In this document: positions 1 through 64,000 of the stretch, piece by piece
Position numbering within the stretch: position 1 is the stretch's first letter
Layout: each line of letters begins with the position of its first letter
Assembly: GCA_013306675.1 (NCBI GenBank)
Contig: JABLUY010000027.1
Location: forward strand, 124,001 to 188,000
Length of the DNA: 64,000 nucleotides
Source of the DNA: Thraustochytrium sp. TN22
Lineage: Eukaryota; Sar; Bigyra; Thraustochytrida; Thraustochytriidae
Direction of reading: 5' to 3'
Notes under the pieces: generated by a model
The model's database searches: none
What the model was told of the DNA's origin: nothing
Seen by the model: only the letters and a program-made list of their open reading frames with translations
Program-made: the position numbers and the translations under genes

Positions 1-3000
1 CGTCGCCCATGTCGTACTCGGTGTAGGCGTTGCTGCGCCTGGCGCGCCGCGGCGCGGAGCGCCGAGGCGCCTGGCGCGCCGCGGCCCGCTGGCGCCTGCC
101 CTCAGCGGCGCGTGGCGACTCTGTGTCCATGTCAAAGTCATCATCAAGGTCCTGATCGCCGGCAGGCTGCTGGTTCGCGTCCCACGGGTCGTCCTCCTCG
201 CTGTCGCTGCTCAGGATTGGCCCGCTCGTCATGGGCCGGCTCTGCAGCTCCTGGAACTGGCGGATCTGCGTGCGCGCCTGCCGCGCGGCAGCCCGCCGCC
301 GCGAGCGCTTCTGCCCGTTTTCCTCCTCTTCCTCCTCTTCCTCCTCCGCCTCGGCGGCGCTCTCGGAGACCTGCTGCCGCATCTGCTCCTGCTCGGCGCG
401 CTCGCAGGCCAGGAGGCCCGAGGAACTGTTGCCCGGGGCCGGCGCGTAGCCCATAACACCTGAGGACCGCGATGCGGCACCGGTACCCGGCTGACGGCGA
501 CCGCCGCCGCCGCCGCCACCACCAAAGACGCTAAAGCCGGGCGCGCCGGCGGCGCGGTGAGTGGGGCTGGCTGCTGCGGCGCCACCCGTGCTGGGCCCGC
601 GAGCAAGGATGCCGCCCCGCGCAACGCGCGTGCTCCGCGCGGCGTGACGCGAGGACGCAATGCGTGTCTCGCGGTTGGAGCGCTCGATGCGCTCGTCGAC
701 CTCGTCGAAGAGTTCGCGTGACTTCTCCATGGCGGCCTGCTCGTTATTGCGGAGCTGGCGCTCGACCTGGCGAATGATGGCGCGGCGCTCGGCACGGCGA
801 GCCTCGGCAAGTGCCGTGGGCTGACCCTCGATATGCCGCGGCTGGACCGGGTACTCGGCGCCCTGGCTGTCCACGATGGGCGCTGTGGTGATCAGGTGCG
901 GCGGCATCTGCGTGCGAGCGTCAAGCACGTTGCCGAAGGCGTCGCGTATCAACTCGGCGTAGTCTGTCGCGAAGAACTGCTCCGGGTACGCGCCGAGGTA
1001 AATGGAGGTGTCTTGCGAGCCAATGAAGATGAGGCGGCCGCCGACGTCGGTGGCGACGATGGCGGTGGAGCTGGAGCCCTGCGGCGTAAAGGCGCCGTCA
1101 AGGATGGTGAGCGGGCCATACTGCGAGGCGACCGGGATGCGCGTAAGCATCTTGCCGCTGTAGACGTCCCAGACGCAGATTTGGCCATCGTGGCCGGCCG
1201 TCATGAAGAGCGTCTTGTCGGTCGGGTGCGCGCGCAGCACGAAGGCCGGCTTGCGGTGCGCGCCGACGTTGTGCAAAAGCTCGCCCGTGAAGGAGTCGAA
1301 GATGAGCACGCGCTGGTCGAAAAACTCTGCGAGGTTGGCGTACTCGTTCTGGTCCCAGTTCTTGCGCAGCTTCATGGACTGCAGCACGATGACGAAGTTG
1401 TCGTCGCCGCTCCACGCGCAGACATCCAGCGAGGGCAACCGGTAGCGGTTGACCTGGCGGGGCCGGCCCCTGGGGTCGCTGGCGCCAGGGTTGCCCTGCG
1501 CACCGCCAAAGGCGGTGTTGGTGTTCCGGGCAAGGCCGAGCACGCGCTGGTGCGGCGAGGATGCGTAGTCGATGCCGGAGTCCGCGCCAACGCCGGCGCG
1601 CTTGGGCCAGTACCAGATACGCACCGTGCCGTCCTGCACAGACCCGGTGAGTAGACGATCGCCCGCTTTGGACCACTCGGCAAGGGTGATGGAGTCCAGG
1701 TGGCCGCGCAGGCTGCAGAGCAGCCGATTGCAGCCGTCCACATACTCGCCCTCCACGAGATTAGGCTTGCTGGGCGCGTTCGGCAAGCTCGTGCACGCCT
1801 CGGGGATCTTGTCGGCCACGGCCCAGAGGCGCGCCACGCCGTCATCGCACCCTGCGACGATGAGGCCGCCCTGCGGGGCGACCGACATGACGTTGACCTC
1901 GACCGGATTCTCGCCGCGCAGGTGCGGTAGCACGATGGGCACGCGCGGCGACAGAAAGCGCGTGGTGATGCCAGCGGCCGCCACCGCGTTCGCGGAGACC
2001 ACGGGGCCAGACGCCAGCGAGTCCACGGAATCCATGCTTGCATTGCTGCTGCTGCTGCTGCTCCGCTGGCTGCGCACGGAGGGCTGCTGCTGCTGCTGCT
2101 GCTGTGGCAGCGGCGGAGATGCGCTGCTGCTCGACTGCTGCTGCTGCTGCTGCTGCTCTTGACTAACCGCCTGTGCGCGAAGGCGCTCGTCCTCCTCGAT
2201 AAGGCGGTTCGTATCCCAGACGCAAACCATGCCGTCGTCGCTGGCGGAAATGAGCAGATTCTCGCGCGGATCGAAGTTGACGACGTTGATGGACTTGGTG
2301 TGCGGGCGAAGCACGACAATGTGGCGGCCAGTGAGCAGCTCCCATAGGCGCACGGTAGCATCGACCGAGGCGGACGCGAGGTACTTGTTTGTGGCGTCAA
2401 TGGCGATGTCGCAGATCATCTTCTCGTGCGCGCGAAAGGTGACATGCAACTCGCCGGTCCGCGCGTTCCAGAGCTTGCAGAGCGCGTCGTCGGAGCCGGT
2501 AACGATCCAGCGGCCAGTCTTGTCGACGGCGACACAGAAGACGTAGGCCTTGTGGCCGTAGACCTTCTTCATCACGCGCAGACGTTTGCAGACGAGCTCG
2601 CGCGCGGGGCGCGTGAGCTTCTGCTCGATGCGCGCGCCAAGCTGCGCACCGCCAAAGAGGTCCGTCACATTGGACGTGCCGCGGCGACGAGCCACGAGGT
2701 CGTCGCGCAGCGCGTAGCGCGCCGCCTCGATGAGCTCCTGGACGCGCTCAAGCCGCATGCGGCGGTCTTGGATGCGCTTGGCGAGATAAACCGGGAGCGG
2801 CTGGTTCGTGTTGGCCAGATTACGTCCTGCGCGCCGCAGCTCGCCCTCGATCTGGCGGCGCTCCTCAAGCAAGCCGACAAGGCGAAGGGCGCGCTTGCCG
2901 TTGCGCTGTGCGCGCAGGCGGCGCGGGTCGCCTTCCGCGGCATCCAGGTCTGCGCTCTCGGCGGCAGGGTTCTCGATGCCGCCCAGTTCATCCACGGCGC

Positions 3001-3604
3001 CGCCGGTCGGCGCGAGCAGGTCCGCGGGCCTGCGCAGCAGGCTAGCCGGCAGGTCGCGCCGCAGCTCGTGCAGGCGCGCCGCTTCGGCGCAGGCCTCGAC
3101 CTCGGCCTCGACGTCGCCGCCGCGCGCCTTGGCGGCAGCGGCTGTGTTTTCTCGCGCTTCGGTCTCTCCGCGCTCCAGCGCGGCGGCGCGCACGTTGAGC
3201 GCCTGCACCATGATGCGGCGCAGCTGGTCTGGTGCTACCTCCAGGTACCTGCCCTGCAGGTCCTCGAGCGAGGCTTTGCGCCGGTCGCCGTCCCAGCCCG
3301 TCACCTCGCCGAAGAGACCATGCGCCTGCGCCTCCTCCTTTAGGAGCGACGCCGCGCCCGTGGCCGGCGAGCACCGGCTCAGGTAGTTGGCGATCAAGAA
3401 GTGGAGCTGCCTGTCGAGCGCCCGCTGCGCCTCCTCGCTGCGCAGATCCTCCACGCCGCCTTCGCCGGGGACGACGGCAGCTCCGCCTCCTCCGCCTCCG
3501 CCTCCGCCGCCGCCGCCGCCTCCGCCGCCGCCGCCGCCGCCGCGCGCGGGGTCGCCGGCCGCGTCGGCGGCGGCGTCGCGCGCTCCCGCCGCCGTCCCGT
3601 CCAT
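1..3604 (-). CDS. BRWD/PHIP-like WD-repeat protein, 3' end outside window
   Basis: The minus-strand frame is open from an ATG at 3604 to the window edge, about 1,200 codons with no stop, so the C-terminus is missing. After a Gly-rich tract (about residues 20-40) comes the N-terminal module typical of PHIP/BRWD proteins, with LHFLIANYLSRC and a following GWDGDRRKASLEDLQGRYL segment. WD repeats begin near residue 343 (KKVYGHKAYVFCVAVD), with clear blades such as HTKSINVVNFDPRENLLISA followed by CVWD. Two polyglutamine/serine tracts (CAG runs, 2043-2158) interrupt the propeller, and more WD blades follow to about residue 900. The visible tail is acidic and Arg-rich. In animals these are chromatin readers whose two bromodomains follow the WD part; here those would lie beyond position 1, so bromodomains are inferred, not seen. 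The start is the first ATG before the Gly tract and could be further upstream. Confidence 0.85.
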   Translation of the reverse strand, partial: MDGTAAGARDAAADAAGDPARGGGGGGGGGGGGGGGGGGGGAAVVPGEGGVEDLRSEEAQRALDRQLHFLIANYLSRCSPATGAASLLKEEAQAHGLFGEVTGWDGDRRKASLEDLQGRYLEVAPDQLRRIMVQALNVRAAALERGETEARENTAAAAKARGGDVEAEVEACAEAARLHELRRDLPASLLRRPADLLAPTGGAVDELGGIENPAAESADLDAAEGDPRRLRAQRNGKRALRLVGLLEERRQIEGELRRAGRNLANTNQPLPVYLAKRIQDRRMRLERVQELIEAARYALRDDLVARRRGTSNVTDLFGGAQLGARIEQKLTRPARELVCKRLRVMKKVYGHKAYVFCVAVDKTGRWIVTGSDDALCKLWNARTGELHVTFRAHEKMICDIAIDATNKYLASASVDATVRLWELLTGRHIVVLRPHTKSINVVNFDPRENLLISASDDGMVCVWDTNRLIEEDERLRAQAVSQEQQQQQQQSSSSASPPLPQQQQQQQPSVRSQRSSSSSSNASMDSVDSLASGPVVSANAVAAAGITTRFLSPRVPIVLPHLRGENPVEVNVMSVAPQGGLIVAGCDDGVARLWAVADKIPEACTSLPNAPSKPNLVEGEYVDGCNRLLCSLRGHLDSITLAEWSKAGDRLLTGSVQDGTVRIWYWPKRAGVGADSGIDYASSPHQRVLGLARNTNTAFGGAQGNPGASDPRGRPRQVNRYRLPSLDVCAWSGDDNFVIVLQSMKLRKNWDQNEYANLAEFFDQRVLIFDSFTGELLHNVGAHRKPAFVLRAHPTDKTLFMTAGHDGQICVWDVYSGKMLTRIPVASQYGPLTILDGAFTPQGSSSTAIVATDVGGRLIFIGSQDTSIYLGAYPEQFFATDYAELIRDAFGNVLDARTQMPPHLITTAPIVDSQGAEYPVQPRHIEGQPTALAEARRAERRAIIRQVERQLRNNEQAAMEKSRELFDEVDERIERSNRETRIASSRHAARSTRVARGGILARGPSTGGAAAASPTHRAAGAPGFSVFGGGGGGGGRRQPGTGAASRSSGVMGYAPAPGNSSSGLLACERAEQEQMRQQVSESAAEAEEEEEEEEENGQKRSRRRAAARQARTQIRQFQELQSRPMTSGPILSSDSEEDDPWDANQQPAGDQDLDDDFDMDTESPRAAEGRRQRAAARQAPRRSAPRRARRSNAYTEYDMGD

Positions 3605-4676
3605 TGTCGCCGCCTCGCGCCGCCGCGCCGCTGCGCCGCCGCGCTGCGCGCGCGCGCGGGGGGACCGAGGCGCGCCGGTCAGGGCGGCCGCCGCGCGCGC
3701 CGCCGCCCACCGCCGCCGCGCGTGCGCGGGCCGCTCGCCGCTCGGGTCTGCCGCCGTGGTTAGGAGCGTAGGAGCCGCATGGTGCTTGGGGCTCTTTCTG
3801 GGAGCGGATAGGCCTCTTGCTTAGCGCGCCGCCGCGCTCGCCCGCGCGCGCCGCGGGGGGGGCGCCCGCGCGCGCGGCGGCGCCTGGCCCGCGCGCCCCT
3901 CCCTGCTCGCCGCCGCTGCCCTGCCCGCGCGCGGCCGCGCGCGGGGACGCGCTCCGAAACAGCGGCGAGGCGAGGGAAAAACCTCCGGTCAGATCCGGAG
4001 CGTCGCAAGCAGAGCATCCAACACCAACAAAACAAAACAAAACGATCTTTCATTCTTTCTTTCATTCTTTCCTTCTTCCAGACGGTCCGCCAAGCTCATC
4101 GATCGGGTGGCAGGGTTGAACGCGGCTCTTGGTCGCGACGAGACGGCTCTGGCGGCTGGCCAGCTAACTAGCTCTGGGAAGCGAAGCGCGAAGATACATC
4201 ATGCAGCGAGCGAGCTCACAGTCAGCGAGAGCGATCTGCGATTGCTCTCTGGGACTTGCGCGCGCCGCGCGGTTGGCTGCACGTGTCGCTTCGTGCGAGT
4301 GCTGCGGGGACCACCAGGCGAGCAAATTTGGTCCGCTCGTGGTCCACGCTGGTCAGTTTTTGCAGCCGAGCGACCAGAGCCCGGCGCAACGCGCTCTTTC
4401 TTCTTGCTCGCTCGCTCGCTCGCTCCCTCGCTCACTCGCTCCCTCACTCACTCTTCTTTTGCTCACCCGCTCGCTCGCTCGCTCCTGCTTACCCGCTCGC
4501 TCTTGCTCCCCCGCTCGCTCGCTCTTGGTCACCCGCTCTCCAGCTCGCAAGTAGAACTGCAGATGACCATGTACCTATCTTATAAACTAACACCGCTACA
4601 TTCGCTGCTTGCGGCAAGGCACCGCGACCGGCCCTACGCCTCCCAGTCTCACGAGTTGCGAGCCGCCTTGACATTT
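3605..4676. other. Intergenic region with CTCG tetranucleotide tract
   Basis: This 1.07-kb gap lies upstream of the WD-repeat gene and downstream of the carrier gene. It holds an AAAAC-rich patch (4020-4045), a TTTC-rich run (4045-4080) and an imperfect (CTCG)n tract of about 140 bases (4404-4545). I see no convincing gene; frames here are composition artefacts. Confidence 0.7.
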
Positions 4677-5648
4677 CTACTGCTGCAGGACGACGCGCAG
4701 GCGCTCGTAGAGCATGAAAAAGGTGGAGCACCAGATCACCTTGCGCGTGCAGATGGGGATGAAGCCCTTATAGAGCGCGGGGAAGCCCTCGTCGCGGAGG
4801 ATGCAGCGCAGCGCGTCAAAGACGCCCTTGTAGTGGTCGCCGCCGGACTGGCCAGCGGCGTTCATGAGGCGCGTCTTGATGACGTCGCTGGGCGTGGACA
4901 CGAGCGCGGAGCAGACGCCGCTGAGCGAGCTGGCGCCCAGGTGCGCGTAGGCGTTGTCGCCCACGTAGGGCACGAGCGCGACCTTGGCCTGGTCGTAGGT
5001 GCCGAGCTCGGCGGCGTTGACCAGAAAGGTGCGCACGACATTGGGCTTGAGCCCGGCCCAGAAGCCCAGCACGCCGTCCTGCTTGAGCACCTGCGAGGCG
5101 ACGCTGGCCATGGTGATGCGCGTGGAGGAGGTCTGCATGCGCGTCTTGAGCACCTCGGTCCAGTTGAAAATGGAAATGCTGATGGCGCCGGCCGTGCCGC
5201 CCGAGAGCAGCCGTTGCAAGTAGGTCGCAGAGCCGTCCGCGCCCAGGCCGCCCGTGAGGCCCACGATGCTGTCGCGGATGGGCTCATACAGCACGAGACT
5301 GGCCGACGAGTACAGGCACTGACGCACGAGCGCGGGCGTGAGCCCCTTCCACAGCGCGTGGCCGCCCTCCTCGCGCCTAATTTTGGCCATGCAGTCCAGC
5401 ATGCCGGCGTACCGCAGGCCGGCGCCCGGCGCGTTATGCTGCACCTGCAGCCGCACCTTGGTCACGTCGATGGGCAGCGTCACCAGCTCCGCCACGCCTG
5501 ACGCCACCAGCGACGCGCCAAATCTTGACCCGTGGTCCGCATTGCGCTTGCTGCTTGCTGCCACCGCGCTCTTGCCGCTGCCGCCGCTCTTCACCCCGTC
5601 GGCGGGCGCCGAGGCGGCCGCAGCGCCGGACGCGCTACTGGTCGCCAT
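4677..5648 (-). CDS. Mitochondrial carrier, UCP/dicarboxylate-carrier-like
   Basis: This 323-residue protein has the three tandem repeats of the SLC25 family and would sit in the inner mitochondrial membrane. Repeat 1 carries LVTLPIDVTKVRLQVQ, repeat 3 carries STPSDVIKTRLMN, and the helix preceding the second repeat has SLVLYEPIRDS, as in uncoupling proteins. The repeat-2 signature is degenerate: FNWTEVLKTRM replaces the usual P-x-D/E start. Overall it most resembles the UCP/oxaloacetate-dicarboxylate branch (SLC25A10/14/30), but the substrate cannot be read from sequence. I chose the ATG at 5648; the frame continues upstream only to a GTG. The first 40 residues are a low-complexity Ala/Ser/Gly stretch. 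It is divergent from the gamma-CA-like gene at 6767, also a mitochondrial protein. Confidence 0.85.
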   Translation of the reverse strand: MATSSASGAAAASAPADGVKSGGSGKSAVAASSKRNADHGSRFGASLVASGVAELVTLPIDVTKVRLQVQHNAPGAGLRYAGMLDCMAKIRREEGGHALWKGLTPALVRQCLYSSASLVLYEPIRDSIVGLTGGLGADGSATYLQRLLSGGTAGAISISIFNWTEVLKTRMQTSSTRITMASVASQVLKQDGVLGFWAGLKPNVVRTFLVNAAELGTYDQAKVALVPYVGDNAYAHLGASSLSGVCSALVSTPSDVIKTRLMNAAGQSGGDHYKGVFDALRCILRDEGFPALYKGFIPICTRKVIWCSTFFMLYERLRVVLQQ

Positions 5649-5881
5649 GGCCGCCTTGGTCCGGGTCTCGCGTCGCGCCGCCACGGGCTCGGCTCTCTCT
5701 CCGAGAGCGCGCGCGAGGCGGCCGCCGGCGCGCGCCGCGCCGCGCCCCGAGCCTCGAGCGCTGCGCCGCGCCCGCGCCCGCGCACGAGGAGAGGCGCGAG
5801 TAGAACTCGGTCTGCCTCAGACGAGCTTGCAGACGAGCTTGCCACCCCAGCCAGCGCTGCGCTGCTAAGAGTAGGCCTAGA

Positions 5882-6008
5882 CTAGATTCGTTCCGAGCCG
5901 CCGGCGGCCTCGATCGCGCCGACGGCGATGCGCCCCACGACGGCCACGACGGCCGCTGGCACCTCGTCGTCGGAGCCGCCGACGTAGCGCTCGTCCCAGT
6001 CTACTACC
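5882..6008 (-). CDS. Possible terminal exon of an unrecognised gene
   Basis: On the minus strand the frame ending at the TAG at 5882 reads DWDERYVGGSDDEVPAAVV, then VGRIAVGAIEAAGGSERI and stop. Codon third positions are nearly all G or C, as in the real genes here, and the peptide is not the Arg/Pro/Ala junk of the surrounding frames. The frame stays open back to about 6090 without an ATG. GTAG steps just upstream (about 6005-6010) could be splice acceptors, but I cannot identify an upstream exon. The family is not recognised. It may be chance. Confidence 0.28.
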
Positions 6009-6766
6009 GCGCCGTCGTGCCTCCCTCGCCTTGACCGCGCGAGGTTGCGGTGACAAGGCTGCAGCGAAGCGCGAACGAGCGTCGGCGCTCAGTCGGCACT
6101 GCACGTGCGCACCAGCGCGCTCTCGCACGCAGGCCCGGTGCCGCGCAGGACGCCGCTGCCTTCGACGCGCGCCCCGCCGCCCTCGCCGCCGCCCTCGCCT
6201 CCCGTCGCCGCTGGTCTCCTCGCGCGCCGCTGCCCGCGTCTGCCGCAATCTATCTCAGTTCTGCGCCCCTCCGGCCTCGCGTCGGGGCCCTCGGGCTCAC
6301 CGGCCGCCGTCCGGCTCCGCGCTGCGGCCCGCTCGCGTCCTGCGCCTCTCCCCTCCCCTCCTCTCCCCTCCTCTCCTCCCTGCGCGCGGCGCCGCCGCGG
6401 CTCCGCTGGCCGCCTCGGCGGCGGCGGGATCCTGGTTCTGCGCGAGCGCCTCGCGGCGGTCACGTGGCGGTCAGGCAGGCCGGGGCCCGGCGCAACGCGC
6501 GGCGCGGCGTGCGCAACGCGCGGCGGCGGCGCGGCGGCGCGCTGCGCGTTGCGCAGACCTTACTGGGGTTAAGGCGGGCGGCGCTGCCGCGGCTGCGCGC
6601 AAGCAGGCAGGCGGGCAGGCTAGCATCGCTCGCGCGCGCCCGTCGCCCGCCCGGTCGGTCGGTCGGTGGCCCCCGCGCAGCGGCAGCGGCAGCGCCCCGC
6701 CCTCGCCCCGCCCCGCGCGCGCGCTCGTCCCGGCAGGCCGGAGGCAGGCAGGCAGGAGGCAGCAGG
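6009..6766. promoter_or_regulatory. Divergent gap between carrier and gamma-CA-like genes
   Basis: Together with 5649-5881 this is the shared upstream region of two genes that point away from each other. It contains a CTCCC-rich pyrimidine tract (6345-6385) and a GGCAGG-rich stretch just before the 6767 start. No defined promoter element can be pointed to. Apart from the candidate exon at 5882-6008, no gene is supported. Confidence 0.5.
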
Positions 6767-7342
6767 ATGGTGCTGAATGCGGTGGTCAAGGCGCTCGGCG
6801 GCGCGCTGGTGGAGACCGGGCAGGCGATGCAGCGCGCCGGGCTGCGCGCGGCGGACTACGTGGTGGTGCCGCACGAGCCGTTCCGGTACGTGGGCGCCAA
6901 GGCGCCCACCGTGGCGCAGGGCGCGCTCGTGGACACGAGCGCCACGCTCGTGGGCGCGCGCATCCTGGTCGGCTCGCGCACCACCATCGGCGCGGACGTC
7001 GTGCTGCACGGCGAGGAGCAGAGCGTGAACATCGGCATTGGCTCCAAGGTGGGCGCCGGCTCGGTCATCGCCGCCACCACGACCCGCTCGCTCAACGGCC
7101 TGCCGTCCGACGTCGCCGTCGGCAACTACGCCGTCATCGGCGAGCGCTGCGTGCTCGAGTCCTGCCTGGTCGGCGACGAGGCCAAGATTGGCGACGACTG
7201 CATCGTCTCGGCCGGCAGCTATGTCGAGCCCCACGCGCACCTGCTCCCGGGCACCGTCGTGCCGCCCATGTCAAGGATCCCGGGCCACCAGGTTTGGGGC
7301 GGCAACCCGGCCGCCTTTGTGGGCGACGTCGAGGAGCACTAA
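6767..7342 (+). CDS. Gamma-carbonic-anhydrase-like protein lacking zinc ligands
   Basis: This 191-residue left-handed beta-helix protein matches the mitochondrial gamma-CA/CAL group, which forms a matrix-facing arm of respiratory complex I in plants and many protists. The N-terminus ALGGALVETGQAMQRAGLRA (9-28) is the signature of that group, followed by hexapeptide-type repeats and a closing VWGGNPAAF (177-185). The three zinc-binding histidines of active enzymes are absent. The LVHVA site reads SVIAA (99-103), and the VGH..xxH site reads VGNYAVIGE (118-126). It is therefore likely a structural, non-catalytic paralogue. The ATG at 6767 follows an in-frame GC-rich leader and directly precedes the conserved N-terminus, so the start is well supported. 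Confidence 0.87.
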   Translation: MVLNAVVKALGGALVETGQAMQRAGLRAADYVVVPHEPFRYVGAKAPTVAQGALVDTSATLVGARILVGSRTTIGADVVLHGEEQSVNIGIGSKVGAGSVIAATTTRSLNGLPSDVAVGNYAVIGERCVLESCLVGDEAKIGDDCIVSAGSYVEPHAHLLPGTVVPPMSRIPGHQVWGGNPAAFVGDVEEH

Positions 7343-7965
7343 TGCTGCGGCCTCCTCGTAGGCTCCCGCCTTGTCACGTCCACGTCACGCCGTGTCGCGT
7401 CGCGTCGCGTCGCGTCGCGTGGCGATCGACGACACATTGACCACACGGGCGCGGGGGGGGGTCTGCCACCACGGAGCGATCGATCTCGCTTTCGCTTTCT
7501 GGCCGGCCTCCTGTGCCCGTCGATGTCTCTTACGCCTCGCCGGGTCGGCGCAGGCCTCTACAGCCACCACGGCATGTCCGTACCAGGGTACGACTCTTCT
7601 CTTTCCCTTTCCCCCCTTTTTTTCTCCCCTTCCTCAACCTGCTGCAAAACAGTCACAAACATAAATCAGCAAGCTAGACAGGTAGCAGTGTCGCAGTTGT
7701 TCTTGGCGCTCGTGTCGTCGTCGTCATTGGCGCTCACGTCGTCTTGCTTGTCATTGGTGCTCGCGTCGTCGCGGTTGTTCTTGGCGCTCGCGTCGTCGTG
7801 GTTGTCATTGGCGCGCTCTGTCTCTCTCGTCGTCATTGTCATCATGGGCGCTCACGTCGCCATTCTCGTCGTCATCGCCGCTCGCATTGCATCGCGTCGC
7901 GTCGCTTCGCGCGTCGCATCGTGGCGTCTTGCCTAGCCTTATCTTTTCGTGTCTTGTCTTGGCTG
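7343..7965. repeat. Convergent gap with 27-bp minisatellite and GTCGC repeat
   Basis: Between two genes that end toward each other lies a GTCGC pentamer run (about 7392-7420), a poly-pyrimidine stretch near 7590-7635, and a minisatellite from about 7697 to 7825. The minisatellite unit is roughly 27 bases (TTCTTGGCGCTCGTGTCGTC and variants), about five copies. No gene is seen. Confidence 0.7.
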
Positions 7966-10074
7966 TCATCGGCGCTCAAGGCGCACGCCACGAAAGATGG
8001 CGCGGTTTGCTGCGAGCTGCATGCCAAGCTTAAAGGACGGCGGCAAGAAGGCGCCCTGCTGCGCGTCCGTATGAGCCTGTTTGAGCATGCGTACCAGGTC
8101 GGCCTTTTTGAAGCCGTAGTGCGTGGTGTTCTCTTCGGGCTCCGCGGCGTCCCCGCCGCGCGTCGCCCGCAAGTGCCGCTCGTAGCGCTCCATGAGGCAG
8201 TCCAGCGTGGTGGACTTGAGCGGGCGCGTTGTGGCCAGGTCGCACACCGAGCCGATGAGGTCCTGCGGCGAGGCCTCCACTAGGACGCCGTCGCGCAGGT
8301 TCTGGCGCTGCACCGAGCCGGCTGGCAGCAGGGAGACCACCAGCACGGCGCCGCGGTCCGAGCCCGCGGCTGCGCGGCGTGCCGCTTCGGCGATGCTGCG
8401 CGCCTGGCCCTGGTCCATGGCGGCGTCCAGCAGCACGAGGCCATAAAAAGTAATGGCGTTGGCGCTCGTGATGGACGCACGGTACTGCAGATGCGCGAGC
8501 GCGTCCCGTGACGAGATGGCCAGCTCGGACTCGAGCTGGTGCCGCCGCAAGAGCTTCTCCACCTGCAACTGCGACTTGAAGTCCGAGGGCTCCACCAGAA
8601 GCACGCGCGGCACCACACGCTCACGCACGATGTTGACGGGTCGCGCCCCCATGACGCTGGCGCGCACGAGACGCGCACGGTAAAAGACCAAGAAAGCTGG
8701 CAGCGTCTGCACGCCGAAGCGATTTGTCAGGTACCGCGAGTGCGTCATGGCGAAGCTGAAAACACGCGTGGGCGGCAGGCTGAGCGAGGCGTCCTCGTCG
8801 TCCTGGTTGCCGGCGGAGGCCTCGCCGTGCACGTCGGCCTCGATCATCTCGAAGAGCTGGCGCGCGCGCACGCACAGCGGGTCGTCCTCGCGCAGACAGA
8901 CGACCACGACGAGATCGTCCGGATGCGCATTGAGCGTCTGGTCGAAAGTTGCGGGCGCGATGGGCGCGAGCTTGCGCATCCCCTGCAGCTCCACGCGCAC
9001 AGGCAGGTCTCGCGAGTAGCGGCCCGAGGCGCTGCGCAGCATGAAGCTGCGTCGCAGCACCGGGTTCACCTTGCGCAGCTGCTCGCGCACGTCCAGCTCC
9101 GTGGGCCACACGGATGGCAAGGAGCCGAGCGGCGACATGCGGCCGTCGCGCGCCTCCGCGAAGAGCTGCTCCTGCGGCACGATGCCACTCAGCTCCGCAT
9201 GCAGCGGGCTCTGCCCGGTCTCGTGGCCGGTCTCCGAGATGCGCGGCACCTCGGCCATGGTCTTCTCATATGCCTCACGGCGCCACTCGCTGTCGAGGTA
9301 CGGGGTGGCAAAGTCCTTGGTCTCGATGCGCTTCTGGTACGGCCCGAAGGCCTCCTCCAGCCCGTGCATGACCTCCCGCACCTCGCCCGAATGCCGGATG
9401 TTGCCGCTCGCCGGCTTGTTCCGGTTGCGTAGGCTGGCGCACGCCTCCACGAGCTCGCGCTGCCGGTCCTGCAGCGTTTTGCCGGCATCCGGCCCCCGAG
9501 GGATGAGCTTGCCCCGGTGTGGGCCCTGGCGCACCACCTCGCAGGTCGACAGGTAGCTCTCGCGCCGCCGCAGCTGCTGGCCGCACTGAAAGGCGCGCGA
9601 GATGCCCTCGCACGCGAAGCGCACCTCGATGTCATCGCGGCCGTTGAAGGTGAGCACCAGGTGCTCATTCAGGCAGACGCGCACAGGGAGCTCCGGCAGC
9701 GCGCCGGCCTGCTGTGCCTTGCGGTCCCACTTCCACTGCCGCAGGATGCTGCCCTCGTTCGTCGAAAGCAGGCCGCCCGACTTGGTCAGCACGAGCCGCA
9801 GCCCCTCCGCCGCTCCCGTGTTGTCCGTCGCAAAGCCGACCGCCGCCTCATCCAGCGAGCACACCAGCGAGTTGGCCCTGTCCTGGTCGTAAAAGTAGAA
9901 CTTGTACTTGTCCCCGTTGCCCGTGTTCGACAGCGCCACCACCGCCGCCACGCGCCCATCCGGGTAGTACACCTGGCCCGAGTCGCCGCCCGTGAACAGA
10001 AAGGCCTTCTTCCCGTTGCTGTACCGCTGCTCGCGCAGCTGCGCCGCGGCCTGCTCCTCCCCGCGCTGCGCCAT
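7966..10074 (-). CDS. FAM194-domain protein with thioredoxin-like and receiver-like C-terminus
   Basis: This 702-residue protein begins with a FAM194 (ERICH6/C3orf20-type) domain: QRYSNGKKAFLF, then VYYPDGRVAAVV, then WKWDRKA and a CLNEHLVLTFNGRDDIEVRF strand pair (about 15-180). A middle region of unknown fold follows. Near residues 430-530 is a thioredoxin-like segment with SRYLTNRFGVQTLPAFLVFY, including the Leu-Pro of the cis-Pro loop but no CxxC seen. The C-terminal 150 residues look like a two-component receiver fold: RVLLVEPSDF, YGLVLLDAAMD and LVVSLLPAG align with strands 1, 3 and 4, but the conserved Lys near strand 5 is missing (VLVEASPQDL). FAM194 proteins are associated with ciliated cells. 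The start was moved to the internal ATG at 10074; the longer frame adds only low-complexity sequence. It is head to head with the SMIM4 gene. Confidence 0.7.
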   Translation of the reverse strand: MAQRGEEQAAAQLREQRYSNGKKAFLFTGGDSGQVYYPDGRVAAVVALSNTGNGDKYKFYFYDQDRANSLVCSLDEAAVGFATDNTGAAEGLRLVLTKSGGLLSTNEGSILRQWKWDRKAQQAGALPELPVRVCLNEHLVLTFNGRDDIEVRFACEGISRAFQCGQQLRRRESYLSTCEVVRQGPHRGKLIPRGPDAGKTLQDRQRELVEACASLRNRNKPASGNIRHSGEVREVMHGLEEAFGPYQKRIETKDFATPYLDSEWRREAYEKTMAEVPRISETGHETGQSPLHAELSGIVPQEQLFAEARDGRMSPLGSLPSVWPTELDVREQLRKVNPVLRRSFMLRSASGRYSRDLPVRVELQGMRKLAPIAPATFDQTLNAHPDDLVVVVCLREDDPLCVRARQLFEMIEADVHGEASAGNQDDEDASLSLPPTRVFSFAMTHSRYLTNRFGVQTLPAFLVFYRARLVRASVMGARPVNIVRERVVPRVLLVEPSDFKSQLQVEKLLRRHQLESELAISSRDALAHLQYRASITSANAITFYGLVLLDAAMDQGQARSIAEAARRAAAGSDRGAVLVVSLLPAGSVQRQNLRDGVLVEASPQDLIGSVCDLATTRPLKSTTLDCLMERYERHLRATRGGDAAEPEENTTHYGFKKADLVRMLKQAHTDAQQGAFLPPSFKLGMQLAANRAIFRGVRLERR

Positions 10075-10451
10075 GCCGGCCGACGGACGCCCGCCCGCAG
10101 CGCGCCTCAAGCTCTGCGCCGCCGCCGCCGCCGCCTGGCTGGCTGGCCTGCTGGCTGGCCGGCTCGCTCCTCCCACTTTGATCGCGCCTGCGCGTGAAGA
10201 CGCCGCTCCCGGCGCGTGCAGCGCCAACGGACCTGCCCCCGCCTCCGTGCGCACTGCGCGCGCCGGGCCTGCCTCTGCGCCCACGAGCCACTGCCAGCGC
10301 CAGCCCGAGTCCGAGTCCGAGTCCGAGGCGGCGCTCCCGCCCGCCGCGCCCGCCCGCGCACGTGCTGGCTGCGCCGCGGCTCGGTCTTGCCAAACGCGCG
10401 CTCGCGGGCAGGCAGGCAGGCGGGCAGGTCGCGGTCGGCGCCGCGGAGGTG
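10075..10451. promoter_or_regulatory. Divergent gap between FAM194-like and SMIM4 genes
   Basis: This 377-base spacer separates two outward-facing start codons and presumably holds both promoters. It is GC-rich with a short GAGTCC-type hexamer run (about 10308-10330) and a GGCAGGCAGG run (10408-10428). No specific element can be assigned. Confidence 0.5.
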
Positions 10452-10810
10452 ATGATGATGGACGCGCCCACGAGGAGGGCGCTGGCCCGCGTGGTGCCGC
10501 TCTGCTTCGTGGTGGGCGCGGCCATGGAGGCCTTCATGATCAAGGTGCCCATTGGAGGCCAGACGTTCTGTAGGTTGGTGCGGCCCGGACACCGGCTGGG
10601 CGAGGAGAGGGCTGACGGGAGCGAGCGGGTGCGACGCGACGCGCAGATGATGTGGCGCGACGCAAGAAGGCGGAGCGCATTGAGGAGGAGCTCGTATACG
10701 AGGCGCGTGCGAACGCGGAGCGCGAGGCGCGCCGCAAGCGCCTCGAGGCCAAGTACAACGTGGAGCTGGCCTTGCCAGCAGCAGGTGCAGGAGAAGAAAA
10801 GGACACCTGA
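10452..10810 (+). CDS. SMIM4: SMIM4/UQCC5 homologue, two exons
   Basis: A 93-residue protein is encoded by exons 10452-10569 and 10647-10810, split by a 77-base intron (GTAGGT...GCGCAG). Exon 1 gives PLCFVVGAAMEAFMIKVPIG followed by GQTF, a single membrane helix. The junction codon gives Tyr, so the spliced product reads GQTFYDVARRKKAER, which matches the SMIM4 core (TMEWIMIKV...ETFYDVYRRKASER). Animal SMIM4 (UQCC5) is an inner-membrane factor for cytochrome bc1 assembly. The protein continues with a charged helix (EELVYEARANAEREARRKR) and ends KDT. Three consecutive ATGs (10452, 10455, 10458) open the frame. The exact restoration of the family motif across the junction makes the intron call strong. 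It converges on the CENP-O gene, 114 bases away. Confidence 0.85.
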
Positions 10811-10924
10811 TGGATTTTATAATGAACACACAAGACTCATGGTCTCCCTACCTCGCTCAGATCACTCTCGCTCTGCGTTATGTTGACACGACTCGCACGC
10901 TTGCGTTTCGATGACGACAGAGGC

Positions 10925-11980
10925 TCACAGCTCGTCAAGAACATGGGAGCACTCCTTAAAGACGTGCGCGAGGGAGAGGCCCAGCGGTGGCTGCGGGAGG
11001 TCCGAGACGGTGACGCGCACGACTTCGCTGTCTGCGTCGGCGGGCAGGAGCTCAACCTCGTCCGGGACGATGTCGAGCAGGCTCTTGTAGAGCACGCGGA
11101 TGCGGCCCCGCGGGAGCGCCGAGCCGGCAAACGTGATGGCGTCAAAGGCCCCTCCCTGGGAGGCATGAAGCGAGCCGGGTTCGTGCGCCTGCACAATGGC
11201 GGCCGTCTGCTCGCGACGCGTGACGAAGGCGTTCGCATACGCCTGCACGCGACGCACGAACTCTGGCAAGTCGTGGTCGGCAAAGAGCTCCTCGACCGGG
11301 ACGAAGTGCGGCAGCGTGTGGCGCTGGAGGCTGAGCACGGGCGCGCCGCCGCGCTTGGCCGGCTTGAAGATGAGGTAGAAGCGCTGCAGGTAGCGGCCCT
11401 GGAAGGATGCGTCGATGCGCACGCCCACCATGCGGTCGGCCGATTGCACGGCCTGCGTGCGGAAGAGAGAGACGCCCGCGAGCCGGTACGCCAAGTGCAC
11501 GTCGGCCAACGCGCGCAGCGAGACGGCCTCTTCGGCCTTGCGCGGCGTCAGGTTCTGATCCAGCGCCGCCCCACTGCGCAAGCTGCCTGGCTCGTTGCCC
11601 TCGTCCTCCGCGTCCTCGTCCTCGTCGCGAGTCTCCTCCAAGCGCTGCCGCTTGCGTTCGCGCAGGAGGTCCGCGACCGTGCCAAAGAACCGGTCCGCCC
11701 CGGTCTCCCCGCGGTCCTCCGCGGCGGCGGCGGCGGCCAGGCCGCGCGCGGCGCCGCTCTGCGCCTGCTCGCGCAGGTCGCGTTCGCGCCGTCTGCGCAG
11801 CGAGGTGCGCAGGCGGCGCTCCTGCGCCGTCGCCTCGGCCACCTGCTCGCGCAGCGCCGCCTTGCGCTCGGCGCGGCGCTGCGACGCCTCCTGCTTGGCC
11901 AGCAGCTCCTCCGACTGCTCGCGCAGCGCCTGCAGCTGCTTGAGCAGGCCGCCGCCCAGGCCGCCGCCAAGCGCCGCCAT
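10925..11980 (-). CDS. CENPO: Centromere protein O (CENP-O/Mcm21) homologue
   Basis: This 351-residue protein fits CENP-O, a subunit of the constitutive centromere-associated network that bridges CENP-A chromatin to the outer kinetochore. Residues 14-75 form an Arg/Glu-rich coiled coil (LKQLQALREQSEELLAKQ). After an acidic linker the RWD-type region begins: VHLAYRLAGVSLF (161-173), then VGVRIDASFQGRYLQRFYLI (185-204), RHTLPHFVPVEELF (220-233) and a helix LPEFVRRVQAYANAFVTRREQ (238-258), all in the order found in CENP-O. The C-terminal 90 residues are less conserved. I set the start at the ATG 11980 (MAALGGGLGGG); the upstream frame extension is Arg-rich and uses a non-ATG codon. It shares a 400-base divergent spacer with NIF3. 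CENP-P, its usual RWD partner, is not in the window. Confidence 0.75.
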   Translation of the reverse strand: MAALGGGLGGGLLKQLQALREQSEELLAKQEASQRRAERKAALREQVAEATAQERRLRTSLRRRRERDLREQAQSGAARGLAAAAAAEDRGETGADRFFGTVADLLRERKRQRLEETRDEDEDAEDEGNEPGSLRSGAALDQNLTPRKAEEAVSLRALADVHLAYRLAGVSLFRTQAVQSADRMVGVRIDASFQGRYLQRFYLIFKPAKRGGAPVLSLQRHTLPHFVPVEELFADHDLPEFVRRVQAYANAFVTRREQTAAIVQAHEPGSLHASQGGAFDAITFAGSALPRGRIRVLYKSLLDIVPDEVELLPADADSEVVRVTVSDLPQPPLGLSLAHVFKECSHVLDEL

Positions 11981-12380
11981 GTCGCGGTCGGCGGTTAGGT
12001 TGGCGCCCCCTGCCTGCTGCGGCCGCGGCCGCCGCGTCGCGTCGCGCGCACGCGAGCGCGCAGCTGCAGGCCTATGTGCGGGCGCGTCACCTCGCCCCGC
12101 CGCCGCTAGAGCCGCCAGAGCCGCGCGCCGCCGCCAGAGCCGCACGCCGCGCGCGGCGACGACCAGCTTCGAGGCGCGCCTTTGCGTTTTTGCCCTTCGC
12201 CGCAGCCAGCTAGATCGCGACCAAACCCGCTTCGTCACGGAAGCTTGGCGGCGCTTCGCGCGGCGTCCTTGTCGCTGGCTCGCTCTCTCGCTGGCTCGCT
12301 CGCCGGCCCGGCCGCAGACTCGCGCGCCCGCCGACCGTCACGGCGCGTCCGCCGGTGGCGCCGAGGCTGCCGCCGCGGCC
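11981..12380. promoter_or_regulatory. Divergent gap between CENP-O and NIF3
   Basis: These 400 bases separate two outward-facing start codons. The stretch is GC-rich with a short CTCG-type run (12275-12300). No defined promoter motif or further gene is visible. Confidence 0.5.
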
Positions 12381-13304
12381 ATGGCCATGTCGGCGCGCGC
12401 GTACAGGCAGAAGCTGGTGCAGGCGCTGGAGGAGTTCTTCCCGCTGGCGCTCTCGGAGAGCTGGGACAACACCGGCCTGCTGGTAGACCCCGGCCCCGGT
12501 CGCGAGGATGACGAGCTGCAGGCGCAGGACAAGGCGCAGGCCAAGGCGCAGACGGGCGTGCTGGTGACGAACGACCTGACGGAGGCGGTGCTGCAGGAGG
12601 CCGTGGACCTGGGCGTGGGCGCGATCGTAACGTACCACCCGCTGCCATTCAGGGGCCAGAAGCGGCTGACGCAGGCGGACCCGACGCAGCGCATCGTGAC
12701 GCGGTGTATCCGTGAGGATATCTGGGTGTACAGCCCGCACACGGCGTGCGACAACGCGGCGGGCGGGGTCAACGACTGGCTGGCCTCGCTCGTCGGGGGC
12801 GAGGAGTCGAGTGCGTACGTGTTGCCGGTTTCGCCGCTGGAGTGCGCGACGCTGGAGGACTGCGGGCGTGGGCGGCGCGTCAAGCTGGAGACGCCGCGGC
12901 GCATGCGCGACGTGGTGGAGGGCATCAAGCGCGGCGCCGGAGTACCGACGGCGCGGTTCGCGCCGGCCAACAAGTTGCTCCCGAGCGGCACGCGGCGCGA
13001 CGCGGCGTCCGTGGCGGCCGTTCTGGACGAGGCGAAGGTGTCGTCCGCCGCGGTGCAGGCCGGCTCGGGCATCTCGGTGCTAGGGTCCGTGACGGACGTG
13101 GATCTCTGGGTGACGGGCGAGATGTCGCACCACGAGGTGCTGGCTGCAAACGCAGACGGAGTTTCGGTTGTGCTCCTGGAGCACTCTAACAGCGAGCGTG
13201 GCTTTTTGCCGACGCTAGCCGGCCGGCTGCAGAACCTTGACTTCGTCCCAGACGGAGCTGTGCATGTGTCTGCCGTCGATGCAGACCCTCTCCATGTGGT
13301 CTAA
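12381..13304 (+). CDS. NIF3L1: NIF3-family metal-binding protein
   Basis: This 307-residue protein belongs to the NIF3/YbgI/DUF34 family, found in all domains of life; its biochemical role is unsettled. The family metal-site motifs are in order: ESWDNTGLLVDPG (25-37), TYHPLPFRGQKR (the HP motif), SPHTACDNAAGGVNDWL, TGEMSHHEVLAA (the double His) and LLEHSNSERGFLP near the end. The length is close to that of eukaryotic single-domain members. Two Met codons open the frame (12381 and 12387). The longer open frame upstream is antisense to CENP-O and is not coding. It ends 232 bases from the convergent DNAJC7-like gene. Nothing appears damaged. Confidence 0.92.
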   Translation: MAMSARAYRQKLVQALEEFFPLALSESWDNTGLLVDPGPGREDDELQAQDKAQAKAQTGVLVTNDLTEAVLQEAVDLGVGAIVTYHPLPFRGQKRLTQADPTQRIVTRCIREDIWVYSPHTACDNAAGGVNDWLASLVGGEESSAYVLPVSPLECATLEDCGRGRRVKLETPRRMRDVVEGIKRGAGVPTARFAPANKLLPSGTRRDAASVAAVLDEAKVSSAAVQAGSGISVLGSVTDVDLWVTGEMSHHEVLAANADGVSVVLLEHSNSERGFLPTLAGRLQNLDFVPDGAVHVSAVDADPLHVV

Positions 13305-13536
13305 GTTGGTAGCAGAGCCAGGGCAGTACAATTTGATTCCAAAAAAAGCACCACGTTTTCATCACGTATTGACAATGAGGCAGCGTAAGTGAGCCAGCTG
13401 GCGAAGTCCAAGGGTCTTCGACATCGAAGTGGGCAACCAAACCAAGTCAGCGAGTCAAACATGTGTTCATCAGCCAGCAGCAGCCAGAGCGCAGGATGTG
13501 CAGGAAAAGACGCAAAGGAAGCCTGTCCCCAAAATT

Positions 13537-15294
13537 TTAGTAGTACGGATGATGGCGGTGGAAACCCCGGCCTCCACCACCCATGCCACCCATGCCACCC
13601 ATGCCACCCATGCCGCCCATGCCACCCATGCCGCCGCTGTTGAAGAACATCTGGAAGATCTCGTTGGGGTCCTGGCCACCCATGGAAGGCCCGCCCTGCT
13701 CGATTTCCTCCAGAGACATGCCCTGGTCGTACTTGTTCTTCTTCTCGGGGTCCGACAGCACCTCGTAGGCCTCGCCGACGTCCTTGAACTGGGCCTCGGC
13801 CTTGGACTGCTCCTCGGCGGACTTGCTGGCGTGGCGATCCGGGTGCCACTTGAGCGCGGCCTTCTTATAGGCCTTTTTGATCTCGGCGTCGGAGGAGTTT
13901 TCACCGTTGGGCAGCTCGAGGATGTGGTAGTAATTCTTACGCGAAGCCTTCTTGAGCTCGATCTTGGCCTCGCGCATGCTCTGCTGGATCTCACGCGAGC
14001 GGCCCATAATGCGCTCGGCCTCACCGTAGCTGTTGAGCGCCTGCTGGATATTATCCTTGCCGCCGAGGCCGCGCAGACAGGCGGCGCGGCGCAGGTAAGC
14101 CTTGCTATAGTCCGGATTGAGACTGATGGCACTGTCGCAGTCCTTGACGGCCTCCTCGAAGCGGCGCAGCTTTTGCAGGCAGGCAGCGCGGTTGCCGTAC
14201 AGCTTGGCGTTAAAGTGCTTGTTGGCTGGGTCGACCTGCAGCGCCTCCGTGTACACTTCGATGGCCTGCTGGTTGCGACCGGCCTTGAAGTGATCATTGC
14301 CGGATTGCTTGAGGCGCTCAAGCTTGCGAATCTTGCGGATCGTGCGCTGGCTCTCGGCGTGGTCCGGGTCGAGCTGCAGCGCCTGCTGCAGGTGGCGGAT
14401 GGCGTTCTCGAAATTCTCCTGATAGTAAAGGCACTTGGCGCGGCACATGAGGAGCTCCGTGTCGTTCTGGTCTTCGCGCATGAGACTGGTGGTGAGCGAG
14501 TACGCCTGGTCGTAGTCGCCGGCCGCGACGAGCCCCTTGACCCGGATGAGGCCCAGCTCGCGGCTCTCGGGTGCCTGCCGCATGCCGGCCTGCGCCAGTG
14601 CCAGCGCGTGCTTGAAGTCGCCGCTGCGCAACGCCTCTCTCGCGCGCAGCAGGCGCTGCTTGAGCAGTTCGGCCTCCTTGCGCTCGGCGCCGGCCGCGCT
14701 GTTGGTCGGGTCCTTGGCCAGCGCCTCATCCAGCACGCGCACGGCCTCCTCGGCCAGGCCGCGCTTGATGTACGCCTTACCCAGGCGGATCATGGCCTTG
14801 ACGTTGCTGGGATCCAGCTCCAGACACTTGCGCAGGCTCTCCACGGCCCGCGCGTTCTGCTGCAGCATCATCTCGGCCGCGGCGCAGTTGTTGTAGTACG
14901 CCGCGTTGTCCGGATCCGCCTCGATCGCCGCCTTGTACGCGGTCAGCGCGCCGTAATAGTCCTTCTCGCGGTACTTGGCGTTGCCCTCCTCCTTGAGCTC
15001 CGCGGCGCGCGCCACCAGCTCCTCGCGCCGCCTCGCCTCGGCCTCCGCGGCCTCGGCCTCCTCCCGGGCTCGCCTCTCCGCGGCTTCGGCCTCGCCCTCC
15101 GCGTCCTGCTCCGCCGCGTCCTCCTCCATGGGCGCTTCCGGCGGCTGCTCCGCGGCTGCCTCCTGCTCCGCGTCGCCGCCCTCGCCGGCGGCCGCCGCGC
15201 CGCCCTCCGCGGCCGCCGCGGCCGCCGCGCCGCGCGCCTCCTCCGCGGCGTCCGTCTCCATGGCGCCGCTGCCGCGCTCCTCCTGCTCCGCCAT
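13537..15294 (-). CDS. DNAJC7: DNAJC7-like TPR and J-domain co-chaperone
   Basis: This 585-residue protein has an acidic Ala/Glu-rich N-terminus (1-100), then two blocks of TPR repeats, starting AAELKEEGNAKYREKDYYGAL and later LKQSGNDHFKAGRNQQAIEVY, GNRAACLQKLRRFEEAVKDC. A J domain follows (about 440-520): NYYHILELP, IKKAYKKAALKWHPDRHA with the HPD tripeptide that stimulates Hsp70 ATPase, and DVGEAYEVLSDPEKKNKYD. This order is that of DNAJC7/TPR2, which moves clients between Hsp90 and Hsp70. The tail ends in about six GGM repeats encoded by a 9-bp repeat (13578-13640), more like class B J proteins. The start at 15294 is the last ATG before the acidic region; upstream frame extension uses a non-ATG codon and runs into the satellite. 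Confidence 0.92.
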   Translation of the reverse strand: MAEQEERGSGAMETDAAEEARGAAAAAAAEGGAAAAGEGGDAEQEAAAEQPPEAPMEEDAAEQDAEGEAEAAERRAREEAEAAEAEARRREELVARAAELKEEGNAKYREKDYYGALTAYKAAIEADPDNAAYYNNCAAAEMMLQQNARAVESLRKCLELDPSNVKAMIRLGKAYIKRGLAEEAVRVLDEALAKDPTNSAAGAERKEAELLKQRLLRAREALRSGDFKHALALAQAGMRQAPESRELGLIRVKGLVAAGDYDQAYSLTTSLMREDQNDTELLMCRAKCLYYQENFENAIRHLQQALQLDPDHAESQRTIRKIRKLERLKQSGNDHFKAGRNQQAIEVYTEALQVDPANKHFNAKLYGNRAACLQKLRRFEEAVKDCDSAISLNPDYSKAYLRRAACLRGLGGKDNIQQALNSYGEAERIMGRSREIQQSMREAKIELKKASRKNYYHILELPNGENSSDAEIKKAYKKAALKWHPDRHASKSAEEQSKAEAQFKDVGEAYEVLSDPEKKNKYDQGMSLEEIEQGGPSMGGQDPNEIFQMFFNSGGMGGMGGMGGMGGMGGMGGGGRGFHRHHPYY

Positions 15295-15576
15295 CGCGCC
15301 CGCCAGTCTGCGCTTCTTGTCCGCGTCGCGGCACGCGGGCGCCTCCGCGCGCCGGCCCCCGCGCGCGCCGGCCCCCTGCGGCGTCGTCGTGCCTGCGCGC
15401 CTGCGCCCGCGCGCTCGGGTCTGCCGCGCCGGCAGCGCGCCTTCGAGAAGAACCCGGCGCCTGCCTGCGCCACTGGGCGCCTGCGCCGCGCCGCCAACGA
15501 CGCCCGTGTCGACGCCCGTGTGCACGTTGGCCGTCACCGCCGACGACGTGCACGTCGACCGCGAGCCGCTGCGGTT
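15295..15576. other. 5' flank of DNAJC7-like gene, contains a diverged satellite half-unit
   Basis: The region is GC-rich. Bases 15500-15576 align with the second half of the satellite unit that follows (GTCGACGCCCGTGTGCACG... versus GTCGGTGCGGACGTTGG...), with many differences. It looks like the older single-copy relative of the satellite. Confidence 0.5.
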
Positions 15577-16735
15577 GACTGGCGTCAAAGACTGGGCTCT
15601 TTAGCCTGCTAGCGAGCGAGCTAGCTAGCGAGCGAGCGAGCGAGCGAGATAGCGAGCGAGCGAGCGAGAAGCAGTGGAGCATGCTCGTACCGAGTCGATG
15701 CTCGAGCAGATCTCGACGCCGGTGCGGACGTTGGCCGCCGAGGACGTGGACATCGACCACGAGTCAAAGATAGCTAGCTAGCAGCAGCGAGCGAGCGAGC
15801 GAGCGAGCGAGCGAGAAGCAGTGGAGCATGCTCATACCGAGTCGATGCTCGAGCCGATCTCGACGTCGGTGCGGACGTTGGCCGCCGAGGACGTGGACGT
15901 CGACCACGAACCGGTGGCGCCCGGTGGTTGACTGGCGTCAAAGACTGGGCTCTTTAGCCTGCTAGCGAGCGAGCTAGCTAGCTAGCGAGCGAGCGAGCGA
16001 GATAGCGAGCGAGCGAGCGAGAAGCAGTGGAGCATGCTCGTACCGAGTCGATGCTCGAGCAGATCTCGACGCCGGTGCGTACGTTGGCCGCCGAGGACGT
16101 GGACATCGACCACGAGTCAAAGATAGCTAGCTAGCTAGCTAGCGAGCGAGCTAGCGAGCGAGCGAGCGAGCGAGAAGCAGTGGAGCATGCTCATACCGAG
16201 TCGATGCTCGAGCCGATCTCGACGTCGGTGCGGACGTTGGCCGCCGAGGACGTGGACGTCGACCACGAACCGGTGGCGCCCGGTGGTTGACTGGCGTCAA
16301 AGACTGGGCTCTTTAGCCTGCTAGCGAGCTAGCTAGCTAGCTAGCGAGCGAGCGAGCGAGATAGCGAGCGAGCGAGCGAGAAGCAGTGGAGCATGCTCGT
16401 ACCGAGTCGATGCTCGAGCAGATCTCGACGCCGGTGCGTACGTTGGCCGCCGAGGACGTGGACATCGACCACGAGTCAAAGATAGCTAGCTAGCTAGCGA
16501 GCGAGCGAGCGAGCGAGCGAGCGAGCGAGCGAGAAGCAGTGGAGCATGCTCATACCGAGTCGATGCTCGAGCCGATCTCGACGTCGGTGCGGACGTTGGC
16601 CGCCGAGGACGTGGACGTCGACCACGAACCGGTGGCGCCCGGTGGTTGACTGGCGTCAAAGACTGGGCTCTTTAGCCTACTAGCTAGCGAGCGAGCGAGC
16701 TAGCGATCGAGCGAGTGAGCGAGAAGCAGTGGAGC
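15577..16735. repeat. 359-bp satellite array with internal half-units
   Basis: The landmark GACTGGCGTCAAAGACTGGG occurs at 15577, 15930, 16289 and 16648, giving spacings of 353, 359 and 359 bases. Each unit has two related halves of about 180 bases. Half A contains CGAGTCGATGCTCGAGCAG and ends GACATCGACCACGAGTCAAA. Half B contains CTCGAGCCGATCTCGACGTC and ends GTCGACCACGAACCGGTGGC. Between halves are length-variable GCGA/GCTA tetranucleotide tracts. A last, truncated half runs from 16690 to about 16780. The copies are nearly identical, so amplification is recent. In one frame each half reads TESMLEQISTPVRTLAAEDV and on, then stops in the GCTA tract. Confidence 0.9.
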
Positions 16736-17390
16736 AAGCTCATATCGAGTCGATGCTCGAGCAGATCTCGAAGCAGCGCGACTCCAAGCCGAGAGTCCGC
16801 TCGGGATCGTAGCCATTGAGCAGACGGCGATGAGTTCATCATGTCCCTGATGGGGACTGACTGATGGGAAAGTCGGCAGAAGTTGTCTCGAAATGGGCTC
16901 CCCGGCCCGGGCAGAGCGACAAAAGGGAGAACACTGATGGTGAGAGGCGGCCATGAAATTGTTACAAATTTTCCTCAGGAGCGTGGGAGCCCGTTCGTCG
17001 CAGCGCCGTTGTTCGCTTCGTCGCGAAGGCCTTCCAGGGCTGACGAAAAACATCAAGACGTAAGATTGCACTGCACGTTGTCAGACATCAGAACCATGCT
17101 TCATTGTTGTGATCAAAGAGACAGAGAGGGATCGATCTCGATCAGCCAGAAAGAGCTCTACAGCAGGCAGACGAGGCGAGGCGAGGCGAGGCGCGGCGAG
17201 GCGAGGCAGGGAAGGAGAGAAAGCAGACGCAGGCAGGCGCAGGCAGGCAGGCAGGCAGGCAGGCAGACCAGGTTGAGGCGTGAAAGACATACATGCAGCA
17301 GACTTGAGCGCAGACATGCAACAGCAGCCAGGCAGGCCAGGCAGGCCAGGCAGGCAGGCAGGCAGGCCAGGCAGGCAGGCTCAGCAGGAA
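16736..17390. other. Gap downstream of the MYB gene with GGCAGGCA microsatellites
   Basis: The segment leads from the end of the satellite to the stop codon of the MYB gene. It includes a degenerate satellite end (to 16783), a GAGGC pentamer run (17171-17210) and GGCA/GGCAGGCCA runs (17227-17385). No gene is supported. Confidence 0.6.
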
Positions 17391-18725
17391 TTAGTTGCGA
17401 AGACCGCTGGCCTGAGCACTGGCGATGCTGGCGAGCCAGTCCAGGTCGGTGAGCGAGCTGGAGGAGGCCAATACAGGGTTGGACGCCGTGGTGGTGGAGG
17501 TGGTGGTGGCGGCAGCAGCAGCCGCAGCAGCAGCGGCAGCGGCGGCAATCTGCGCAGCGAGAGGCGTGCCGGAGGTGGGCTGGGTCTTCTGGAAAGTGCC
17601 CATGGCGAAGCCCGCGTGGTGCTGGGCTAGAATATCGATCTTGGCAGCGTCCACGACGTCAGAGGCCGAGGCGAGCTGCGCGGCGAGCTTGAGACGCTCA
17701 AGATTAAGAGAGGGCGCGGCGGGGAGCGGAGAGGAGACGGCCTCGGTGTCGATGCGCAGCCGCTTGGTGGCCGGCTCGGCATCCAGGTCAACCGGGGCCG
17801 AGGAAGAGGCCGGCGTGGGCGGCGCGCTGGTGCTGAGTCCGCCGCTGGAGAGCTGCGAGAGCAACGAGAGCAGCGAGCTGGAGCGTTTCATGCCAAAGGA
17901 GGAGCGCGCCGGCGAGTCGACGGAGGGAGTAGCCGTGGGCGCGAGCGCAGCGAGCGCCGCGGCCGTGGCCATGGATGCAGCGACAGAGGCTGCGGAGGCT
18001 GCGGAGGAGGAGGAGGAGGAGGAAAACGTGGAGGCGGACGCAGACGTGGGCGTGGCGGCGCCTCGGGGCGTGGCGCTGGCCGAGAAGGCCTTGGAGAAGG
18101 CCCGCGGCGTGCTGCGCGCCACGACGCCGCAGTCGAGCGCGAGCTTGGCGTTCCAGCGGTTCTTGACGGCATTCTCCGTGCGGCCGGGCAGCTCGCGCGC
18201 GATGGCGGCCCACTTGTTGCCGAGCTCGCCACGCAGCTTCATGATGAGCTTGTCCTCCTCAGCGGACCAGGGCTCCTTGTTCACATCGGGCTTGAGGTGG
18301 TTATGCCAGCGCTCGCGGCACTGCTTGCCATTGCGGCCCGGCACGAGCTTCGACACGCGCGACCACTTGCCGCAGCCGTGCTCCTGGAGCGCGGCCTGCA
18401 GCAGATCGTCCTCCTCGGGGCTCCACGCGCCCTTCTTGATGGTCGGGTTGAGCACCTTTTGCCAGCGGTGCGCGCACTGCGCGCGCGTGCGGTTCGGGAG
18501 CGCGGCGGCCACACTCTTCCAGTTCTTGCCCTTGTGCCGCGCCACGGCCTCGCGGAGGACCTCGTCCTCCTCGGCGGACCACGGCACGCGGCTGCCGCCA
18601 GGCGTGGCGGGCGTCGCCGGTGCGCCGCTGCCGCTGCCGCTCTGCACGTCCACCATATCCAGCCCGCTCAGCGCCTTGAGAAAGGCCGCCCTGCTGCCAC
18701 CGCTGCTCGAGGACGTCTCCGCCAT
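17391..18725 (-). CDS. 3R-MYB transcription factor
   Basis: This 444-residue nuclear protein has three consecutive MYB repeats at about 48-200. R1 is RVPWSAEEDEVLREAVARH..NWKSVAAALPNRTRAQCAHRW, R2 is KGAWSPEEDDLLQAALQEHG with KQCRERWHNHL, and R3 is KEPWSAEEDKLIMKLRGELG with RTENAVKNRWN. The regularly spaced tryptophans are intact, so DNA binding to MYB-type sites (AACNG core) is expected. 3R-MYBs commonly control cell-cycle genes; that role is inferred from the family. The C-terminal half is Ala/Ser/Thr-rich, with a run of alanines and threonines (17515-17545 on the DNA) and no recognised domain. The start is the ATG at 18725; the frame extends six codons further only to a GTG. Confidence 0.93.
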   Translation of the reverse strand: MAETSSSSGGSRAAFLKALSGLDMVDVQSGSGSGAPATPATPGGSRVPWSAEEDEVLREAVARHKGKNWKSVAAALPNRTRAQCAHRWQKVLNPTIKKGAWSPEEDDLLQAALQEHGCGKWSRVSKLVPGRNGKQCRERWHNHLKPDVNKEPWSAEEDKLIMKLRGELGNKWAAIARELPGRTENAVKNRWNAKLALDCGVVARSTPRAFSKAFSASATPRGAATPTSASASTFSSSSSSSAASAASVAASMATAAALAALAPTATPSVDSPARSSFGMKRSSSLLSLLSQLSSGGLSTSAPPTPASSSAPVDLDAEPATKRLRIDTEAVSSPLPAAPSLNLERLKLAAQLASASDVVDAAKIDILAQHHAGFAMGTFQKTQPTSGTPLAAQIAAAAAAAAAAAAATTTSTTTASNPVLASSSSLTDLDWLASIASAQASGLRN

Positions 18726-20162
18726 GCTCTCCAAAAGCACCACGTGAGCCTACCCTTTTCGCCGCGCTGCTGCTGCAGGCTGGAGACCACCAAAGAGAAT
18801 TGCACCCTGATTTCACGATTGCTCGCTCGCGCAGGTCGCGCGCGCACATCCAACGATCCATCCGGTTGACTCGATGCGTGTGCGGCGGCACGCGCTGCGC
18901 TGCTGCGCGGTGTGGCGCGCGCTTCGGTGCGGCGGATCCGTTGGCACTCTGGAACAGAGCCGAGATCCAAAGGGGGGAAACAAGGCACGCGCACCCCCCG
19001 TTGCAGACTGTTCTCCAACGTCTCTTTGGCGCCTGGGATGGATTTTTTTCTTTCCTTTTCCTTCCGCTGGCCTGGGTCCGCCAGGGCCCTCAACGGTTGG
19101 GGTCCGGTTGTAGAGTGGATGCTTGCGTCGACCCGTTTGGAGCCGTGACCGCTCCAGCGCGCTAAACGGCTGGGCAGCCGAGCGAGCGTTGGAACGGCTG
19201 CATTGCATGCAGCAAGGAACTGTGGTCTGGCCTAACGACCGCCAGCGCGTGCGGCAGCCTGAGCCGCGACCGGACCTTCGTCTCTCTAGCTACTAGCTAG
19301 CCAGCCAGTAGCAAGTCAAAGAGCTGGAGAGCGAGCAAGTGAGAAAGGAGGTAGGTGAAGGGAGGAAGAACGGGCGCGAGCAACACACAGCCGTCGTGAA
19401 CTTCGCTCCACGCCGTGAAAAAAAAAATGACGTCAGAATCGGAGAGTGGAGAGCACTTCTCAGCTAACGCCCAATTTCTTTCCCCGCTATCGGCTGCTGA
19501 GCGGACGAACGGCTGCATCTGTCACGATCTGTGGTCACTCCTAACCACCGGCGCAGGCCTCGCCGTGGCGCGGCCGCGGCGGCGCGCGCCAACCGGACCT
19601 CCACCTCCTACTAACGTTTGCCGTGGGAGCAAGCCTGCAGGTGAGCGAGCGAGCCGACTCGGAAGAGCAAGCCAAAAGGTTGCATGGCTGAAACGAGCAT
19701 CGAGGCCAAAAAAGAGCAAGCGGCCGAGGCGGAGGAAGCAAACACCCGTGCAGGGCCGGAAGCTGGGCAATACTTGGCTTGCGCGGCAAGTTGCGCCGGA
19801 TCGGAGGAGCTAACGCCGATTTTTTTTTTCCTCCGCTACCATCATGATGGGGGTACCTGGTATGCTACCAACCATACCGGCCATGTTACCGTGCCTTTCA
19901 TTCAGTTCGAATGCGCGTGCCGCGGGGATGGTCCAGCGGCCGCCGCGCGCCGCGGGAATCGAATAACCTGGAGAAACGATCGAATCGATAAGACTTGTGG
20001 GAGATCGTAACGAAACAGCGCGTGCCGGACGCCCTGGTGTGCGAGGAAGGTCGTGCACCAGCAAAGCAAAGGCTTGGGCGAGGACTGCGCGCGGCCACCT
20101 GAAGCGAAGAAACCAAAAGGGGAGAGGATGAGAGAAAAAGGATCCGCTCGCTCGAAGGGCGC
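18726..20162. other. 1.4-kb intergenic region, no gene recognised
   Basis: This stretch lies between the MYB start and the helicase stop. It is less GC-rich than its neighbours and has several T and A runs (19039, 19418, 19821) and a TGACGTCA palindrome at 19428-19435, which is the sequence of a CREB/bZIP site. Short frames are present but none looks coding. I found no tRNA or transposon ends. Confidence 0.6.
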
Positions 20163-22842
20163 TCAGACTCTGCATGTGTCCAAACCAGGCTCGGCCTGGA
20201 GCAGCGCGACGAGCTCGTTGAGGACATTCTTGCGCCTGTCGTGGTCAACCTTGACGAGTTGCGCGCGAACGCTCGCGGCGAGCGCGCGCGCAAGGCCGGC
20301 GTCGCTCTCATCGGTGTTCGACCTCGCACTGTTCTCCACCTCTACGTCCTCCTCCGCCTGGGCCTCCTTCGCCTCGTCTTGCGCGCTGCGAGCAGGTCGC
20401 GCTCGAAAGTAGCTTTCGATCTTGCCGGGGCCCTTGCTGCTGGTGCCCTTGGCGCCGTTGCTCTTGATGTTGGCCACGCTATCCGGAGCAGCGGCCGACC
20501 GCGGTGGCGCGAGCTGCTCGTGGCGCGCGAAGAAGGCCGTCAGCGCGACGGCGGTGAGATCCACGGGCTGCGCTGCCTGCACACTCTTTCGCATCCACTT
20601 GGGGAGGTGAGCCTGCACGTTGGGGCGCTCGAAGCGAGCGTCAAGAAAGATAACAGCGCCGTGGTCATTCTTGTGGCGAATGACGCGGCCCGCAGCCTGG
20701 TTGAGCGCGCGGTACGCCTGCTGTGCGTACCAGTCGGCGCCGGAGAGCGCGACCGTGGCGCCGGCCGTGCGCTGCTGGTCCTGAAACTCGCGCTGCAGCT
20801 GGACCGCGAGCTCGCGGGCATTGGGGTATGGGATGCCGCACATGAAGACGGCGCGCGCCGCGGCGTCAGAGAAGTTGATGCCCTCGCTGAGCTTGCCGCG
20901 AAAGACGCCAAAGAAGAGCGCGCCGCGTCCCGCCGCAATTGCCGCCCGGTACTCGTTCATCTGGGCGTCGAAGCCGGCGCCGGCGCCGGCGCCGGCGCCG
21001 ACGCCGCCCTCATCGTCGTCGTTCGCGTTGGCCGCGGCACCGCCGCCGCCCTCCACGAAGAGACCCGGCTTGGCCTGCTGCAGTTGGGCCCAAGTCGGCG
21101 AGGCGCGCCACCGCTCCAGACAGGCGCGCATGAAGGAGTACGACGGGAAGAAGCACAAGGCGCCGCCCGGCACGGCCGCGGCCAGGCGCGCGAGAGCGCA
21201 GCCGAGCGCGTCCTGGTACTCGGGCCTGGACTTGTTGGCGAAGACGCCCTCGAGGCGCACGAGGCCTGCGCCGGCGCCCGGCGCCAGGGCCTGCGGCATG
21301 ACGCCGGCCCAAAGCTGCTTGCGCACGTCGATTACGTGCGGCGCCTCCAGCGTGAAGCGAAACTCGGTGCCGAGCTCGCTCGCGAAGGACGAGAGCGGCG
21401 CGAGCGTGCCGCTCGTGAGCACCACTGAGTGACACGCGCGCGCCAGCGGCTGGAAAGCGGCCGCCGCGTTCAGGCACCAAAAGCACAGCTGCGGCCCACC
21501 AGTCCCAGGCCCGCCACGGCTGCTCCCCTCGCGAACCACGACGCGGTAGTCCGCGGCGAACTCGCGGCTGTCGGCCAACATGAAGCCGAGCGCACCGAGC
21601 AAGCTGTCCAGGACGCCGCGGCTCAGCGGCGGCAGCGGCGGCGGCGCCTCGCCGGCCTCGCGGCCGGGCGCCGCAGCGCCCGTCTCCGCCTTGAGCGCCT
21701 CCGCAAAGAGCTTGCGCACCGTGTCGAGGGCGTCCTCGTCCAGGTCGCAGCGGAACTCGAGCTCGCGCAGCGCGTCGGTGCCGGAAATTGCGCGCGGGCG
21801 CCCGCGACCTGCCTCGAGATGCGTGCGCGCCCAGCGCGCCAGCTTTTGTACAAAGTCCGCCAGCAGTGAGAAGCTGGCCTGCTGGTCCAGCGCGCCGTGC
21901 GCGGCGAGCTCCTCGAGCTCGGAGCGCACCTGGTCGAGCGTGGCCAGCGCGACCTCGGCCGAGGCGGCGCTGCGGCAGGTGTCTGCGATATTGTGCGCCT
22001 CGTCGATCACCACGACGGCGCCGCGCAGGTCAATGTTCATGGCCTCGCGCGCCGCCGGGTCCACCAGGTAGTTGTACGGACAGAAGATCAGGTCGCTGCT
22101 GGCGGCGTCCGCGAGCTCGCGACTGCCGAAGTAAGGGCAGCACCGCATGCGCTGGCCGGTCTGCACCAGGTCCTCGATGTCCCACACGGGCTCCTTGAGC
22201 GCCGCGCGCAGCCGCGAGCCCGAGCTCGGCTTGAAGTAGCCGCAACCTGGGCCCTGCGCCGAGAGCAGCCGCCGGCACTCCTCGTTGCGCGCCGCGCCGC
22301 CGGCGAACCGTCGCTGTCGCGTCACTTTGCCGTTCACGCAGTACTGCCTGCGGGACCCGAGGATGGTCATGCGTACGTCGCGCGTCAAGGCCTCGGGGCA
22401 CTGTCGCAGCTCCGCCACGAGCTGCGCCAGCTGGCTGTGCGTGCGCGACGCGATGAAGACGCGCGTGCGCTTCGTCGCCCTGGCGAAGCCCTCCTCGCCG
22501 GCGCCCCGCTCCATCTCGCCGGCCCCTTGGAAGATGCGCAGCGACGCCGGGAGGAGGGCCGCCTTGCGCTCACGCCGCGCCGCGTCGCCGTGCACCGGGC
22601 AATCCTCGCTGATGGCCGCAGTGCGCTTCTTGCTCGCGCTGACGGCCGGCGCCTGGGGCCGCGGCGCCGGCGGCGTGTTGTGGTCAAAGTCCTCGTCGTC
22701 CGAGGCCCCGAGGCAGAAGTCGGGCGGCGTCGTCCGCCGACGCGCCGGCTGCGTCTGGCTCACGTCCGCGAAGTACTTGCTGCTGGGCGGGCTCTCTTGG
22801 GCAACCGTGGCGGCAGGGCACGTGCAATCCTCCTTGACCGGA

Positions 22843-22878
<36 letters not shown>

Positions 22879-23186
22879 ACGGCGGGCTTCTTTTGCGCCG
22901 CCCACAGGGCGCCGGCGGCCTCGTCGGCCTCCTGCGCTGCGGCAGCCTTGGCCACGGCGGCCGCCTCGGCCACGGCTGTCACTTGCTGGTGCTGCTGCCA
23001 CGAGAGCACGCCGCAGAGCGCCGCGAGGGCCTTGCCCGTGCCCGTGGGCGACTCCAGCAGCGCGTTCTCGCCGAGCCGCAGCGCGCCCAGCATCTTGGCC
23101 ATGAGCGCCAGCTGCGTTGGGAACGGCCGCTTGCCCGCCGGAAACTGCACGGGCACCGACGCCACGCGCAGCGCCTGGCCCTCCAT
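20163..23186 (-). CDS. BRIP1: FANCJ/BRIP1-like XPD-family DNA helicase
   Basis: This 1,007-residue protein is a superfamily 2 iron-sulphur helicase. It begins with the Q-like VQFPAGKRPFPTQLALMAKM, then Walker A SPTGTGKALAALC (46-58), motif Ia FIASRTHSQLAQL, and the four-cysteine iron-sulphur region (QYCVNGK, EECRRLL, GPGCGYF, MRCCPYF). The DEAH box is VVVIDEAHNIAD (about 392). Motifs V and VI are GKLSEGINFSD and QAAGRVIRHKNDHG. The domain order and ALCGVLSWQ after Walker A match FANCJ rather than XPD or RTEL1. FANCJ unwinds G-quadruplexes and acts in crosslink repair. Oddities: the invariant Thr/Ser of Walker A is Ala (GKA), and a GPGKIESYF segment near residue 920 resembles a PCNA-binding box without the Gln. 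The start is the ATG at 23186; upstream sequence is low-complexity. Confidence 0.9.
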
Positions 23187-23918
23187 CCTTCTCTGCGCGC
23201 GCCCGCGCGCCCGCCGCCGCTTCGCGCTCTGCTGCGCGGCCCCGTCGCGCGCCGCGGCGGCGGCACTCAAGTTGGGTTGCTTTCGTGCGACCGCAACGCG
23301 GCAACTCGCTACCAAAGCAAAGCAACGCCGCCGCGAACGTGAACCTAACCACCGCTGCGGCGATGGAGAAAGTGCTGACGCGAGCTCTCACGCGCTCTCA
23401 CGGTTCTCACGATGCTCACTCGCCGACGGAGGCCGGACTGCCTGCCAGTGATGACTGTGCGCAGCGAGCAGCCGCAGCCGCGAGATGCGTGTACGGTGAC
23501 GTGGTACTGCAAGGACGAAAAAGGACAAGACAGCAGGCTGAGCGGAGCCCTGGCCGTCAACGGCGTCAGTGCCGCTCGACCTGCGTTACGGTAGGCATAC
23601 CGGAACGTCGGATTTAGACCTACCGTCCTGAGCCTGCCAAGCAGTGGAGAGAGGTCTGCGCACGCGCATGCCAAGCTCATTTATTTTTTTTCAGTATTGG
23701 CCAACTGACAAGTGCTGCACGTGGCACCGCAGCCTGACAGCTCCTGTAGGGCAGCCCTGGGCAGCCCTGGACAGCCCTGGACAGCCCTGGGTAGCCCTGG
23801 ACCGTCCTGGACCGTCCTGGACCGTCCTGGGCAGCAGCCCTGGGCAGCAGCCCTGGGCAGCAGCCCTCGGCAGCCCTGAGCAGCAGCCCTGGGCCGCCCT
23901 GAACAGCTCTGCGATCCA
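23187..23918. repeat. Upstream gap of helicase gene with 10-bp minisatellite
   Basis: The region lies between the helicase start and the stop of the methyltransferase gene, both on the minus strand. Between 23746 and about 23905 it carries roughly 16 imperfect copies of a 10-13-bp unit (GCAGCCCTGG, GGACCGTCCT variants). Apart from this minisatellite I see no gene. Confidence 0.75.
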
Positions 23919-24881
23919 TCACGGTCCTTCTGCTGGGGCGCCCGCGGTGTCGCGCAGGCTCGCGAATTTGGCAATGTGGGCTGGCCCGATGCCGCAACAG
24001 CCGCCGATAATGGATGCGCCGAGGTCGACCCACTTCTTGGCGTGGTCTGCGTAAAGGTCAGGCGTGATCTCGTCGCGCATCTCAAGGATGGTGGTGTTTG
24101 CCTGCGGCATCTGGCTGACGCGGTAGGCATTCGCATACACACCTAGGCGCGGCGTGGGCGTGCCGGTCTTGGCCAGCGCGGCGAGCTCGGCGGCGGCCTC
24201 GCGCACTGCGCTCTCCATGACCTCGAGGCGCGAGCAGTTAAAGAGGACGGCCTCTACACAATGGCCGTGCTCCTCGCTGGCGGCTAGAACGGCGCGGACC
24301 CAGTCACGGACACTCTCGCCGGAGCGCAGACGCGGTGGCTCGTCGTGGCAGAGCGTGCAAGAGACCCAGACGGGCTTCTTTTCCTGGGCGCACATCTCGA
24401 GGCCGACGCGCGTCTCGGCGATGCTGGAGATCGTCTCCATGAGCAGAATGTCGCACAGGCTGGACTGCGCGCGCAGCAGGACGGCCCAGATGCGGCGCGC
24501 CTCGGCCTCGTTCTCCGCAAAGTCGAGGCGGTAGCTGCCCAAAGGGGGAGGCATGGACGCGGCGACGCGCGGCGCGGGCTTTCCCGGACGCTCGGTCTCG
24601 ACCTGTTTGGCCGCTTCGACGGCCAGCTCGGCGGCCTTCTGCGCGAGCTCGGCACCGCGCGCCTCAAAGACTTCTTCGCCAATATGGAAGGGCACCACGG
24701 CGTACGCGTTGGACGTAAGCACCTCGGCGCCCGCGCGCGCGAAGTTTACGTGTGCCTCCCGCACAAGGTCCGGCGTCTCCATGAGCGGCAGCGCCGACCA
24801 TTGCGGCTGCCGCACGGGCGCTCCCATGGCGTGCAGCTCGCGGCCCATGCCGCCGTCGAGCACGATCAGTCGCTGCGCCAT
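23919..24881 (-). CDS. Homocysteine S-methyltransferase
   Basis: This 320-residue TIM-barrel enzyme transfers a methyl group to homocysteine to give methionine; relatives use S-methylmethionine or betaine. It starts IVLDGGMGRELHAMGAP, typical of the family, followed by VLTSNAYAVVPFHIG. The zinc-binding cysteines are present: one in AVLFNCSRLEVME (about 212-224) and the pair in IIGGCCGIGPAHI (291-303). The single-domain length fits the YagD/HMT (S-methylmethionine) group rather than full cobalamin-dependent methionine synthase. The ATG at 24881 lies just before the conserved start. The frame extends 56 residues upstream with an Ala/Arg/Ser-rich leader that could be an organelle-targeting peptide, so a longer form is possible. 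The stop lies immediately beside the minisatellite. Confidence 0.9.
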   Translation of the reverse strand: MAQRLIVLDGGMGRELHAMGAPVRQPQWSALPLMETPDLVREAHVNFARAGAEVLTSNAYAVVPFHIGEEVFEARGAELAQKAAELAVEAAKQVETERPGKPAPRVAASMPPPLGSYRLDFAENEAEARRIWAVLLRAQSSLCDILLMETISSIAETRVGLEMCAQEKKPVWVSCTLCHDEPPRLRSGESVRDWVRAVLAASEEHGHCVEAVLFNCSRLEVMESAVREAAAELAALAKTGTPTPRLGVYANAYRVSQMPQANTTILEMRDEITPDLYADHAKKWVDLGASIIGGCCGIGPAHIAKFASLRDTAGAPAEGP

Positions 24882-25220
24882 GCTGGCCGGCACGCGCGAG
24901 GTGGGGCTCGCTACAGCGACAGCTCTCCAGGCAGACTTTGCTTGCGCCGCGGCCCACGTCGACGGCGGCATCCGAGTTGCAAACTGCTGCCGCCGGGGGG
25001 CGCCTTGCGACTGACACGTTAACAGCACTGCACAGCTCCTGTAGGCCAAGCAGGCACATTATGGGTTAGGCCTACAGAAAGTAGACGTCGAAGATCATCA
25101 GTCGTGGGTAAAGGCGTTTCGACGCTGGAGCTTCTTCACTTTCTTGGCCAATTTGTAGCCTAGGCCTAGGCCTACTTGGATGAGTGGTTTTCTCACTTAC
25201 TGCAAAACCGGTGGGCATGG

Positions 25221-25257
<37 letters not shown>

Positions 25258-25331
25258 GACATCGTCATCGTCGAGAACATAAAGCGCCGCGCCGCGCCGC
25301 GCCGCGCCGCGCCGCGCGTGGATCGTAGCGT
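24882..25331. repeat. Intergenic gap with CAT and GCCGC microsatellites
   Basis: This 450-base spacer holds an uninterrupted trinucleotide run (CAT, 25219-25257), a CCTAGG-rich patch (25155-25172) and a pentamer run GCCGC (25283-25317). No coding region is supported; an all-Met frame over the CAT run is an artefact. Confidence 0.8.
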
Positions 25332-26645
25332 TTAGTCGTCCTTGTTGCCCCCAGCAAAGCTGAGGAAACCGTTCTGGCCCCGAACATCGAGTGTCTGGGA
25401 CTCGGGATGGATGCCAGTGCCGCGGACAAAGATGGCAGAGTCCTCCTTGGCGACGTAGTTGAGGGCGCGCAGCTCTTGGCTGCCCATATCGAGCTTGCGC
25501 AGCTCGAGGTTGCGACGGTAGCGACCGTAAAGGACAAAGCCGAGGACGAAGGAGAACAGGATGGTGACGTACGTGGCGGCGAGCACCGCGTCCATGCTAG
25601 CGCGCCACTCCTTGTCGGTGGAGATGACGGTGGAGCTGACCAGGCTCATGAGGCAGAGGAGCAAGATGTTGGAGACAAAGGTGGCGATGGTGAGTTTCTC
25701 GAGCAGCACCACGTAGGGCACGGCCGGGAGCTCGCTCTGCACGACGTACTGGAAGGCGACGCTGGCGAGGATGAGCGTCATGAGCAGACCTTGACGCTCG
25801 GCGAACTGGTCGACGTCCAGCGCGAAGCAAGTGAGCGCCGTGACGGCCAGGAGCACACTGAGCAGCGCAATGCGCCAGATGTAGCCCTCGTAGCGCCGCA
25901 CGAGCTGGAAGCGGATGACGAGCTGGCCGTACTGATAGGCATCCTCGTCGTCCTCCTCGCCCGGGTCCGAGCGCGCGGCGAACTCAATGACGACTCGGCG
26001 TGCCCGGAACTGCGGGATGGCGCTGAAGGCGCGGTTGAGGATAACGAGCTTGCCTGGCGTCGGCTCGCCGTCCTGCACGACCGGGACGTCCTTGGATGCA
26101 TTCTCGTCGATGCGGAAGGCCGCGCGCGGCGGGACGTACATGGTCCGCTTCACGGACATGTCGTAGAATGGCGTGTCCATGGTGACCGTGAGCTCCTGCA
26201 CGTCGAACGGGAAACTCCACAGCTCGAAGCGCTCCATGCAAGTCAGGTAGACGAGCGGTCGCATGCAGTTGTACACCTTGCCGTCTTCCTCAATGAGCTT
26301 GTACTTGGTGCCGTCCTGGTGGTCACGAATCTCGCGCGTCTCGCTCTTGGCATTCGGGAACTCAAAATTCGGCACGAAGTCCGGTAGGTACGTCGTCTTG
26401 TCGCGCCGGTACCGGCGCACGTCGTCCTCGGAGGCGAGCCACGACATCTCCAGGCCCATGGCCACATCGAAGGTCTGTTGCACCGTGTCCACGGCCGCCA
26501 GGTACCGCACGTACACGAGGTCGATGTGCACCTTGTCCTGGCAGTCCTCCCAAAGCTTGATGAACTTTTGCGACGGGTTATACACGCGCCTCACCGTGCC
26601 GTCGGCGTCCATGGCCACGGACACCTGCGCCTTGGGGGTCGTCAT
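25332..26645 (-). CDS. Pentameric ligand-gated ion channel without Cys-loop
   Basis: This 437-residue protein has the plan of a pentameric ligand-gated channel. The beta-sandwich ligand domain occupies about 30-250, with FELWSFPFDVQELTVTMDTP (140-159) at the loop position. Four membrane helices follow: IWRIALLSVLLAVTALTCFAL (256-276), LLMTLILASVAFQYVV (287-302), LTIATFVSNILLLCLMSLV (318-336) and VLAATYVTILFSFVLGFVLY (354-373). The two cysteines that define the animal Cys-loop are absent, as in prokaryotic GLIC/ELIC and many protist members. The M3-M4 loop is very short, and a 65-residue cytoplasm-like tail follows M4. No signal peptide is visible after the chosen ATG (26645), which is odd because the ligand domain should be extracellular; the frame upstream is Arg/Ala-rich and not signal-like. 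Ligand and ion selectivity cannot be told. Confidence 0.82.
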   Translation of the reverse strand: MTTPKAQVSVAMDADGTVRRVYNPSQKFIKLWEDCQDKVHIDLVYVRYLAAVDTVQQTFDVAMGLEMSWLASEDDVRRYRRDKTTYLPDFVPNFEFPNAKSETREIRDHQDGTKYKLIEEDGKVYNCMRPLVYLTCMERFELWSFPFDVQELTVTMDTPFYDMSVKRTMYVPPRAAFRIDENASKDVPVVQDGEPTPGKLVILNRAFSAIPQFRARRVVIEFAARSDPGEEDDEDAYQYGQLVIRFQLVRRYEGYIWRIALLSVLLAVTALTCFALDVDQFAERQGLLMTLILASVAFQYVVQSELPAVPYVVLLEKLTIATFVSNILLLCLMSLVSSTVISTDKEWRASMDAVLAATYVTILFSFVLGFVLYGRYRRNLELRKLDMGSQELRALNYVAKEDSAIFVRGTGIHPESQTLDVRGQNGFLSFAGGNKDD

Positions 26646-29600
26646 GCTGCGAGACGTTGAGCCCTCGCGCCTCGGCCGGCGACCAGCGAGCCCTGCGCGC
26701 CGCGCGGAGGCGTCTGCGCGGGCGGCGGTCGCGCGCGGCGCCACGCCAACCGCAGCCGCGCTCCTCGCTGTCAGTGCTCGGTCTGCGAGCGCAGCCCGGC
26801 AGCCGCTGGTGCCAGGGCGCCGTGTGCAAGGTCGCGAGGCGAGGCGTCCCGCAACAGTGCGGCGCTCACTGGCAGGAAGGACAGGCTCTACCAAGGGCAG
26901 CGTCCGACAGACTCGCAGAAGGTGGGTACCGGTCGCTTGTGCCAGGCCCTGCTGCTAGCCTACCATGGCTAGCATTGGCTACTAGAGCAGCAACGAGCTA
27001 GCGAACTAGTGCACCAAGGCAGGCAGGGCCGAGCAAAGCAAGCGAGCATGAGGCGAAAGCAAGGCAACACGCAAGGCGAAGCAAAGCTAGGCGAAGGAAG
27101 GCAAAGCAAGGCAAGAAAAGGCAACAGCCGAGTTGAGCGAGGTGTGCGCCCCTGGCAGCGCCGCAAGCCGCCGCAAGTGCAAGCCCTGGTACTGGTACTA
27201 GGCCTACTTAGGCCCTACTAGTACTAGGCGCGGCGCTGATGGTGTGTGAGCTGTGATGATGATGATGGTGACCATGACTGGCTGGTGTGCGAACTCAGAG
27301 GCTCGGCTCCCTTGGCTGGCCACTGCCAGTGCTACCAATGCGGTGCTTGCGGTGCTTGCGGTGCTTGCTCAGTTTCTTTCTTTCTTACTTTCTTTCGATC
27401 GTTGCGAGTTTGCTCTGGCGCCGCCGCCGCTCGCCACGCGTAGGCTAAGAGGCTTATTCAGATGCGGTGGGACATCGCCTTTCTGCGCGTCCCAAGGGTA
27501 ACCTCGACGCCACACAGGTCAGACTCCTGTGTCCGAGCATCCGTCGGCGTCCATGGCCACGGACACCTGCGCCTTGGGGGACGTCGTCATGCTGGCCACT
27601 GCCAGTGCTACCAATGCAGGGCACTGCAAGGCACTGCAAGGCAAGCAAGAGCATGCGAGCTTTTCTCTAACCTTTGAAGCATCGTCCAAAGTCGAAGTGT
27701 TGTGAACGAGGAGAGCAATCGTCGGAGACAAATTCATCGGAGACGAATTCATGCCTGCGGGACATCAAACCTCGCCGAGCGTGCTACTGGTGCTTGCCGT
27801 TGTTGTGCGCAAGTCGAGGTGTTGTGAGAAAAGAGAGAATCGTCGACGCGATGGCCAAGCTTTGAACTTGGCTGACGCTGGCGCCGAGCGTGCTGCCACT
27901 GCTGCTGCCGCCGCCCCGGCGTGCTTGCCATTACTGTGCGGACTGCCGCGGACATCACCGCCCAAGGACGCGGCGCGGTTGCAAAGAACGGCGGCTCACG
28001 ACGACTCGGACTCGGAGCACAGCGGACTCGGAGCACAGCTCCATTACCCTGCCGAGAGCCGCACGCTCTCTGTTCGCCGTGAGCTCATCGAGATGGCGCG
28101 CCGGCGACGCGGCGACGCGTACAGTTCCTCGACTGAAGCCTGTGCTCAGCAACCAGCTCTGTCCCGTACGCAGGGCCCAGCACGTGCCAAGGCGATCAAC
28201 ACGCCCGAGCAGCTTTCAAGTTCAACTTCGTCACGGTGTCCGAGTCCCTGCGCAGCTGCGACCTGAGCCGCTGAGCGGCGGCCTCGACCCTGCCGCGAGG
28301 CGGCCGCCGCCGCTCGGCCCGCACTGCCAGTGGCACCGGCACCGCCGCCGGATCGACGCCGCCGGAGCCGGGAGGAGGCGGAAGGGCGTGCGCCCCGGCT
28401 GCGTAGGGTGATGCCGCCCGCACCGGCGCAGCCGCTGTGCAAGAACGATGCTGCATGAGAAAAGCGGAAAGCGCCGCGCCTTGAGTGATGTAAGTTAGCT
28501 CGGCTTGGCTGCAGTGCAGGCACTGTCGCGCGGCCAGCTCGGGCCCGCCGCCTCCACCGTGCGTGCGTCTCGTGCGTCGCCACGGCGTTTGCGAGGCCAG
28601 GACCCAGGCTGCTGCGCTGGGCGAGCGGGCGAGCGAGCGAGCGAGCGAGCGCCCGCTGGCCCTGGCGCCCATCGCAGCGCAGGTGCTCGCGGCGCGGCGC
28701 TGGCCGCTGCGTACGACGACGAAAGTACGGACGGCTCCGCGCGCTTCCAGCGCGGAGCTGGCGCGGCTTCTGCGAACTCTCTCCTGCCAGCACGTGATGG
28801 TTGATCATGGTTGATGGTCTCCTCGCGGCGCGCCGTCTCGTCCTCCTCCTTCTCTTTCTCTTTGCTTCCGCGGAGGTTTTTGTCGCGCCGCGCTGGTCCG
28901 GGCCCTCGCCGGCGGGCTCCAGCTCGCGCCTCGGCTCGCCCTCGAGCCGCGCCTCGGCTCGCGAAGCGGCGAAGGGCGCCGCGCCTCTCGGCGGGGCCCG
29001 TGCCGCGCGGGCCGCCTGCCGTGAGCGAGGCCGAGGCCGCCGCCGACCGCAAGCCCGCCTGCCCCCGCCCATCCAGCCTGAGCTCCGTGCCGGCGCTGGC
29101 CTGCCTGCCAGTACCGCAACGGGGCCCGTGCCTGCGCGCGAGCTGCCATTCGCCGGCGGCGGCCCTGCGGTCGCGCGCGGCCGCGGCGCGCGGCGCGGGC
29201 GCTCGCGGCGCGGCGCTCGTCCTGCTCCTGGCCCTCGTCCTCCTCGTGCTCGTGCTCGTGCTCGTCCTCGGCGGCGGCGGCGGCGGCGCTGAGCGGCGCG
29301 GCGCGGCGGCGCGTGCAGTCGGCGGCGGCGCGTGCAGCGGCGTGCGGCAGCCCGCAGCCTGGCTGCCTCCGGGTCGCGGCGATTTGAGGCACCCGCGTCG
29401 CGCTGCATTGCATCGCATTGCATCGCATCGCACGCATCGCATCGCATCGCATCGCATCGCGCGAGACAGAACAGACTCGACCCAAGTCGTCGAGACCCGG
29501 TCGAGTCGAGTCTCGGGCCGAGTCGGCTCGGCTCGAAGCTGCACTCGCGCGTCCGGCGCACGCGCTGCGCTGCGCTGCGTTGCGCGGGGCGGCAGTGCGG

Positions 29601-29667
29601 CCGGCAGAGTCGAAATATCGTCTGAGCGCGCCGCGACGGGCGGGCGCGCGGAGGGGTGGCGGACAGG
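26646..29667. other. 3-kb divergent gap with local duplications
   Basis: This long spacer separates the channel and myosin genes. It contains: a purine-rich GCAAGGC/GCGAAGC stretch (27015-27125); a repeat GGCCACTGCCAGTGCTACCA at 27317 and again at 27594; a fragment of the channel gene (27540-27592); a 15-bp tandem duplication (27724-27753); repeated blocks near 27687 and 27810 sharing GTGTTGTGA; a (CGAG)n run (28618-28655); and a CATCG pentamer run (29402-29462). No complete gene is recognised. Much of 28.1-29.6 kb is extremely GC-rich, presumably myosin upstream sequence. Confidence 0.6.
27540..27592 (-). pseudogene. Duplicated 5' fragment of the channel gene
   Basis: The minus strand here repeats the first 16 or so codons of the channel gene at 26645: AAGGCGCAGGTGTCCGTGGC and ATGGACGCCGACGG are identical. 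It differs by a 3-base insertion after the start (MTTSPKAQVSVAMDADG versus MTTPKAQVSVAMDADG). Homology stops abruptly at GACGG and the frame ends a few codons later. It is a partial duplication, not a gene. An alternative is a paralogous first exon, but no matching downstream exon was found. Confidence 0.7.
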
Positions 29668-32600
29668 ATGGAGGCGCCGGCGAGCGCGCTGCAGGAGGGC
29701 ACGCGCGTGTGGCTGGCGGGCAACAGGGACACCTGGGTGCTGCACGAGATTACGACACGCGTGGGCGATGTGGTGAAGCTGCGGCCGGCCGAGGGCGGCG
29801 GCAAGACGCACACGGTGGAGCTGTCGCATGAGACGCGCAAGCGCATGTTCGTGGCGAACCCGCGCGTGGAGCCGGACATGACCAATCTGAAGCACTTTCA
29901 CCTGCCGGGCATCTTGCACAACCTCAAGGAGCGCGCGCAGGCGGACGAGCCGTACACGTTCATGAGCCAGGGCGTGCTGGTCGCCATGAACCCGCTGCGG
30001 GAGGTGGCGGACCCGGAGGGCATCTTGGGCGAGCCGTCGGCGGTGAACGTGCCGCACCCGTACGCGATCGCGGAGTCGGCGTACCAGCAGCTGGCGTTCA
30101 ACCTGCGGCGCACGGACGAGGACTCGGAGACGCCGGTGGACCAGTCCATCATCATCGGCGGCGAGAGCGGCGCGGGCAAGACGACGAGCGCCAAGATGGT
30201 GCTCAAGCACCTGGCCTCGCGCAGCACGGCCGCCAGCAAGCGGGATGCGGACCTCGACGAGCGGCTGCTGGAGAGCAACCCGATCCTCGAGGCCTTTGGC
30301 AACTCGGTGACCTCGCGCAACCACAACTCGTCGCGCTTCGGCAAGTTCATGAAGCTGCACTTTGCCGAGTCGCAGTCGTCGAGCAAGAAGAAGAAGAAGC
30401 GCCGCCAGGGCGGCGAGCTTAGCATCTTCGGCGCCAGCGTCGACACGTACCTGCTGGAGCGCTCGCGCGTCACGCACCACGTGCACGGCGAGCGCTCGTA
30501 CCACGTCTTCTACCAGCTTGTGCACGGCGCCGACGCCGGGATGCGGTCCCGCCTCTCTCTTGGCGACGACCCGTCGAGCTTCGAGTACCTGGTCTCGCAG
30601 GAGCCCTCGCTGGGCCACGGCGGTGGCGGCGGCGGCGGCGGCGGCAAGCGCGCGCTCGCCAAGCTCACGGGCGGCAAGGCCGGCAAGAAGCAGCAGCCGC
30701 ATGCGGCGCGCAACGCGCACATGCCGACGCCGGACTCGGACGCGGCGCACTTCGCAGAGCTGGTGCGCGCGCTGGAGCTCATCATGGGCGCGGCCGGCGG
30801 CAGCGAGGAGGAGGAGGACCCGGACCAGGAGGACGACGGCGGCGGCGTGGAGGGCATCTTCGGCGTGGTGGCGGCCGTCCTGCACCTGGGCAACGTCCGG
30901 TTTGTGGATGAGGACAGCGCGGGCGGCAACGCGGCGGCCGTGGCGGACGCGGAGCCGCTGGAGCGCGCCGCGTCCCTCCTCGGCGTGCCGGCGGACGACC
31001 TGCTGCGCACCTTCACGGACGTCTCGGTGCAGACGGTGGGCGAGCGCATTGTCAAGCAGCGCGACGCGCGCGGCGCCAAGTTCGCGACGGACGCCGTGGC
31101 CAAGACCATCTACGTGGGCCTCTTCCAGCACCTGGTGCAGCGCATCACCATGTCCCTGAGCGCGCGCGGCGACATGACGGACCTCCCGTTCATTGGTGTG
31201 CTGGACATCTTCGGGTTCGAGAGCTTCGAGGTGAACGACTTCGAGCAGCTGCTCATCAACTACACGAACGAGGCGCTGCAGAGCTGCTTCAACGCGCAGA
31301 TCTTCCAGGCCGAGGCGGCACTCTTCGAGCGCGAGGGCCTCCTCGTGGCGGAGGGCGAGCGCGAGCCGCCGGCCGACAACCACGAGTGCATGGCGCTGCT
31401 GGAGGGCGGCGAGGGCTGCGTGGGCATTCTGCCGTGCATCGACGCCGAGGCGCGCGCGCCGGGCGCCGACGATGAGCGGTTGAACGCCACCTTCCACCGC
31501 GAGTTCCGCGCGCACCCGCGGTTCGCCAAGGTGCACCCCAAAGACGCGCGCAGCTGCTTTACGGTGCGGCACTACGCGGGCGAAATCAAGTACACGGTGG
31601 GTTCCTTTTTGAGCAAGAACTCGGACGACGTGCCTGCGGAAGTGGGCGAGGTGCTGGGCGCGAGCGCCAGCACCCTGGTCCGCGCTGTCTTTGCGGCGTC
31701 GCTCGAAGACGGCCGGCAGCGCAAGAAGAAGAAGAAGGCCGGCGGCGGCAGCAAGAAGAAGAAGAACGCGACGCGGTCCGTGACGGGCAAGTTTCAACGG
31801 CAGATGAAGTCGCTCATCCAGGAGCTCAACTCGACGCGGTGCTCCTTTGTGCGGTGCGTCAAGCCCAATGCCAGCATGCAGCGCGACGAGGTGGGCGGTG
31901 GCCGCGGCGCGGCGCGCGGCGCCATGGACTGGCTCGACAACACCTACATCATCCCACAGCTGCTCAACCTGAGTGTGCCGCAGACGGCCGAGGTGCTCAA
32001 GGGCGGCCTGCCGACGCGCGTGGACTTTGCCGTCTTTCACGAGACGTACGCGCAGATGCTACCGCGCGATGCCCTGGACATGTGGGAGGACATGGCGGCC
32101 GGCGACCCGCGGCGGTTCGTGGAGGGCCTCTTTTACGCCTACGGCATCGACCGCGACTCCTTCAAGATCGGCCGCACCAAGGTCTTCTTCAAGGCCGGCA
32201 TGCTGGACCGCGTGCACGCCGTGCTGCAGGGCGCCGTCTCGGGCCGCGGCCTGGACGACGAGGTCATCGAGCGCTTCAAAGAGAGCTTCTCCCGCGCGCG
32301 CTGGCGGCGCATCCGCGTCAAGCTGCGCATGCTGGGCCTCCTGCAGCTCGCGCTGCTGGACGCGCGCGACAAGCGCGTGCGCGCGGCGCGCCAGCGCGAG
32401 GAGGCCGAGAAGCAGCGTCGCGAGATGGAGCTCAAGCTGGAGCTGCGCCGCGAGCGGGAGGCCCGCATCGCCGAGCTGCTCAAGGCCACCACGGACGACA
32501 TCGCGGAGCTCAAGCGCGTGCTGGCGGCCCTCGAGCACGAGCTGCGAGGCGCCGAGACGCCCGAGGAGCGCGAGCAGCTCGAGGAGAAGATCGACCGCGT

Positions 32601-34245
32601 GCGCGCGCAGATCGCCGACGCCGACCTCAAGGCCAGACGCATGTCGCTCTCCGTGAGCCGCTCGCGCCGTGCCGACTCGCTCGCGCGCCGCAGCGCGCGC
32701 TTCTCGGTGGCGCGCGGCGCCGCGGGCCGCCGCGGTGGCGGCGGCGGTGGCGGCAGCCGCGCCGCCCGCCTGTCCGCCCGCCTTTCCATGGACTCGCGCC
32801 GCGGCTCGCTCGCGAGCCGCGCCTCGGTGCGCCGCGGCTTCCGCAAGTCTGTGGCGCGTGACTTCCAGCCGCCCCCGGAGGACGAGAGCGACCCGCCCAT
32901 GGTGGTGCCCGACGGCGTGGACATTTGCCTCACGCCGCCCCGAAAGGCTTCCGCCGTCTCCCGCCTGCTTTGTATGGCCTCGCGCACCCGCAACCCGAGC
33001 TCCGACCCGACCGCCCAGACCGACGACAACCACTGGGACCCGTGCCGCCTGACCATGATCGGCTACCAGGTGCGCATCTTCCCGCCGCCCGGCCCGGAGG
33101 AGGCGCGCGTCTTGGAGCACTGGCGCGGCGAGGGCGTACCTAGCAGGACCTACCAAATCACCGACAAGTCCACCATCAAGGCCGACGAGACGGCCATGGA
33201 CGGCAACGCCTATATCATCGGCAAGAAGTACATGGGCTTCGACTACTTTGGCGTACCGCGCGAGATGGTGCGCGAGGTCTTCCGCGTCCGCTTCGCCGAC
33301 GATGGCTACCTGCGCGAGTTTGAAAGCCGCTTCCAGGCCGCCATGGAGGCCTACGTCAAGGAGCGCGCCAGCGCGCAAGTCTTCCAGCACGGCCTCATCT
33401 TGCGGCACGACGGCAAGCCCGACATGGAGAAGACCCAGACCGTTCGTGAGCTCGCCCAGCTCGCACGCGCCGGCGTCATCACCCAGGAGGAGTACGAGAT
33501 GGGCCTCTTTCTGCAAATGTCCACGCAGGACGAGCACCTGCACCGCTTCGTCGCCGTGTGCGGCGAGGACGCCTACCAGGACTACAAGATCCAGTGTCCC
33601 AAGTGCGGCGAGTTCCTCTTCAACCTGCCTGAGGACCCTCTCGAAGAGTGCCCCGAGTGCGGCTACGACGAGCTCGACACGCCGCGGGACCTCGAGATGG
33701 AGGCCGCCGAGGCGCGCGAGCGCGAGGCCCAGGCCCGCAATGCGCGCTTCAACGAGGACACTATTCACGAGCAGGAGGACTACCCCTTTTCCATCATCGG
33801 TAAGGCCGGCGAGCAAATCATCGTCGAGCACCCCACCACGTCCACGCACATGGACCCCAAGACCTACGAGCGCCGCACGATCTTCAACGTGCAGTGGGTG
33901 CGCCGCTTCAAGGGCGAGAACGACTGGGAGCGCTTTGTCATGTCGCACACCTGGGCCGAGTACCGCGACTTCTTTAACGCCGCCCTGCCCAACCTCCCCT
34001 CCGCGGATATCACCCGCCACCTCGAGTTCCCCACCCTCGAGCCCGAGGATGAATCCAGCGAGGACCTCTGCGAGGACCTCTCCATGTTCCTCATCACCTT
34101 CTTTCAAACCCTCAACGAGAGCCCGGATCTCCTGGCCATCCCCGAGATCAAGGGCTTCATGGGCTATCGCAAGCACGAGGCCACCGTCCAGAGCGTGCGT
34201 CAGGCCCTGGCCGCCGCTGCCGCCGAGGACGAGTTCGTCGACTAA
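29668..34245 (+). CDS. Unconventional myosin with zinc-ribbon and PX-like tail
   Basis: This 1,525-residue protein has an SH3-like N-terminus (10-60) and a full motor domain. P-loop GGESGAGKTTSAK (164-176), switch I NHNSSRFGKF (218-227), switch II DIFGFESFEVNDFEQ (513-527) and actin-site FVRCVKPN (727-734) are intact. Loop 2 is unusually basic (KKKKKAGGGSKKKKN, 686-700), and a Gly/Lys-rich insert lies near 317-342. The converter ends near GRTKVFFKAG. The lever has at best one degenerate IQ site, followed by a charged helix (about 900-1000) and a basic Ser/Arg/Gly linker. The tail has a conserved-looking block with YIIGKKYMGFDYFGVPREMV, a four-cysteine ribbon (CPKCGEFLF...CPECGYDEL, about 1310-1332), and a PX-like region with FNVQWVRRFKGENDWERFV (about 1405-1510). 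PX-tailed myosins are known from stramenopiles; lipid binding is inferred. The start is the ATG at 29668. Confidence 0.92.
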   Translation: MEAPASALQEGTRVWLAGNRDTWVLHEITTRVGDVVKLRPAEGGGKTHTVELSHETRKRMFVANPRVEPDMTNLKHFHLPGILHNLKERAQADEPYTFMSQGVLVAMNPLREVADPEGILGEPSAVNVPHPYAIAESAYQQLAFNLRRTDEDSETPVDQSIIIGGESGAGKTTSAKMVLKHLASRSTAASKRDADLDERLLESNPILEAFGNSVTSRNHNSSRFGKFMKLHFAESQSSSKKKKKRRQGGELSIFGASVDTYLLERSRVTHHVHGERSYHVFYQLVHGADAGMRSRLSLGDDPSSFEYLVSQEPSLGHGGGGGGGGGKRALAKLTGGKAGKKQQPHAARNAHMPTPDSDAAHFAELVRALELIMGAAGGSEEEEDPDQEDDGGGVEGIFGVVAAVLHLGNVRFVDEDSAGGNAAAVADAEPLERAASLLGVPADDLLRTFTDVSVQTVGERIVKQRDARGAKFATDAVAKTIYVGLFQHLVQRITMSLSARGDMTDLPFIGVLDIFGFESFEVNDFEQLLINYTNEALQSCFNAQIFQAEAALFEREGLLVAEGEREPPADNHECMALLEGGEGCVGILPCIDAEARAPGADDERLNATFHREFRAHPRFAKVHPKDARSCFTVRHYAGEIKYTVGSFLSKNSDDVPAEVGEVLGASASTLVRAVFAASLEDGRQRKKKKKAGGGSKKKKNATRSVTGKFQRQMKSLIQELNSTRCSFVRCVKPNASMQRDEVGGGRGAARGAMDWLDNTYIIPQLLNLSVPQTAEVLKGGLPTRVDFAVFHETYAQMLPRDALDMWEDMAAGDPRRFVEGLFYAYGIDRDSFKIGRTKVFFKAGMLDRVHAVLQGAVSGRGLDDEVIERFKESFSRARWRRIRVKLRMLGLLQLALLDARDKRVRAARQREEAEKQRREMELKLELRREREARIAELLKATTDDIAELKRVLAALEHELRGAETPEEREQLEEKIDRVRAQIADADLKARRMSLSVSRSRRADSLARRSARFSVARGAAGRRGGGGGGGSRAARLSARLSMDSRRGSLASRASVRRGFRKSVARDFQPPPEDESDPPMVVPDGVDICLTPPRKASAVSRLLCMASRTRNPSSDPTAQTDDNHWDPCRLTMIGYQVRIFPPPGPEEARVLEHWRGEGVPSRTYQITDKSTIKADETAMDGNAYIIGKKYMGFDYFGVPREMVREVFRVRFADDGYLREFESRFQAAMEAYVKERASAQVFQHGLILRHDGKPDMEKTQTVRELAQLARAGVITQEEYEMGLFLQMSTQDEHLHRFVAVCGEDAYQDYKIQCPKCGEFLFNLPEDPLEECPECGYDELDTPRDLEMEAAEAREREAQARNARFNEDTIHEQEDYPFSIIGKAGEQIIVEHPTTSTHMDPKTYERRTIFNVQWVRRFKGENDWERFVMSHTWAEYRDFFNAALPNLPSADITRHLEFPTLEPEDESSEDLCEDLSMFLITFFQTLNESPDLLAIPEIKGFMGYRKHEATVQSVRQALAAAAAEDEFVD

Positions 34246-35476
34246 TCGCTGGCGTCGACCAATCGCTGGCGCAAGCAACAGGGCTATGAAGCGAGCGAGC
34301 GAGCAAGCCTTACACGCAAGCAAGCAAGTCACGTCGTCGCCACGGTCGCCGCCGCTGCGGCCTGCACGATCAGCAACTTGCAATCACTCCGAGTCGCTTC
34401 CGCCCACTGGCAGTGACCGTGACCAGTACCACCTTTCCACAGTTTCCAGTAGCAATGTTTCAACGTAGAAGCCATGTTTCCAGTCTCCGAGACGCTAGCC
34501 GCCTGTCTGGCGTCACTGGCCCCTCCCGTCCTTTCGGGTTTGACGCCGCACGCGACGCGACGCGACGTTGCGTAGCCCGGCCCGCCGGACCGGTCCGGCC
34601 GCCTCCCGCGGCCAGTGACAGGCTGTGGCTCACACTGCACCACGTGACAAAGTTGACGGTAACTACCCTACGACGGTGGTACTAACTTAGTAGTAGTAGT
34701 ACGACCGCACCCTATTCGCACTTCGCTTTCGGCCACTGGAGCAGCAAATCTCGTGCCTTTTGCAGGTCCACTGCCTGCCTGCCTGCCTGCACCAGCGACT
34801 CACTTCACTCGAAGAGTTGGCCCTCCGCCGGATCATTGTCGCCTGCAGTGCCAGCGCCATGGCCGCAGTAGGCAGCCGCGCCCCGCCTCTCCTGCCTGTG
34901 CACGGACCTGCAGCTAGGCGCGGCGCCGGCCGCCCTCTCCGCCAGGGCGCCAGGGTCCAGCACGAGGGCTGATCATCCGCTGATGAGGCTCCTCCTCCCG
35001 CGCTCCTCCCGCTCTTGGACGGCGCGCCCGCGCACACGCGCCGCCTGCCCCCGCGCGGCGCGTGCCGGGCACCTTGCGGCGCCGCGGCGCGTGTGGCACG
35101 GGGGGTGCAGCGCGCGTCTGGCACGGCGCGCGCTGCGCTCGCCGGCGGCGGCCCGGCGCCCGCCGCAGAGGTCGCGCAGTCCCGCTCGCCGCGCCGCGCC
35201 GCGCCGCCTGCCGGTGCCGGTGCCGGTGCCGGTGCTGGTGCTGGTGCTGCCGCCGCTCGTCTGCCCGCCCGTCTGCCTGCGCGCCGCGCTCTGCGTCGGG
35301 CTGTGCTGTGGCCGGGGAAGGGATCGATCGGCCGGCTGGCCGTCGCGTAGCGCTGCGCGGCCGCGAACGCGGACGAGCGTGCTCGTCCGGAGCGGGGGCC
35401 GGCGCAGCGCGGCGCAGCGCAGCAGCGCAGCGCAGCGCAGCGCAGCGCAGGGCAGGGCAGGCTTGGGGCCGCGGCG
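34246..35476. other. 1.2-kb gap between myosin and bHLH genes
   Basis: The first 500 bases are moderately GC-rich and featureless. A CCTG run lies at 34768-34787, a GGTGCC hexamer run at 35210-35248, and a GCAGC pentamer run at 35405-35457 directly before the bHLH start. No gene is supported on either strand. Confidence 0.6.
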
Positions 35477-36862
35477 ATGGCGGGGTACTTCAATGTGGAC
35501 GACTTCGACGCGGCGCCGGCCAGCGAGGACGCCACCATGATGGGCGACCTGTTCCCGGCCTTCGACGTGGCCATGTCGGACGCGCAGGCGCCGGCGCACG
35601 TGCATCACGGCCACGCACAGCAGGGCTACGCGCCGGCGCCTGGACAAGGTGCCACTGGCAACCCGGCGTACTATGCACCGCCGTCCATGGACATGCTAGG
35701 CGCCCATGGGGGTGGCGCTGTCACCGCCGCCGCGCGCGAGGCGCAGGCGCAGGCCCTTTACCAGGACGACTACGCCCCGATGCAGCAAATGCACGCGGGG
35801 CAGCCGCCGCCGTCGTCGTCGTCCCAGCTGCCACGCCACTTGCCGCCGCCGCCGCCGCCGCCACACGCACAGCCTGCGCCGGGGCACACCAACTACGCCT
35901 TCTACGGCACGCAGCAGCTGCCGACGGCGGCGCCGTTTGCGCCGCCCCGCCCGCACGCAACCCCGAAGCCGTCGCAAACCGTCAAGGCCGAGGGCGCGCC
36001 TTCGCCGGCTGCCGTCAAGGCCGAGGTCGCGGCGCCCATGCCGGCGCCTGCCCCAGCATCTGCGCCTGCGCATGAGCCCACGCCCACGCCCACGCCTGCC
36101 GTCGCGACCGCCTCGGGCGAGGCCGGAGAGGCGCCCAAGAAGCCCCGCGTGCGGCGGCCCAAGCTCACGCCCGAGGAGCGCGAGCAGCGCAGGAAGCAAC
36201 GGCTCACCATGCGGCGCCAGCGCAAGTCTGTGCGCGAGAAGGCGCGGCGCAGCAAGGAAAACGACTACTACGAAGAGCTCGCCAACCTGTGCGGGCTCGA
36301 CAAGGACAGTCGCGACAAAGCCACCATCCTGGAGGCCGTCATCAAGGCCTTCGAGGAGGATGGCAACGCCGTGCCGCCCGAGGTCACAAACGCCCTCAGT
36401 GCCGTCAACGCTGCCAACGTCAAGACGGAGCACCAGACCAAGGCCGCCGCCGCTGACACTTCGCTCTCAGCGGCGGCGCTGCTGCCTCGGCCCACGGAGG
36501 AGCGCAAGCGCCCTGACAGCCCCGGCATGGACTGGGACGCTGTCAACTTCGACACCTTCAAGGTCGAGTCGGCCGTTTTCGAGTCCACCGACTTCCACTT
36601 GCCCTTGGACGAGTCCGCGCCACCGCAGACCTTTGCGCCCCTCCCCCACCCATACGTTGGGCAGCAGGCGCACCCACAGAATCATCAGGTCCCTCGGGGC
36701 CATAGCCAGCAGCAGCGACAGCAGCAACACCATAGCCACCAACACCAACACCACCAGCTCCAAGAGCATTCTCACAGCCAGCACCACCACCAGCCGCCCC
36801 TTATGGCGGCGCCGCCCATGCCTGCGGACTTTGCCGACCTGCCCGCGCCGGTGTCTTCCTAG
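35477..36862 (+). CDS. Basic helix-loop-helix-like transcription factor
   Basis: This 461-residue protein is mostly low-complexity: Ala/Pro/His-rich N-terminal 200 residues, and a His/Gln-rich C-terminus (GHSQQQRQQQHHSHQHQHHQ). In the middle (about 225-300) is a basic segment LTPEEREQRRKQRLTMRRQR, then KSVREKARRSKENDYYEELA and NLCGLDKDSRDKATILEAVI. This fits a basic helix-loop-helix: the E-x-x-R-R pattern (EKARR) that contacts half an E-box is present, the usual preceding His is not, and helix 1, an eight-residue loop with Lys/Asp and helix 2 follow. Nuclear DNA binding as a dimer is inferred. The start at 35477 (MAGYFNVDDFDAAP) has an acidic N-terminus suited to activation. No intron is needed. 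Confidence 0.7.
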   Translation: MAGYFNVDDFDAAPASEDATMMGDLFPAFDVAMSDAQAPAHVHHGHAQQGYAPAPGQGATGNPAYYAPPSMDMLGAHGGGAVTAAAREAQAQALYQDDYAPMQQMHAGQPPPSSSSQLPRHLPPPPPPPHAQPAPGHTNYAFYGTQQLPTAAPFAPPRPHATPKPSQTVKAEGAPSPAAVKAEVAAPMPAPAPASAPAHEPTPTPTPAVATASGEAGEAPKKPRVRRPKLTPEEREQRRKQRLTMRRQRKSVREKARRSKENDYYEELANLCGLDKDSRDKATILEAVIKAFEEDGNAVPPEVTNALSAVNAANVKTEHQTKAAAADTSLSAAALLPRPTEERKRPDSPGMDWDAVNFDTFKVESAVFESTDFHLPLDESAPPQTFAPLPHPYVGQQAHPQNHQVPRGHSQQQRQQQHHSHQHQHHQLQEHSHSQHHHQPPLMAAPPMPADFADLPAPVSS

Positions 36863-37048
36863 AGGAGTGCGCGCCGACCAGACCCTGACTGCTGATCGTC
36901 CTCCTGACTGTGAATGTGTGTACAAGAAACAAAATCAACCAGGACTTTTTTTGTTATCATTTGGAAGTTCATCTCTTTGGCGCAGGCCAATGACGCGCGT
37001 TCGTTGACGACGTATGTATGTTTGTATGTATGTACACGGGGCACACCA

Positions 37049-37107
37049 GCTCATGCGCTCGCTCATGCGCTCGCCCATGCGCTCGCTCATGCGCTCGCTC
37101 GGTCGCT
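37049..37107. repeat. 12-bp minisatellite downstream of bHLH gene
   Basis: Four to five copies of GCTCATGCGCTC lie within the 256-base convergent gap (36863-37118) between the bHLH gene and the next gene. A TATG-rich run (37011-37032) precedes it. Confidence 0.85.
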
Positions 37108-37118
37108 CGCTCGCGTCT

Positions 37119-38891
37119 TTAGGGGCAGGACTGCGAGGACGCGAGGTCGGTCAGCATCGGCAAGAGCTCCATGCCGCACTCCGCGTGCTCAAGGCTGTTG
37201 CTGAAGTCAAAGTCGTTCCACTCCTTCTCGAGCGCAAGCGGCTCGAGCAGCTGGCTGTCGAAGCCGGAGCCGCACGCCGACGTGGAGGACGACGATGCGA
37301 ATGGCCCGCACACCGCAGGCCAGCTGTTGAGCGAGTTGAGGCGCCTGGGGCGGACGGCATTGGCGCTCGAGCAGCTCGTGAGCGAGTTGAGCCGCGAAAA
37401 CATCCGAGGTCCGGCGTCCACAAAAATCGGATCGGCCGCACACTGCTCTGTGCCGACGCTCGTAGCCTCCTCGACCGCATCGCACGTGCCGCGCGAGTCG
37501 GTATCCGAGCCGTCGCCGTGGTCATCCTCCGGCTCGTTCATGCTGCACGGCGAGCACGCCTCCTCCACAACCCTGTTGTTGCGAATAATGATCTTCGTCG
37601 TGCGCGGCGGCGTTGCCGGAGCCACAGTCCGTGATTGGCGTGGCGGGCTCGGCGGAAGCGCGGCCTCGTGCCCTTCACTTCGCGGCATCGGGCTCGCTTG
37701 CGGCGCCGGGCTCTCGTGCAAGACCGGACTCGCGCGCCGCATTGGGCTCTTGTACGGCTCTGGCCTCGCGTGCGCATCTGGGCTTGCGTGTTCCTCCAGC
37801 CGTGCACGCTTGGCCTTGCCCTTTTCCTTCTTGACGACGACCTCAAAATCGTCCGCGTCGTCCCACACCTCCTCCTCCACCTGGCGAATGCGCTTGAGCC
37901 GCTCCTCGGCATGGCGCGATGCGACGCGCTTCTGGAATGGGGCCAAGGCGGTCGTGCCACACGTCGTCGGTGTTCGAGTGAATGGGGCGGGCTTTGGGAC
38001 GTCACTGCTGCAGAGAGCGTCGGTCGCCGACGCCGACTGACCCTTTGAGGCGACCATCTCGCGGTAGGCCGTGGGCTTGAGCCTCTTGGGCTCGGCCTTC
38101 TTTGCCGAAGGCTCCTCAGCCGGGGGCGGCAGGGCCTGCTGGTGCGGCCGCATGCGTGACGCGTTGCTGGGCAGCGGCTTCGGGCTCTCCGTGTACCACG
38201 AAGGCTTGGCCAGCGTCGGGAGGCTGTCGAGCGGCTTCTGGTCAAGGTCTGGATAGCCAAAGCAAGGGTTCTCGTCGGGCTGGATGCGCAGAAAGTCGAG
38301 CAAACTCGTCTCGTAGGCTTCCGCGCACTCTTTCGAGCGCAGGCGGGCCGCGTGCAGCGAAAGGAAGGCCTCAATGCGCTCATGCACCTCTGCGCGGCGC
38401 GCGCGCTCGACGTTGCGGTGCACAGCGCGCAGCATGCGGCGCTTGGTCAGCACGAGCACCGGCTTGGCGGTCGCGCCCCGGATGCCCGGGTGGTTCGTGG
38501 TGATGGTGAGCGCAAAGCTGCCGTGCTTGACGTGCTTGGAGCAGACGCCCTGGACGCGGAAGAACGCGCGGCCCACCAAGTTGTTGCGCGAGAGCGTGCT
38601 GGTGGACCGTCTCTCGCGTAGATCCAGAAACTTCCCCATGTTGCGCCCCAAGGGCGACTCGCCGCCCTTGAGCTTTAGCCCGAACGTGAGCTCCACGTCG
38701 CCCAGCTCCTCCAGCGTCGCCGCATCCTTGACGCGCAGCACGAAGCCCACCACCAGCAGGTACGTCTGCTTCGGCCCCTCCGCGTTACAGAACACCGTCT
38801 CCGGCTGCGCCACGACCTCCACGCGTCCCAGCTCCGCCTCCGCCTGCGCCGCGGCCCCGCCGCGCGCCTTTTGGCCCTGGCGCCGCGCCAT
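37119..38891 (-). CDS. Unrecognised 590-residue protein
   Basis: I do not recognise this protein. Residues about 15-200 look like a folded domain rich in beta strands: TYLLVVGFVLRVKDAATLEE, VELTFGLKLKGGESPLGRNM, NLVGRAFFRVQGVCSKHVK and GSFALTITTNHPGIRGATAK, followed by helices with RAEVHERIEAFLSLHAARLR. The rest is disordered, with basic patches (KKEKGKAKRARLEE, a possible nuclear signal), Ser/Pro-rich repeats of the type YKSPMRRASPVLHESPAPQA, and an acidic, aromatic C-terminus (EKEWNDFDFSNSLEHAE) that could be an activation tail. The plan resembles a nuclear regulatory protein, but that is inference. The start at 38891 (MARRQGQKARGG) is the first ATG before the domain; the frame upstream is Arg/Gly-rich. 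Codon use matches the real genes, so I am sure it is coding. Confidence 0.8.
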   Translation of the reverse strand: MARRQGQKARGGAAAQAEAELGRVEVVAQPETVFCNAEGPKQTYLLVVGFVLRVKDAATLEELGDVELTFGLKLKGGESPLGRNMGKFLDLRERRSTSTLSRNNLVGRAFFRVQGVCSKHVKHGSFALTITTNHPGIRGATAKPVLVLTKRRMLRAVHRNVERARRAEVHERIEAFLSLHAARLRSKECAEAYETSLLDFLRIQPDENPCFGYPDLDQKPLDSLPTLAKPSWYTESPKPLPSNASRMRPHQQALPPPAEEPSAKKAEPKRLKPTAYREMVASKGQSASATDALCSSDVPKPAPFTRTPTTCGTTALAPFQKRVASRHAEERLKRIRQVEEEVWDDADDFEVVVKKEKGKAKRARLEEHASPDAHARPEPYKSPMRRASPVLHESPAPQASPMPRSEGHEAALPPSPPRQSRTVAPATPPRTTKIIIRNNRVVEEACSPCSMNEPEDDHGDGSDTDSRGTCDAVEEATSVGTEQCAADPIFVDAGPRMFSRLNSLTSCSSANAVRPRRLNSLNSWPAVCGPFASSSSTSACGSGFDSQLLEPLALEKEWNDFDFSNSLEHAECGMELLPMLTDLASSQSCP

Positions 38892-39709
38892 GCCGCGCTC
38901 CTGCCGCGCTCCGGCGCCGCGCGCGCGCGCCTCCTGCGCCTGCCTCGCCTCGCCTCGCCTCGCCTCGCCTCGCCTGGCCCCGCCTCGCCGCGCCGCGCCG
39001 CGCCTCGCCGCGCCTCGCCGCGCCTCGCCGCGCGCGGCCTCTTGCTTTGCTGGGCTGTCGCTCTCGCTGCCTGGGTTTCGTGTTTGCCGCGCGCGCGTTG
39101 TGCCGCCGCGGGGCGCGCCGCGTTTGAACCCAAGTTTGTTTCTCCGGGTGGGGGCGCCCCTGCCCCCTGCGCCGCCAGAGGGCGGCAGGGGGGGAACCGC
39201 GACAGAACGCCCCGGGCCTGGTTTCGCCGAGGGGGCCGGTGCGCCGTGTGGGCGCCGTCCGCCGCGGAGGTGGCCTGGGCGAACGGCGCCACCGCAAGCA
39301 GAACGACCCGGACTCAGGCTGCAGTGGCAGCGCGGCGCAGCGGCCGGGCGGCGCGCGGGGCGGCCCGGGGTCAGACGCCGGCTGCGTGCGTGGTCTGCGC
39401 TGCTTTGGATGCGCTGCGCTGGAACGAGCGAGCGAGCGAGCGACGGCCGCGTCGCCCAAGGGGCTCGCTGGCGGTTGCGCTGCTGGCTGGCTGGCTGGAT
39501 TTTTCTGCACTTGTTTTCGAGGCGAGGCGAGGCCGTGAGCTCGCCCGTGGCGGGGCGTGCCTGGGCGCGCCTGGGCGGCCCGGGCCGCGTGCCAGGAAGG
39601 TGCACGTGACGGACTCGGTCGACGGGCTTTGCGCTTACAATTTCTTCCCACTTTTTAGAAGCGCTCTGGCGTGGCCTGCCCCTACGTGGCTTGGCGCGTA
39701 CGTGGGGAG
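38892..39709. other. GC-rich upstream flank of the unrecognised gene
   Basis: It carries a GCCTC/GCCGC pentamer run (38945-39030), a hairpin-capable sequence CCCCTGCGCCGCCAGAG...GGCGGCAGGGG (39156-39190), and a short (CGAG)n run (39424-39442). No gene is recognised. Confidence 0.6.
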
Positions 39710-40320
39710 AGTTCGCTCGCGCAGTGGGCCGCGCTCGGGCCAGGCCCGGGCTGGCGCTGCGAAACTTCCCTCTCTCTCATGTCAAGCAACTGCAAGGCAC
39801 ATCGGAATCTTACTTGCATTCGTGTGTGGTTGCATGATACAGAGTACTCGCAGAGGTCGCAATTCCTTGATGGCTTGAGCTTGTGCGAATCGCTTCGCTT
39901 CGCTTCAGATCATTGTTGGCGGCCTGCGGCGGCCATCCTCCTCGTCCTTGTCCTCCTCGTCCTTCGCGGGCCGCCATCCTCCTCGTTCTCGTCCTCCTCG
40001 ATTTCGCTCGCGCGCTGGGCCGCGCTCGGGCCGCGCTCGAGCCAGGCCCGGGCTGGCGCTGCGAAACTTCCCTCTCTCTCTTTCTCTCTCACATGTCAAG
40101 CAAATGCATGGCACATCGGAATCTTACTTGCATTCGTGTGGGGTCGCATGGGCTAGGATACAGAGTACTCGCAGAGGTCGCATTTCCTTGACGACTTGTG
40201 CTTGTGCGAATCGCTTCGCTTCGCTTCAGATCATTGTTGGCGGCCAGCGGCGGCCATCCTCCTCAACCTCGTCCTTCGCTGGCCGCCATCCTCCTCGTCC
40301 TCGTCCTCCTCGTCCTTCTC
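39710..40320. repeat. Tandem duplication of about 300 bp beside the PP2C-kinase stop codon
   Basis: Two copies lie in direct order. CAGGCCCGGGCTGGCGCTGC occurs at 39741 and 40043 (302 bases apart), and CACATCGGAATCTTACTTGC, GAATCGCTTCGCTTCGCTTC and CATCCTCCTCGTCC blocks recur at matching distances. The copies differ by small insertions and substitutions. The second copy ends at the TGA of the gene at 40321, so on the minus strand the array forms its 3' flank. Confidence 0.9.
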
Positions 40321-43300
40321 TCAAAAGTTCTCGAACCAGACGCCAGGGGCAGCCTCGGCGGAGCCCGAGTCGATGGTCTCGCCGCGCGGGGTGGGCGTTG
40401 CGAGAATGTCGTGCAGAGCAGCCTGTGCGGCGTCGCGCAGAGGCGAGGGCGTTGTGCCCGCGCGGATGGCGTCAAAGTCGACGCCGGAGAAGAAGGGGTG
40501 GCGGCGCGTGTCGTCGAGGTTGGCAAGACGTTTGGCCGGCTGCGGCTGGAGCAGGTCGTGCACGAAATCGCGCGTGGCCTGCGAGAGGGACTTGGGCAGC
40601 TGGAGCGAGTCGGGGTCAAAAGAGGTGATCTGCGAGAAGAGGTCGGACTCGTTGAAGGGCAGAGAGGCGGTGAGCATCTCGTAGGTGAGGATGCCAAGCG
40701 CCCAAAAGTCAACCTCGAGACCGTGGCCGGCGTTGAGGACCTGCTCGGGCGCGACGTAGCCCGGGTCGCCGCACATGGTGAAGGTGCGGATGGTGGTGTC
40801 CTCGAGGTACTTTCCGCAGCCAAGGTCGGCGAGGCTGACGTAGCCGTCCTCGTTAAGCATGAGCGTCTGCGGGTTGACGGAGCGCGCGAGGATGCTGTGC
40901 TCGTGCAGGCGCTCCAGGATGATGACGATGTTGGCGGCCACGAAACGCACAACGTCCTCGCTGAGCGGCTCGGACATGAAGTCATGGAGCGGGCCGCAAA
41001 TGACGCCGGCCAGCGCGACGTGGAGGGCGTCGCGGCCGACGAAGGTCTTGAGCACCGGGTAGACGGGCGCATACGCGGACACCGCGTTCGCCTCGGCCTT
41101 GGCGGCCTCGTGGTGCGCGACGCCAAGCGCAGCAGCGGCCTTGGCGGAGGAGTTGCTGGGCGTGCGCAGCAGGGCGCTCTTGCTGTTGGCGCGGGAGATC
41201 TCGGCGACGAGCGCCGGAAGCTCGGGCACCGAGGCGATAGGCAGGAGCGCGCGGTCGCGGAGCGGCATGCTCTCGACCTTGGCGGCCTCGATGGGCGCGC
41301 GCAAGAAGGATTTGAGCGTGCAGGGCGGAGCGGCGCCATTGAGGTGCACGATGCGGTAGACGGTGGTCTCACTGGTGTGCACGAGCGCCTTGGGCGTGAC
41401 GTCCTCGAGCGGCGTGGCGAAGTCGATGCCGAGGGCGGCGCAGCGCGACGGCATCTCGGAGGCGGCGAGGCTCTCGAGCTCTCGCTTGCGGCCGTGGCGC
41501 GCAATGATGGTGGAGAGCGGCCCAAGGACCTGCTCGAAGGAGCGCTTGCTGATGTAGAAGCAGGTGGTCTTGCCGACCGCCAGGACGCTGGCGGCGCGCG
41601 GCTCGGCGTTGAGGAGCGCGCGCTCGCCAAAGTAGCCGCCGGCGCGCAGGCGCATGACCTCTTTGCCAACGGCCGGGTCGAAGTCGGCGTCGTCCTCGGG
41701 GGCGCCAATGAGGCAGCGCACCTCGCCGTCGCGCACGATGTACATGGTGTCGCCCACGTCGCCCTGGCGGATGATGGTGTCGCCGTCGTGGTAGGTGACC
41801 TCGGAGACCTGGTCCGCGAGGCGCTGGAGCTGGCCCTTGCCGAGGGACTCGAGAATCTTGACGCTGCGCAGCACAGTGATGAGCTCCTTGTTGGGGCGCT
41901 TGATGAGCACGCGCCGAAAGGTCTTGCGGCCAAGCGCCCAGAGATGGCCGTCAGTCTTGGCGACGACCGAGGCGGCGCGCGGCTTGGAATACATGAGCGC
42001 GAGCTCGCCAAAGGAAGGGTTGCCGACGTTGCCATCGCGCGCCACGTAGGTGTGGACCTTGTGGACCTCGTCGCTGCCGTCCTGGCGCAGAAAGCAGTCG
42101 TAGTCGCCGGAGCCGACGACGTAAAAGTTGTCGCCGTGCTCGCCCTGCTCGATGATGGTCTCGCCAGCCTTGACGTCCTTATGCTCAAAGGCGGCCAGCA
42201 CCTCCTCGAGCTGCATCGGGTTGAGGTGCTGGAAGAGAAAGTTGGTGGCGATGGCGGACTTGATGGCATCGAGCTCCTCGGCAGACTTGCGCGCGGGCGC
42301 GCCGGCGCCGGCGTCGGCGCCCTCCTCGTCCTCGGCGGCCTCGTCCTCCTCCTCGATGACGGCCGAAGCCTCGATGAGCGCGCGCTTGACGCGCGACATC
42401 TCGCGGCGTACGGGACGGTTCTGCTTCTCCATGGCGAGCAGCGCATCGTAGTTGCGGAAGGAGCCCGTCATGCGCAGGTCGTCCAAGCGCGGTGACGGCG
42501 TGCCGGAGAGAACGGCGCCGGCATCGACCTCGTCGGCGCGCGCCGACCCGACCGCGCTGCCGCCCTCGTGGTCCGTGAAGATGACGATGGCGGTGATGTC
42601 GTCGGTGCGCACCTCGTAGTGCAGCCAGAGCTTGTACGACTCGGTGACGAGCGCACGCGCCGCCTCGTACGGGTCGGTGAACTTGGTGACCATGTCCACA
42701 ACGGTCTGCGAAGAGAGGAACTCAAAGACGCCATCGCTCGCGATGACCACGAAGCGGTCGCGCGGCAGCACGCGGCGGCGCAGCACCTCTGGGTTGGGCA
42801 CGCAGCCGATGGACTCGGCCATCTCGTCGCCCAGGCTGCGCGTGAAGGCCACGCCCGGGCAGCCCTTGTTGGGCAGCCAAAGCCGCGGCGGGTCCCCGCC
42901 GTCATCCTCCTCCTCGCCCCAATCCTGCGCGTTTGGGTCGTACGGCTTGAAGCCCTCCAGCTGGTCCATGGTCATGACCACGGCGCCTGCTGACTTGCAG
43001 CGCTCGCGCTCATCCGCGCGATACGGCGTCTGGTCCGCGCTCAGCGGCTGCGCCACGATGCGGCCGCCACCCATGTCGGTGGCCAGGACAGCGCGCGAGT
43101 CGCCCACATTTGCCACGACGAGCTCGTCGCCCACGAAGAGCACCGAGATGCACGTGGTACCGGCGAGTGTGTCGTCAAAGTACGTGGGGCCCTTGCGCTT
43201 GCGCTTCTGCTTGTGCATCTCCTTGTTCACCTTGACCAGGGACTCCTCGAAGGCTGTCTCGGGCCCGTCGCGCAGCTGCGGGTGGCCCACCATGTACTTG

Positions 43301-43743
43301 CAGAATTTGTCCACGGCGAAGGTGCTGCACTCCGTGCCGTAGCGCCCGTGGCCGTCGAAGACACCGAACAGGCTCAGCTCGGGGTGGTCCGGCCCGAGGT
43401 CTGGTGCAACCAGCAAATTATCCTGGTTCTTCTTGCTCAGGTCCTCCGGGTAGAAGCCGCTCTGGCACACCCAGCCATAGCGCAGCTTCATGATGTGCTC
43501 GCCTGCCTTGCTCGCCAGCTTGCGCGACTGCGCGCCCTCCGACGATCGTGTGCGCCCGGACACCTCCAGCCTGCTGATGGCCAGGAACTTCTCGTCCTGC
43601 GTCAGGCCATCCTCCACGTCCGGCTCGGGCGCTGTGCACTTATCCAGCGTCTCCGGGATGAGCGCCGTCGCCAGATCCTCCGCGCTCGTCTTGGCCGCCT
43701 TGAGCTTCGACACCGGGATGGGCTCTGTGCGCTGCGCGTCCAT
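40321..43743 (-). CDS. PP2C phosphatase / two cyclic-nucleotide domains / kinase-like fusion
   Basis: This 1,140-residue protein joins four modules. A PP2C phosphatase occupies about 85-400: LFGVFDGHGRYG, VANVGDSRAVL, FTRSLGDEMAE and VVIASDGVFEFLS supply the metal-binding aspartates. Two cyclic-nucleotide domains follow (about 515-765) with phosphate cassettes FGELALMYSKPRAASVVA and FGERALLNAEPRAASVLA; both keep the Glu and Arg, and the PRAA form matches PKA regulatory subunits more than PKG. The C-terminal kinase-like domain keeps a DLG and GDPGYVAPEQV, but the catalytic loop reads LARSVNPQTLML, with no HRD aspartate, so phosphotransfer is doubtful. The same architecture is known in plants (At2g20050 type) and other protists. 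The start is the ATG at 43743; the frame continues 15 codons to a non-ATG codon, so an extra 5' exon is possible. Confidence 0.92.
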   Translation of the reverse strand: MDAQRTEPIPVSKLKAAKTSAEDLATALIPETLDKCTAPEPDVEDGLTQDEKFLAISRLEVSGRTRSSEGAQSRKLASKAGEHIMKLRYGWVCQSGFYPEDLSKKNQDNLLVAPDLGPDHPELSLFGVFDGHGRYGTECSTFAVDKFCKYMVGHPQLRDGPETAFEESLVKVNKEMHKQKRKRKGPTYFDDTLAGTTCISVLFVGDELVVANVGDSRAVLATDMGGGRIVAQPLSADQTPYRADERERCKSAGAVVMTMDQLEGFKPYDPNAQDWGEEEDDGGDPPRLWLPNKGCPGVAFTRSLGDEMAESIGCVPNPEVLRRRVLPRDRFVVIASDGVFEFLSSQTVVDMVTKFTDPYEAARALVTESYKLWLHYEVRTDDITAIVIFTDHEGGSAVGSARADEVDAGAVLSGTPSPRLDDLRMTGSFRNYDALLAMEKQNRPVRREMSRVKRALIEASAVIEEEDEAAEDEEGADAGAGAPARKSAEELDAIKSAIATNFLFQHLNPMQLEEVLAAFEHKDVKAGETIIEQGEHGDNFYVVGSGDYDCFLRQDGSDEVHKVHTYVARDGNVGNPSFGELALMYSKPRAASVVAKTDGHLWALGRKTFRRVLIKRPNKELITVLRSVKILESLGKGQLQRLADQVSEVTYHDGDTIIRQGDVGDTMYIVRDGEVRCLIGAPEDDADFDPAVGKEVMRLRAGGYFGERALLNAEPRAASVLAVGKTTCFYISKRSFEQVLGPLSTIIARHGRKRELESLAASEMPSRCAALGIDFATPLEDVTPKALVHTSETTVYRIVHLNGAAPPCTLKSFLRAPIEAAKVESMPLRDRALLPIASVPELPALVAEISRANSKSALLRTPSNSSAKAAAALGVAHHEAAKAEANAVSAYAPVYPVLKTFVGRDALHVALAGVICGPLHDFMSEPLSEDVVRFVAANIVIILERLHEHSILARSVNPQTLMLNEDGYVSLADLGCGKYLEDTTIRTFTMCGDPGYVAPEQVLNAGHGLEVDFWALGILTYEMLTASLPFNESDLFSQITSFDPDSLQLPKSLSQATRDFVHDLLQPQPAKRLANLDDTRRHPFFSGVDFDAIRAGTTPSPLRDAAQAALHDILATPTPRGETIDSGSAEAAPGVWFENF

Positions 43744-46172
43744 GATCCCGTCTGGCTGCACGTCCTCCGCGAAGAACTTTTCCGGCAACTCTGCAGCGCC
43801 TAGCTACGCTCGGCCCGCCGGGCCTGGCCTGCCTCGGCCTGCCCCGGCCTGTCTGCTTGGCGCGCGCGCGCGCCGCCGCCGCCGCTACCGCCGCCGCTAC
43901 CGCCGCCGCCGCGCCCGCGCAGCGCAGCGCAGCGCAGCGCAGCGAGAGCGACCGGGCTTGCGCTGCTGCCTCGCGCGCGCTTCGGCGGCAACGAGATCAG
44001 CGCACGAGGCCGAGCCAGCTAGCTACTAGGCCTAGCTAGAGCTGTGCTGCTTGCTCTTCCTCCGCGCCGCAGCGCCTCGGCGACTGCTCGCCCGCCCGCC
44101 CGCCCTTGCGTCGCCCGCCCGCTCGCTAGCTTGGGCTCCTACGCAGGCGCCTCGCTCGCCGCGCGCCTCCCGCTCGAGGTCCGCCGCGCAGCCGCGCCGC
44201 GCCGCGCCGCGCCCCGCCGCGCTGCGTCGCGTCGCGCGGAGTTGGTTGGGTGGATGGATCCTGGCCAGGCGGAAAGCACCGCCGCAAGGCTGAGCTGACG
44301 CCGCCGCCGACGCCGCGAAGCGAGCCCGAGCGGCTCGCGCCGCAAGGAAGCTAGCTCTGTCTCTCGGCTGCGCGCCGCGCTGCAGCGCCGGCACGCGCGC
44401 CAGCCCTCGGCGCCCGAGCCCGAGCCCCGCCGCGCTGCTGTGGCTGGCCGTCTGGTCGGCGATGCAATTTCGAAAGCGGCGCGGCACAGCACCAAGACAG
44501 CCCGCGTCGCGCTGCGACGCGACAGCCGGTCGGCACTGGCTGAAGACAGACAGTCAGGGCGCTGCCAGCTGAGCTCGACTCCACGCCGGGAACGCGGCCA
44601 AGACGCAGGCAGACAGGCTGCCTCAGGCAGGCAGGCAGGCGCGCAACCTCAGTTCCGCGCCAGGCAGCTTCCGTTCAAATTTTCAAACCACTTGCCGCCC
44701 GGCCGCGCTAGCCGGCCGCCACTGGCCGCGCTGCCTTGCAGGCTGTTGCTCCGCGGACTCCGCGCCGCCTGCCCGCGGCGGCCGCCAACCGCTCGTTGCG
44801 CCTCCGCGGCTCCTCGTTCGAAGAACTTGTCAGTGAGGCCTGCAGGTCCGAGTCTGCTGTCTGCCAGTCACGGTGGCGTCTGCTCCAATGTTCTCCGCGA
44901 CCAACTGCCATCACCAGCCGCGGCACTGGCCAGCGCGCTGCAGAGTGCAGAACTCAGCCTGAGCCGGACACGGACAGCCGGCGCGGACTCGCGCGGACTC
45001 GGCGGCCTCCGAGTCTCGGCTCCTCAGGCTCGGCAGCGCAGGAAAACAGAAGGAAAACAGAGCTTCGAAGCGAAGACCCGCCGCGACCCGGGAAGCGCCG
45101 CCGCCGGCCAGCACCGCGGCCAGGCGCGACCAGGCTGCGCGCGGGCGGGCCTGGTCAGTGCAGAGGTCGCCGCCGCACTGCCGCAGCGCAGCAGCACTCG
45201 CCGCGGCGCGTGAACGGCTTCGAGACGCGCCGGACGCCGCCGGATGCGGCCGCTCGGCCGCCGGACTATGCGAGGATAGGCCGCGCGGCCGCGGCGCGCT
45301 GCGTTTTCATGTTGAGCTGCACTGCGAACGCCATCACCGGCATCCTGGCCAGCCACCTGATCAGTGCCACTGTGCCAGGCTGCCAGCCAGAGGCGGGCGA
45401 GGCGGGCGGCGGTTGGGTGGTGGATGGATGATGGATGATGGTGAGAGCTCCAATTGGCAGGGGACGACCGGTGGCGGCGGCGGCTGGCAGATGGAATCAC
45501 GGCGGGACCTCGAGGGATTTATTAGCAGCGTCCTCTTGACTCCGCAGCACGCGGATGGCAGATGCAACGATGCGTCGGCTGACTCGGCTCCGAGTCCGAG
45601 TCCGAGGTCGTGCCGGTGGTGGCGGGCGCTTCCTTCCTCGCGGCCTTGGTGATGCGAGGCTTGGACCGTCCCTCCGTCCAGAATGAAGCTTGGGTGGAAG
45701 CAAACGTCGCGAGAGCTAGCTAACTTACGTCAAGTCTCACGAAGCAGCCAGGAAGGCAAGCGCGCACTGGCCCAGTTACGCTCAAGCGCGCTCAACGCCC
45801 TCAAATGTCAGCCCCAGAGCCATGGCCACTGCAAGGCGAGCTCTAGGCGAGCTCTGGCAAGCAAGCACTCAGAGTCAGTGCTCACGTCTGACAGCTGCCA
45901 TCATCACAGCTTCGCTTGGCCGAGCACATCTCTCGACCTCGAACCGGGCGGCCAGCTCGAGCTGAGTCGAGCAGCACAGCAGCACAGCAGCACGTCGATG
46001 CTCTCGCTCTGCTCGTGCCTCCAGTGCCGCCGCGCCGCACCTTGCGATGACGTGTGAGTGAGATCGCTTCGCTTGGCAATGCCTTCGTGCAAAGCTCGGT
46101 CGCGCGCAGGCAGGCAGGCAGGCAGGCAGGCGGGCGGGCGGGCAAGCGCGCGCGCGAGGCAGGGCAAGTAGG
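43744..46172. other. 2.4-kb gap upstream of PP2C-kinase and methyltransferase genes
   Basis: This is a divergent spacer. It has GCAGC (43917-43945) and GCCGC runs, CAGGCAGG runs (44600-44640, 46108-46140), and many frames of biased composition. Two short stretches look mildly protein-like: plus 45310-45430 (MLSCTANAITGILASHLISA...) and minus 45522-45700 (KPRITKAARKEAPATTGTTS, then DSDSEPSQP). Neither can be tied to a gene model. Otherwise nothing is recognised. Confidence 0.5.
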
Positions 46173-47003
46173 ATGGCGGTGAAGCAGCGCAAGAAGCAGC
46201 AGGAGGGCGGCGTCGCGGCGCAACCGGCGGCGGCGCAGGCGGCCGTCAAGAGCGACGATGCTGCCGCGGGCCCGTACACGGACCGCGTGACGCAGGCCGG
46301 CCTGCTGGCGGTGCTGGCGGCGCCGTGGGCAATGCTGGTGGCCCTGGGCGAGGAGACGCCGCAGGAGCTGGCGCAGGGCCTGGTGCGCGACCTGCGGCTC
46401 GAGCAGGCCGCCAAGGAGCGCGGCTTCCTGGACGATCCGCGCTTCTGGGCGGTCGTGGCCGCGCTTGCCACGCCGCACCTCTTCTACCTCATCGTGTGGA
46501 CGAATGCGTCCGTCTTTTACCGGCTGGCCAAGCCGCTCGGTGAGCCCTTCCAGGTCTTTGCCATGATGGCGCACGCCATCAAGGCCTTCCAGGCGTGTGC
46601 CTTGGCCGTCTGGTACTTTGGCGCTGACTACTGGCTCAACAAGGACAACCTCATGGCGCTGCCGCAGGACGCGGTCGCCTTTATGGCGGCACGCAGCAAC
46701 GCGCAGCTCCTGCTGGCCGGCGAGCTCTTCTTCCTTGGCCAGCTCTTCAACGGCGGCGTGTACCAGAGCATCGGCGAAGCCGGTGTGTATTACGGCTGCC
46801 GTCTCGGCCAGACCGTGCCGTGGGTCTACGGCTTCCCCTTTAGCGTCGTGCCGCACCCGCAGTACCTCGGCGCCACGGTCTCCATCTGGGGTGGCGTTGT
46901 GCTCTGTGCGACCTCGTTTTCGGTCGCCGCGGGCATTTACGCCATTGGCCTCATCATGACCTTTTACTACTTTTTCTCCTCCATGGTCGAGCAGCACCTC
47001 TGA
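46173..47003 (+). CDS. Phospholipid N-methyltransferase (PEMT-like) membrane protein
   Basis: This 276-residue integral membrane protein has hydrophobic helices near 42-58, 91-109, 125-150, 177-193 and 232-270. The segment VYQSIGEAGVYYGCRLGQTV, then PWVYGFPFSVVPHPQYLGAT and VSIWGGVVL (196-244) is the conserved core of the phosphatidyl-N-methylethanolamine/PEMT family, including the HPQY element near the S-adenosylmethionine site. These enzymes methylate phosphatidylethanolamine derivatives to phosphatidylcholine in the endoplasmic reticulum or mitochondria-associated membrane. The form here resembles the version seen in algae and stramenopiles more than the animal enzyme; this is from memory of the family and not checked. 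The first 35 residues are Lys/Gln/Ala-rich. The ATG at 46173 is the only sensible start. It converges on REXO4 across a repeat-filled gap. Confidence 0.82.
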   Translation: MAVKQRKKQQEGGVAAQPAAAQAAVKSDDAAAGPYTDRVTQAGLLAVLAAPWAMLVALGEETPQELAQGLVRDLRLEQAAKERGFLDDPRFWAVVAALATPHLFYLIVWTNASVFYRLAKPLGEPFQVFAMMAHAIKAFQACALAVWYFGADYWLNKDNLMALPQDAVAFMAARSNAQLLLAGELFFLGQLFNGGVYQSIGEAGVYYGCRLGQTVPWVYGFPFSVVPHPQYLGATVSIWGGVVLCATSFSVAAGIYAIGLIMTFYYFFSSMVEQHL

Positions 47004-47586
47004 GCCCTTTGACGGGCGCGCTGTCGGTGTTCCTGGCCCGTGCGGTGAACACCACTTCAGCATCTGCAACGTCAGGTCCTTCTTTTCCTTTTCTTTGTTT
47101 CTCTTTTTCCCTCCATGGGCGATCAAGGCTGGGCACGATGGCTGGTCTTGGTACCAGGTACGTACCGTGTCGTGGCTTATCGTCTCCTCCTTTCATCGTC
47201 GTCGTGCAGCAACCTCTCTGACGGGCGCGATACAATCGGAGCTCCTGACACACGTCTTGGTGCCATAAACTGCCGAGCTCATTGAGAAGAGGGTGGGAAA
47301 GCTATGGCTGGTATGTATACAAAGAGGCAGCAGGCAAGGCGCGTACGTACTGTGACGTGGCTTACGCATCGTCAACGTGCGGCAACCTCTCTGACGGGCG
47401 CGATACACAATCGGAGCTCCTGGCACACGTCTTGGTGTCGTAAATTGCGTCTCAGCATCCGCCGAGCCCATCTTGATCATTATTTAGCAGAGGGGAAAGC
47501 TATGGCTATACAAACAGCAGCAGGCAAGGCGCGCAAGACTGGCCCGCAAGTACACAGCACGCTTCTCTCAGGACTCGCCGTCAAGA
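47004..47586. repeat. Three diverged direct repeats in a convergent gap
   Basis: GACGGGCGCG occurs at 47011, 47220 and 47395. The second and third copies share CAATCGGAGCTCCTG, ACACGTCTTGGTG and GGGAAAGCTATGGCT blocks over about 175 bases. The first, next to the methyltransferase stop codon, is more diverged (TCAGCATCTGCAACG resembles TCAGCATCCGCCGAG). It looks like repeated duplication of the gene's 3' flank. No gene is present. Confidence 0.8.
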
Positions 47587-48798
47587 TCAGCGCTTGTGCT
47601 TGTGCTTGCGCGGGCGGGAGAAGACATCCGCCGGGCCCGCGCGCGCCGACACGAGCGCCGCCTTGTCTTCCGCCTTGTCTTCCGCCTCGTCTTCCTTGTC
47701 CGCCGCTGCCTCTGCCACCGTCACCGTCGCCGGCACAGCAGCGGCATCAGAAGAGCTGCTGCCGGCACCGTTTTCAATGCCGCCCCGCATCTCCGTGCGC
47801 AAGGCGCGGCGCTTCGCGCGATTCGTGAGCACGCCGCGCTCCCACTCGACGGCGTGCAGCTTGTACAGCTCCAAGGCAGCGCGCGCGTCAACATAAGGGT
47901 CGTGCTCACCGTCCTGAATCCGCTTGCCAAGATGCTCCAGGCAGAGGTCGCGCAGCTTGGAGGCGTAGCGCCGGCCCGTCTGCTCGTTTTTGCGCCGCAG
48001 CGGCGCATACCGCGCCGTGTCGCGCAGCAGCGACCGCGGGTGCTTAATCATGAGCACCTCGAGGTCACTCGATAGCTGGTGCCCCACCATCATCTTGCCG
48101 CGCACAATGTCCGCCACCTGCGTCTGCACGTCCCAGAACCCGGGCGCGTTCACCAGGTCCGCGGGCCGGATGCCACTCCATTCCGTGCGGTAGTCCGTCA
48201 CCTTCTCGAGCGGTTTGCAGTGTTTGTCAAACAGCACCTCGCCGCGCTCGTTCACAATGCACACGCGCGCCAAGAAGCTCTCCTTGCGCGGCCCGACGCC
48301 CACCATCTCGCAGTCCAGCGCCACCAGCTTGGTCTCCTTGGTCTTGGCGTCACGCCGCGCCCAGTCAATGTGGACGCCCTTGCGCCCCAGTACTGCCTCC
48401 TCCTCCTCGCGCTGCTGCCGTCGCCGCTTCCCGGCCACGGACATGTCGTTCACGGCGCCCTTTTGCAGGAGCGCGCGCCAGTTCGCGTCCGGGTCCGCCG
48501 CTACGGGCGCCTTCTTCTGCTTCTTCTGCTCCTGCACCGCCGGCTGCGCCTTGTGCTTGCCATTCAACTTCTTCGCCTTTTTCTTCCTCTCGGCGCTGCC
48601 CTCGCCCTGCTCGCCCAGCCTCCGCTTCGCCATGCCTGCCTGCCCGCGCTGCTCGAGGCGGTGCTCCTGCTCCTGCTCCTGCAGCTGCTGGTGGTTGCGC
48701 TCCCGCGCCTCCTCGCGCCCCTGCCGCCCCTGCCGCGTCGCGCCGCCCACAGCGGAAGGCGCCTGCTGCAGCGCCCCCGGCCTCCTCGCAGCGCCCAT
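47587..48798 (-). CDS. REXO4: REXO4/Rex4-like DEDDh 3'-5' exonuclease
   Basis: This 403-residue protein has a Lys-rich N-terminus with nuclear or nucleolar signals (RKKKAKKLNGKHK, 71-83) and a DEDDh exonuclease domain at 158-315. The catalytic residues are all visible: D162 and E164 in LVALDCEMVGVGP, D245 in VGHQLSSDLEVLM, and H299 and D304 in GEHDPYVDARAALELY. The block GPRKESFLARVCIVNERGEV is diagnostic of the REXO4/Rex4/ISG20 group, which acts in pre-rRNA processing. The C-terminus is acidic and Ala-rich, ending RPRKHKHKR, a second basic signal. The ATG at 48798 gives the full frame; an internal ATG at 48633 (MAKRRLGEQ) is an alternative start. Confidence 0.92.
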   Translation of the reverse strand: MGAARRPGALQQAPSAVGGATRQGRQGREEARERNHQQLQEQEQEHRLEQRGQAGMAKRRLGEQGEGSAERKKKAKKLNGKHKAQPAVQEQKKQKKAPVAADPDANWRALLQKGAVNDMSVAGKRRRQQREEEEAVLGRKGVHIDWARRDAKTKETKLVALDCEMVGVGPRKESFLARVCIVNERGEVLFDKHCKPLEKVTDYRTEWSGIRPADLVNAPGFWDVQTQVADIVRGKMMVGHQLSSDLEVLMIKHPRSLLRDTARYAPLRRKNEQTGRRYASKLRDLCLEHLGKRIQDGEHDPYVDARAALELYKLHAVEWERGVLTNRAKRRALRTEMRGGIENGAGSSSSDAAAVPATVTVAEAAADKEDEAEDKAEDKAALVSARAGPADVFSRPRKHKHKR

Positions 48799-49542
48799 GC
48801 GCCGCGCCGCCGCCCGCCGCGCGCGCGCCCGCCCCGCTCGCCCGCTCGCGCGCGCGCGCCGCTCCCGCGCGCAGCTCCGAGTTCTGCCGCAGCGCCACTG
48901 GCGCGGGGGCCTCGCCGTTTTATACGCCCTTCCGGACGCCGCCCGTGTTTCAAACGCCGCCGCGACCGAGCCGGCCGGCTGGGGACCCCGTCCGCCGCCC
49001 GCACCCCCACCTTAGTCCTTCGCGCCGGCTTGGGGCGCCCGGCGGGGGGGGCACGGTGCACGTGAAGGGCCCGAGCGCATTTTGAGCATGGATGCGGATG
49101 CGAAAGCAAATTCAAAAGCGCGCCGCGGGGGCTCGGGCGACGGAGGCAGGCGGGCGGCAGGCCGCGCGGCGCGCCCCGCTCACCTGGCCCGGCGCGGTGG
49201 CCGCGGCTGCCGGTCCGCAGCGTGGATCGCTTCGAAGGGCGCGGCACGCTCGGATCTGCGTTGACCTGCGTGCGTGCGTGCTCAACGACGACTGTTAGAG
49301 AGGAGCGCCCGCGCGGCGGCCGTGCAGCGGCGACGGCGGCGGCGGCGGCAGACCGACCGCTCGCTCGCTCGCGCGCGCGCGAGACGGCAGACGCGCCGTA
49401 GCACGCTGGTCCACGTCCTCCTGCCCCCTGCGCAGGTCGCCTGGGCTGGGCTGGGCTAGGCTAGGCTAGGCTAGGCGGACTCGGGCTGGGCTCGGCCGGC
49501 CGGCCGGCCTGGGAAGGAGCGCGCTCGCTCGGCCGCGACACT
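48799..49542. promoter_or_regulatory. Divergent gap between REXO4 and Vps10 genes
   Basis: This 744-base shared upstream region is very GC-rich. It has a G8 run (49044-49051), a GGTGCACGTGA element (49055-49065), GCGCGC and CGCTCG runs (49360-49385) and a GGCTG/GGCTA pentamer run (49442-49478) just before the Vps10 gene start. No additional gene is supported. Confidence 0.55.
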
Positions 49543-52446
49543 ATGCAGCCCGTCGCGGCGTGCGTCGTGGCGACGCTGGCGCTGCTGGTGATGGTGCAGC
49601 TCTTCGCCGCAGCGGATGCGCAGCTGTTGAGCCAGGGGACCACCAGCAGCACCAGCAGCAAGGGCGAAGTCGGCGACCCTGGCCGCATTGTGCAGTACAC
49701 GTACGAGCTGGGCGGCGAGGTGGACGATATGCGGTGGCTCGGGGAAGACAAGAATGCGGTGCTGGTGCTGACGAGCAGCATGCAGGTGCATCGCAGCGCA
49801 GACGGCGGACTGAGCTTCCAGGATCTGGGCCCGGAGCTGTCACGCGCCAGCGCCGAGCAGCCGGTGGCCGCCGAGGACTTGCGCATCCGGCGGCTCGTGC
49901 AGCACCCAAGCCGGCCCGAGATCGTCGTGCTCTTGTCGGAGGGCGTGGTGCAGTACTACTCGTCGAACTCGGGTGCGAACTTTAAGGCGTTCCGCACACC
50001 AGCGCCCGTGGCGGACTTCAGCCTGCACCCGCGCATGGAGGCGCTCATGATGGTGACGGCGTACTCGGCCAAGTGCAAGATGTACCCGGGCAGCGGCACT
50101 CCGAGCAGCCCAAACCAGGCAGACGATGGCAAGGACGCCAGCGGCAACGCGGCGTGCTACAAGGCGCTCTACGTCACAACGAACCACGGGTCGAGCTTCC
50201 AGCTGCTGCGCAAGTATGTGGTGCAGGCGGAGTGGCACGAGCGGCTGCTGGCGAGCGAGCAGGGCAGCGTGACGTCGTGGACCTCGGGCGAGGCGCCGCG
50301 CAGTGCCGACGAGGCCGGCTGGCACCTGCGCGGCGCGGACGCCGGGCCGCGCCGCGACACACGAACCATCCTGTGCACGGCGCTGCCGCTGGAGCACCGC
50401 GGCGACCAGCGCTTCGGGGTCTGGGACGCCGAGGTGAGCCTGGTAGAGAGCGAGGACCTATTCAAGTCGGAGCGCACGCTCGTGGACGGTGGCAACAAGT
50501 TCATCTTTACCAAGCACTTTGTCTTCGTGGCACAAATGGCCACGCGCGGCAGCTCAGAGGTCCGCCTGCAGCTCAGCACGGACCGCGGCGAGACCTTCCA
50601 CCCGTCGCGCATGCCCTTCCAGATCACGCAGCACAGCTTCACGGTGCTGGACTCGAGCTCCGGCGTCGTCTTCCTGCACGTCGACCACGTCGGCGGCGAC
50701 CACTCCAAGTACGGCCACGTCTACGTGAGCGACAGCACCGGGGCCAACTACTCGTTCTCGCTGCGCGACAACGTGCGCGCCTCCAACGGCAAGTGCGACT
50801 TTGAGCGCGTGCTCAGCCTTGAGGGCGTCTACGTGGCCAACTTCGTGCACAATGTGCAGGAGCTCGAGAGCTACGCGGCCATGCGCGGGGACCTCGACGA
50901 GGACCCAGCCGCGGCGCGCGCGGCAGCCTCCAAGCTGCGCCAGCCGGCGGCCGAGCTGCGCACCGTGGTGTCCATGGACCGCGGCGGCGAGTGGAGTCTG
51001 TTGCGCCCGCCCGCCACCGACGTCTATGGACGGCCCATCCGCTGCGCCGCCGCTGACTGTGGTCTGCACCTGCACGGCCACTCGACGCACTTTGCGCCGG
51101 TGTACAGCTCGCCGTCCGCCGTCGGCCTCATCCTCGGCGTCGGCAACGTCGGCTCGCATCTGTCGATGCGCGCCGGCGAGGTCTCCACCTACCTGTCGGC
51201 CGACGGCGGCCTCACGTGGGCCGAGGTGCGCCGCGGCTCGCACATTTACGAGATCGGCGCGCACGGCGGCCTCATTCTCATGGCGCGCGACGATGAGGCC
51301 ACCACCTCGCTCGTGTACTCATGGACGCACGGCCGCGAGTGGACGGAGATCCAGTTCTCCAAGGAGCCCATCGACGTGGAGAACATCATCGTGGAGCCCA
51401 CGGCCGTGGGCCGCGTCTTCCACATCTTTGGGTCGGCCCCGGACCGCGACGACGCCGGCGTCCTCATCACGCTCGACTTTTCCGGATTGCACGAGCGGGA
51501 GTGCACGGGCGCGTCCATGCCGCAGAACCCATCGAGCGACTACGAGCTGTGGAGCCCGCGCGACTCGGCCGCACAGGGTTTCGATGCCGCCGCGTCCTGT
51601 CACCTGGGCCGCGAGGTCGCCTACGTGCGCCGCAAGGGCGACGCCGCCTGCTTCACGCCCATCGACTTTGAGGCGCGCCGCTTCGTGCGCAACTGCGCCT
51701 GCTCGGCGCGCGACTACGAGTGCGACTTTGGCTTCCGCCGCTCCATCGCGCATGGCCCATGCGTGCGCGACCCGGCTGTCTCCAACGCCACGCTCGCGCC
51801 GCCCACGGAGTGCCCGGCCGCCGGCTTCTACACCGTCAGCAACGGCTACCGCCTCGTCGGCGGCAACTCGTGCGAGGGCGGCAAGAACCTCAACCCGACC
51901 GTTTTCACCTGCAGCCGCGGCCTGCTCGGCGTCAGTGGCCATGGCTGGCTCGTCATCCTGGTCATTCTCTGCATCGCCGCGCTCACGCTCTACCTCAACA
52001 AGCGCAAGCAGTCCGGCCCGCTCGACCCCTTTGGCACGCAGCACTTTGGCGGCGACGACGTCAAGTCCTGCTGGGACTTTGCGCGCGACTTTGTGCGCGC
52101 GCGCGGCTCCCCCTCGCAGCTCTACCGCTACGCGCGCATGCGCTCGCCCTCCAACTCCATGAACTTCACTGACCCGGACTTTGGCGCCGACGGCCCCGAC
52201 GGCCCGGAGGACCCGGACGACCTTGACTCCAGCAGCTTCCAGGCGCGCAGCTTTGTCGACGACGAGGACGACGAGGCCTTTCACGCCAAGGAGGCCGAGC
52301 TCATCTCCACTGTTGTCGATGCCAAGCCGCTGCGCCATCGCGCCTCCAACCCGGCCGCCTCCGTCCCTGTTCTTCGGGCGCCGCCTACCGCGGCTCCCAT
52401 TGATGTCTTGGGCGACTCGAGCGATGACATTGGTGACGCGATCTAA
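49543..52446 (+). CDS. Vps10/sortilin-family sorting receptor
   Basis: This 967-residue type I membrane protein begins with a signal peptide (ACVVATLALLVMVQLFAAAD, 5-24). The lumenal part is a ten-bladed Vps10 domain with Asp-box-like turns such as LSTDRGETFHPSRM and LSADGGLTWAEVRRGSHIYE, and WTHGREWTEIQFSKEPIDVE, which are family hallmarks. The cysteine-rich 10CC module follows, with NCACSARDYECDFGFRRS and ECPAAGFYTVSNGYRLVGG. One membrane helix lies at about 800-818 (WLVILVILCIAALTLYLNK). The 145-residue cytoplasmic tail has acidic clusters (DDLDSSSF, DDEDDEAF) suited to retromer or adaptor binding. Such receptors carry hydrolases from Golgi to endosome. There is one Vps10 domain, as in animal sortilin, not two as in yeast Vps10. 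The start at 49543 gives the signal peptide directly. Confidence 0.93.
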   Translation: MQPVAACVVATLALLVMVQLFAAADAQLLSQGTTSSTSSKGEVGDPGRIVQYTYELGGEVDDMRWLGEDKNAVLVLTSSMQVHRSADGGLSFQDLGPELSRASAEQPVAAEDLRIRRLVQHPSRPEIVVLLSEGVVQYYSSNSGANFKAFRTPAPVADFSLHPRMEALMMVTAYSAKCKMYPGSGTPSSPNQADDGKDASGNAACYKALYVTTNHGSSFQLLRKYVVQAEWHERLLASEQGSVTSWTSGEAPRSADEAGWHLRGADAGPRRDTRTILCTALPLEHRGDQRFGVWDAEVSLVESEDLFKSERTLVDGGNKFIFTKHFVFVAQMATRGSSEVRLQLSTDRGETFHPSRMPFQITQHSFTVLDSSSGVVFLHVDHVGGDHSKYGHVYVSDSTGANYSFSLRDNVRASNGKCDFERVLSLEGVYVANFVHNVQELESYAAMRGDLDEDPAAARAAASKLRQPAAELRTVVSMDRGGEWSLLRPPATDVYGRPIRCAAADCGLHLHGHSTHFAPVYSSPSAVGLILGVGNVGSHLSMRAGEVSTYLSADGGLTWAEVRRGSHIYEIGAHGGLILMARDDEATTSLVYSWTHGREWTEIQFSKEPIDVENIIVEPTAVGRVFHIFGSAPDRDDAGVLITLDFSGLHERECTGASMPQNPSSDYELWSPRDSAAQGFDAAASCHLGREVAYVRRKGDAACFTPIDFEARRFVRNCACSARDYECDFGFRRSIAHGPCVRDPAVSNATLAPPTECPAAGFYTVSNGYRLVGGNSCEGGKNLNPTVFTCSRGLLGVSGHGWLVILVILCIAALTLYLNKRKQSGPLDPFGTQHFGGDDVKSCWDFARDFVRARGSPSQLYRYARMRSPSNSMNFTDPDFGADGPDGPEDPDDLDSSSFQARSFVDDEDDEAFHAKEAELISTVVDAKPLRHRASNPAASVPVLRAPPTAAPIDVLGDSSDDIGDAI

Positions 52447-52537
52447 ACCCAACAAGCAGTCCGTCGCATGCACGTGCACGTGCATGTGCACAACATGGAA
52501 TGGAATGTCACATAAGCTACAGGATCTTCTTTACAAC
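52447..52537. other. Short convergent gap with alternating TGCACG palindrome
   Basis: Only 91 bases separate two stop codons. They include GCATGCACGTGCACGTGCAT (52466-52485), an alternating purine-pyrimidine palindrome that could form a cruciform or Z-DNA. A role in 3' ends is possible but not shown. Confidence 0.6.
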
Positions 52538-53901
52538 TCACTCACTGTCAGCGCCAGTCCCGCAAGCCTCGTCCATGTATAGTCGAGCATAGCGCTCGCG
52601 CGCCTCGCGACGCGTGCTTTCCTCGCGACGTCGCTGGCGCTCGCGAGCGTGCAGAGCGGAGGCATGCACGCGAACCAGGAGACGACGCGCGTGCGCCTGG
52701 ACCAAAATGGCCGCCTTGTCTTCCTTGGTCTCCTGCAGCTTGCGCGCGGCAAGGCGACGCTCGCGCTTGCGGTCCGCGTGCAGGCGAATACTGCGCGAGA
52801 GCGTGCGGGCGGCCTGCGCGCGCTCCGCAGCCTCGAGCGCCCGCTGCTTGACGGAGGCCTCACGCTCCGCATGCTCTCTGCGGCGACGCCCGCGCTCCTT
52901 GAGCTCCTCCATCTCCAGGCGCTTGCGCGCCTCCTCGGCAGCAAGCTCCTGCGCTTTGCGGTGGGCCTCGGCGGCCATGAGTTTGGTCGCCTCGCGCAGC
53001 TGGCGCGCCTTCGATGCCACGAAGCCGCGGAAGCGGACCTGGATCGACATGGCGGCAAGCTCCTCTACACTCTTGGCCAGCTTCTCCTCCTCCGAAAGCT
53101 TGCGCAGGTACTCCTCGGTTTCCAGGTGGTCCAGGTACGCGCGCCGATTCCTGCGCATGCGCGCGGCAGCCTGCATGCGCGTGGCGGCGGCGTGCTCCTC
53201 CTGCTCGCGAGCTGCGCGGCGCGCCAAGGTCTCCGCGTCCTCCTCCAGCAACTCGTGGCGCGCCTCGCCCCCAGCGAAGCCGCGCCGTAGCAGGTCCAGC
53301 TGCAGGCGCAGGTCACGGAGTCGCTGCGCATCGTCGCGGTTGAGCTCGTTCTCACGCGCCGCGAGCCGCTGCACCTCGCGCTCCACGCGCGCTCGCGCTG
53401 CACGCGCCTGCACGACGGCGCGCGTTTGCGCCGTGCGCGTGCTCGCCTTGGCGCGCAGCTGCAGGGTGGGCCCGCTCAACACTTTGAGCTCCTCCACGGC
53501 CACGGCATCCTCGACCTGCAGCGTCCGTGTGGCCGTCGATCTCGGCGCCTCTTGCTCGTCATCGCCGCGCGGCGAGACGTAGGCCGTCTCGGCGTGGCGT
53601 CGCAGCGTGTCGCCGTCCGGGCACCTGCCGTCGCCGCGAGCCAAGTAGGTGTCGAGCGCCTGGTCCCGGCCGCCGCGCGCCAACAGATTCGCCAGGGGGT
53701 CGTACGCCTGCGCCTTGCGCTGCAGCTCCAGGCCCTTTTCCGTCTTCCAGGTCGCGATCTTGGCGGCCTCGCCGCGCACCTCCGCGTTGGTGGTTGATAA
53801 CGCAGTTCGGAGAACACGGTCACTGACGCCGGCCACCAGCGGATGGTCCGGCGAGAAGGACAGGTCAAATGCGCGCCCACGCGTTTCAGGGAAATCTTGA
53901 G

Positions 53902-53945
<44 letters not shown>

Positions 53946-55972
53946 GCCTGCTGCTGCGCCTGCTGCGCCAGCGAGACAGTTCTACGGCTCAGTGGGCGTT
54001 CGTGGCTGGGTGGATTGGTGCCCGGCGCAGGGCCTAGCGCGGGCGCGTCCTCGCCATCATCCGCGCCCTCGTCATCGTCGATGTCGAGCCGCGGCGAGAC
54101 CGGTTCCCGGCCAAGGCGGGCGAAAGAGGGCCGATGCTCGTCCTCGAAGCGCCGCGCCGACTGAGGCCTCGCCACGGGCGGCTCGCTGCTGTCTTGCGCG
54201 CTCTCCGGCGCCGGCCGCCGGATTGTCAGCGTCAGCCCGTGCATGAGGCGGCCTCGGTACACCTCGCACGTGTTGCTTTGCTTGTCGACATCGGACGCCG
54301 CCGTGTCGCCGCACAGGATGCTGTACGCGCTCTTGCCAGCACGCAGGCCCAGGTAGATTTGCTTGCGCAGGTTTGCCTGACGTTGCGCAGCGTGCCGCTC
54401 ATCCTCTAGCGCAGTCCAAGCGCGCAGCGCCTCCACCGGATCGTGGTCCTCGGGTGGGAGCAGCAGCGGGTTGGCGGCCGTGGGAAAGCCCACCCACTTG
54501 GCCACGAGCACGTGCGGCGGCGTCTCAAAGCTGATCGAGGGCGTTGACGCAGACTGTCCAGGCACGTCTTGCAATAATGCCATGGAGGAGCCTTGGTGCT
54601 GGAGCTTGGGCGCCCCGGCCGGGTTCGAGGCACCCTCGAGAAAGGCGACATCGCTTTGCATCTTGAGCAAATAATTCTCGCCGGACCAGTCGAAAACCGG
54701 AAAACTTGGGTCGAGCTGAAGGCGCTTCTCCTCCTCGCGCACAAAGAGGCGCCAACGCTGGATGGCGCGTACCGTGCGCAGCGTTGCCTCGCGCAGCCGG
54801 ACCGTCTCTGCGGCGAGCTCGTCTTGTTGTTCGTGCAGGTACCGGATGCGCATGGTGAGTTCGGCGTGGAGCTGCCTGCGCCGCGTCCGGGCATCCACCA
54901 CGGGCGCATTGCCGGTGCCACTGCTCCCGGCGCTGGCCGGGGCGCGCAAGAAGGCATTTCGGGAGCGCAGCTGGTCCAGCTGGAGTCGCACACCGCGTAC
55001 CACGATGACGGCCTCCACCAAGAGCTGGAAGGCCTTGCGACAGGTGCTCAGGGTCTCCTCGCGAACTTCGATCTCCTTGAGCGCGTCCAATTCGTGCTCG
55101 AGGAGGTCAGGGTTCATGGGTAAGTGCGGCGTGCGGCCCATGCGCGGCACTTTGCTCTGCTGGCCATCGCCGCGCCCGCGGCCGGGGCGCGCAACGCGGC
55201 CAAGCTCCATGCGGCGCATCTTGCGATACGACTTGCCTTGGTTGGAGTACGCCGGTGCGCGAGCCACGTCGCCGCGCGGAGGCGGGCGCAGCGCAGTGGA
55301 GGCCGTCTCCCAAGTCTCCAAACGCCCGTCGTCCGGGGTTGGAATCGCAGCGGTCTCAGGCGGTGGTGCCTGGGGCTCCACGTGCTGCGTGAGGCCAAAG
55401 ATGCCATCCTCCGCCTCGTCGTCTTCGGCGTCCTCCTGACCCAGGAAAGAGAACAGACCAGCGTCGGGCGGAGCATCATTCGACGGAAATGCGTTCAGGT
55501 AGTCTTGCACCTCGGACACGTTGCGCGGCGAGGCGGCGTGCAGCGGCGGTCCCTTGCGCAGCACGAGCTGACGGTCTGCCTCTGGCGGTGCCGGGGCGCT
55601 GGGCCTGGCGAGAGCACGCGGCGTCCTCCTCGCCGTTGGCAACTGCACGCCAGCCTCCAGCAGGGGCGCCTCGTGTGGTGCCGCCTCCTCCAGCATGCGC
55701 GCCCGCCGCAGGCGTGCTTGGCGGAGCCGCTCCACGCGCTCTTGCGTTGAGCTCACCCTGTGCCGCTGCGCATGCAGCACGTGCGCACGTGCCCGCGCTT
55801 GGGCCTCGCGCTCCGCGACCGCGGGCACCTCCAGCTCGACGGTCCGCACGCTCGCTGCCGCTTGCCGCAGCACCGGCAGCCTCACGCCGCTGTCCTGCGC
55901 TCGTGGCGCGCGCCGCGTGCGACCCATGGCGCCCTGCGCCTGATTTGATCTGGGCATCGTATGGTGATACAT
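52538..55972 (-). CDS. IQ-motif coiled-coil protein, probably cytoskeletal
   Basis: This 1,144-residue protein is not assigned to a named family. It is rich in Arg, Glu, Ala and Gln, with long helical stretches at both ends. Three calmodulin-binding-type IQ sites lie in the C-terminal quarter: ATRMQAAARMRRNRRAYLDH, MSIQVRFRGFVASKARQL and ILVQAHARRLLVRVHASAL, embedded in a long charged helix (EEARKRLEMEELKERGRRRR). The centre has a polyglutamine tract of about 15 residues encoded by a CAG run (53908-53946). Other segments, such as LVAKWVGFPTAANPLLLPPE, are unique. Similar proteins sit at centrosomes, basal bodies or axonemes; this is inference. The ATG at 55972 is first; M6 (55957) and M16 (55927) are alternatives. 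The N-terminal third contains Ala/Arg low complexity. Confidence 0.75.
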
Positions 55973-56275
55973 ACTCAGCTTGCATACAGGCGCGATGTCC
56001 GTTGTCGTCCGCTAGCTGCGGACCCCTGGTGTGCGACTGTGCGACCGGCGGCGCCGGCGCTGTATTTGACCCTGAAAAGCCGGGCCAGGAGGGGGGATGG
56101 GCCAGGCTCGACCACGCGAACGAAAGGTCAGGTCATCGATTTGCAAAGGCAAAGAGAGAGCTGCTCTCCTTCCTGCATCAAAACAAGTCGAAGTTGGCTT
56201 GGCACCGTGACAGCTCGCGTGCAGAGTCACGTGAGACAATTCTCGAAAACCAACCACTGTTGATCAGGGTCAGGG
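55973..56275. promoter_or_regulatory. Upstream flank of IQ gene, up to the transposon
   Basis: This 303-base stretch holds the presumed promoter of the IQ gene on its left and the insertion point of the hAT element on its right. A TCACGTGA palindrome lies at 56227-56234. No gene is seen. Confidence 0.5.
56268..56275. repeat. Left copy of the 8-bp target duplication
   Basis: GGTCAGGG abuts the left transposon end. Its partner GGCCAGGG is at 60115-60122 on the other side, seven of eight bases equal. Confidence 0.75.
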
Positions 56276-56291
56276 CAGGGGTTGGCAACCT
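56276..56291. repeat. Left terminal inverted repeat of hAT element
   Basis: CAGGGGTTGGCAACCT. The CAGGGGTNGGCA start is typical of hAT transposon ends. Confidence 0.8.
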
Positions 56292-56353
56292 ATTTGGGGG
56301 GATGATGATGTCATTCGCATCGCGGCGAAAAAAAAACAAAGCCTCTGATTGGG

Positions 56354-56411
56354 TTGGTACTGCCGTGGGTCGGCAGTTAGGCTTGGTACTGCCGTGGGTC
56401 GGCAGTTAGGC
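56354..56411. repeat. 29-bp subterminal tandem duplication in hAT element
   Basis: Two exact copies of a 29-base unit beginning TTGGTACTGCCGTGGGTCGG. Each contains GTCGGCAG, the same 8-mer found inside the right terminal repeat. An inverted copy, CTGCCGAC, follows at 56429-56436. These may be transposase binding sites. Confidence 0.85.
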
Positions 56412-56600
56412 AGGCTCATGAGTCAGGCTGCCGACGGTGGTTAGACCAAGCAATCCGGATATCTGCGCGGCGGCGGCGGCGGCGCGGCGGCGGCGCGGCA
56501 CCGGTGAGGCGGCGTGGCTCCGGAGAGGCGGCCGCCAGCCTGGCGCGGGCTTGGCGCAGGCTTGGGCGCGAACTCGGACCGTGCGCGCGCGCGCGGAGCC

Positions 56601-59600
56601 ATGGATGCGCCAGGCACGCCACTGACGCCCGACAGTGCAGCAGACACACGAAGCAGGGCAGGGCCTGCAGGCGCAAGCTGCGCAGCTTCGCCTCGTTCGG
56701 ACACACCGATGCGCTGTGCGACTTCGTCAGCTTCGGATACCCCGGCAAGCTTGGTCAGTTCGACGAGTTCGTCGACCCAAGGCTCGTCCGGTGGCCTGGG
56801 CGGGCATGATCATGACGAGGTCCTGACAGCCACCGATCATGCTGACAGCATGTCTCCACCGTCGCCGAAGAAGAAGAAATCGGTGGCGACGCTCAAGGCA
56901 GGGAGCCTCACGAAGGCATCGCATCATTGCCACGCGCGGCTCAAGACTCCTGAACAGCACGCCGAGGTGAAGAGGCGCGTGGTCAACCGTTTCATGGTGA
57001 ATCTGCTCTCCGAACACCACGTCGAGGAGCTTCCCAAGCCTCTTCTGAAGAAGACGCACGTCTGCAAGCTTTGCCCTCCGCGTGACAGCAAGTACAAGTG
57101 GACCAAGGACAGTGGAGCAGGTGTTGCACTCCACACGACCAACATGCTCAGCCATTTCAAATCCAAGCACCCCAAGATGTTCAAGAAGCTTCTCGAAGTC
57201 GCGGAGGCGAAGGCAGCGGATGAGCCGAAGGCGGGAGCCAAGCTGGACTGTGCAAGCACGGCGGCGAAGACCACGATCCTCAATGCCTTTGGTGTTGGCG
57301 AGAAGCTGCGCGAGCTCACCCCGATGACGAAGCGCGAACTCGACCTGCATTACGTGCGCTTCCTCACATCGACCGGGTCTGCGCACACACTTGGCCAGGA
57401 TGCCAACTTCAGACGCATGTTCACCTCGATCGGTGTCGACTGGGATCCTCCGAGCGCCAGCAGCTACCAGCGCCTGGTGTCTCTCGACCGCTCATTTCAT
57501 GAGAAGCTCCTTGCATCGAAGTTGCAGGCCGCGTCCGAAAACTGGCACCTTCCGGTGATCGCCTTGCAGTACGATTTGTGGAGCTCGAGCACGGAGCAGG
57601 CGTACATCGGCGTCCAGGCTCGCTGGATCTCACCAACCGGCGAGCTGGAGCTCGCTACCATCGCTTTGAAGCTCGTCACGGGAAAGCATACTTCCACGAA
57701 CATTGCGGCCTCGCTCTGCGCGGTCGTGGACCAGGTGTGCGGCACCGCTCTTCCTGAAAAGGCGGAGCTCGAGCTGGTGCGCAGCGACGAAGCTCAGCAG
57801 CAGGACGCGGTTGATGCGCCCGTCTCGTCTGCCAACGAACTCGCTGATGGCGAGGCTGAACACCACGACCTCAGGTCGAAGCTCGCCAGCATCGTCTCCG
57901 ACGGCGCCGCCAACTGCATGAGAGCCAATCAACTTCTCGGATTTGGCGACTCCGTGCGCTGCGCGGCGCACAGGCTGCACCTCGTTGTAGAGGACGGCTT
58001 TCTGTTTGGCACGGGAAGCAGGCTCGACTCTAGCGCTTTTGAGCCCCTCGGCCTCGGCCAGATGCAGCTCGAAGCCGACCGGTTTCTCAAGCTGATCCTG
58101 GAGGCCTCTTCCAGCGAGCTGGCAAAGAAGATCGTGGAGGCAACCATGGCCGACGGGAACGTGGAGGAGTGCATAAAAGAACTGCAGCCGAGAATGGTCG
58201 TAGGTAGCGCGCTGCACGCCGAGAGGAAGGCGCAAATGCAGGTCCATCTTGCGCTACATGGCTACTATGCAGGCCAGTCGGAGGACGAACCGACCAGTCT
58301 CGCTGGCAACAAACTACGCAACGCGCACGCCAGAAACCTGCTCAAAACGCTTGGCTCAAAGGTGTTCACGAGTGAGGCGCGGGATCTGAAGAACGTCGTG
58401 ACCAAGGTCAAGGCCCGGATGTCCATCCTCCACAAGAGCACACAGCTGCGTGAGTTCTTCCACGAGATCGCAGCAATCCTGGGACTGCCGAGGCGCCAGC
58501 CACCTCAGAACTGTGTCACGCGCTGGACCTCTTTCTACCGGATCCTCGAGTTCGAGGTGCGTTTCAGCGACGCACTGGGCCTCACATTCGACCCCAACTG
58601 GGCCTGCGGCGGCATCAGCAGTCAGAAGAGGCAAAGCATCCGCGCCCTCCACGAGAGCGTCGCGCCTTTCAAAGGTTCGAAGTTCTCCATGGAGACACTG
58701 CGCCTCGACAAGAACAAAGGCGAGGCAACCATCGTCCACGAACTTCATGCTCTCCTCCTTCCTGTCATCAAGACCAACCTGCTCCTGCAGCGAAAGCACA
58801 AGGCCCTCTCTGAGGCCTACTTCAATGTGGAGTTCCTGAAAGCGATGGTCTGGTCCAATCTCGATGTGGTCATAAGCCTGAGCGAGATCCAGAACGACGT
58901 GAACGAGGCGCTGGCCGAGGAGTGTGCGGATCTCCTCAACGAGACACTGGGCGACGACTCTGCAGACATTTCTGACCTGACGAAGTTCTCGGTCAGGCTT
59001 GAGCACGCTCAACCCGCCGTAACTCTTGCGCGACACCGCATCAGCGCAAGCCTCGATGCCCGCTTCAGCCGCGTGCCGGACGACATGACTTTGCTGGCGC
59101 TCTACCTGGACCCGCGCTACCGCACCATGATGAAGCTCGCCGCACTCTGGGCATTCGCTGCTGGCAGGGCTGCGCTCGAGCGCTCATCGGAGGTTTACTT
59201 CGTGACCTTTGATGTCCCGAAGGACGCGCTCTTCGACATCGCGGCGGATGAGGCGATGGAGCTTCGCGAACGGCTGACCTCACGTGCGCAGGCGCTGCTC
59301 AAGTCTAAGCTCACTGAGGCTTTCTACCAGAGAGCGGACGCCGAGGCCGCTCGCAAGCAGGAAGGGTCCCTTCCTGCCCCGTGCGAGGGCTCCGGCTCGC
59401 GGGTCGAGGTTGGCAACTGTTCTGGCCGGCAAGGCAAGGTCAGCCGTTGGAACCGTCGCCACCGTCCGGCATTTCATGATGACTCTGCGCCACATGAAGC
59501 GCCATCCCGCTGGAAGGCCTGCACAAAGGCCGTGGAAGAAGAGCTATACCTCTATCGCGATGTCGTCAAGACAGAATACGACCAAGAGATGACCTCCACG

Positions 59601-59930
59601 AAGCACCCGTCTGAGTCGGACTTCGAGCTCGAAGACCTCCGTGAAAGCATGTCGCCCGAGGACGCTCGCCGCTGGTGGTTCTCGAACAAGTCGGACAAGT
59701 TCACTCTTATGAGGCACGTGTTCGCCCACGTCTTCACAACCGATGCAACCACGGCCAGCACCGAGAGCCTCTTTTCGCGGTCGGCTTTGATCCAGACTGA
59801 CCTGCGCAAGGGCCGCCTCGGTTCGCTCCCAATGTCGGATTTTGCGTTCATGTGTTCCAACATGAGCGAGCTGCGGCCAGTCGAGGAGGTCATTAAGGCC
59901 TCGATGAAGCGCAAGCGCGACGAGCAGTAG
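56601..59930 (+). CDS. hAT transposase with BED zinc finger
   Basis: This 1,109-residue protein cuts and pastes the surrounding element. A Ser/Thr-rich leader is followed by a BED-type finger (C155, C158 in HVCKLCPP; H185 and H190 in NMLSHFKSKH). The RNase H-like core has the first catalytic Asp in LQYDLWSSSTEQAYIGVQAR (D325), the second in IVSDGAANCMRA (D434), and the CxxH element in RCAAHRLHLVV (C454, H457). The C-terminal dimerisation region carries RRWWFSNKSDKFTLMRHVFA and TTASTESLFSRSALIQTDLR, with the conserved W and E. No stop or frameshift interrupts it. The length is greater than most hAT transposases (600-900), because of the leader and a 60-residue insert near 395-430. The start is the ATG at 56601; the frame extends upstream to a GTG only. 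Confidence 0.9.
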   Translation: MDAPGTPLTPDSAADTRSRAGPAGASCAASPRSDTPMRCATSSASDTPASLVSSTSSSTQGSSGGLGGHDHDEVLTATDHADSMSPPSPKKKKSVATLKAGSLTKASHHCHARLKTPEQHAEVKRRVVNRFMVNLLSEHHVEELPKPLLKKTHVCKLCPPRDSKYKWTKDSGAGVALHTTNMLSHFKSKHPKMFKKLLEVAEAKAADEPKAGAKLDCASTAAKTTILNAFGVGEKLRELTPMTKRELDLHYVRFLTSTGSAHTLGQDANFRRMFTSIGVDWDPPSASSYQRLVSLDRSFHEKLLASKLQAASENWHLPVIALQYDLWSSSTEQAYIGVQARWISPTGELELATIALKLVTGKHTSTNIAASLCAVVDQVCGTALPEKAELELVRSDEAQQQDAVDAPVSSANELADGEAEHHDLRSKLASIVSDGAANCMRANQLLGFGDSVRCAAHRLHLVVEDGFLFGTGSRLDSSAFEPLGLGQMQLEADRFLKLILEASSSELAKKIVEATMADGNVEECIKELQPRMVVGSALHAERKAQMQVHLALHGYYAGQSEDEPTSLAGNKLRNAHARNLLKTLGSKVFTSEARDLKNVVTKVKARMSILHKSTQLREFFHEIAAILGLPRRQPPQNCVTRWTSFYRILEFEVRFSDALGLTFDPNWACGGISSQKRQSIRALHESVAPFKGSKFSMETLRLDKNKGEATIVHELHALLLPVIKTNLLLQRKHKALSEAYFNVEFLKAMVWSNLDVVISLSEIQNDVNEALAEECADLLNETLGDDSADISDLTKFSVRLEHAQPAVTLARHRISASLDARFSRVPDDMTLLALYLDPRYRTMMKLAALWAFAAGRAALERSSEVYFVTFDVPKDALFDIAADEAMELRERLTSRAQALLKSKLTEAFYQRADAEAARKQEGSLPAPCEGSGSRVEVGNCSGRQGKVSRWNRRHRPAFHDDSAPHEAPSRWKACTKAVEEELYLYRDVVKTEYDQEMTSTKHPSESDFELEDLRESMSPEDARRWWFSNKSDKFTLMRHVFAHVFTTDATTASTESLFSRSALIQTDLRKGRLGSLPMSDFAFMCSNMSELRPVEEVIKASMKRKRDEQ

Positions 59931-60098
59931 GCGCGAACACTCTTCCGACAGGCTAAGATATTAGGTTTATCCACCCCATTGGCAAGACATCGCGCTTTGC
60001 TCATCTCATCCAAATTCAGAAGGTCGAGCTGGCGCTCTCCCCACTTGACGTTCCAGCCTATACAAATTCCCCCCACGTCCGTCATAGGCTTTACAGAA

Positions 60099-60114
60099 CA
60101 TCTGCCGACCCCTG
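60099..60114. repeat. Right terminal inverted repeat of hAT element
   Basis: CATCTGCCGACCCCTG on the plus strand, the inverted partner of the left end (11 of the outer 12 positions pair). Confidence 0.8.
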
Positions 60115-60599
60115 GGCCAGGGGGAAAGGAGACCGTCTGCGCTTCAGTGGTACCTTCGGCTTCGAAGGTGCTGGCATCTTTCATCGACGACCGAATGTGA
60201 GGAGCAGAGCATCTTCGTCAGAGACCAATTCTTCGTCCCAAGCATGCAGGAGAGCGCAAGGGATGCAGCCCACATATTGCAGCGTTTGCATTTGCTGGTG
60301 TCGAGCCGCTCTGCGGCATGCCACCCGGAAAGACAAGACTGACTCTTCGTCCCAGGTGGCGCGCTGAATGCTTGCGCCTGCTTGCCGTCCCCCGCTAGTT
60401 CTGGTTCCCCTTATTCTCAACGGTCGCCTCGGGCGCCCTCGCCGCAGCAGAGTGACGGCGAAGAAGGCAGAGCAGCGCTGCGCGGAGCCTAGCGGTCGCG
60501 CGCGCGCGCGAAGTCGGCCGGCAGCCGCGCATCGGCAAGGTCGCCAGCGAGGCCCGGCCCGGCCAGAAGCAGAAGGCTTGAGCCGGCCAGTCAGGCACG
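60115..60599. other. Gap between transposon and dynein light-chain gene
   Basis: After the right target duplication, two related blocks containing CTTCGTCCCA occur at 60232 and 60347. The rest becomes GC-rich toward the light-chain gene and is presumably its upstream region. No gene is recognised. Confidence 0.5.
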
Positions 60600-60616
60600 A
60601 TGGTAGGTGCGGCTGC

Positions 60617-61117
60617 ATGGCGCAAGGACGGGGAGAGGCGCCAGAGACTTACACAACGCGACACGACGAGCAGGCGGGCGCGGGGCAGCAGGCGAGCGAG
60701 GTGGATGAGGTCATCAAGCGCGTGATGGCGATCGAGAACGTGACGCGGTACGTGATCTACAACAAGGACGGGATCGTGTTGCGGTTCGAGGGCTGGCCCA
60801 GCGAGGAGGGCGATGGCGGGTACCGCAAGTGCGTGCAGCTGGCCGGCACGGTGGCCAACCTGGTGAACCACTGCGCGCAGGGCTGCCAGGACATGCTGGC
60901 GCCACCAAACGTAAGTTGCTCACTCTCGCGTAGAGGAGTGCAAGTACGTCCGACAACTGACGCATTCCGTGGGTGAACGCATGAAATGGAGCGGGGAAAA
61001 CAGAACGAGGTGGAGTGCCTGCGGCTCAAGACGCGCAACTACGAGATGATCGTGGCGCCGGGCACGAACTTCACGATGGTGGCGATCCAGGAACCGTCGG
61101 CGAACAAGCCGGTCTGA
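60617..61117 (+). CDS. DYNLRB1: Roadblock/LC7 dynein light chain, two exons
   Basis: This is a small light chain of cytoplasmic or axonemal dynein. Exon 1 gives SEVDEVIKRVMAIENVTRYV, IYNKDGIVLRFEGWP and NLVNHCAQGCQDMLAPPN. A 93-base intron (60911-61003, GTAAGT...CAG) follows, and exon 2 (61004-61117) gives NEVECLRLKTRNYEMIVAPG, TNFTMVAIQEPSANKPV. The spliced product aligns along its length with human DYNLRB1 (ending [20 protein letters not shown]...IVIQNPTE). Reading exon 1 from the ATG at 60617 adds a 33-residue leader (MAQGRGEAPETYTTRHDEQAG...) that the family lacks. An alternative is the ATG at 60600, which is directly followed by GTAGGT; splicing from there to the CAG before GCGAGCGAGGTGGATGAG would give a family-length start. 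I cannot decide between the two. Confidence 0.88.
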
Positions 61118-61603
61118 AGAGGAGGGAAAAAGTGGTCAGAAAAGCCTGTATTGCTAAAGAAGAAGAGAGGAAAGGAGAAGATTTCCGGGGCGCCACGCGC
61201 GCCCTCGTGCAATCGATTCCCGAGATGTAACGCGGCCCTTGTCGAGATGCGGCGCGGCCCCGCTCTGCATAAAGCGAGGCAGCATCTCTTGCGCCAAGGC
61301 CGCGGCTGCTCAGGCAGTCCAATCGTCTACGGATGGGAACTGCGCAGTCCTGGTCGGTGGCTCCGCACGTCTCGAAGGCCGCCCCTTGGTTTTCTTGGAC
61401 ATGCAGGCGAGACGCTCTGCACGTGGCAGGTCCTACATGCAGACCTCTCCGCCTGCATGCATGCAAGTCCTGAACGTCGCGGCCGCGGTCCCGCACACGG
61501 ACCTCTCCGCTCTCTCCGCCTGCATGCATTATCCACACACACACCCGCACGAACACTCACACGGAAAGGAGGCGACAGGTCGGGTGCGGCACTCCGACGG
61601 AGA
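61118..61603. other. Convergent gap downstream of light-chain and carrier genes
   Basis: The spacer contains a short direct repeat (CTCTCCGCCTGCATGCAT at about 61446 and 61516) and a CA-rich tract (61532-61562). It probably holds both 3' untranslated regions. No gene is seen. Confidence 0.6.
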
Positions 61604-62707
61604 TCAGCTGATGTTGCCAAAGACGCGCTTGCCAGCCTCGTAGGAGCTGAGCATGATCGCGCAGGCGGGTGCGGTCTTGGCGAGGCGCGGAGTGATTCCG
61701 AGCATGAAGCCGGCTGCACCCTCGGAGGCCCAGATTTTGCGCGCAATGTTGACAGTGGAGGCCTCCTTGCGCAGGACGTCGGCCGAGACCCCGGGCGAGT
61801 AGTCAAAGATCTGTCGGCGCGTCTTGATGACGTCGAAAGGATTGGTGAGCGTGGCAGCGACCATGCCGCCGGTTGCACCAGCCAAGAAGGAAACAGTAAA
61901 CTCCTCGAGCGTGCCGGCCGCAGCGTGGCGAGACGCGAACCAGGCGTCTACGTGCGGGCGGTAGACGACCTTGGCGCGCTCGACAACAGCCCAGTAAATA
62001 CCGGAGAAGGGAACGTCGCGGAAGAGCGTGGGCGACAGGCCCTGCCAGAGCGAGGTGAAGCCTCGGTGCTGGACCTGCTTCCTGACGTAGTGCATGATGG
62101 ACTGGCGCGTGTGGCTCGCCTGCATCCGCGTGCGCACGAGCTCGAGCGGCGAGATGGTGGTGGCGGCGATGATGCGCGCACCGGCGCCCGAAGCTAGAGC
62201 GGCCGCCGTGGTGGAGAAGTTGAGCTCGTTGCGCAGGCGCTCGCGCAGGTACTCGTAGCAGGAAAAGTAGAGAACGGTGGAGGGCACGGCCATGATGAGA
62301 CTGGGCCCGAGGCCGCTGTAGAGCGCCGCGACGCCTTCGTGCTTGGGTATTTTGTACAGAGCGTCGAAGGTGCTGTGCAGATGATACGGGCATTCGCGCA
62401 GCGGGTGGTTGGCCTCCTTGGGCAGCATGACGTCCATGAGCCCGTTGCTAAACTCGTAGTGCGTGCAGCGCGCGCACGTGGCCGCGGAGCGCGCCTCCGA
62501 GTAGCTGTAGTGCTGCGCTTGCGACTGCAGCCTCGTCTTGACCACGTCCAGCGGCGTCACCAGCAGCGAGGTCGTGAGCGCGCCCACGGACGCCGACGCC
62601 GCCTTTTGCGCCAGCGTCAGCTCCACGCGCTGCGGCTGCTGCTGCTGCTGCGAGGGCGCCGGCGCCTGCTGCGCCGCGCCTCGCGGCTCCGCGGTCGCGG
62701 TCATCAT
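61604..62707 (-). CDS. SLC25A39: SLC25A39/40-like mitochondrial carrier (Mtm1 type)
   Basis: This 367-residue carrier has three SLC25 repeats with signatures TPLDVVKTRLQ, SPLELVRTRMQ and NPFDVIKTRRQ. The matrix loop of repeat 1 contains CARCTHYEFSNGLMDVM, and the C-x-x-C with FSNGLMD is characteristic of the SLC25A39/SLC25A40/yeast Mtm1 group. Animal members import glutathione into mitochondria, and the cysteines in that loop have been linked to iron-sulphur or glutathione sensing. VPSTVLYFSCYEYLRERL and DVPFSGIYWAVVER are further group features. The N-terminus is Gln-rich. Two Met codons open the frame at 62707 and 62704. The frame is intact, and it faces the dynein light-chain gene tail to tail. 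Confidence 0.9.
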   Translation of the reverse strand: MMTATAEPRGAAQQAPAPSQQQQQPQRVELTLAQKAASASVGALTTSLLVTPLDVVKTRLQSQAQHYSYSEARSAATCARCTHYEFSNGLMDVMLPKEANHPLRECPYHLHSTFDALYKIPKHEGVAALYSGLGPSLIMAVPSTVLYFSCYEYLRERLRNELNFSTTAAALASGAGARIIAATTISPLELVRTRMQASHTRQSIMHYVRKQVQHRGFTSLWQGLSPTLFRDVPFSGIYWAVVERAKVVYRPHVDAWFASRHAAAGTLEEFTVSFLAGATGGMVAATLTNPFDVIKTRRQIFDYSPGVSADVLRKEASTVNIARKIWASEGAAGFMLGITPRLAKTAPACAIMLSSYEAGKRVFGNIS

Positions 62708-64000
62708 TCTGTTCGCCCGAGACGCGCGTCACCCCGTCGCTCTGCTCGCTCGCTCGCTCGCTCGCTCGCGCGCGTCGAGCCGCGCCGCGCCCTCGCGCTG
62801 CGCCGCCTCGCCGCGTGCTTCGGCTCTGCCGCGCCGCGCGCCCGCGCCGCCACGCGCCGCGCCGCACCGCACGGGCCCGCCCGCCACGAGCGCTGCTGAG
62901 ACCGAGGCGCGGAGGAATGGATGAACGACGCCGACGGGATGAACGATCGGGGCCGACAGCCGGCCGACGCGCCCGCGCGCGGAGCTCGCGAGCTCGGAGC
63001 GCCGCGCGTACCTGCCCTGCGCGCGGCCGCCAGTGCCTCCCTCAGCAGGCCCGGCGCCGCGCGTCGCCGCCGCCGCCGCCGCCGCCGCGCCGCGCCGCCC
63101 GGTTCTGCGCCGCGTCTGACGAGGCAGAAAAGGCGGCGGCCGTGAAGCACTACTAACCACTCGACTCTCACTCTCTCACCTCTCAGCTCTCTGCGTCAGT
63201 GCCCGCAGCCTGCCGTCCGAGGCCGTGGCACTGCAGGCCGTGCCGTGCCGTGCCGTGCCGTGGCCAGTGCCGCGTCGCTGCTCGGCGCCTGCTCGTCCGC
63301 AGGCCGCGAGCCTCGCGAGGAGGAGGAATCTCGCTGTCTTTGCCGCCAGCCGCTGTTGACGCGCAGCCTGCCCAGCCTGAGCGCCTGCGCCTCCGCCGAG
63401 GCGGTGGCCGCCGCCAGCTAGCGCTGCTAACGTACTAGGCCTAGGACTTGGAGTCGCAGGAGATGGAGAGCCCGGCGCAGCGGCCGCGGCAGTGGGCCCC
63501 ATGCTGTGACTGGACTCGGTGACGAAGGCTGCCTTCCCTGTCACCATTACATCAGTGGTGGTGGCCGCCGCATCTCTCCGCCATCACCATCACCAGACAC
63601 ATCACAGACAGCTATCCGACCAGCGGGCCGCGCAGCGGGTCGTGGCGGATGCCTTGCGGCAGGCCACGACGAGTGCCATGGCGCAGGCCCTGCGAGGTGA
63701 CTCGCGGCATGGCGCCGGCCATGACCATGGCCATGGCCACGACCACTGCAGGGTGTGCGCCGCGAGCCCGATCGCGCACGGGCGCGGGAAGTTGCGCGGA
63801 CGGGGGTGCAAACGGAGTGGTGGTGGGTGTGCGCAGCGACCTGTGACCATGATGACTGGTGATGCCAGTGCCAGTGGGGGGCGATGGGGGCGCGGCGGGG
63901 ACTCGGACGTACCGGGACGGAGGAAGAGGCAGGAAGAGGCAGGAAGAGGCGCAGGACACGCTGGAGCCGCGGCCGGGCCATCCCCGGCGAGCGCATGTGC
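62708..64000. other. Right-edge region, no confirmed gene
   Basis: The carrier's upstream region has a CTCG tetranucleotide run (62738-62770) and GCC-rich repeats (63060-63100). GTGCC runs lie at 63240-63262 and CATCAC runs at 63585-63600. From 63510 to the window edge one plus frame is open with His-rich content (GHDHGHGHDHCRVCAAS), with a first ATG at 63678. This could be the start of a gene running off the edge or simple-sequence chance. AGGAAGAGGC repeats lie at 63919-63950. Confidence 0.4.

Follow-up and report, generated by a model that had tools for sequence, protein, structure and literature searches.

Proteins that join a PP2C-type phosphatase to cyclic-nucleotide-binding (cNMP) domains and a kinase-like domain form a known family in water moulds and plants, and the architecture with an inactive kinase has been in print since 2010. 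In that year the Phytophthora infestans kinome described two of them (PITG_08304 and PITG_09375) with inactive kinase, phosphatase and cNMP domains, mentioned the same combination in plants, and proposed that the kinase-like domain may help the phosphatase to bind its substrate (PMC3019232). In Arabidopsis the family is represented by PP2C19 (At2g20050), placed in PP2C clade L (PMC9346291). Its phosphatase domain was found to be necessary and sufficient in phototropism, and point mutants or deletions of its kinase and cNMP domains still complement (PMC11775391); since these forms remain functional, control by cyclic nucleotides is not demonstrated in the phototropism experiments of that report. 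Rice PKG is the ortholog of PP2C19 and 65% identical to it (PMC11775391), and according to a summary of Shen 2019 cGMP promotes its kinase activity and inhibits its phosphatase activity (PMC11638329). Five STKc-CAP-PPM proteins of P. sojae (Ps354449, Ps544740, Ps568223, Ps313333 and Ps480075) are likewise presumed by their authors to be bifunctional (PMC10925823). The locus described here bears on this dispute, as far as these accounts go, between bifunctional kinase-phosphatases (rice, P. sojae) and phosphatases whose kinase is dead (P. infestans, Arabidopsis).

The window analysed here comprises 64,000 nucleotides of Thraustochytrium sp. TN22 and carries on its minus strand a gene of this kind (Table 1). 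In the list of open reading frames it runs from an ATG at 43743 to a stop that ends at 40321 and encodes 1140 residues; on re-reading this frame, the ORF, coordinates and motifs given in the initial annotation were found to be as stated there. All three Pfam matches of the product exceed the curated cut-offs (PP2C, 2.4e-33; two cNMP_binding stretches, 4.5e-33; Pkinase, 2.5e-27), and an N-terminal PP2C, two PF00027 stretches and a C-terminal kinase fold without catalytic residues are found, as in the PITG_08304/PP2C19 type. Compared by description, PITG_08304 and PITG_09375 resemble it in combining PP2C, cNMP and inactive kinase domains; in PP2C19, of 1094 residues, the order of PP2C, two cNMP and kinase domains and the size are also alike (PMC11775391), and the P. 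sojae proteins, compared by domain content, share the PPM/PP2C, CAP (cNMP) and STKc domains (PMC10925823). A 767-aa open frame lies antisense to the gene (window 40192-42495, plus strand); it is probably a by-product of high GC and not a gene, and a long open frame in such DNA is therefore by itself weak proof of coding. The coding status of the gene itself rests on homology and on codon-position GC, which at the third position is 0.83-0.93 by region. PKG chains of the PDB (5dyk, 5ezr, 4rz7, 9p74 and PKG 1) also have cyclic-nucleotide-binding domains (CNBs) followed by a kinase fold, but show YRDLKPEN and RSA or RTA cassettes where the window protein has LARSVNPQT and PRAA; we take these chains to be without a PP2C domain.

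Table 1. Features of the gene and its neighbours, in window coordinates.
Feature	Positions	Strand	Basis
Whole coding sequence, 1140 aa, PP2C-CNB-CNB-predicted pseudokinase	40321..43743	minus	ORF + Pfam
PP2C phosphatase region, residues about 80-400	42544..43506	minus	Pfam PF00481 at 104-369; PDB matches PPM1K, PP2C56/77/16
Linker, residues 401-484, partly acidic, RPVRR at 443-447	42292..42543	minus	
Tandem cyclic-nucleotide-binding domains, residues 485-754	41482..42291	minus	Pfam PF00027, 2 stretches; PDB PKA RII-beta
Degenerate kinase N-lobe region, residues 755-897	41053..41481	minus	
Kinase C-lobe, residues 898-1110	40414..41052	minus	Pfam PF00069 at 899-1085; own-genome AGC profile
Catalytic loop LARSVNPQT, residues 952-960, Ser955 at HRD Asp position	40864..40890	minus	
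DLG, residues 973-975, DFG Asp kept	40819..40827	minus	
WD40 protein, BRWD1-like N-terminal domain, open to window edge	2-3820	minus	
Three-repeat Myb protein	17394-18749	minus	frame match
DEAD_2 helicase	20166-23387	minus	frame match
Myosin head	29626-34242	plus	frame match
Sortilin/Vps10	49465-52443	plus	frame match
Mitochondrial carrier	61607-62728	minus	frame match

We consider it probable that the protein is a PP2C whose action is set by cyclic-nucleotide binding to a tandem like that of PKA regulatory subunits (PKA-R), with an added PKG/AGC-derived kinase fold that has given up phosphotransfer. A cyclic nucleotide would bind the tandem as sensor, and this binding would set the activity or the location of the Ser/Thr phosphatase, presumably the working enzyme of the molecule; the kinase fold would no longer transfer phosphate and may act as a docking or regulatory module, or may be drifting. 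Support computed here comes from the domain order, the lost catalytic residues, the Glu and Arg of the nucleotide cassettes, the PP2C core and a paralogue that is also without the HRD Asp. Relative to the published family, this paralogue, nine internal controls that have the HRD Asp and the commonness of the RAA cassette in the genome are new.

In the phosphatase domain the motifs D130-G131-H132-G133, S303-L-G-D306 and D381-D382 are all present, and D130-G131-H132-G133, D306 and D381-D382 are presumably the PP2C metal-site motifs. The PP2C had been described initially as intact, and its core motifs are indeed kept, apart from Gln107, which lies in an NQD motif (found in the paralogue too) at a position that we take to be usually acidic in PP2C, and Glu in PP2C-alpha. 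When collections of genome contigs and viral contigs were searched, the PP2C-cNMP-kinase fusion was absent, and matches were confined to the PP2C part (12 and 3 loci, respectively).

The kinase domain is only partly recognisable. The Pkinase match spans profile positions 65-263 only (residues 899-1085), and the first part of the N-lobe is absent from it. The loop reads L952-A-R-S-V-N-P-Q-T960. Eight intact AGC kinases from this genome served to build a reference profile; matched against it, the kinase part gave one domain match of 162 bits, with the loop aligned ungapped to iiyRDlkpen. The best-matching PDB chains, which carry the name cGMP-dependent protein kinase and are presumably Plasmodium proteins, gave the same register. 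From these ungapped alignments it follows that Ser955, Asn957 and Thr960 occupy the sites of the HRD Asp, the catalytic-loop Lys and the Asn. The loss of the HRD aspartate proposed in the initial annotation is thus borne out. The catalytic-loop Lys is replaced as well, DLG preserves the DFG Asp, and neither the AGC-profile nor the PDB-chain alignment places another Asp in the catalytic position. A glycine-rich loop was not recognisable in residues 755-897 by alignment or AGC profile, the MAFFT alignment of the N-lobe being unreliable and used solely on this point. With Ser955, no recognisable glycine loop and PRAA in place of Thr/Ser-bearing cassettes at both sites, the protein departs from an active PKG. 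Single-sequence structure prediction of residues 746-1140 had a mean pLDDT of 34.9 and gave no usable model.

Other parts of the kinase fold are retained, namely D973 of DLG, T989 of RTFTMCG (the activation-loop Thr), APE at 998-1000 and D1012. Lys811 in TLKSF is, as a guess, the VAIK or ATP lysine. For PP2C19 a 'catalytic D923' has been named 14 residues before T937 (PMC11775391); the spacing is 14 in the paralogue as well, which fits D923 being the DFG Asp and not the HRD Asp. With the DFG Asp, the activation-loop Thr and a candidate ATP Lys kept, nucleotide binding or residual activity may be possible. These retained residues (the DLG Asp, Thr989 and APE) also speak for a kinase that works without the HRD Asp, in a bifunctional, cyclic-nucleotide-switched kinase/phosphatase, as do the cGMP-promoted kinase activity reported for rice PKG, which sets that protein apart from the predicted dead kinase of the window (PMC11638329), and the two activities presumed in the oomycete STKc-CAP-PPM proteins (PMC10925823). 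The replacement of Asp, Lys and Asn, the unrecognisable glycine loop, the long kinase branches and the inactive status assigned to the proteins of P. infestans and plants (PMC3019232) nevertheless make an active kinase distinctly unlikely. The rice report, known through its summary, may go some way towards supplying the active homologue that would count against a pseudokinase.

The gene was also compared with others of the window's own assembly (37.9 Mb, 453 contigs), in which a 3044-aa open frame that matches PfaA suggests a thraustochytrid. In the own-genome search 40 of 279 candidates were scored, giving 57 matches, from which 15 regions were chosen for reading; further CNB-kinases may exist in the genome beyond those scored. 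A second gene (contig C79, L021:1846-5199; 1117 aa), 39% identical overall to the window gene, has PP2C, two CNBs and a kinase fold by Pfam; at the positions that are RDLKP and DFG in active kinases it carries RGVSP and DFR. The HRD Asp is present in all nine other CNB-plus-kinase genes read (C222a, C222b, C425, C244, C55, C246, C99, C30 and C427), an architecture taken from Pfam for C222b, C425 and C427 and from own-genome search matches for the other six. The remaining five regions comprise C127, a kinase without a tested CNB, and C431, C334, C13 and C453, taken as CNB-only. Two divergent members without the HRD Asp beside nine CNB-kinases that have it favour the dead-kinase view in this lineage.

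Some of these genes deserve separate mention. At contig C222:353000-360000 (L027), a 1165-aa frame with CNB cassettes continues beyond the point where a kinase begins whose intact reading lies in a different frame, which suggests an intron or an assembly frameshift. In C222a the kinase and the CNBs are in different frames, with an intron or a frameshift between them. On contig C427 (L029:1691-5353, plus strand) a 1220-aa protein has two CNBs, a kinase with HRDIKPAN and a C-terminal PP2C, and looks like a separate kinase-phosphatase fusion of other domain order whose kinase, judged by its motif, looks active. PP2C19 is found at the plasma membrane (PMC11775391), and the window copy starts MDAQ. 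No Met-Gly start was found upstream of it by an ATGGG scan from 43743 to 46000. The paralogue starts MGC, which we take to be a possible lipidation start.

The two kinase folds have diverged further than the rest of the proteins. Identity between the window gene and its paralogue is 49% in the PP2C (149/304) and 43% in the CNBs (114/263), 32% in the kinase C-lobe (63/196) and 23% in the N-lobe region (20/88). When intact kinases of the genome are compared in 28 pairs, C-lobe identities are 35.9-54.9%; towards intact kinases the window gene shows 33-37% and the paralogue 29-36%, and in this comparison the two show 33% to each other. The resemblance between the two dead C-lobes thus does not exceed their resemblance to intact kinases, which fits fast divergence. 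The kinase tree lists end branches of 3.9 and 4.5 for the two genes (the paralogue at 4.17 as drawn), with a median of 0.8. Six extra loci were tried in this tree, of which L014 and L016 were left out because no catalytic motif was read in the frame taken, possibly a frame or strand error without bearing on those kinases. That the two pseudokinase domains are sisters was considered and is not established, the branches being long, support 66/17 and the C-lobes no more alike than either is to intact kinases; C-lobe identities and tree are compatible with loss of the HRD Asp in one event or in two.

Such low identities and long branches could also mean that the kinase fold has no role left and is eroding, in which case the protein would be a PP2C equipped with a cyclic-nucleotide sensor, its tail in decay. 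The complementation by kinase deletions in Arabidopsis (PMC11775391) and the higher second-position GC of the N-lobe region (0.531, with 0.500 in the linker) agree with this. The C-lobe, on the other hand, is uninterrupted, its second-position GC (0.413) is near that of PP2C (0.424) and CNB (0.400), its terminal GVWFENF resembles, by eye, the C-termini found in several of the genome's intact kinases, and an inactive kinase is found in the same combination in plants and oomycetes (PMC3019232), so that we regard simple decay as unlikely.

The cyclic-nucleotide cassettes, FGELALMYSKPRAASV at 578 and FGERALLNAEPRAASV at 705, each have the expected binding-site Glu and Arg, and PRAA stands at 588-591 and 715-718; that both sites are intact and of PRAA form had been proposed initially and is upheld. 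PRAA fits PKA-type (cAMP) sites, and the PKG cassette has Thr or Ser. In the PDB the tandem is matched best by PKA RII-beta (2.4e-50), then by PKG chain 5dyk (7.7e-48), and PKG 1 chain 3shr matches part of it (4.9e-31). In the intact CNB-kinases of the genome 14 cassettes were listed by a simple pattern, two hits outside CNBs (C246, C427) and one in C30 being left out; divergent sites, such as those of C30 and C222a, escape this pattern. Half of the listed cassettes (7/14) have the RAA form (three in C222b, two in C425, one each in C244 and C99), two have Thr or Ser after the cassette Arg (C244, C99) and five have other forms (C55, C246, C427). PRAA is therefore no distinguishing mark of the window protein in this genome. 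Matches to class III cyclase domains at 21 places and to PDEase_I at 14 places of the genome count in favour of a cyclic-nucleotide-responsive protein and tell nothing on cAMP versus cGMP. Judged from the cassettes, cAMP appears the more likely ligand; the initial preference for cAMP over cGMP gains from PRAA at both sites and is weakened by the RAA form in the intact kinases and by the cGMP response reported, in summary, for the rice relative.

Tandem cNMP domains with PRAA cassettes are also a property of PKA regulatory subunits, and ahead of the first CNB, where an RRxS/A inhibitor site would lie, the sequence is RPVRREMS (443-450). The protein might accordingly act in the manner of PKA-R, its linker binding a PKA catalytic subunit in trans as a pseudosubstrate and bringing the phosphatase to the PKA complex. 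Several observations lend it some colour. PKA RII is the best solved-structure match of the tandem. RPVRR recurs in the linkers of both paralogues, ahead of the first CNB helix by 58 and 45 residues, and in two R-like proteins encoded in the genome RRKSVSA and RRVSVSA stand 39 and 37 residues ahead of theirs. There is also a 338-aa AGC-like kinase frame (L020), PKA-C-like by eye. A shared 5-mer, however, arose in 570 of 20,000 linker shuffles, and the residues after RPVRR differ and fit a pseudosubstrate poorly; we hold this reading to be highly improbable. A cAMP-switched phosphatase in which pseudokinase and R-like linker together hold the PP2C off or recruit the PKA catalytic subunit is very unlikely too; if true, one and the same molecule would, under cAMP, couple the release of a kinase to the control of a phosphatase. 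A literature search on thraustochytrid PKA listed nothing relevant.

The phosphatase set by a PKA-R-like tandem and carrying a kinase fold without phosphotransfer is thus the reading we retain. The main idea of the initial annotation, a cAMP-gated phosphatase with a pseudokinase rather than a PKG, is probable: the lost catalytic residues, their loss in the paralogue, the inactive kinases of the literature and the sufficiency of the phosphatase domain in one Arabidopsis assay argue for it, and its cAMP part is the weaker one. Regulation of the phosphatase by the pseudokinase, also part of that idea, is putative, and PP2C19 lacking its kinase domain still complements (PMC11775391).

Immediately downstream of the gene a stretch is present in duplicate, at window 39726-39954 and 40028-40275; its pieces show 93-98% identity and stand about 300-320 bases apart (repeat families D2, D4 and D5).
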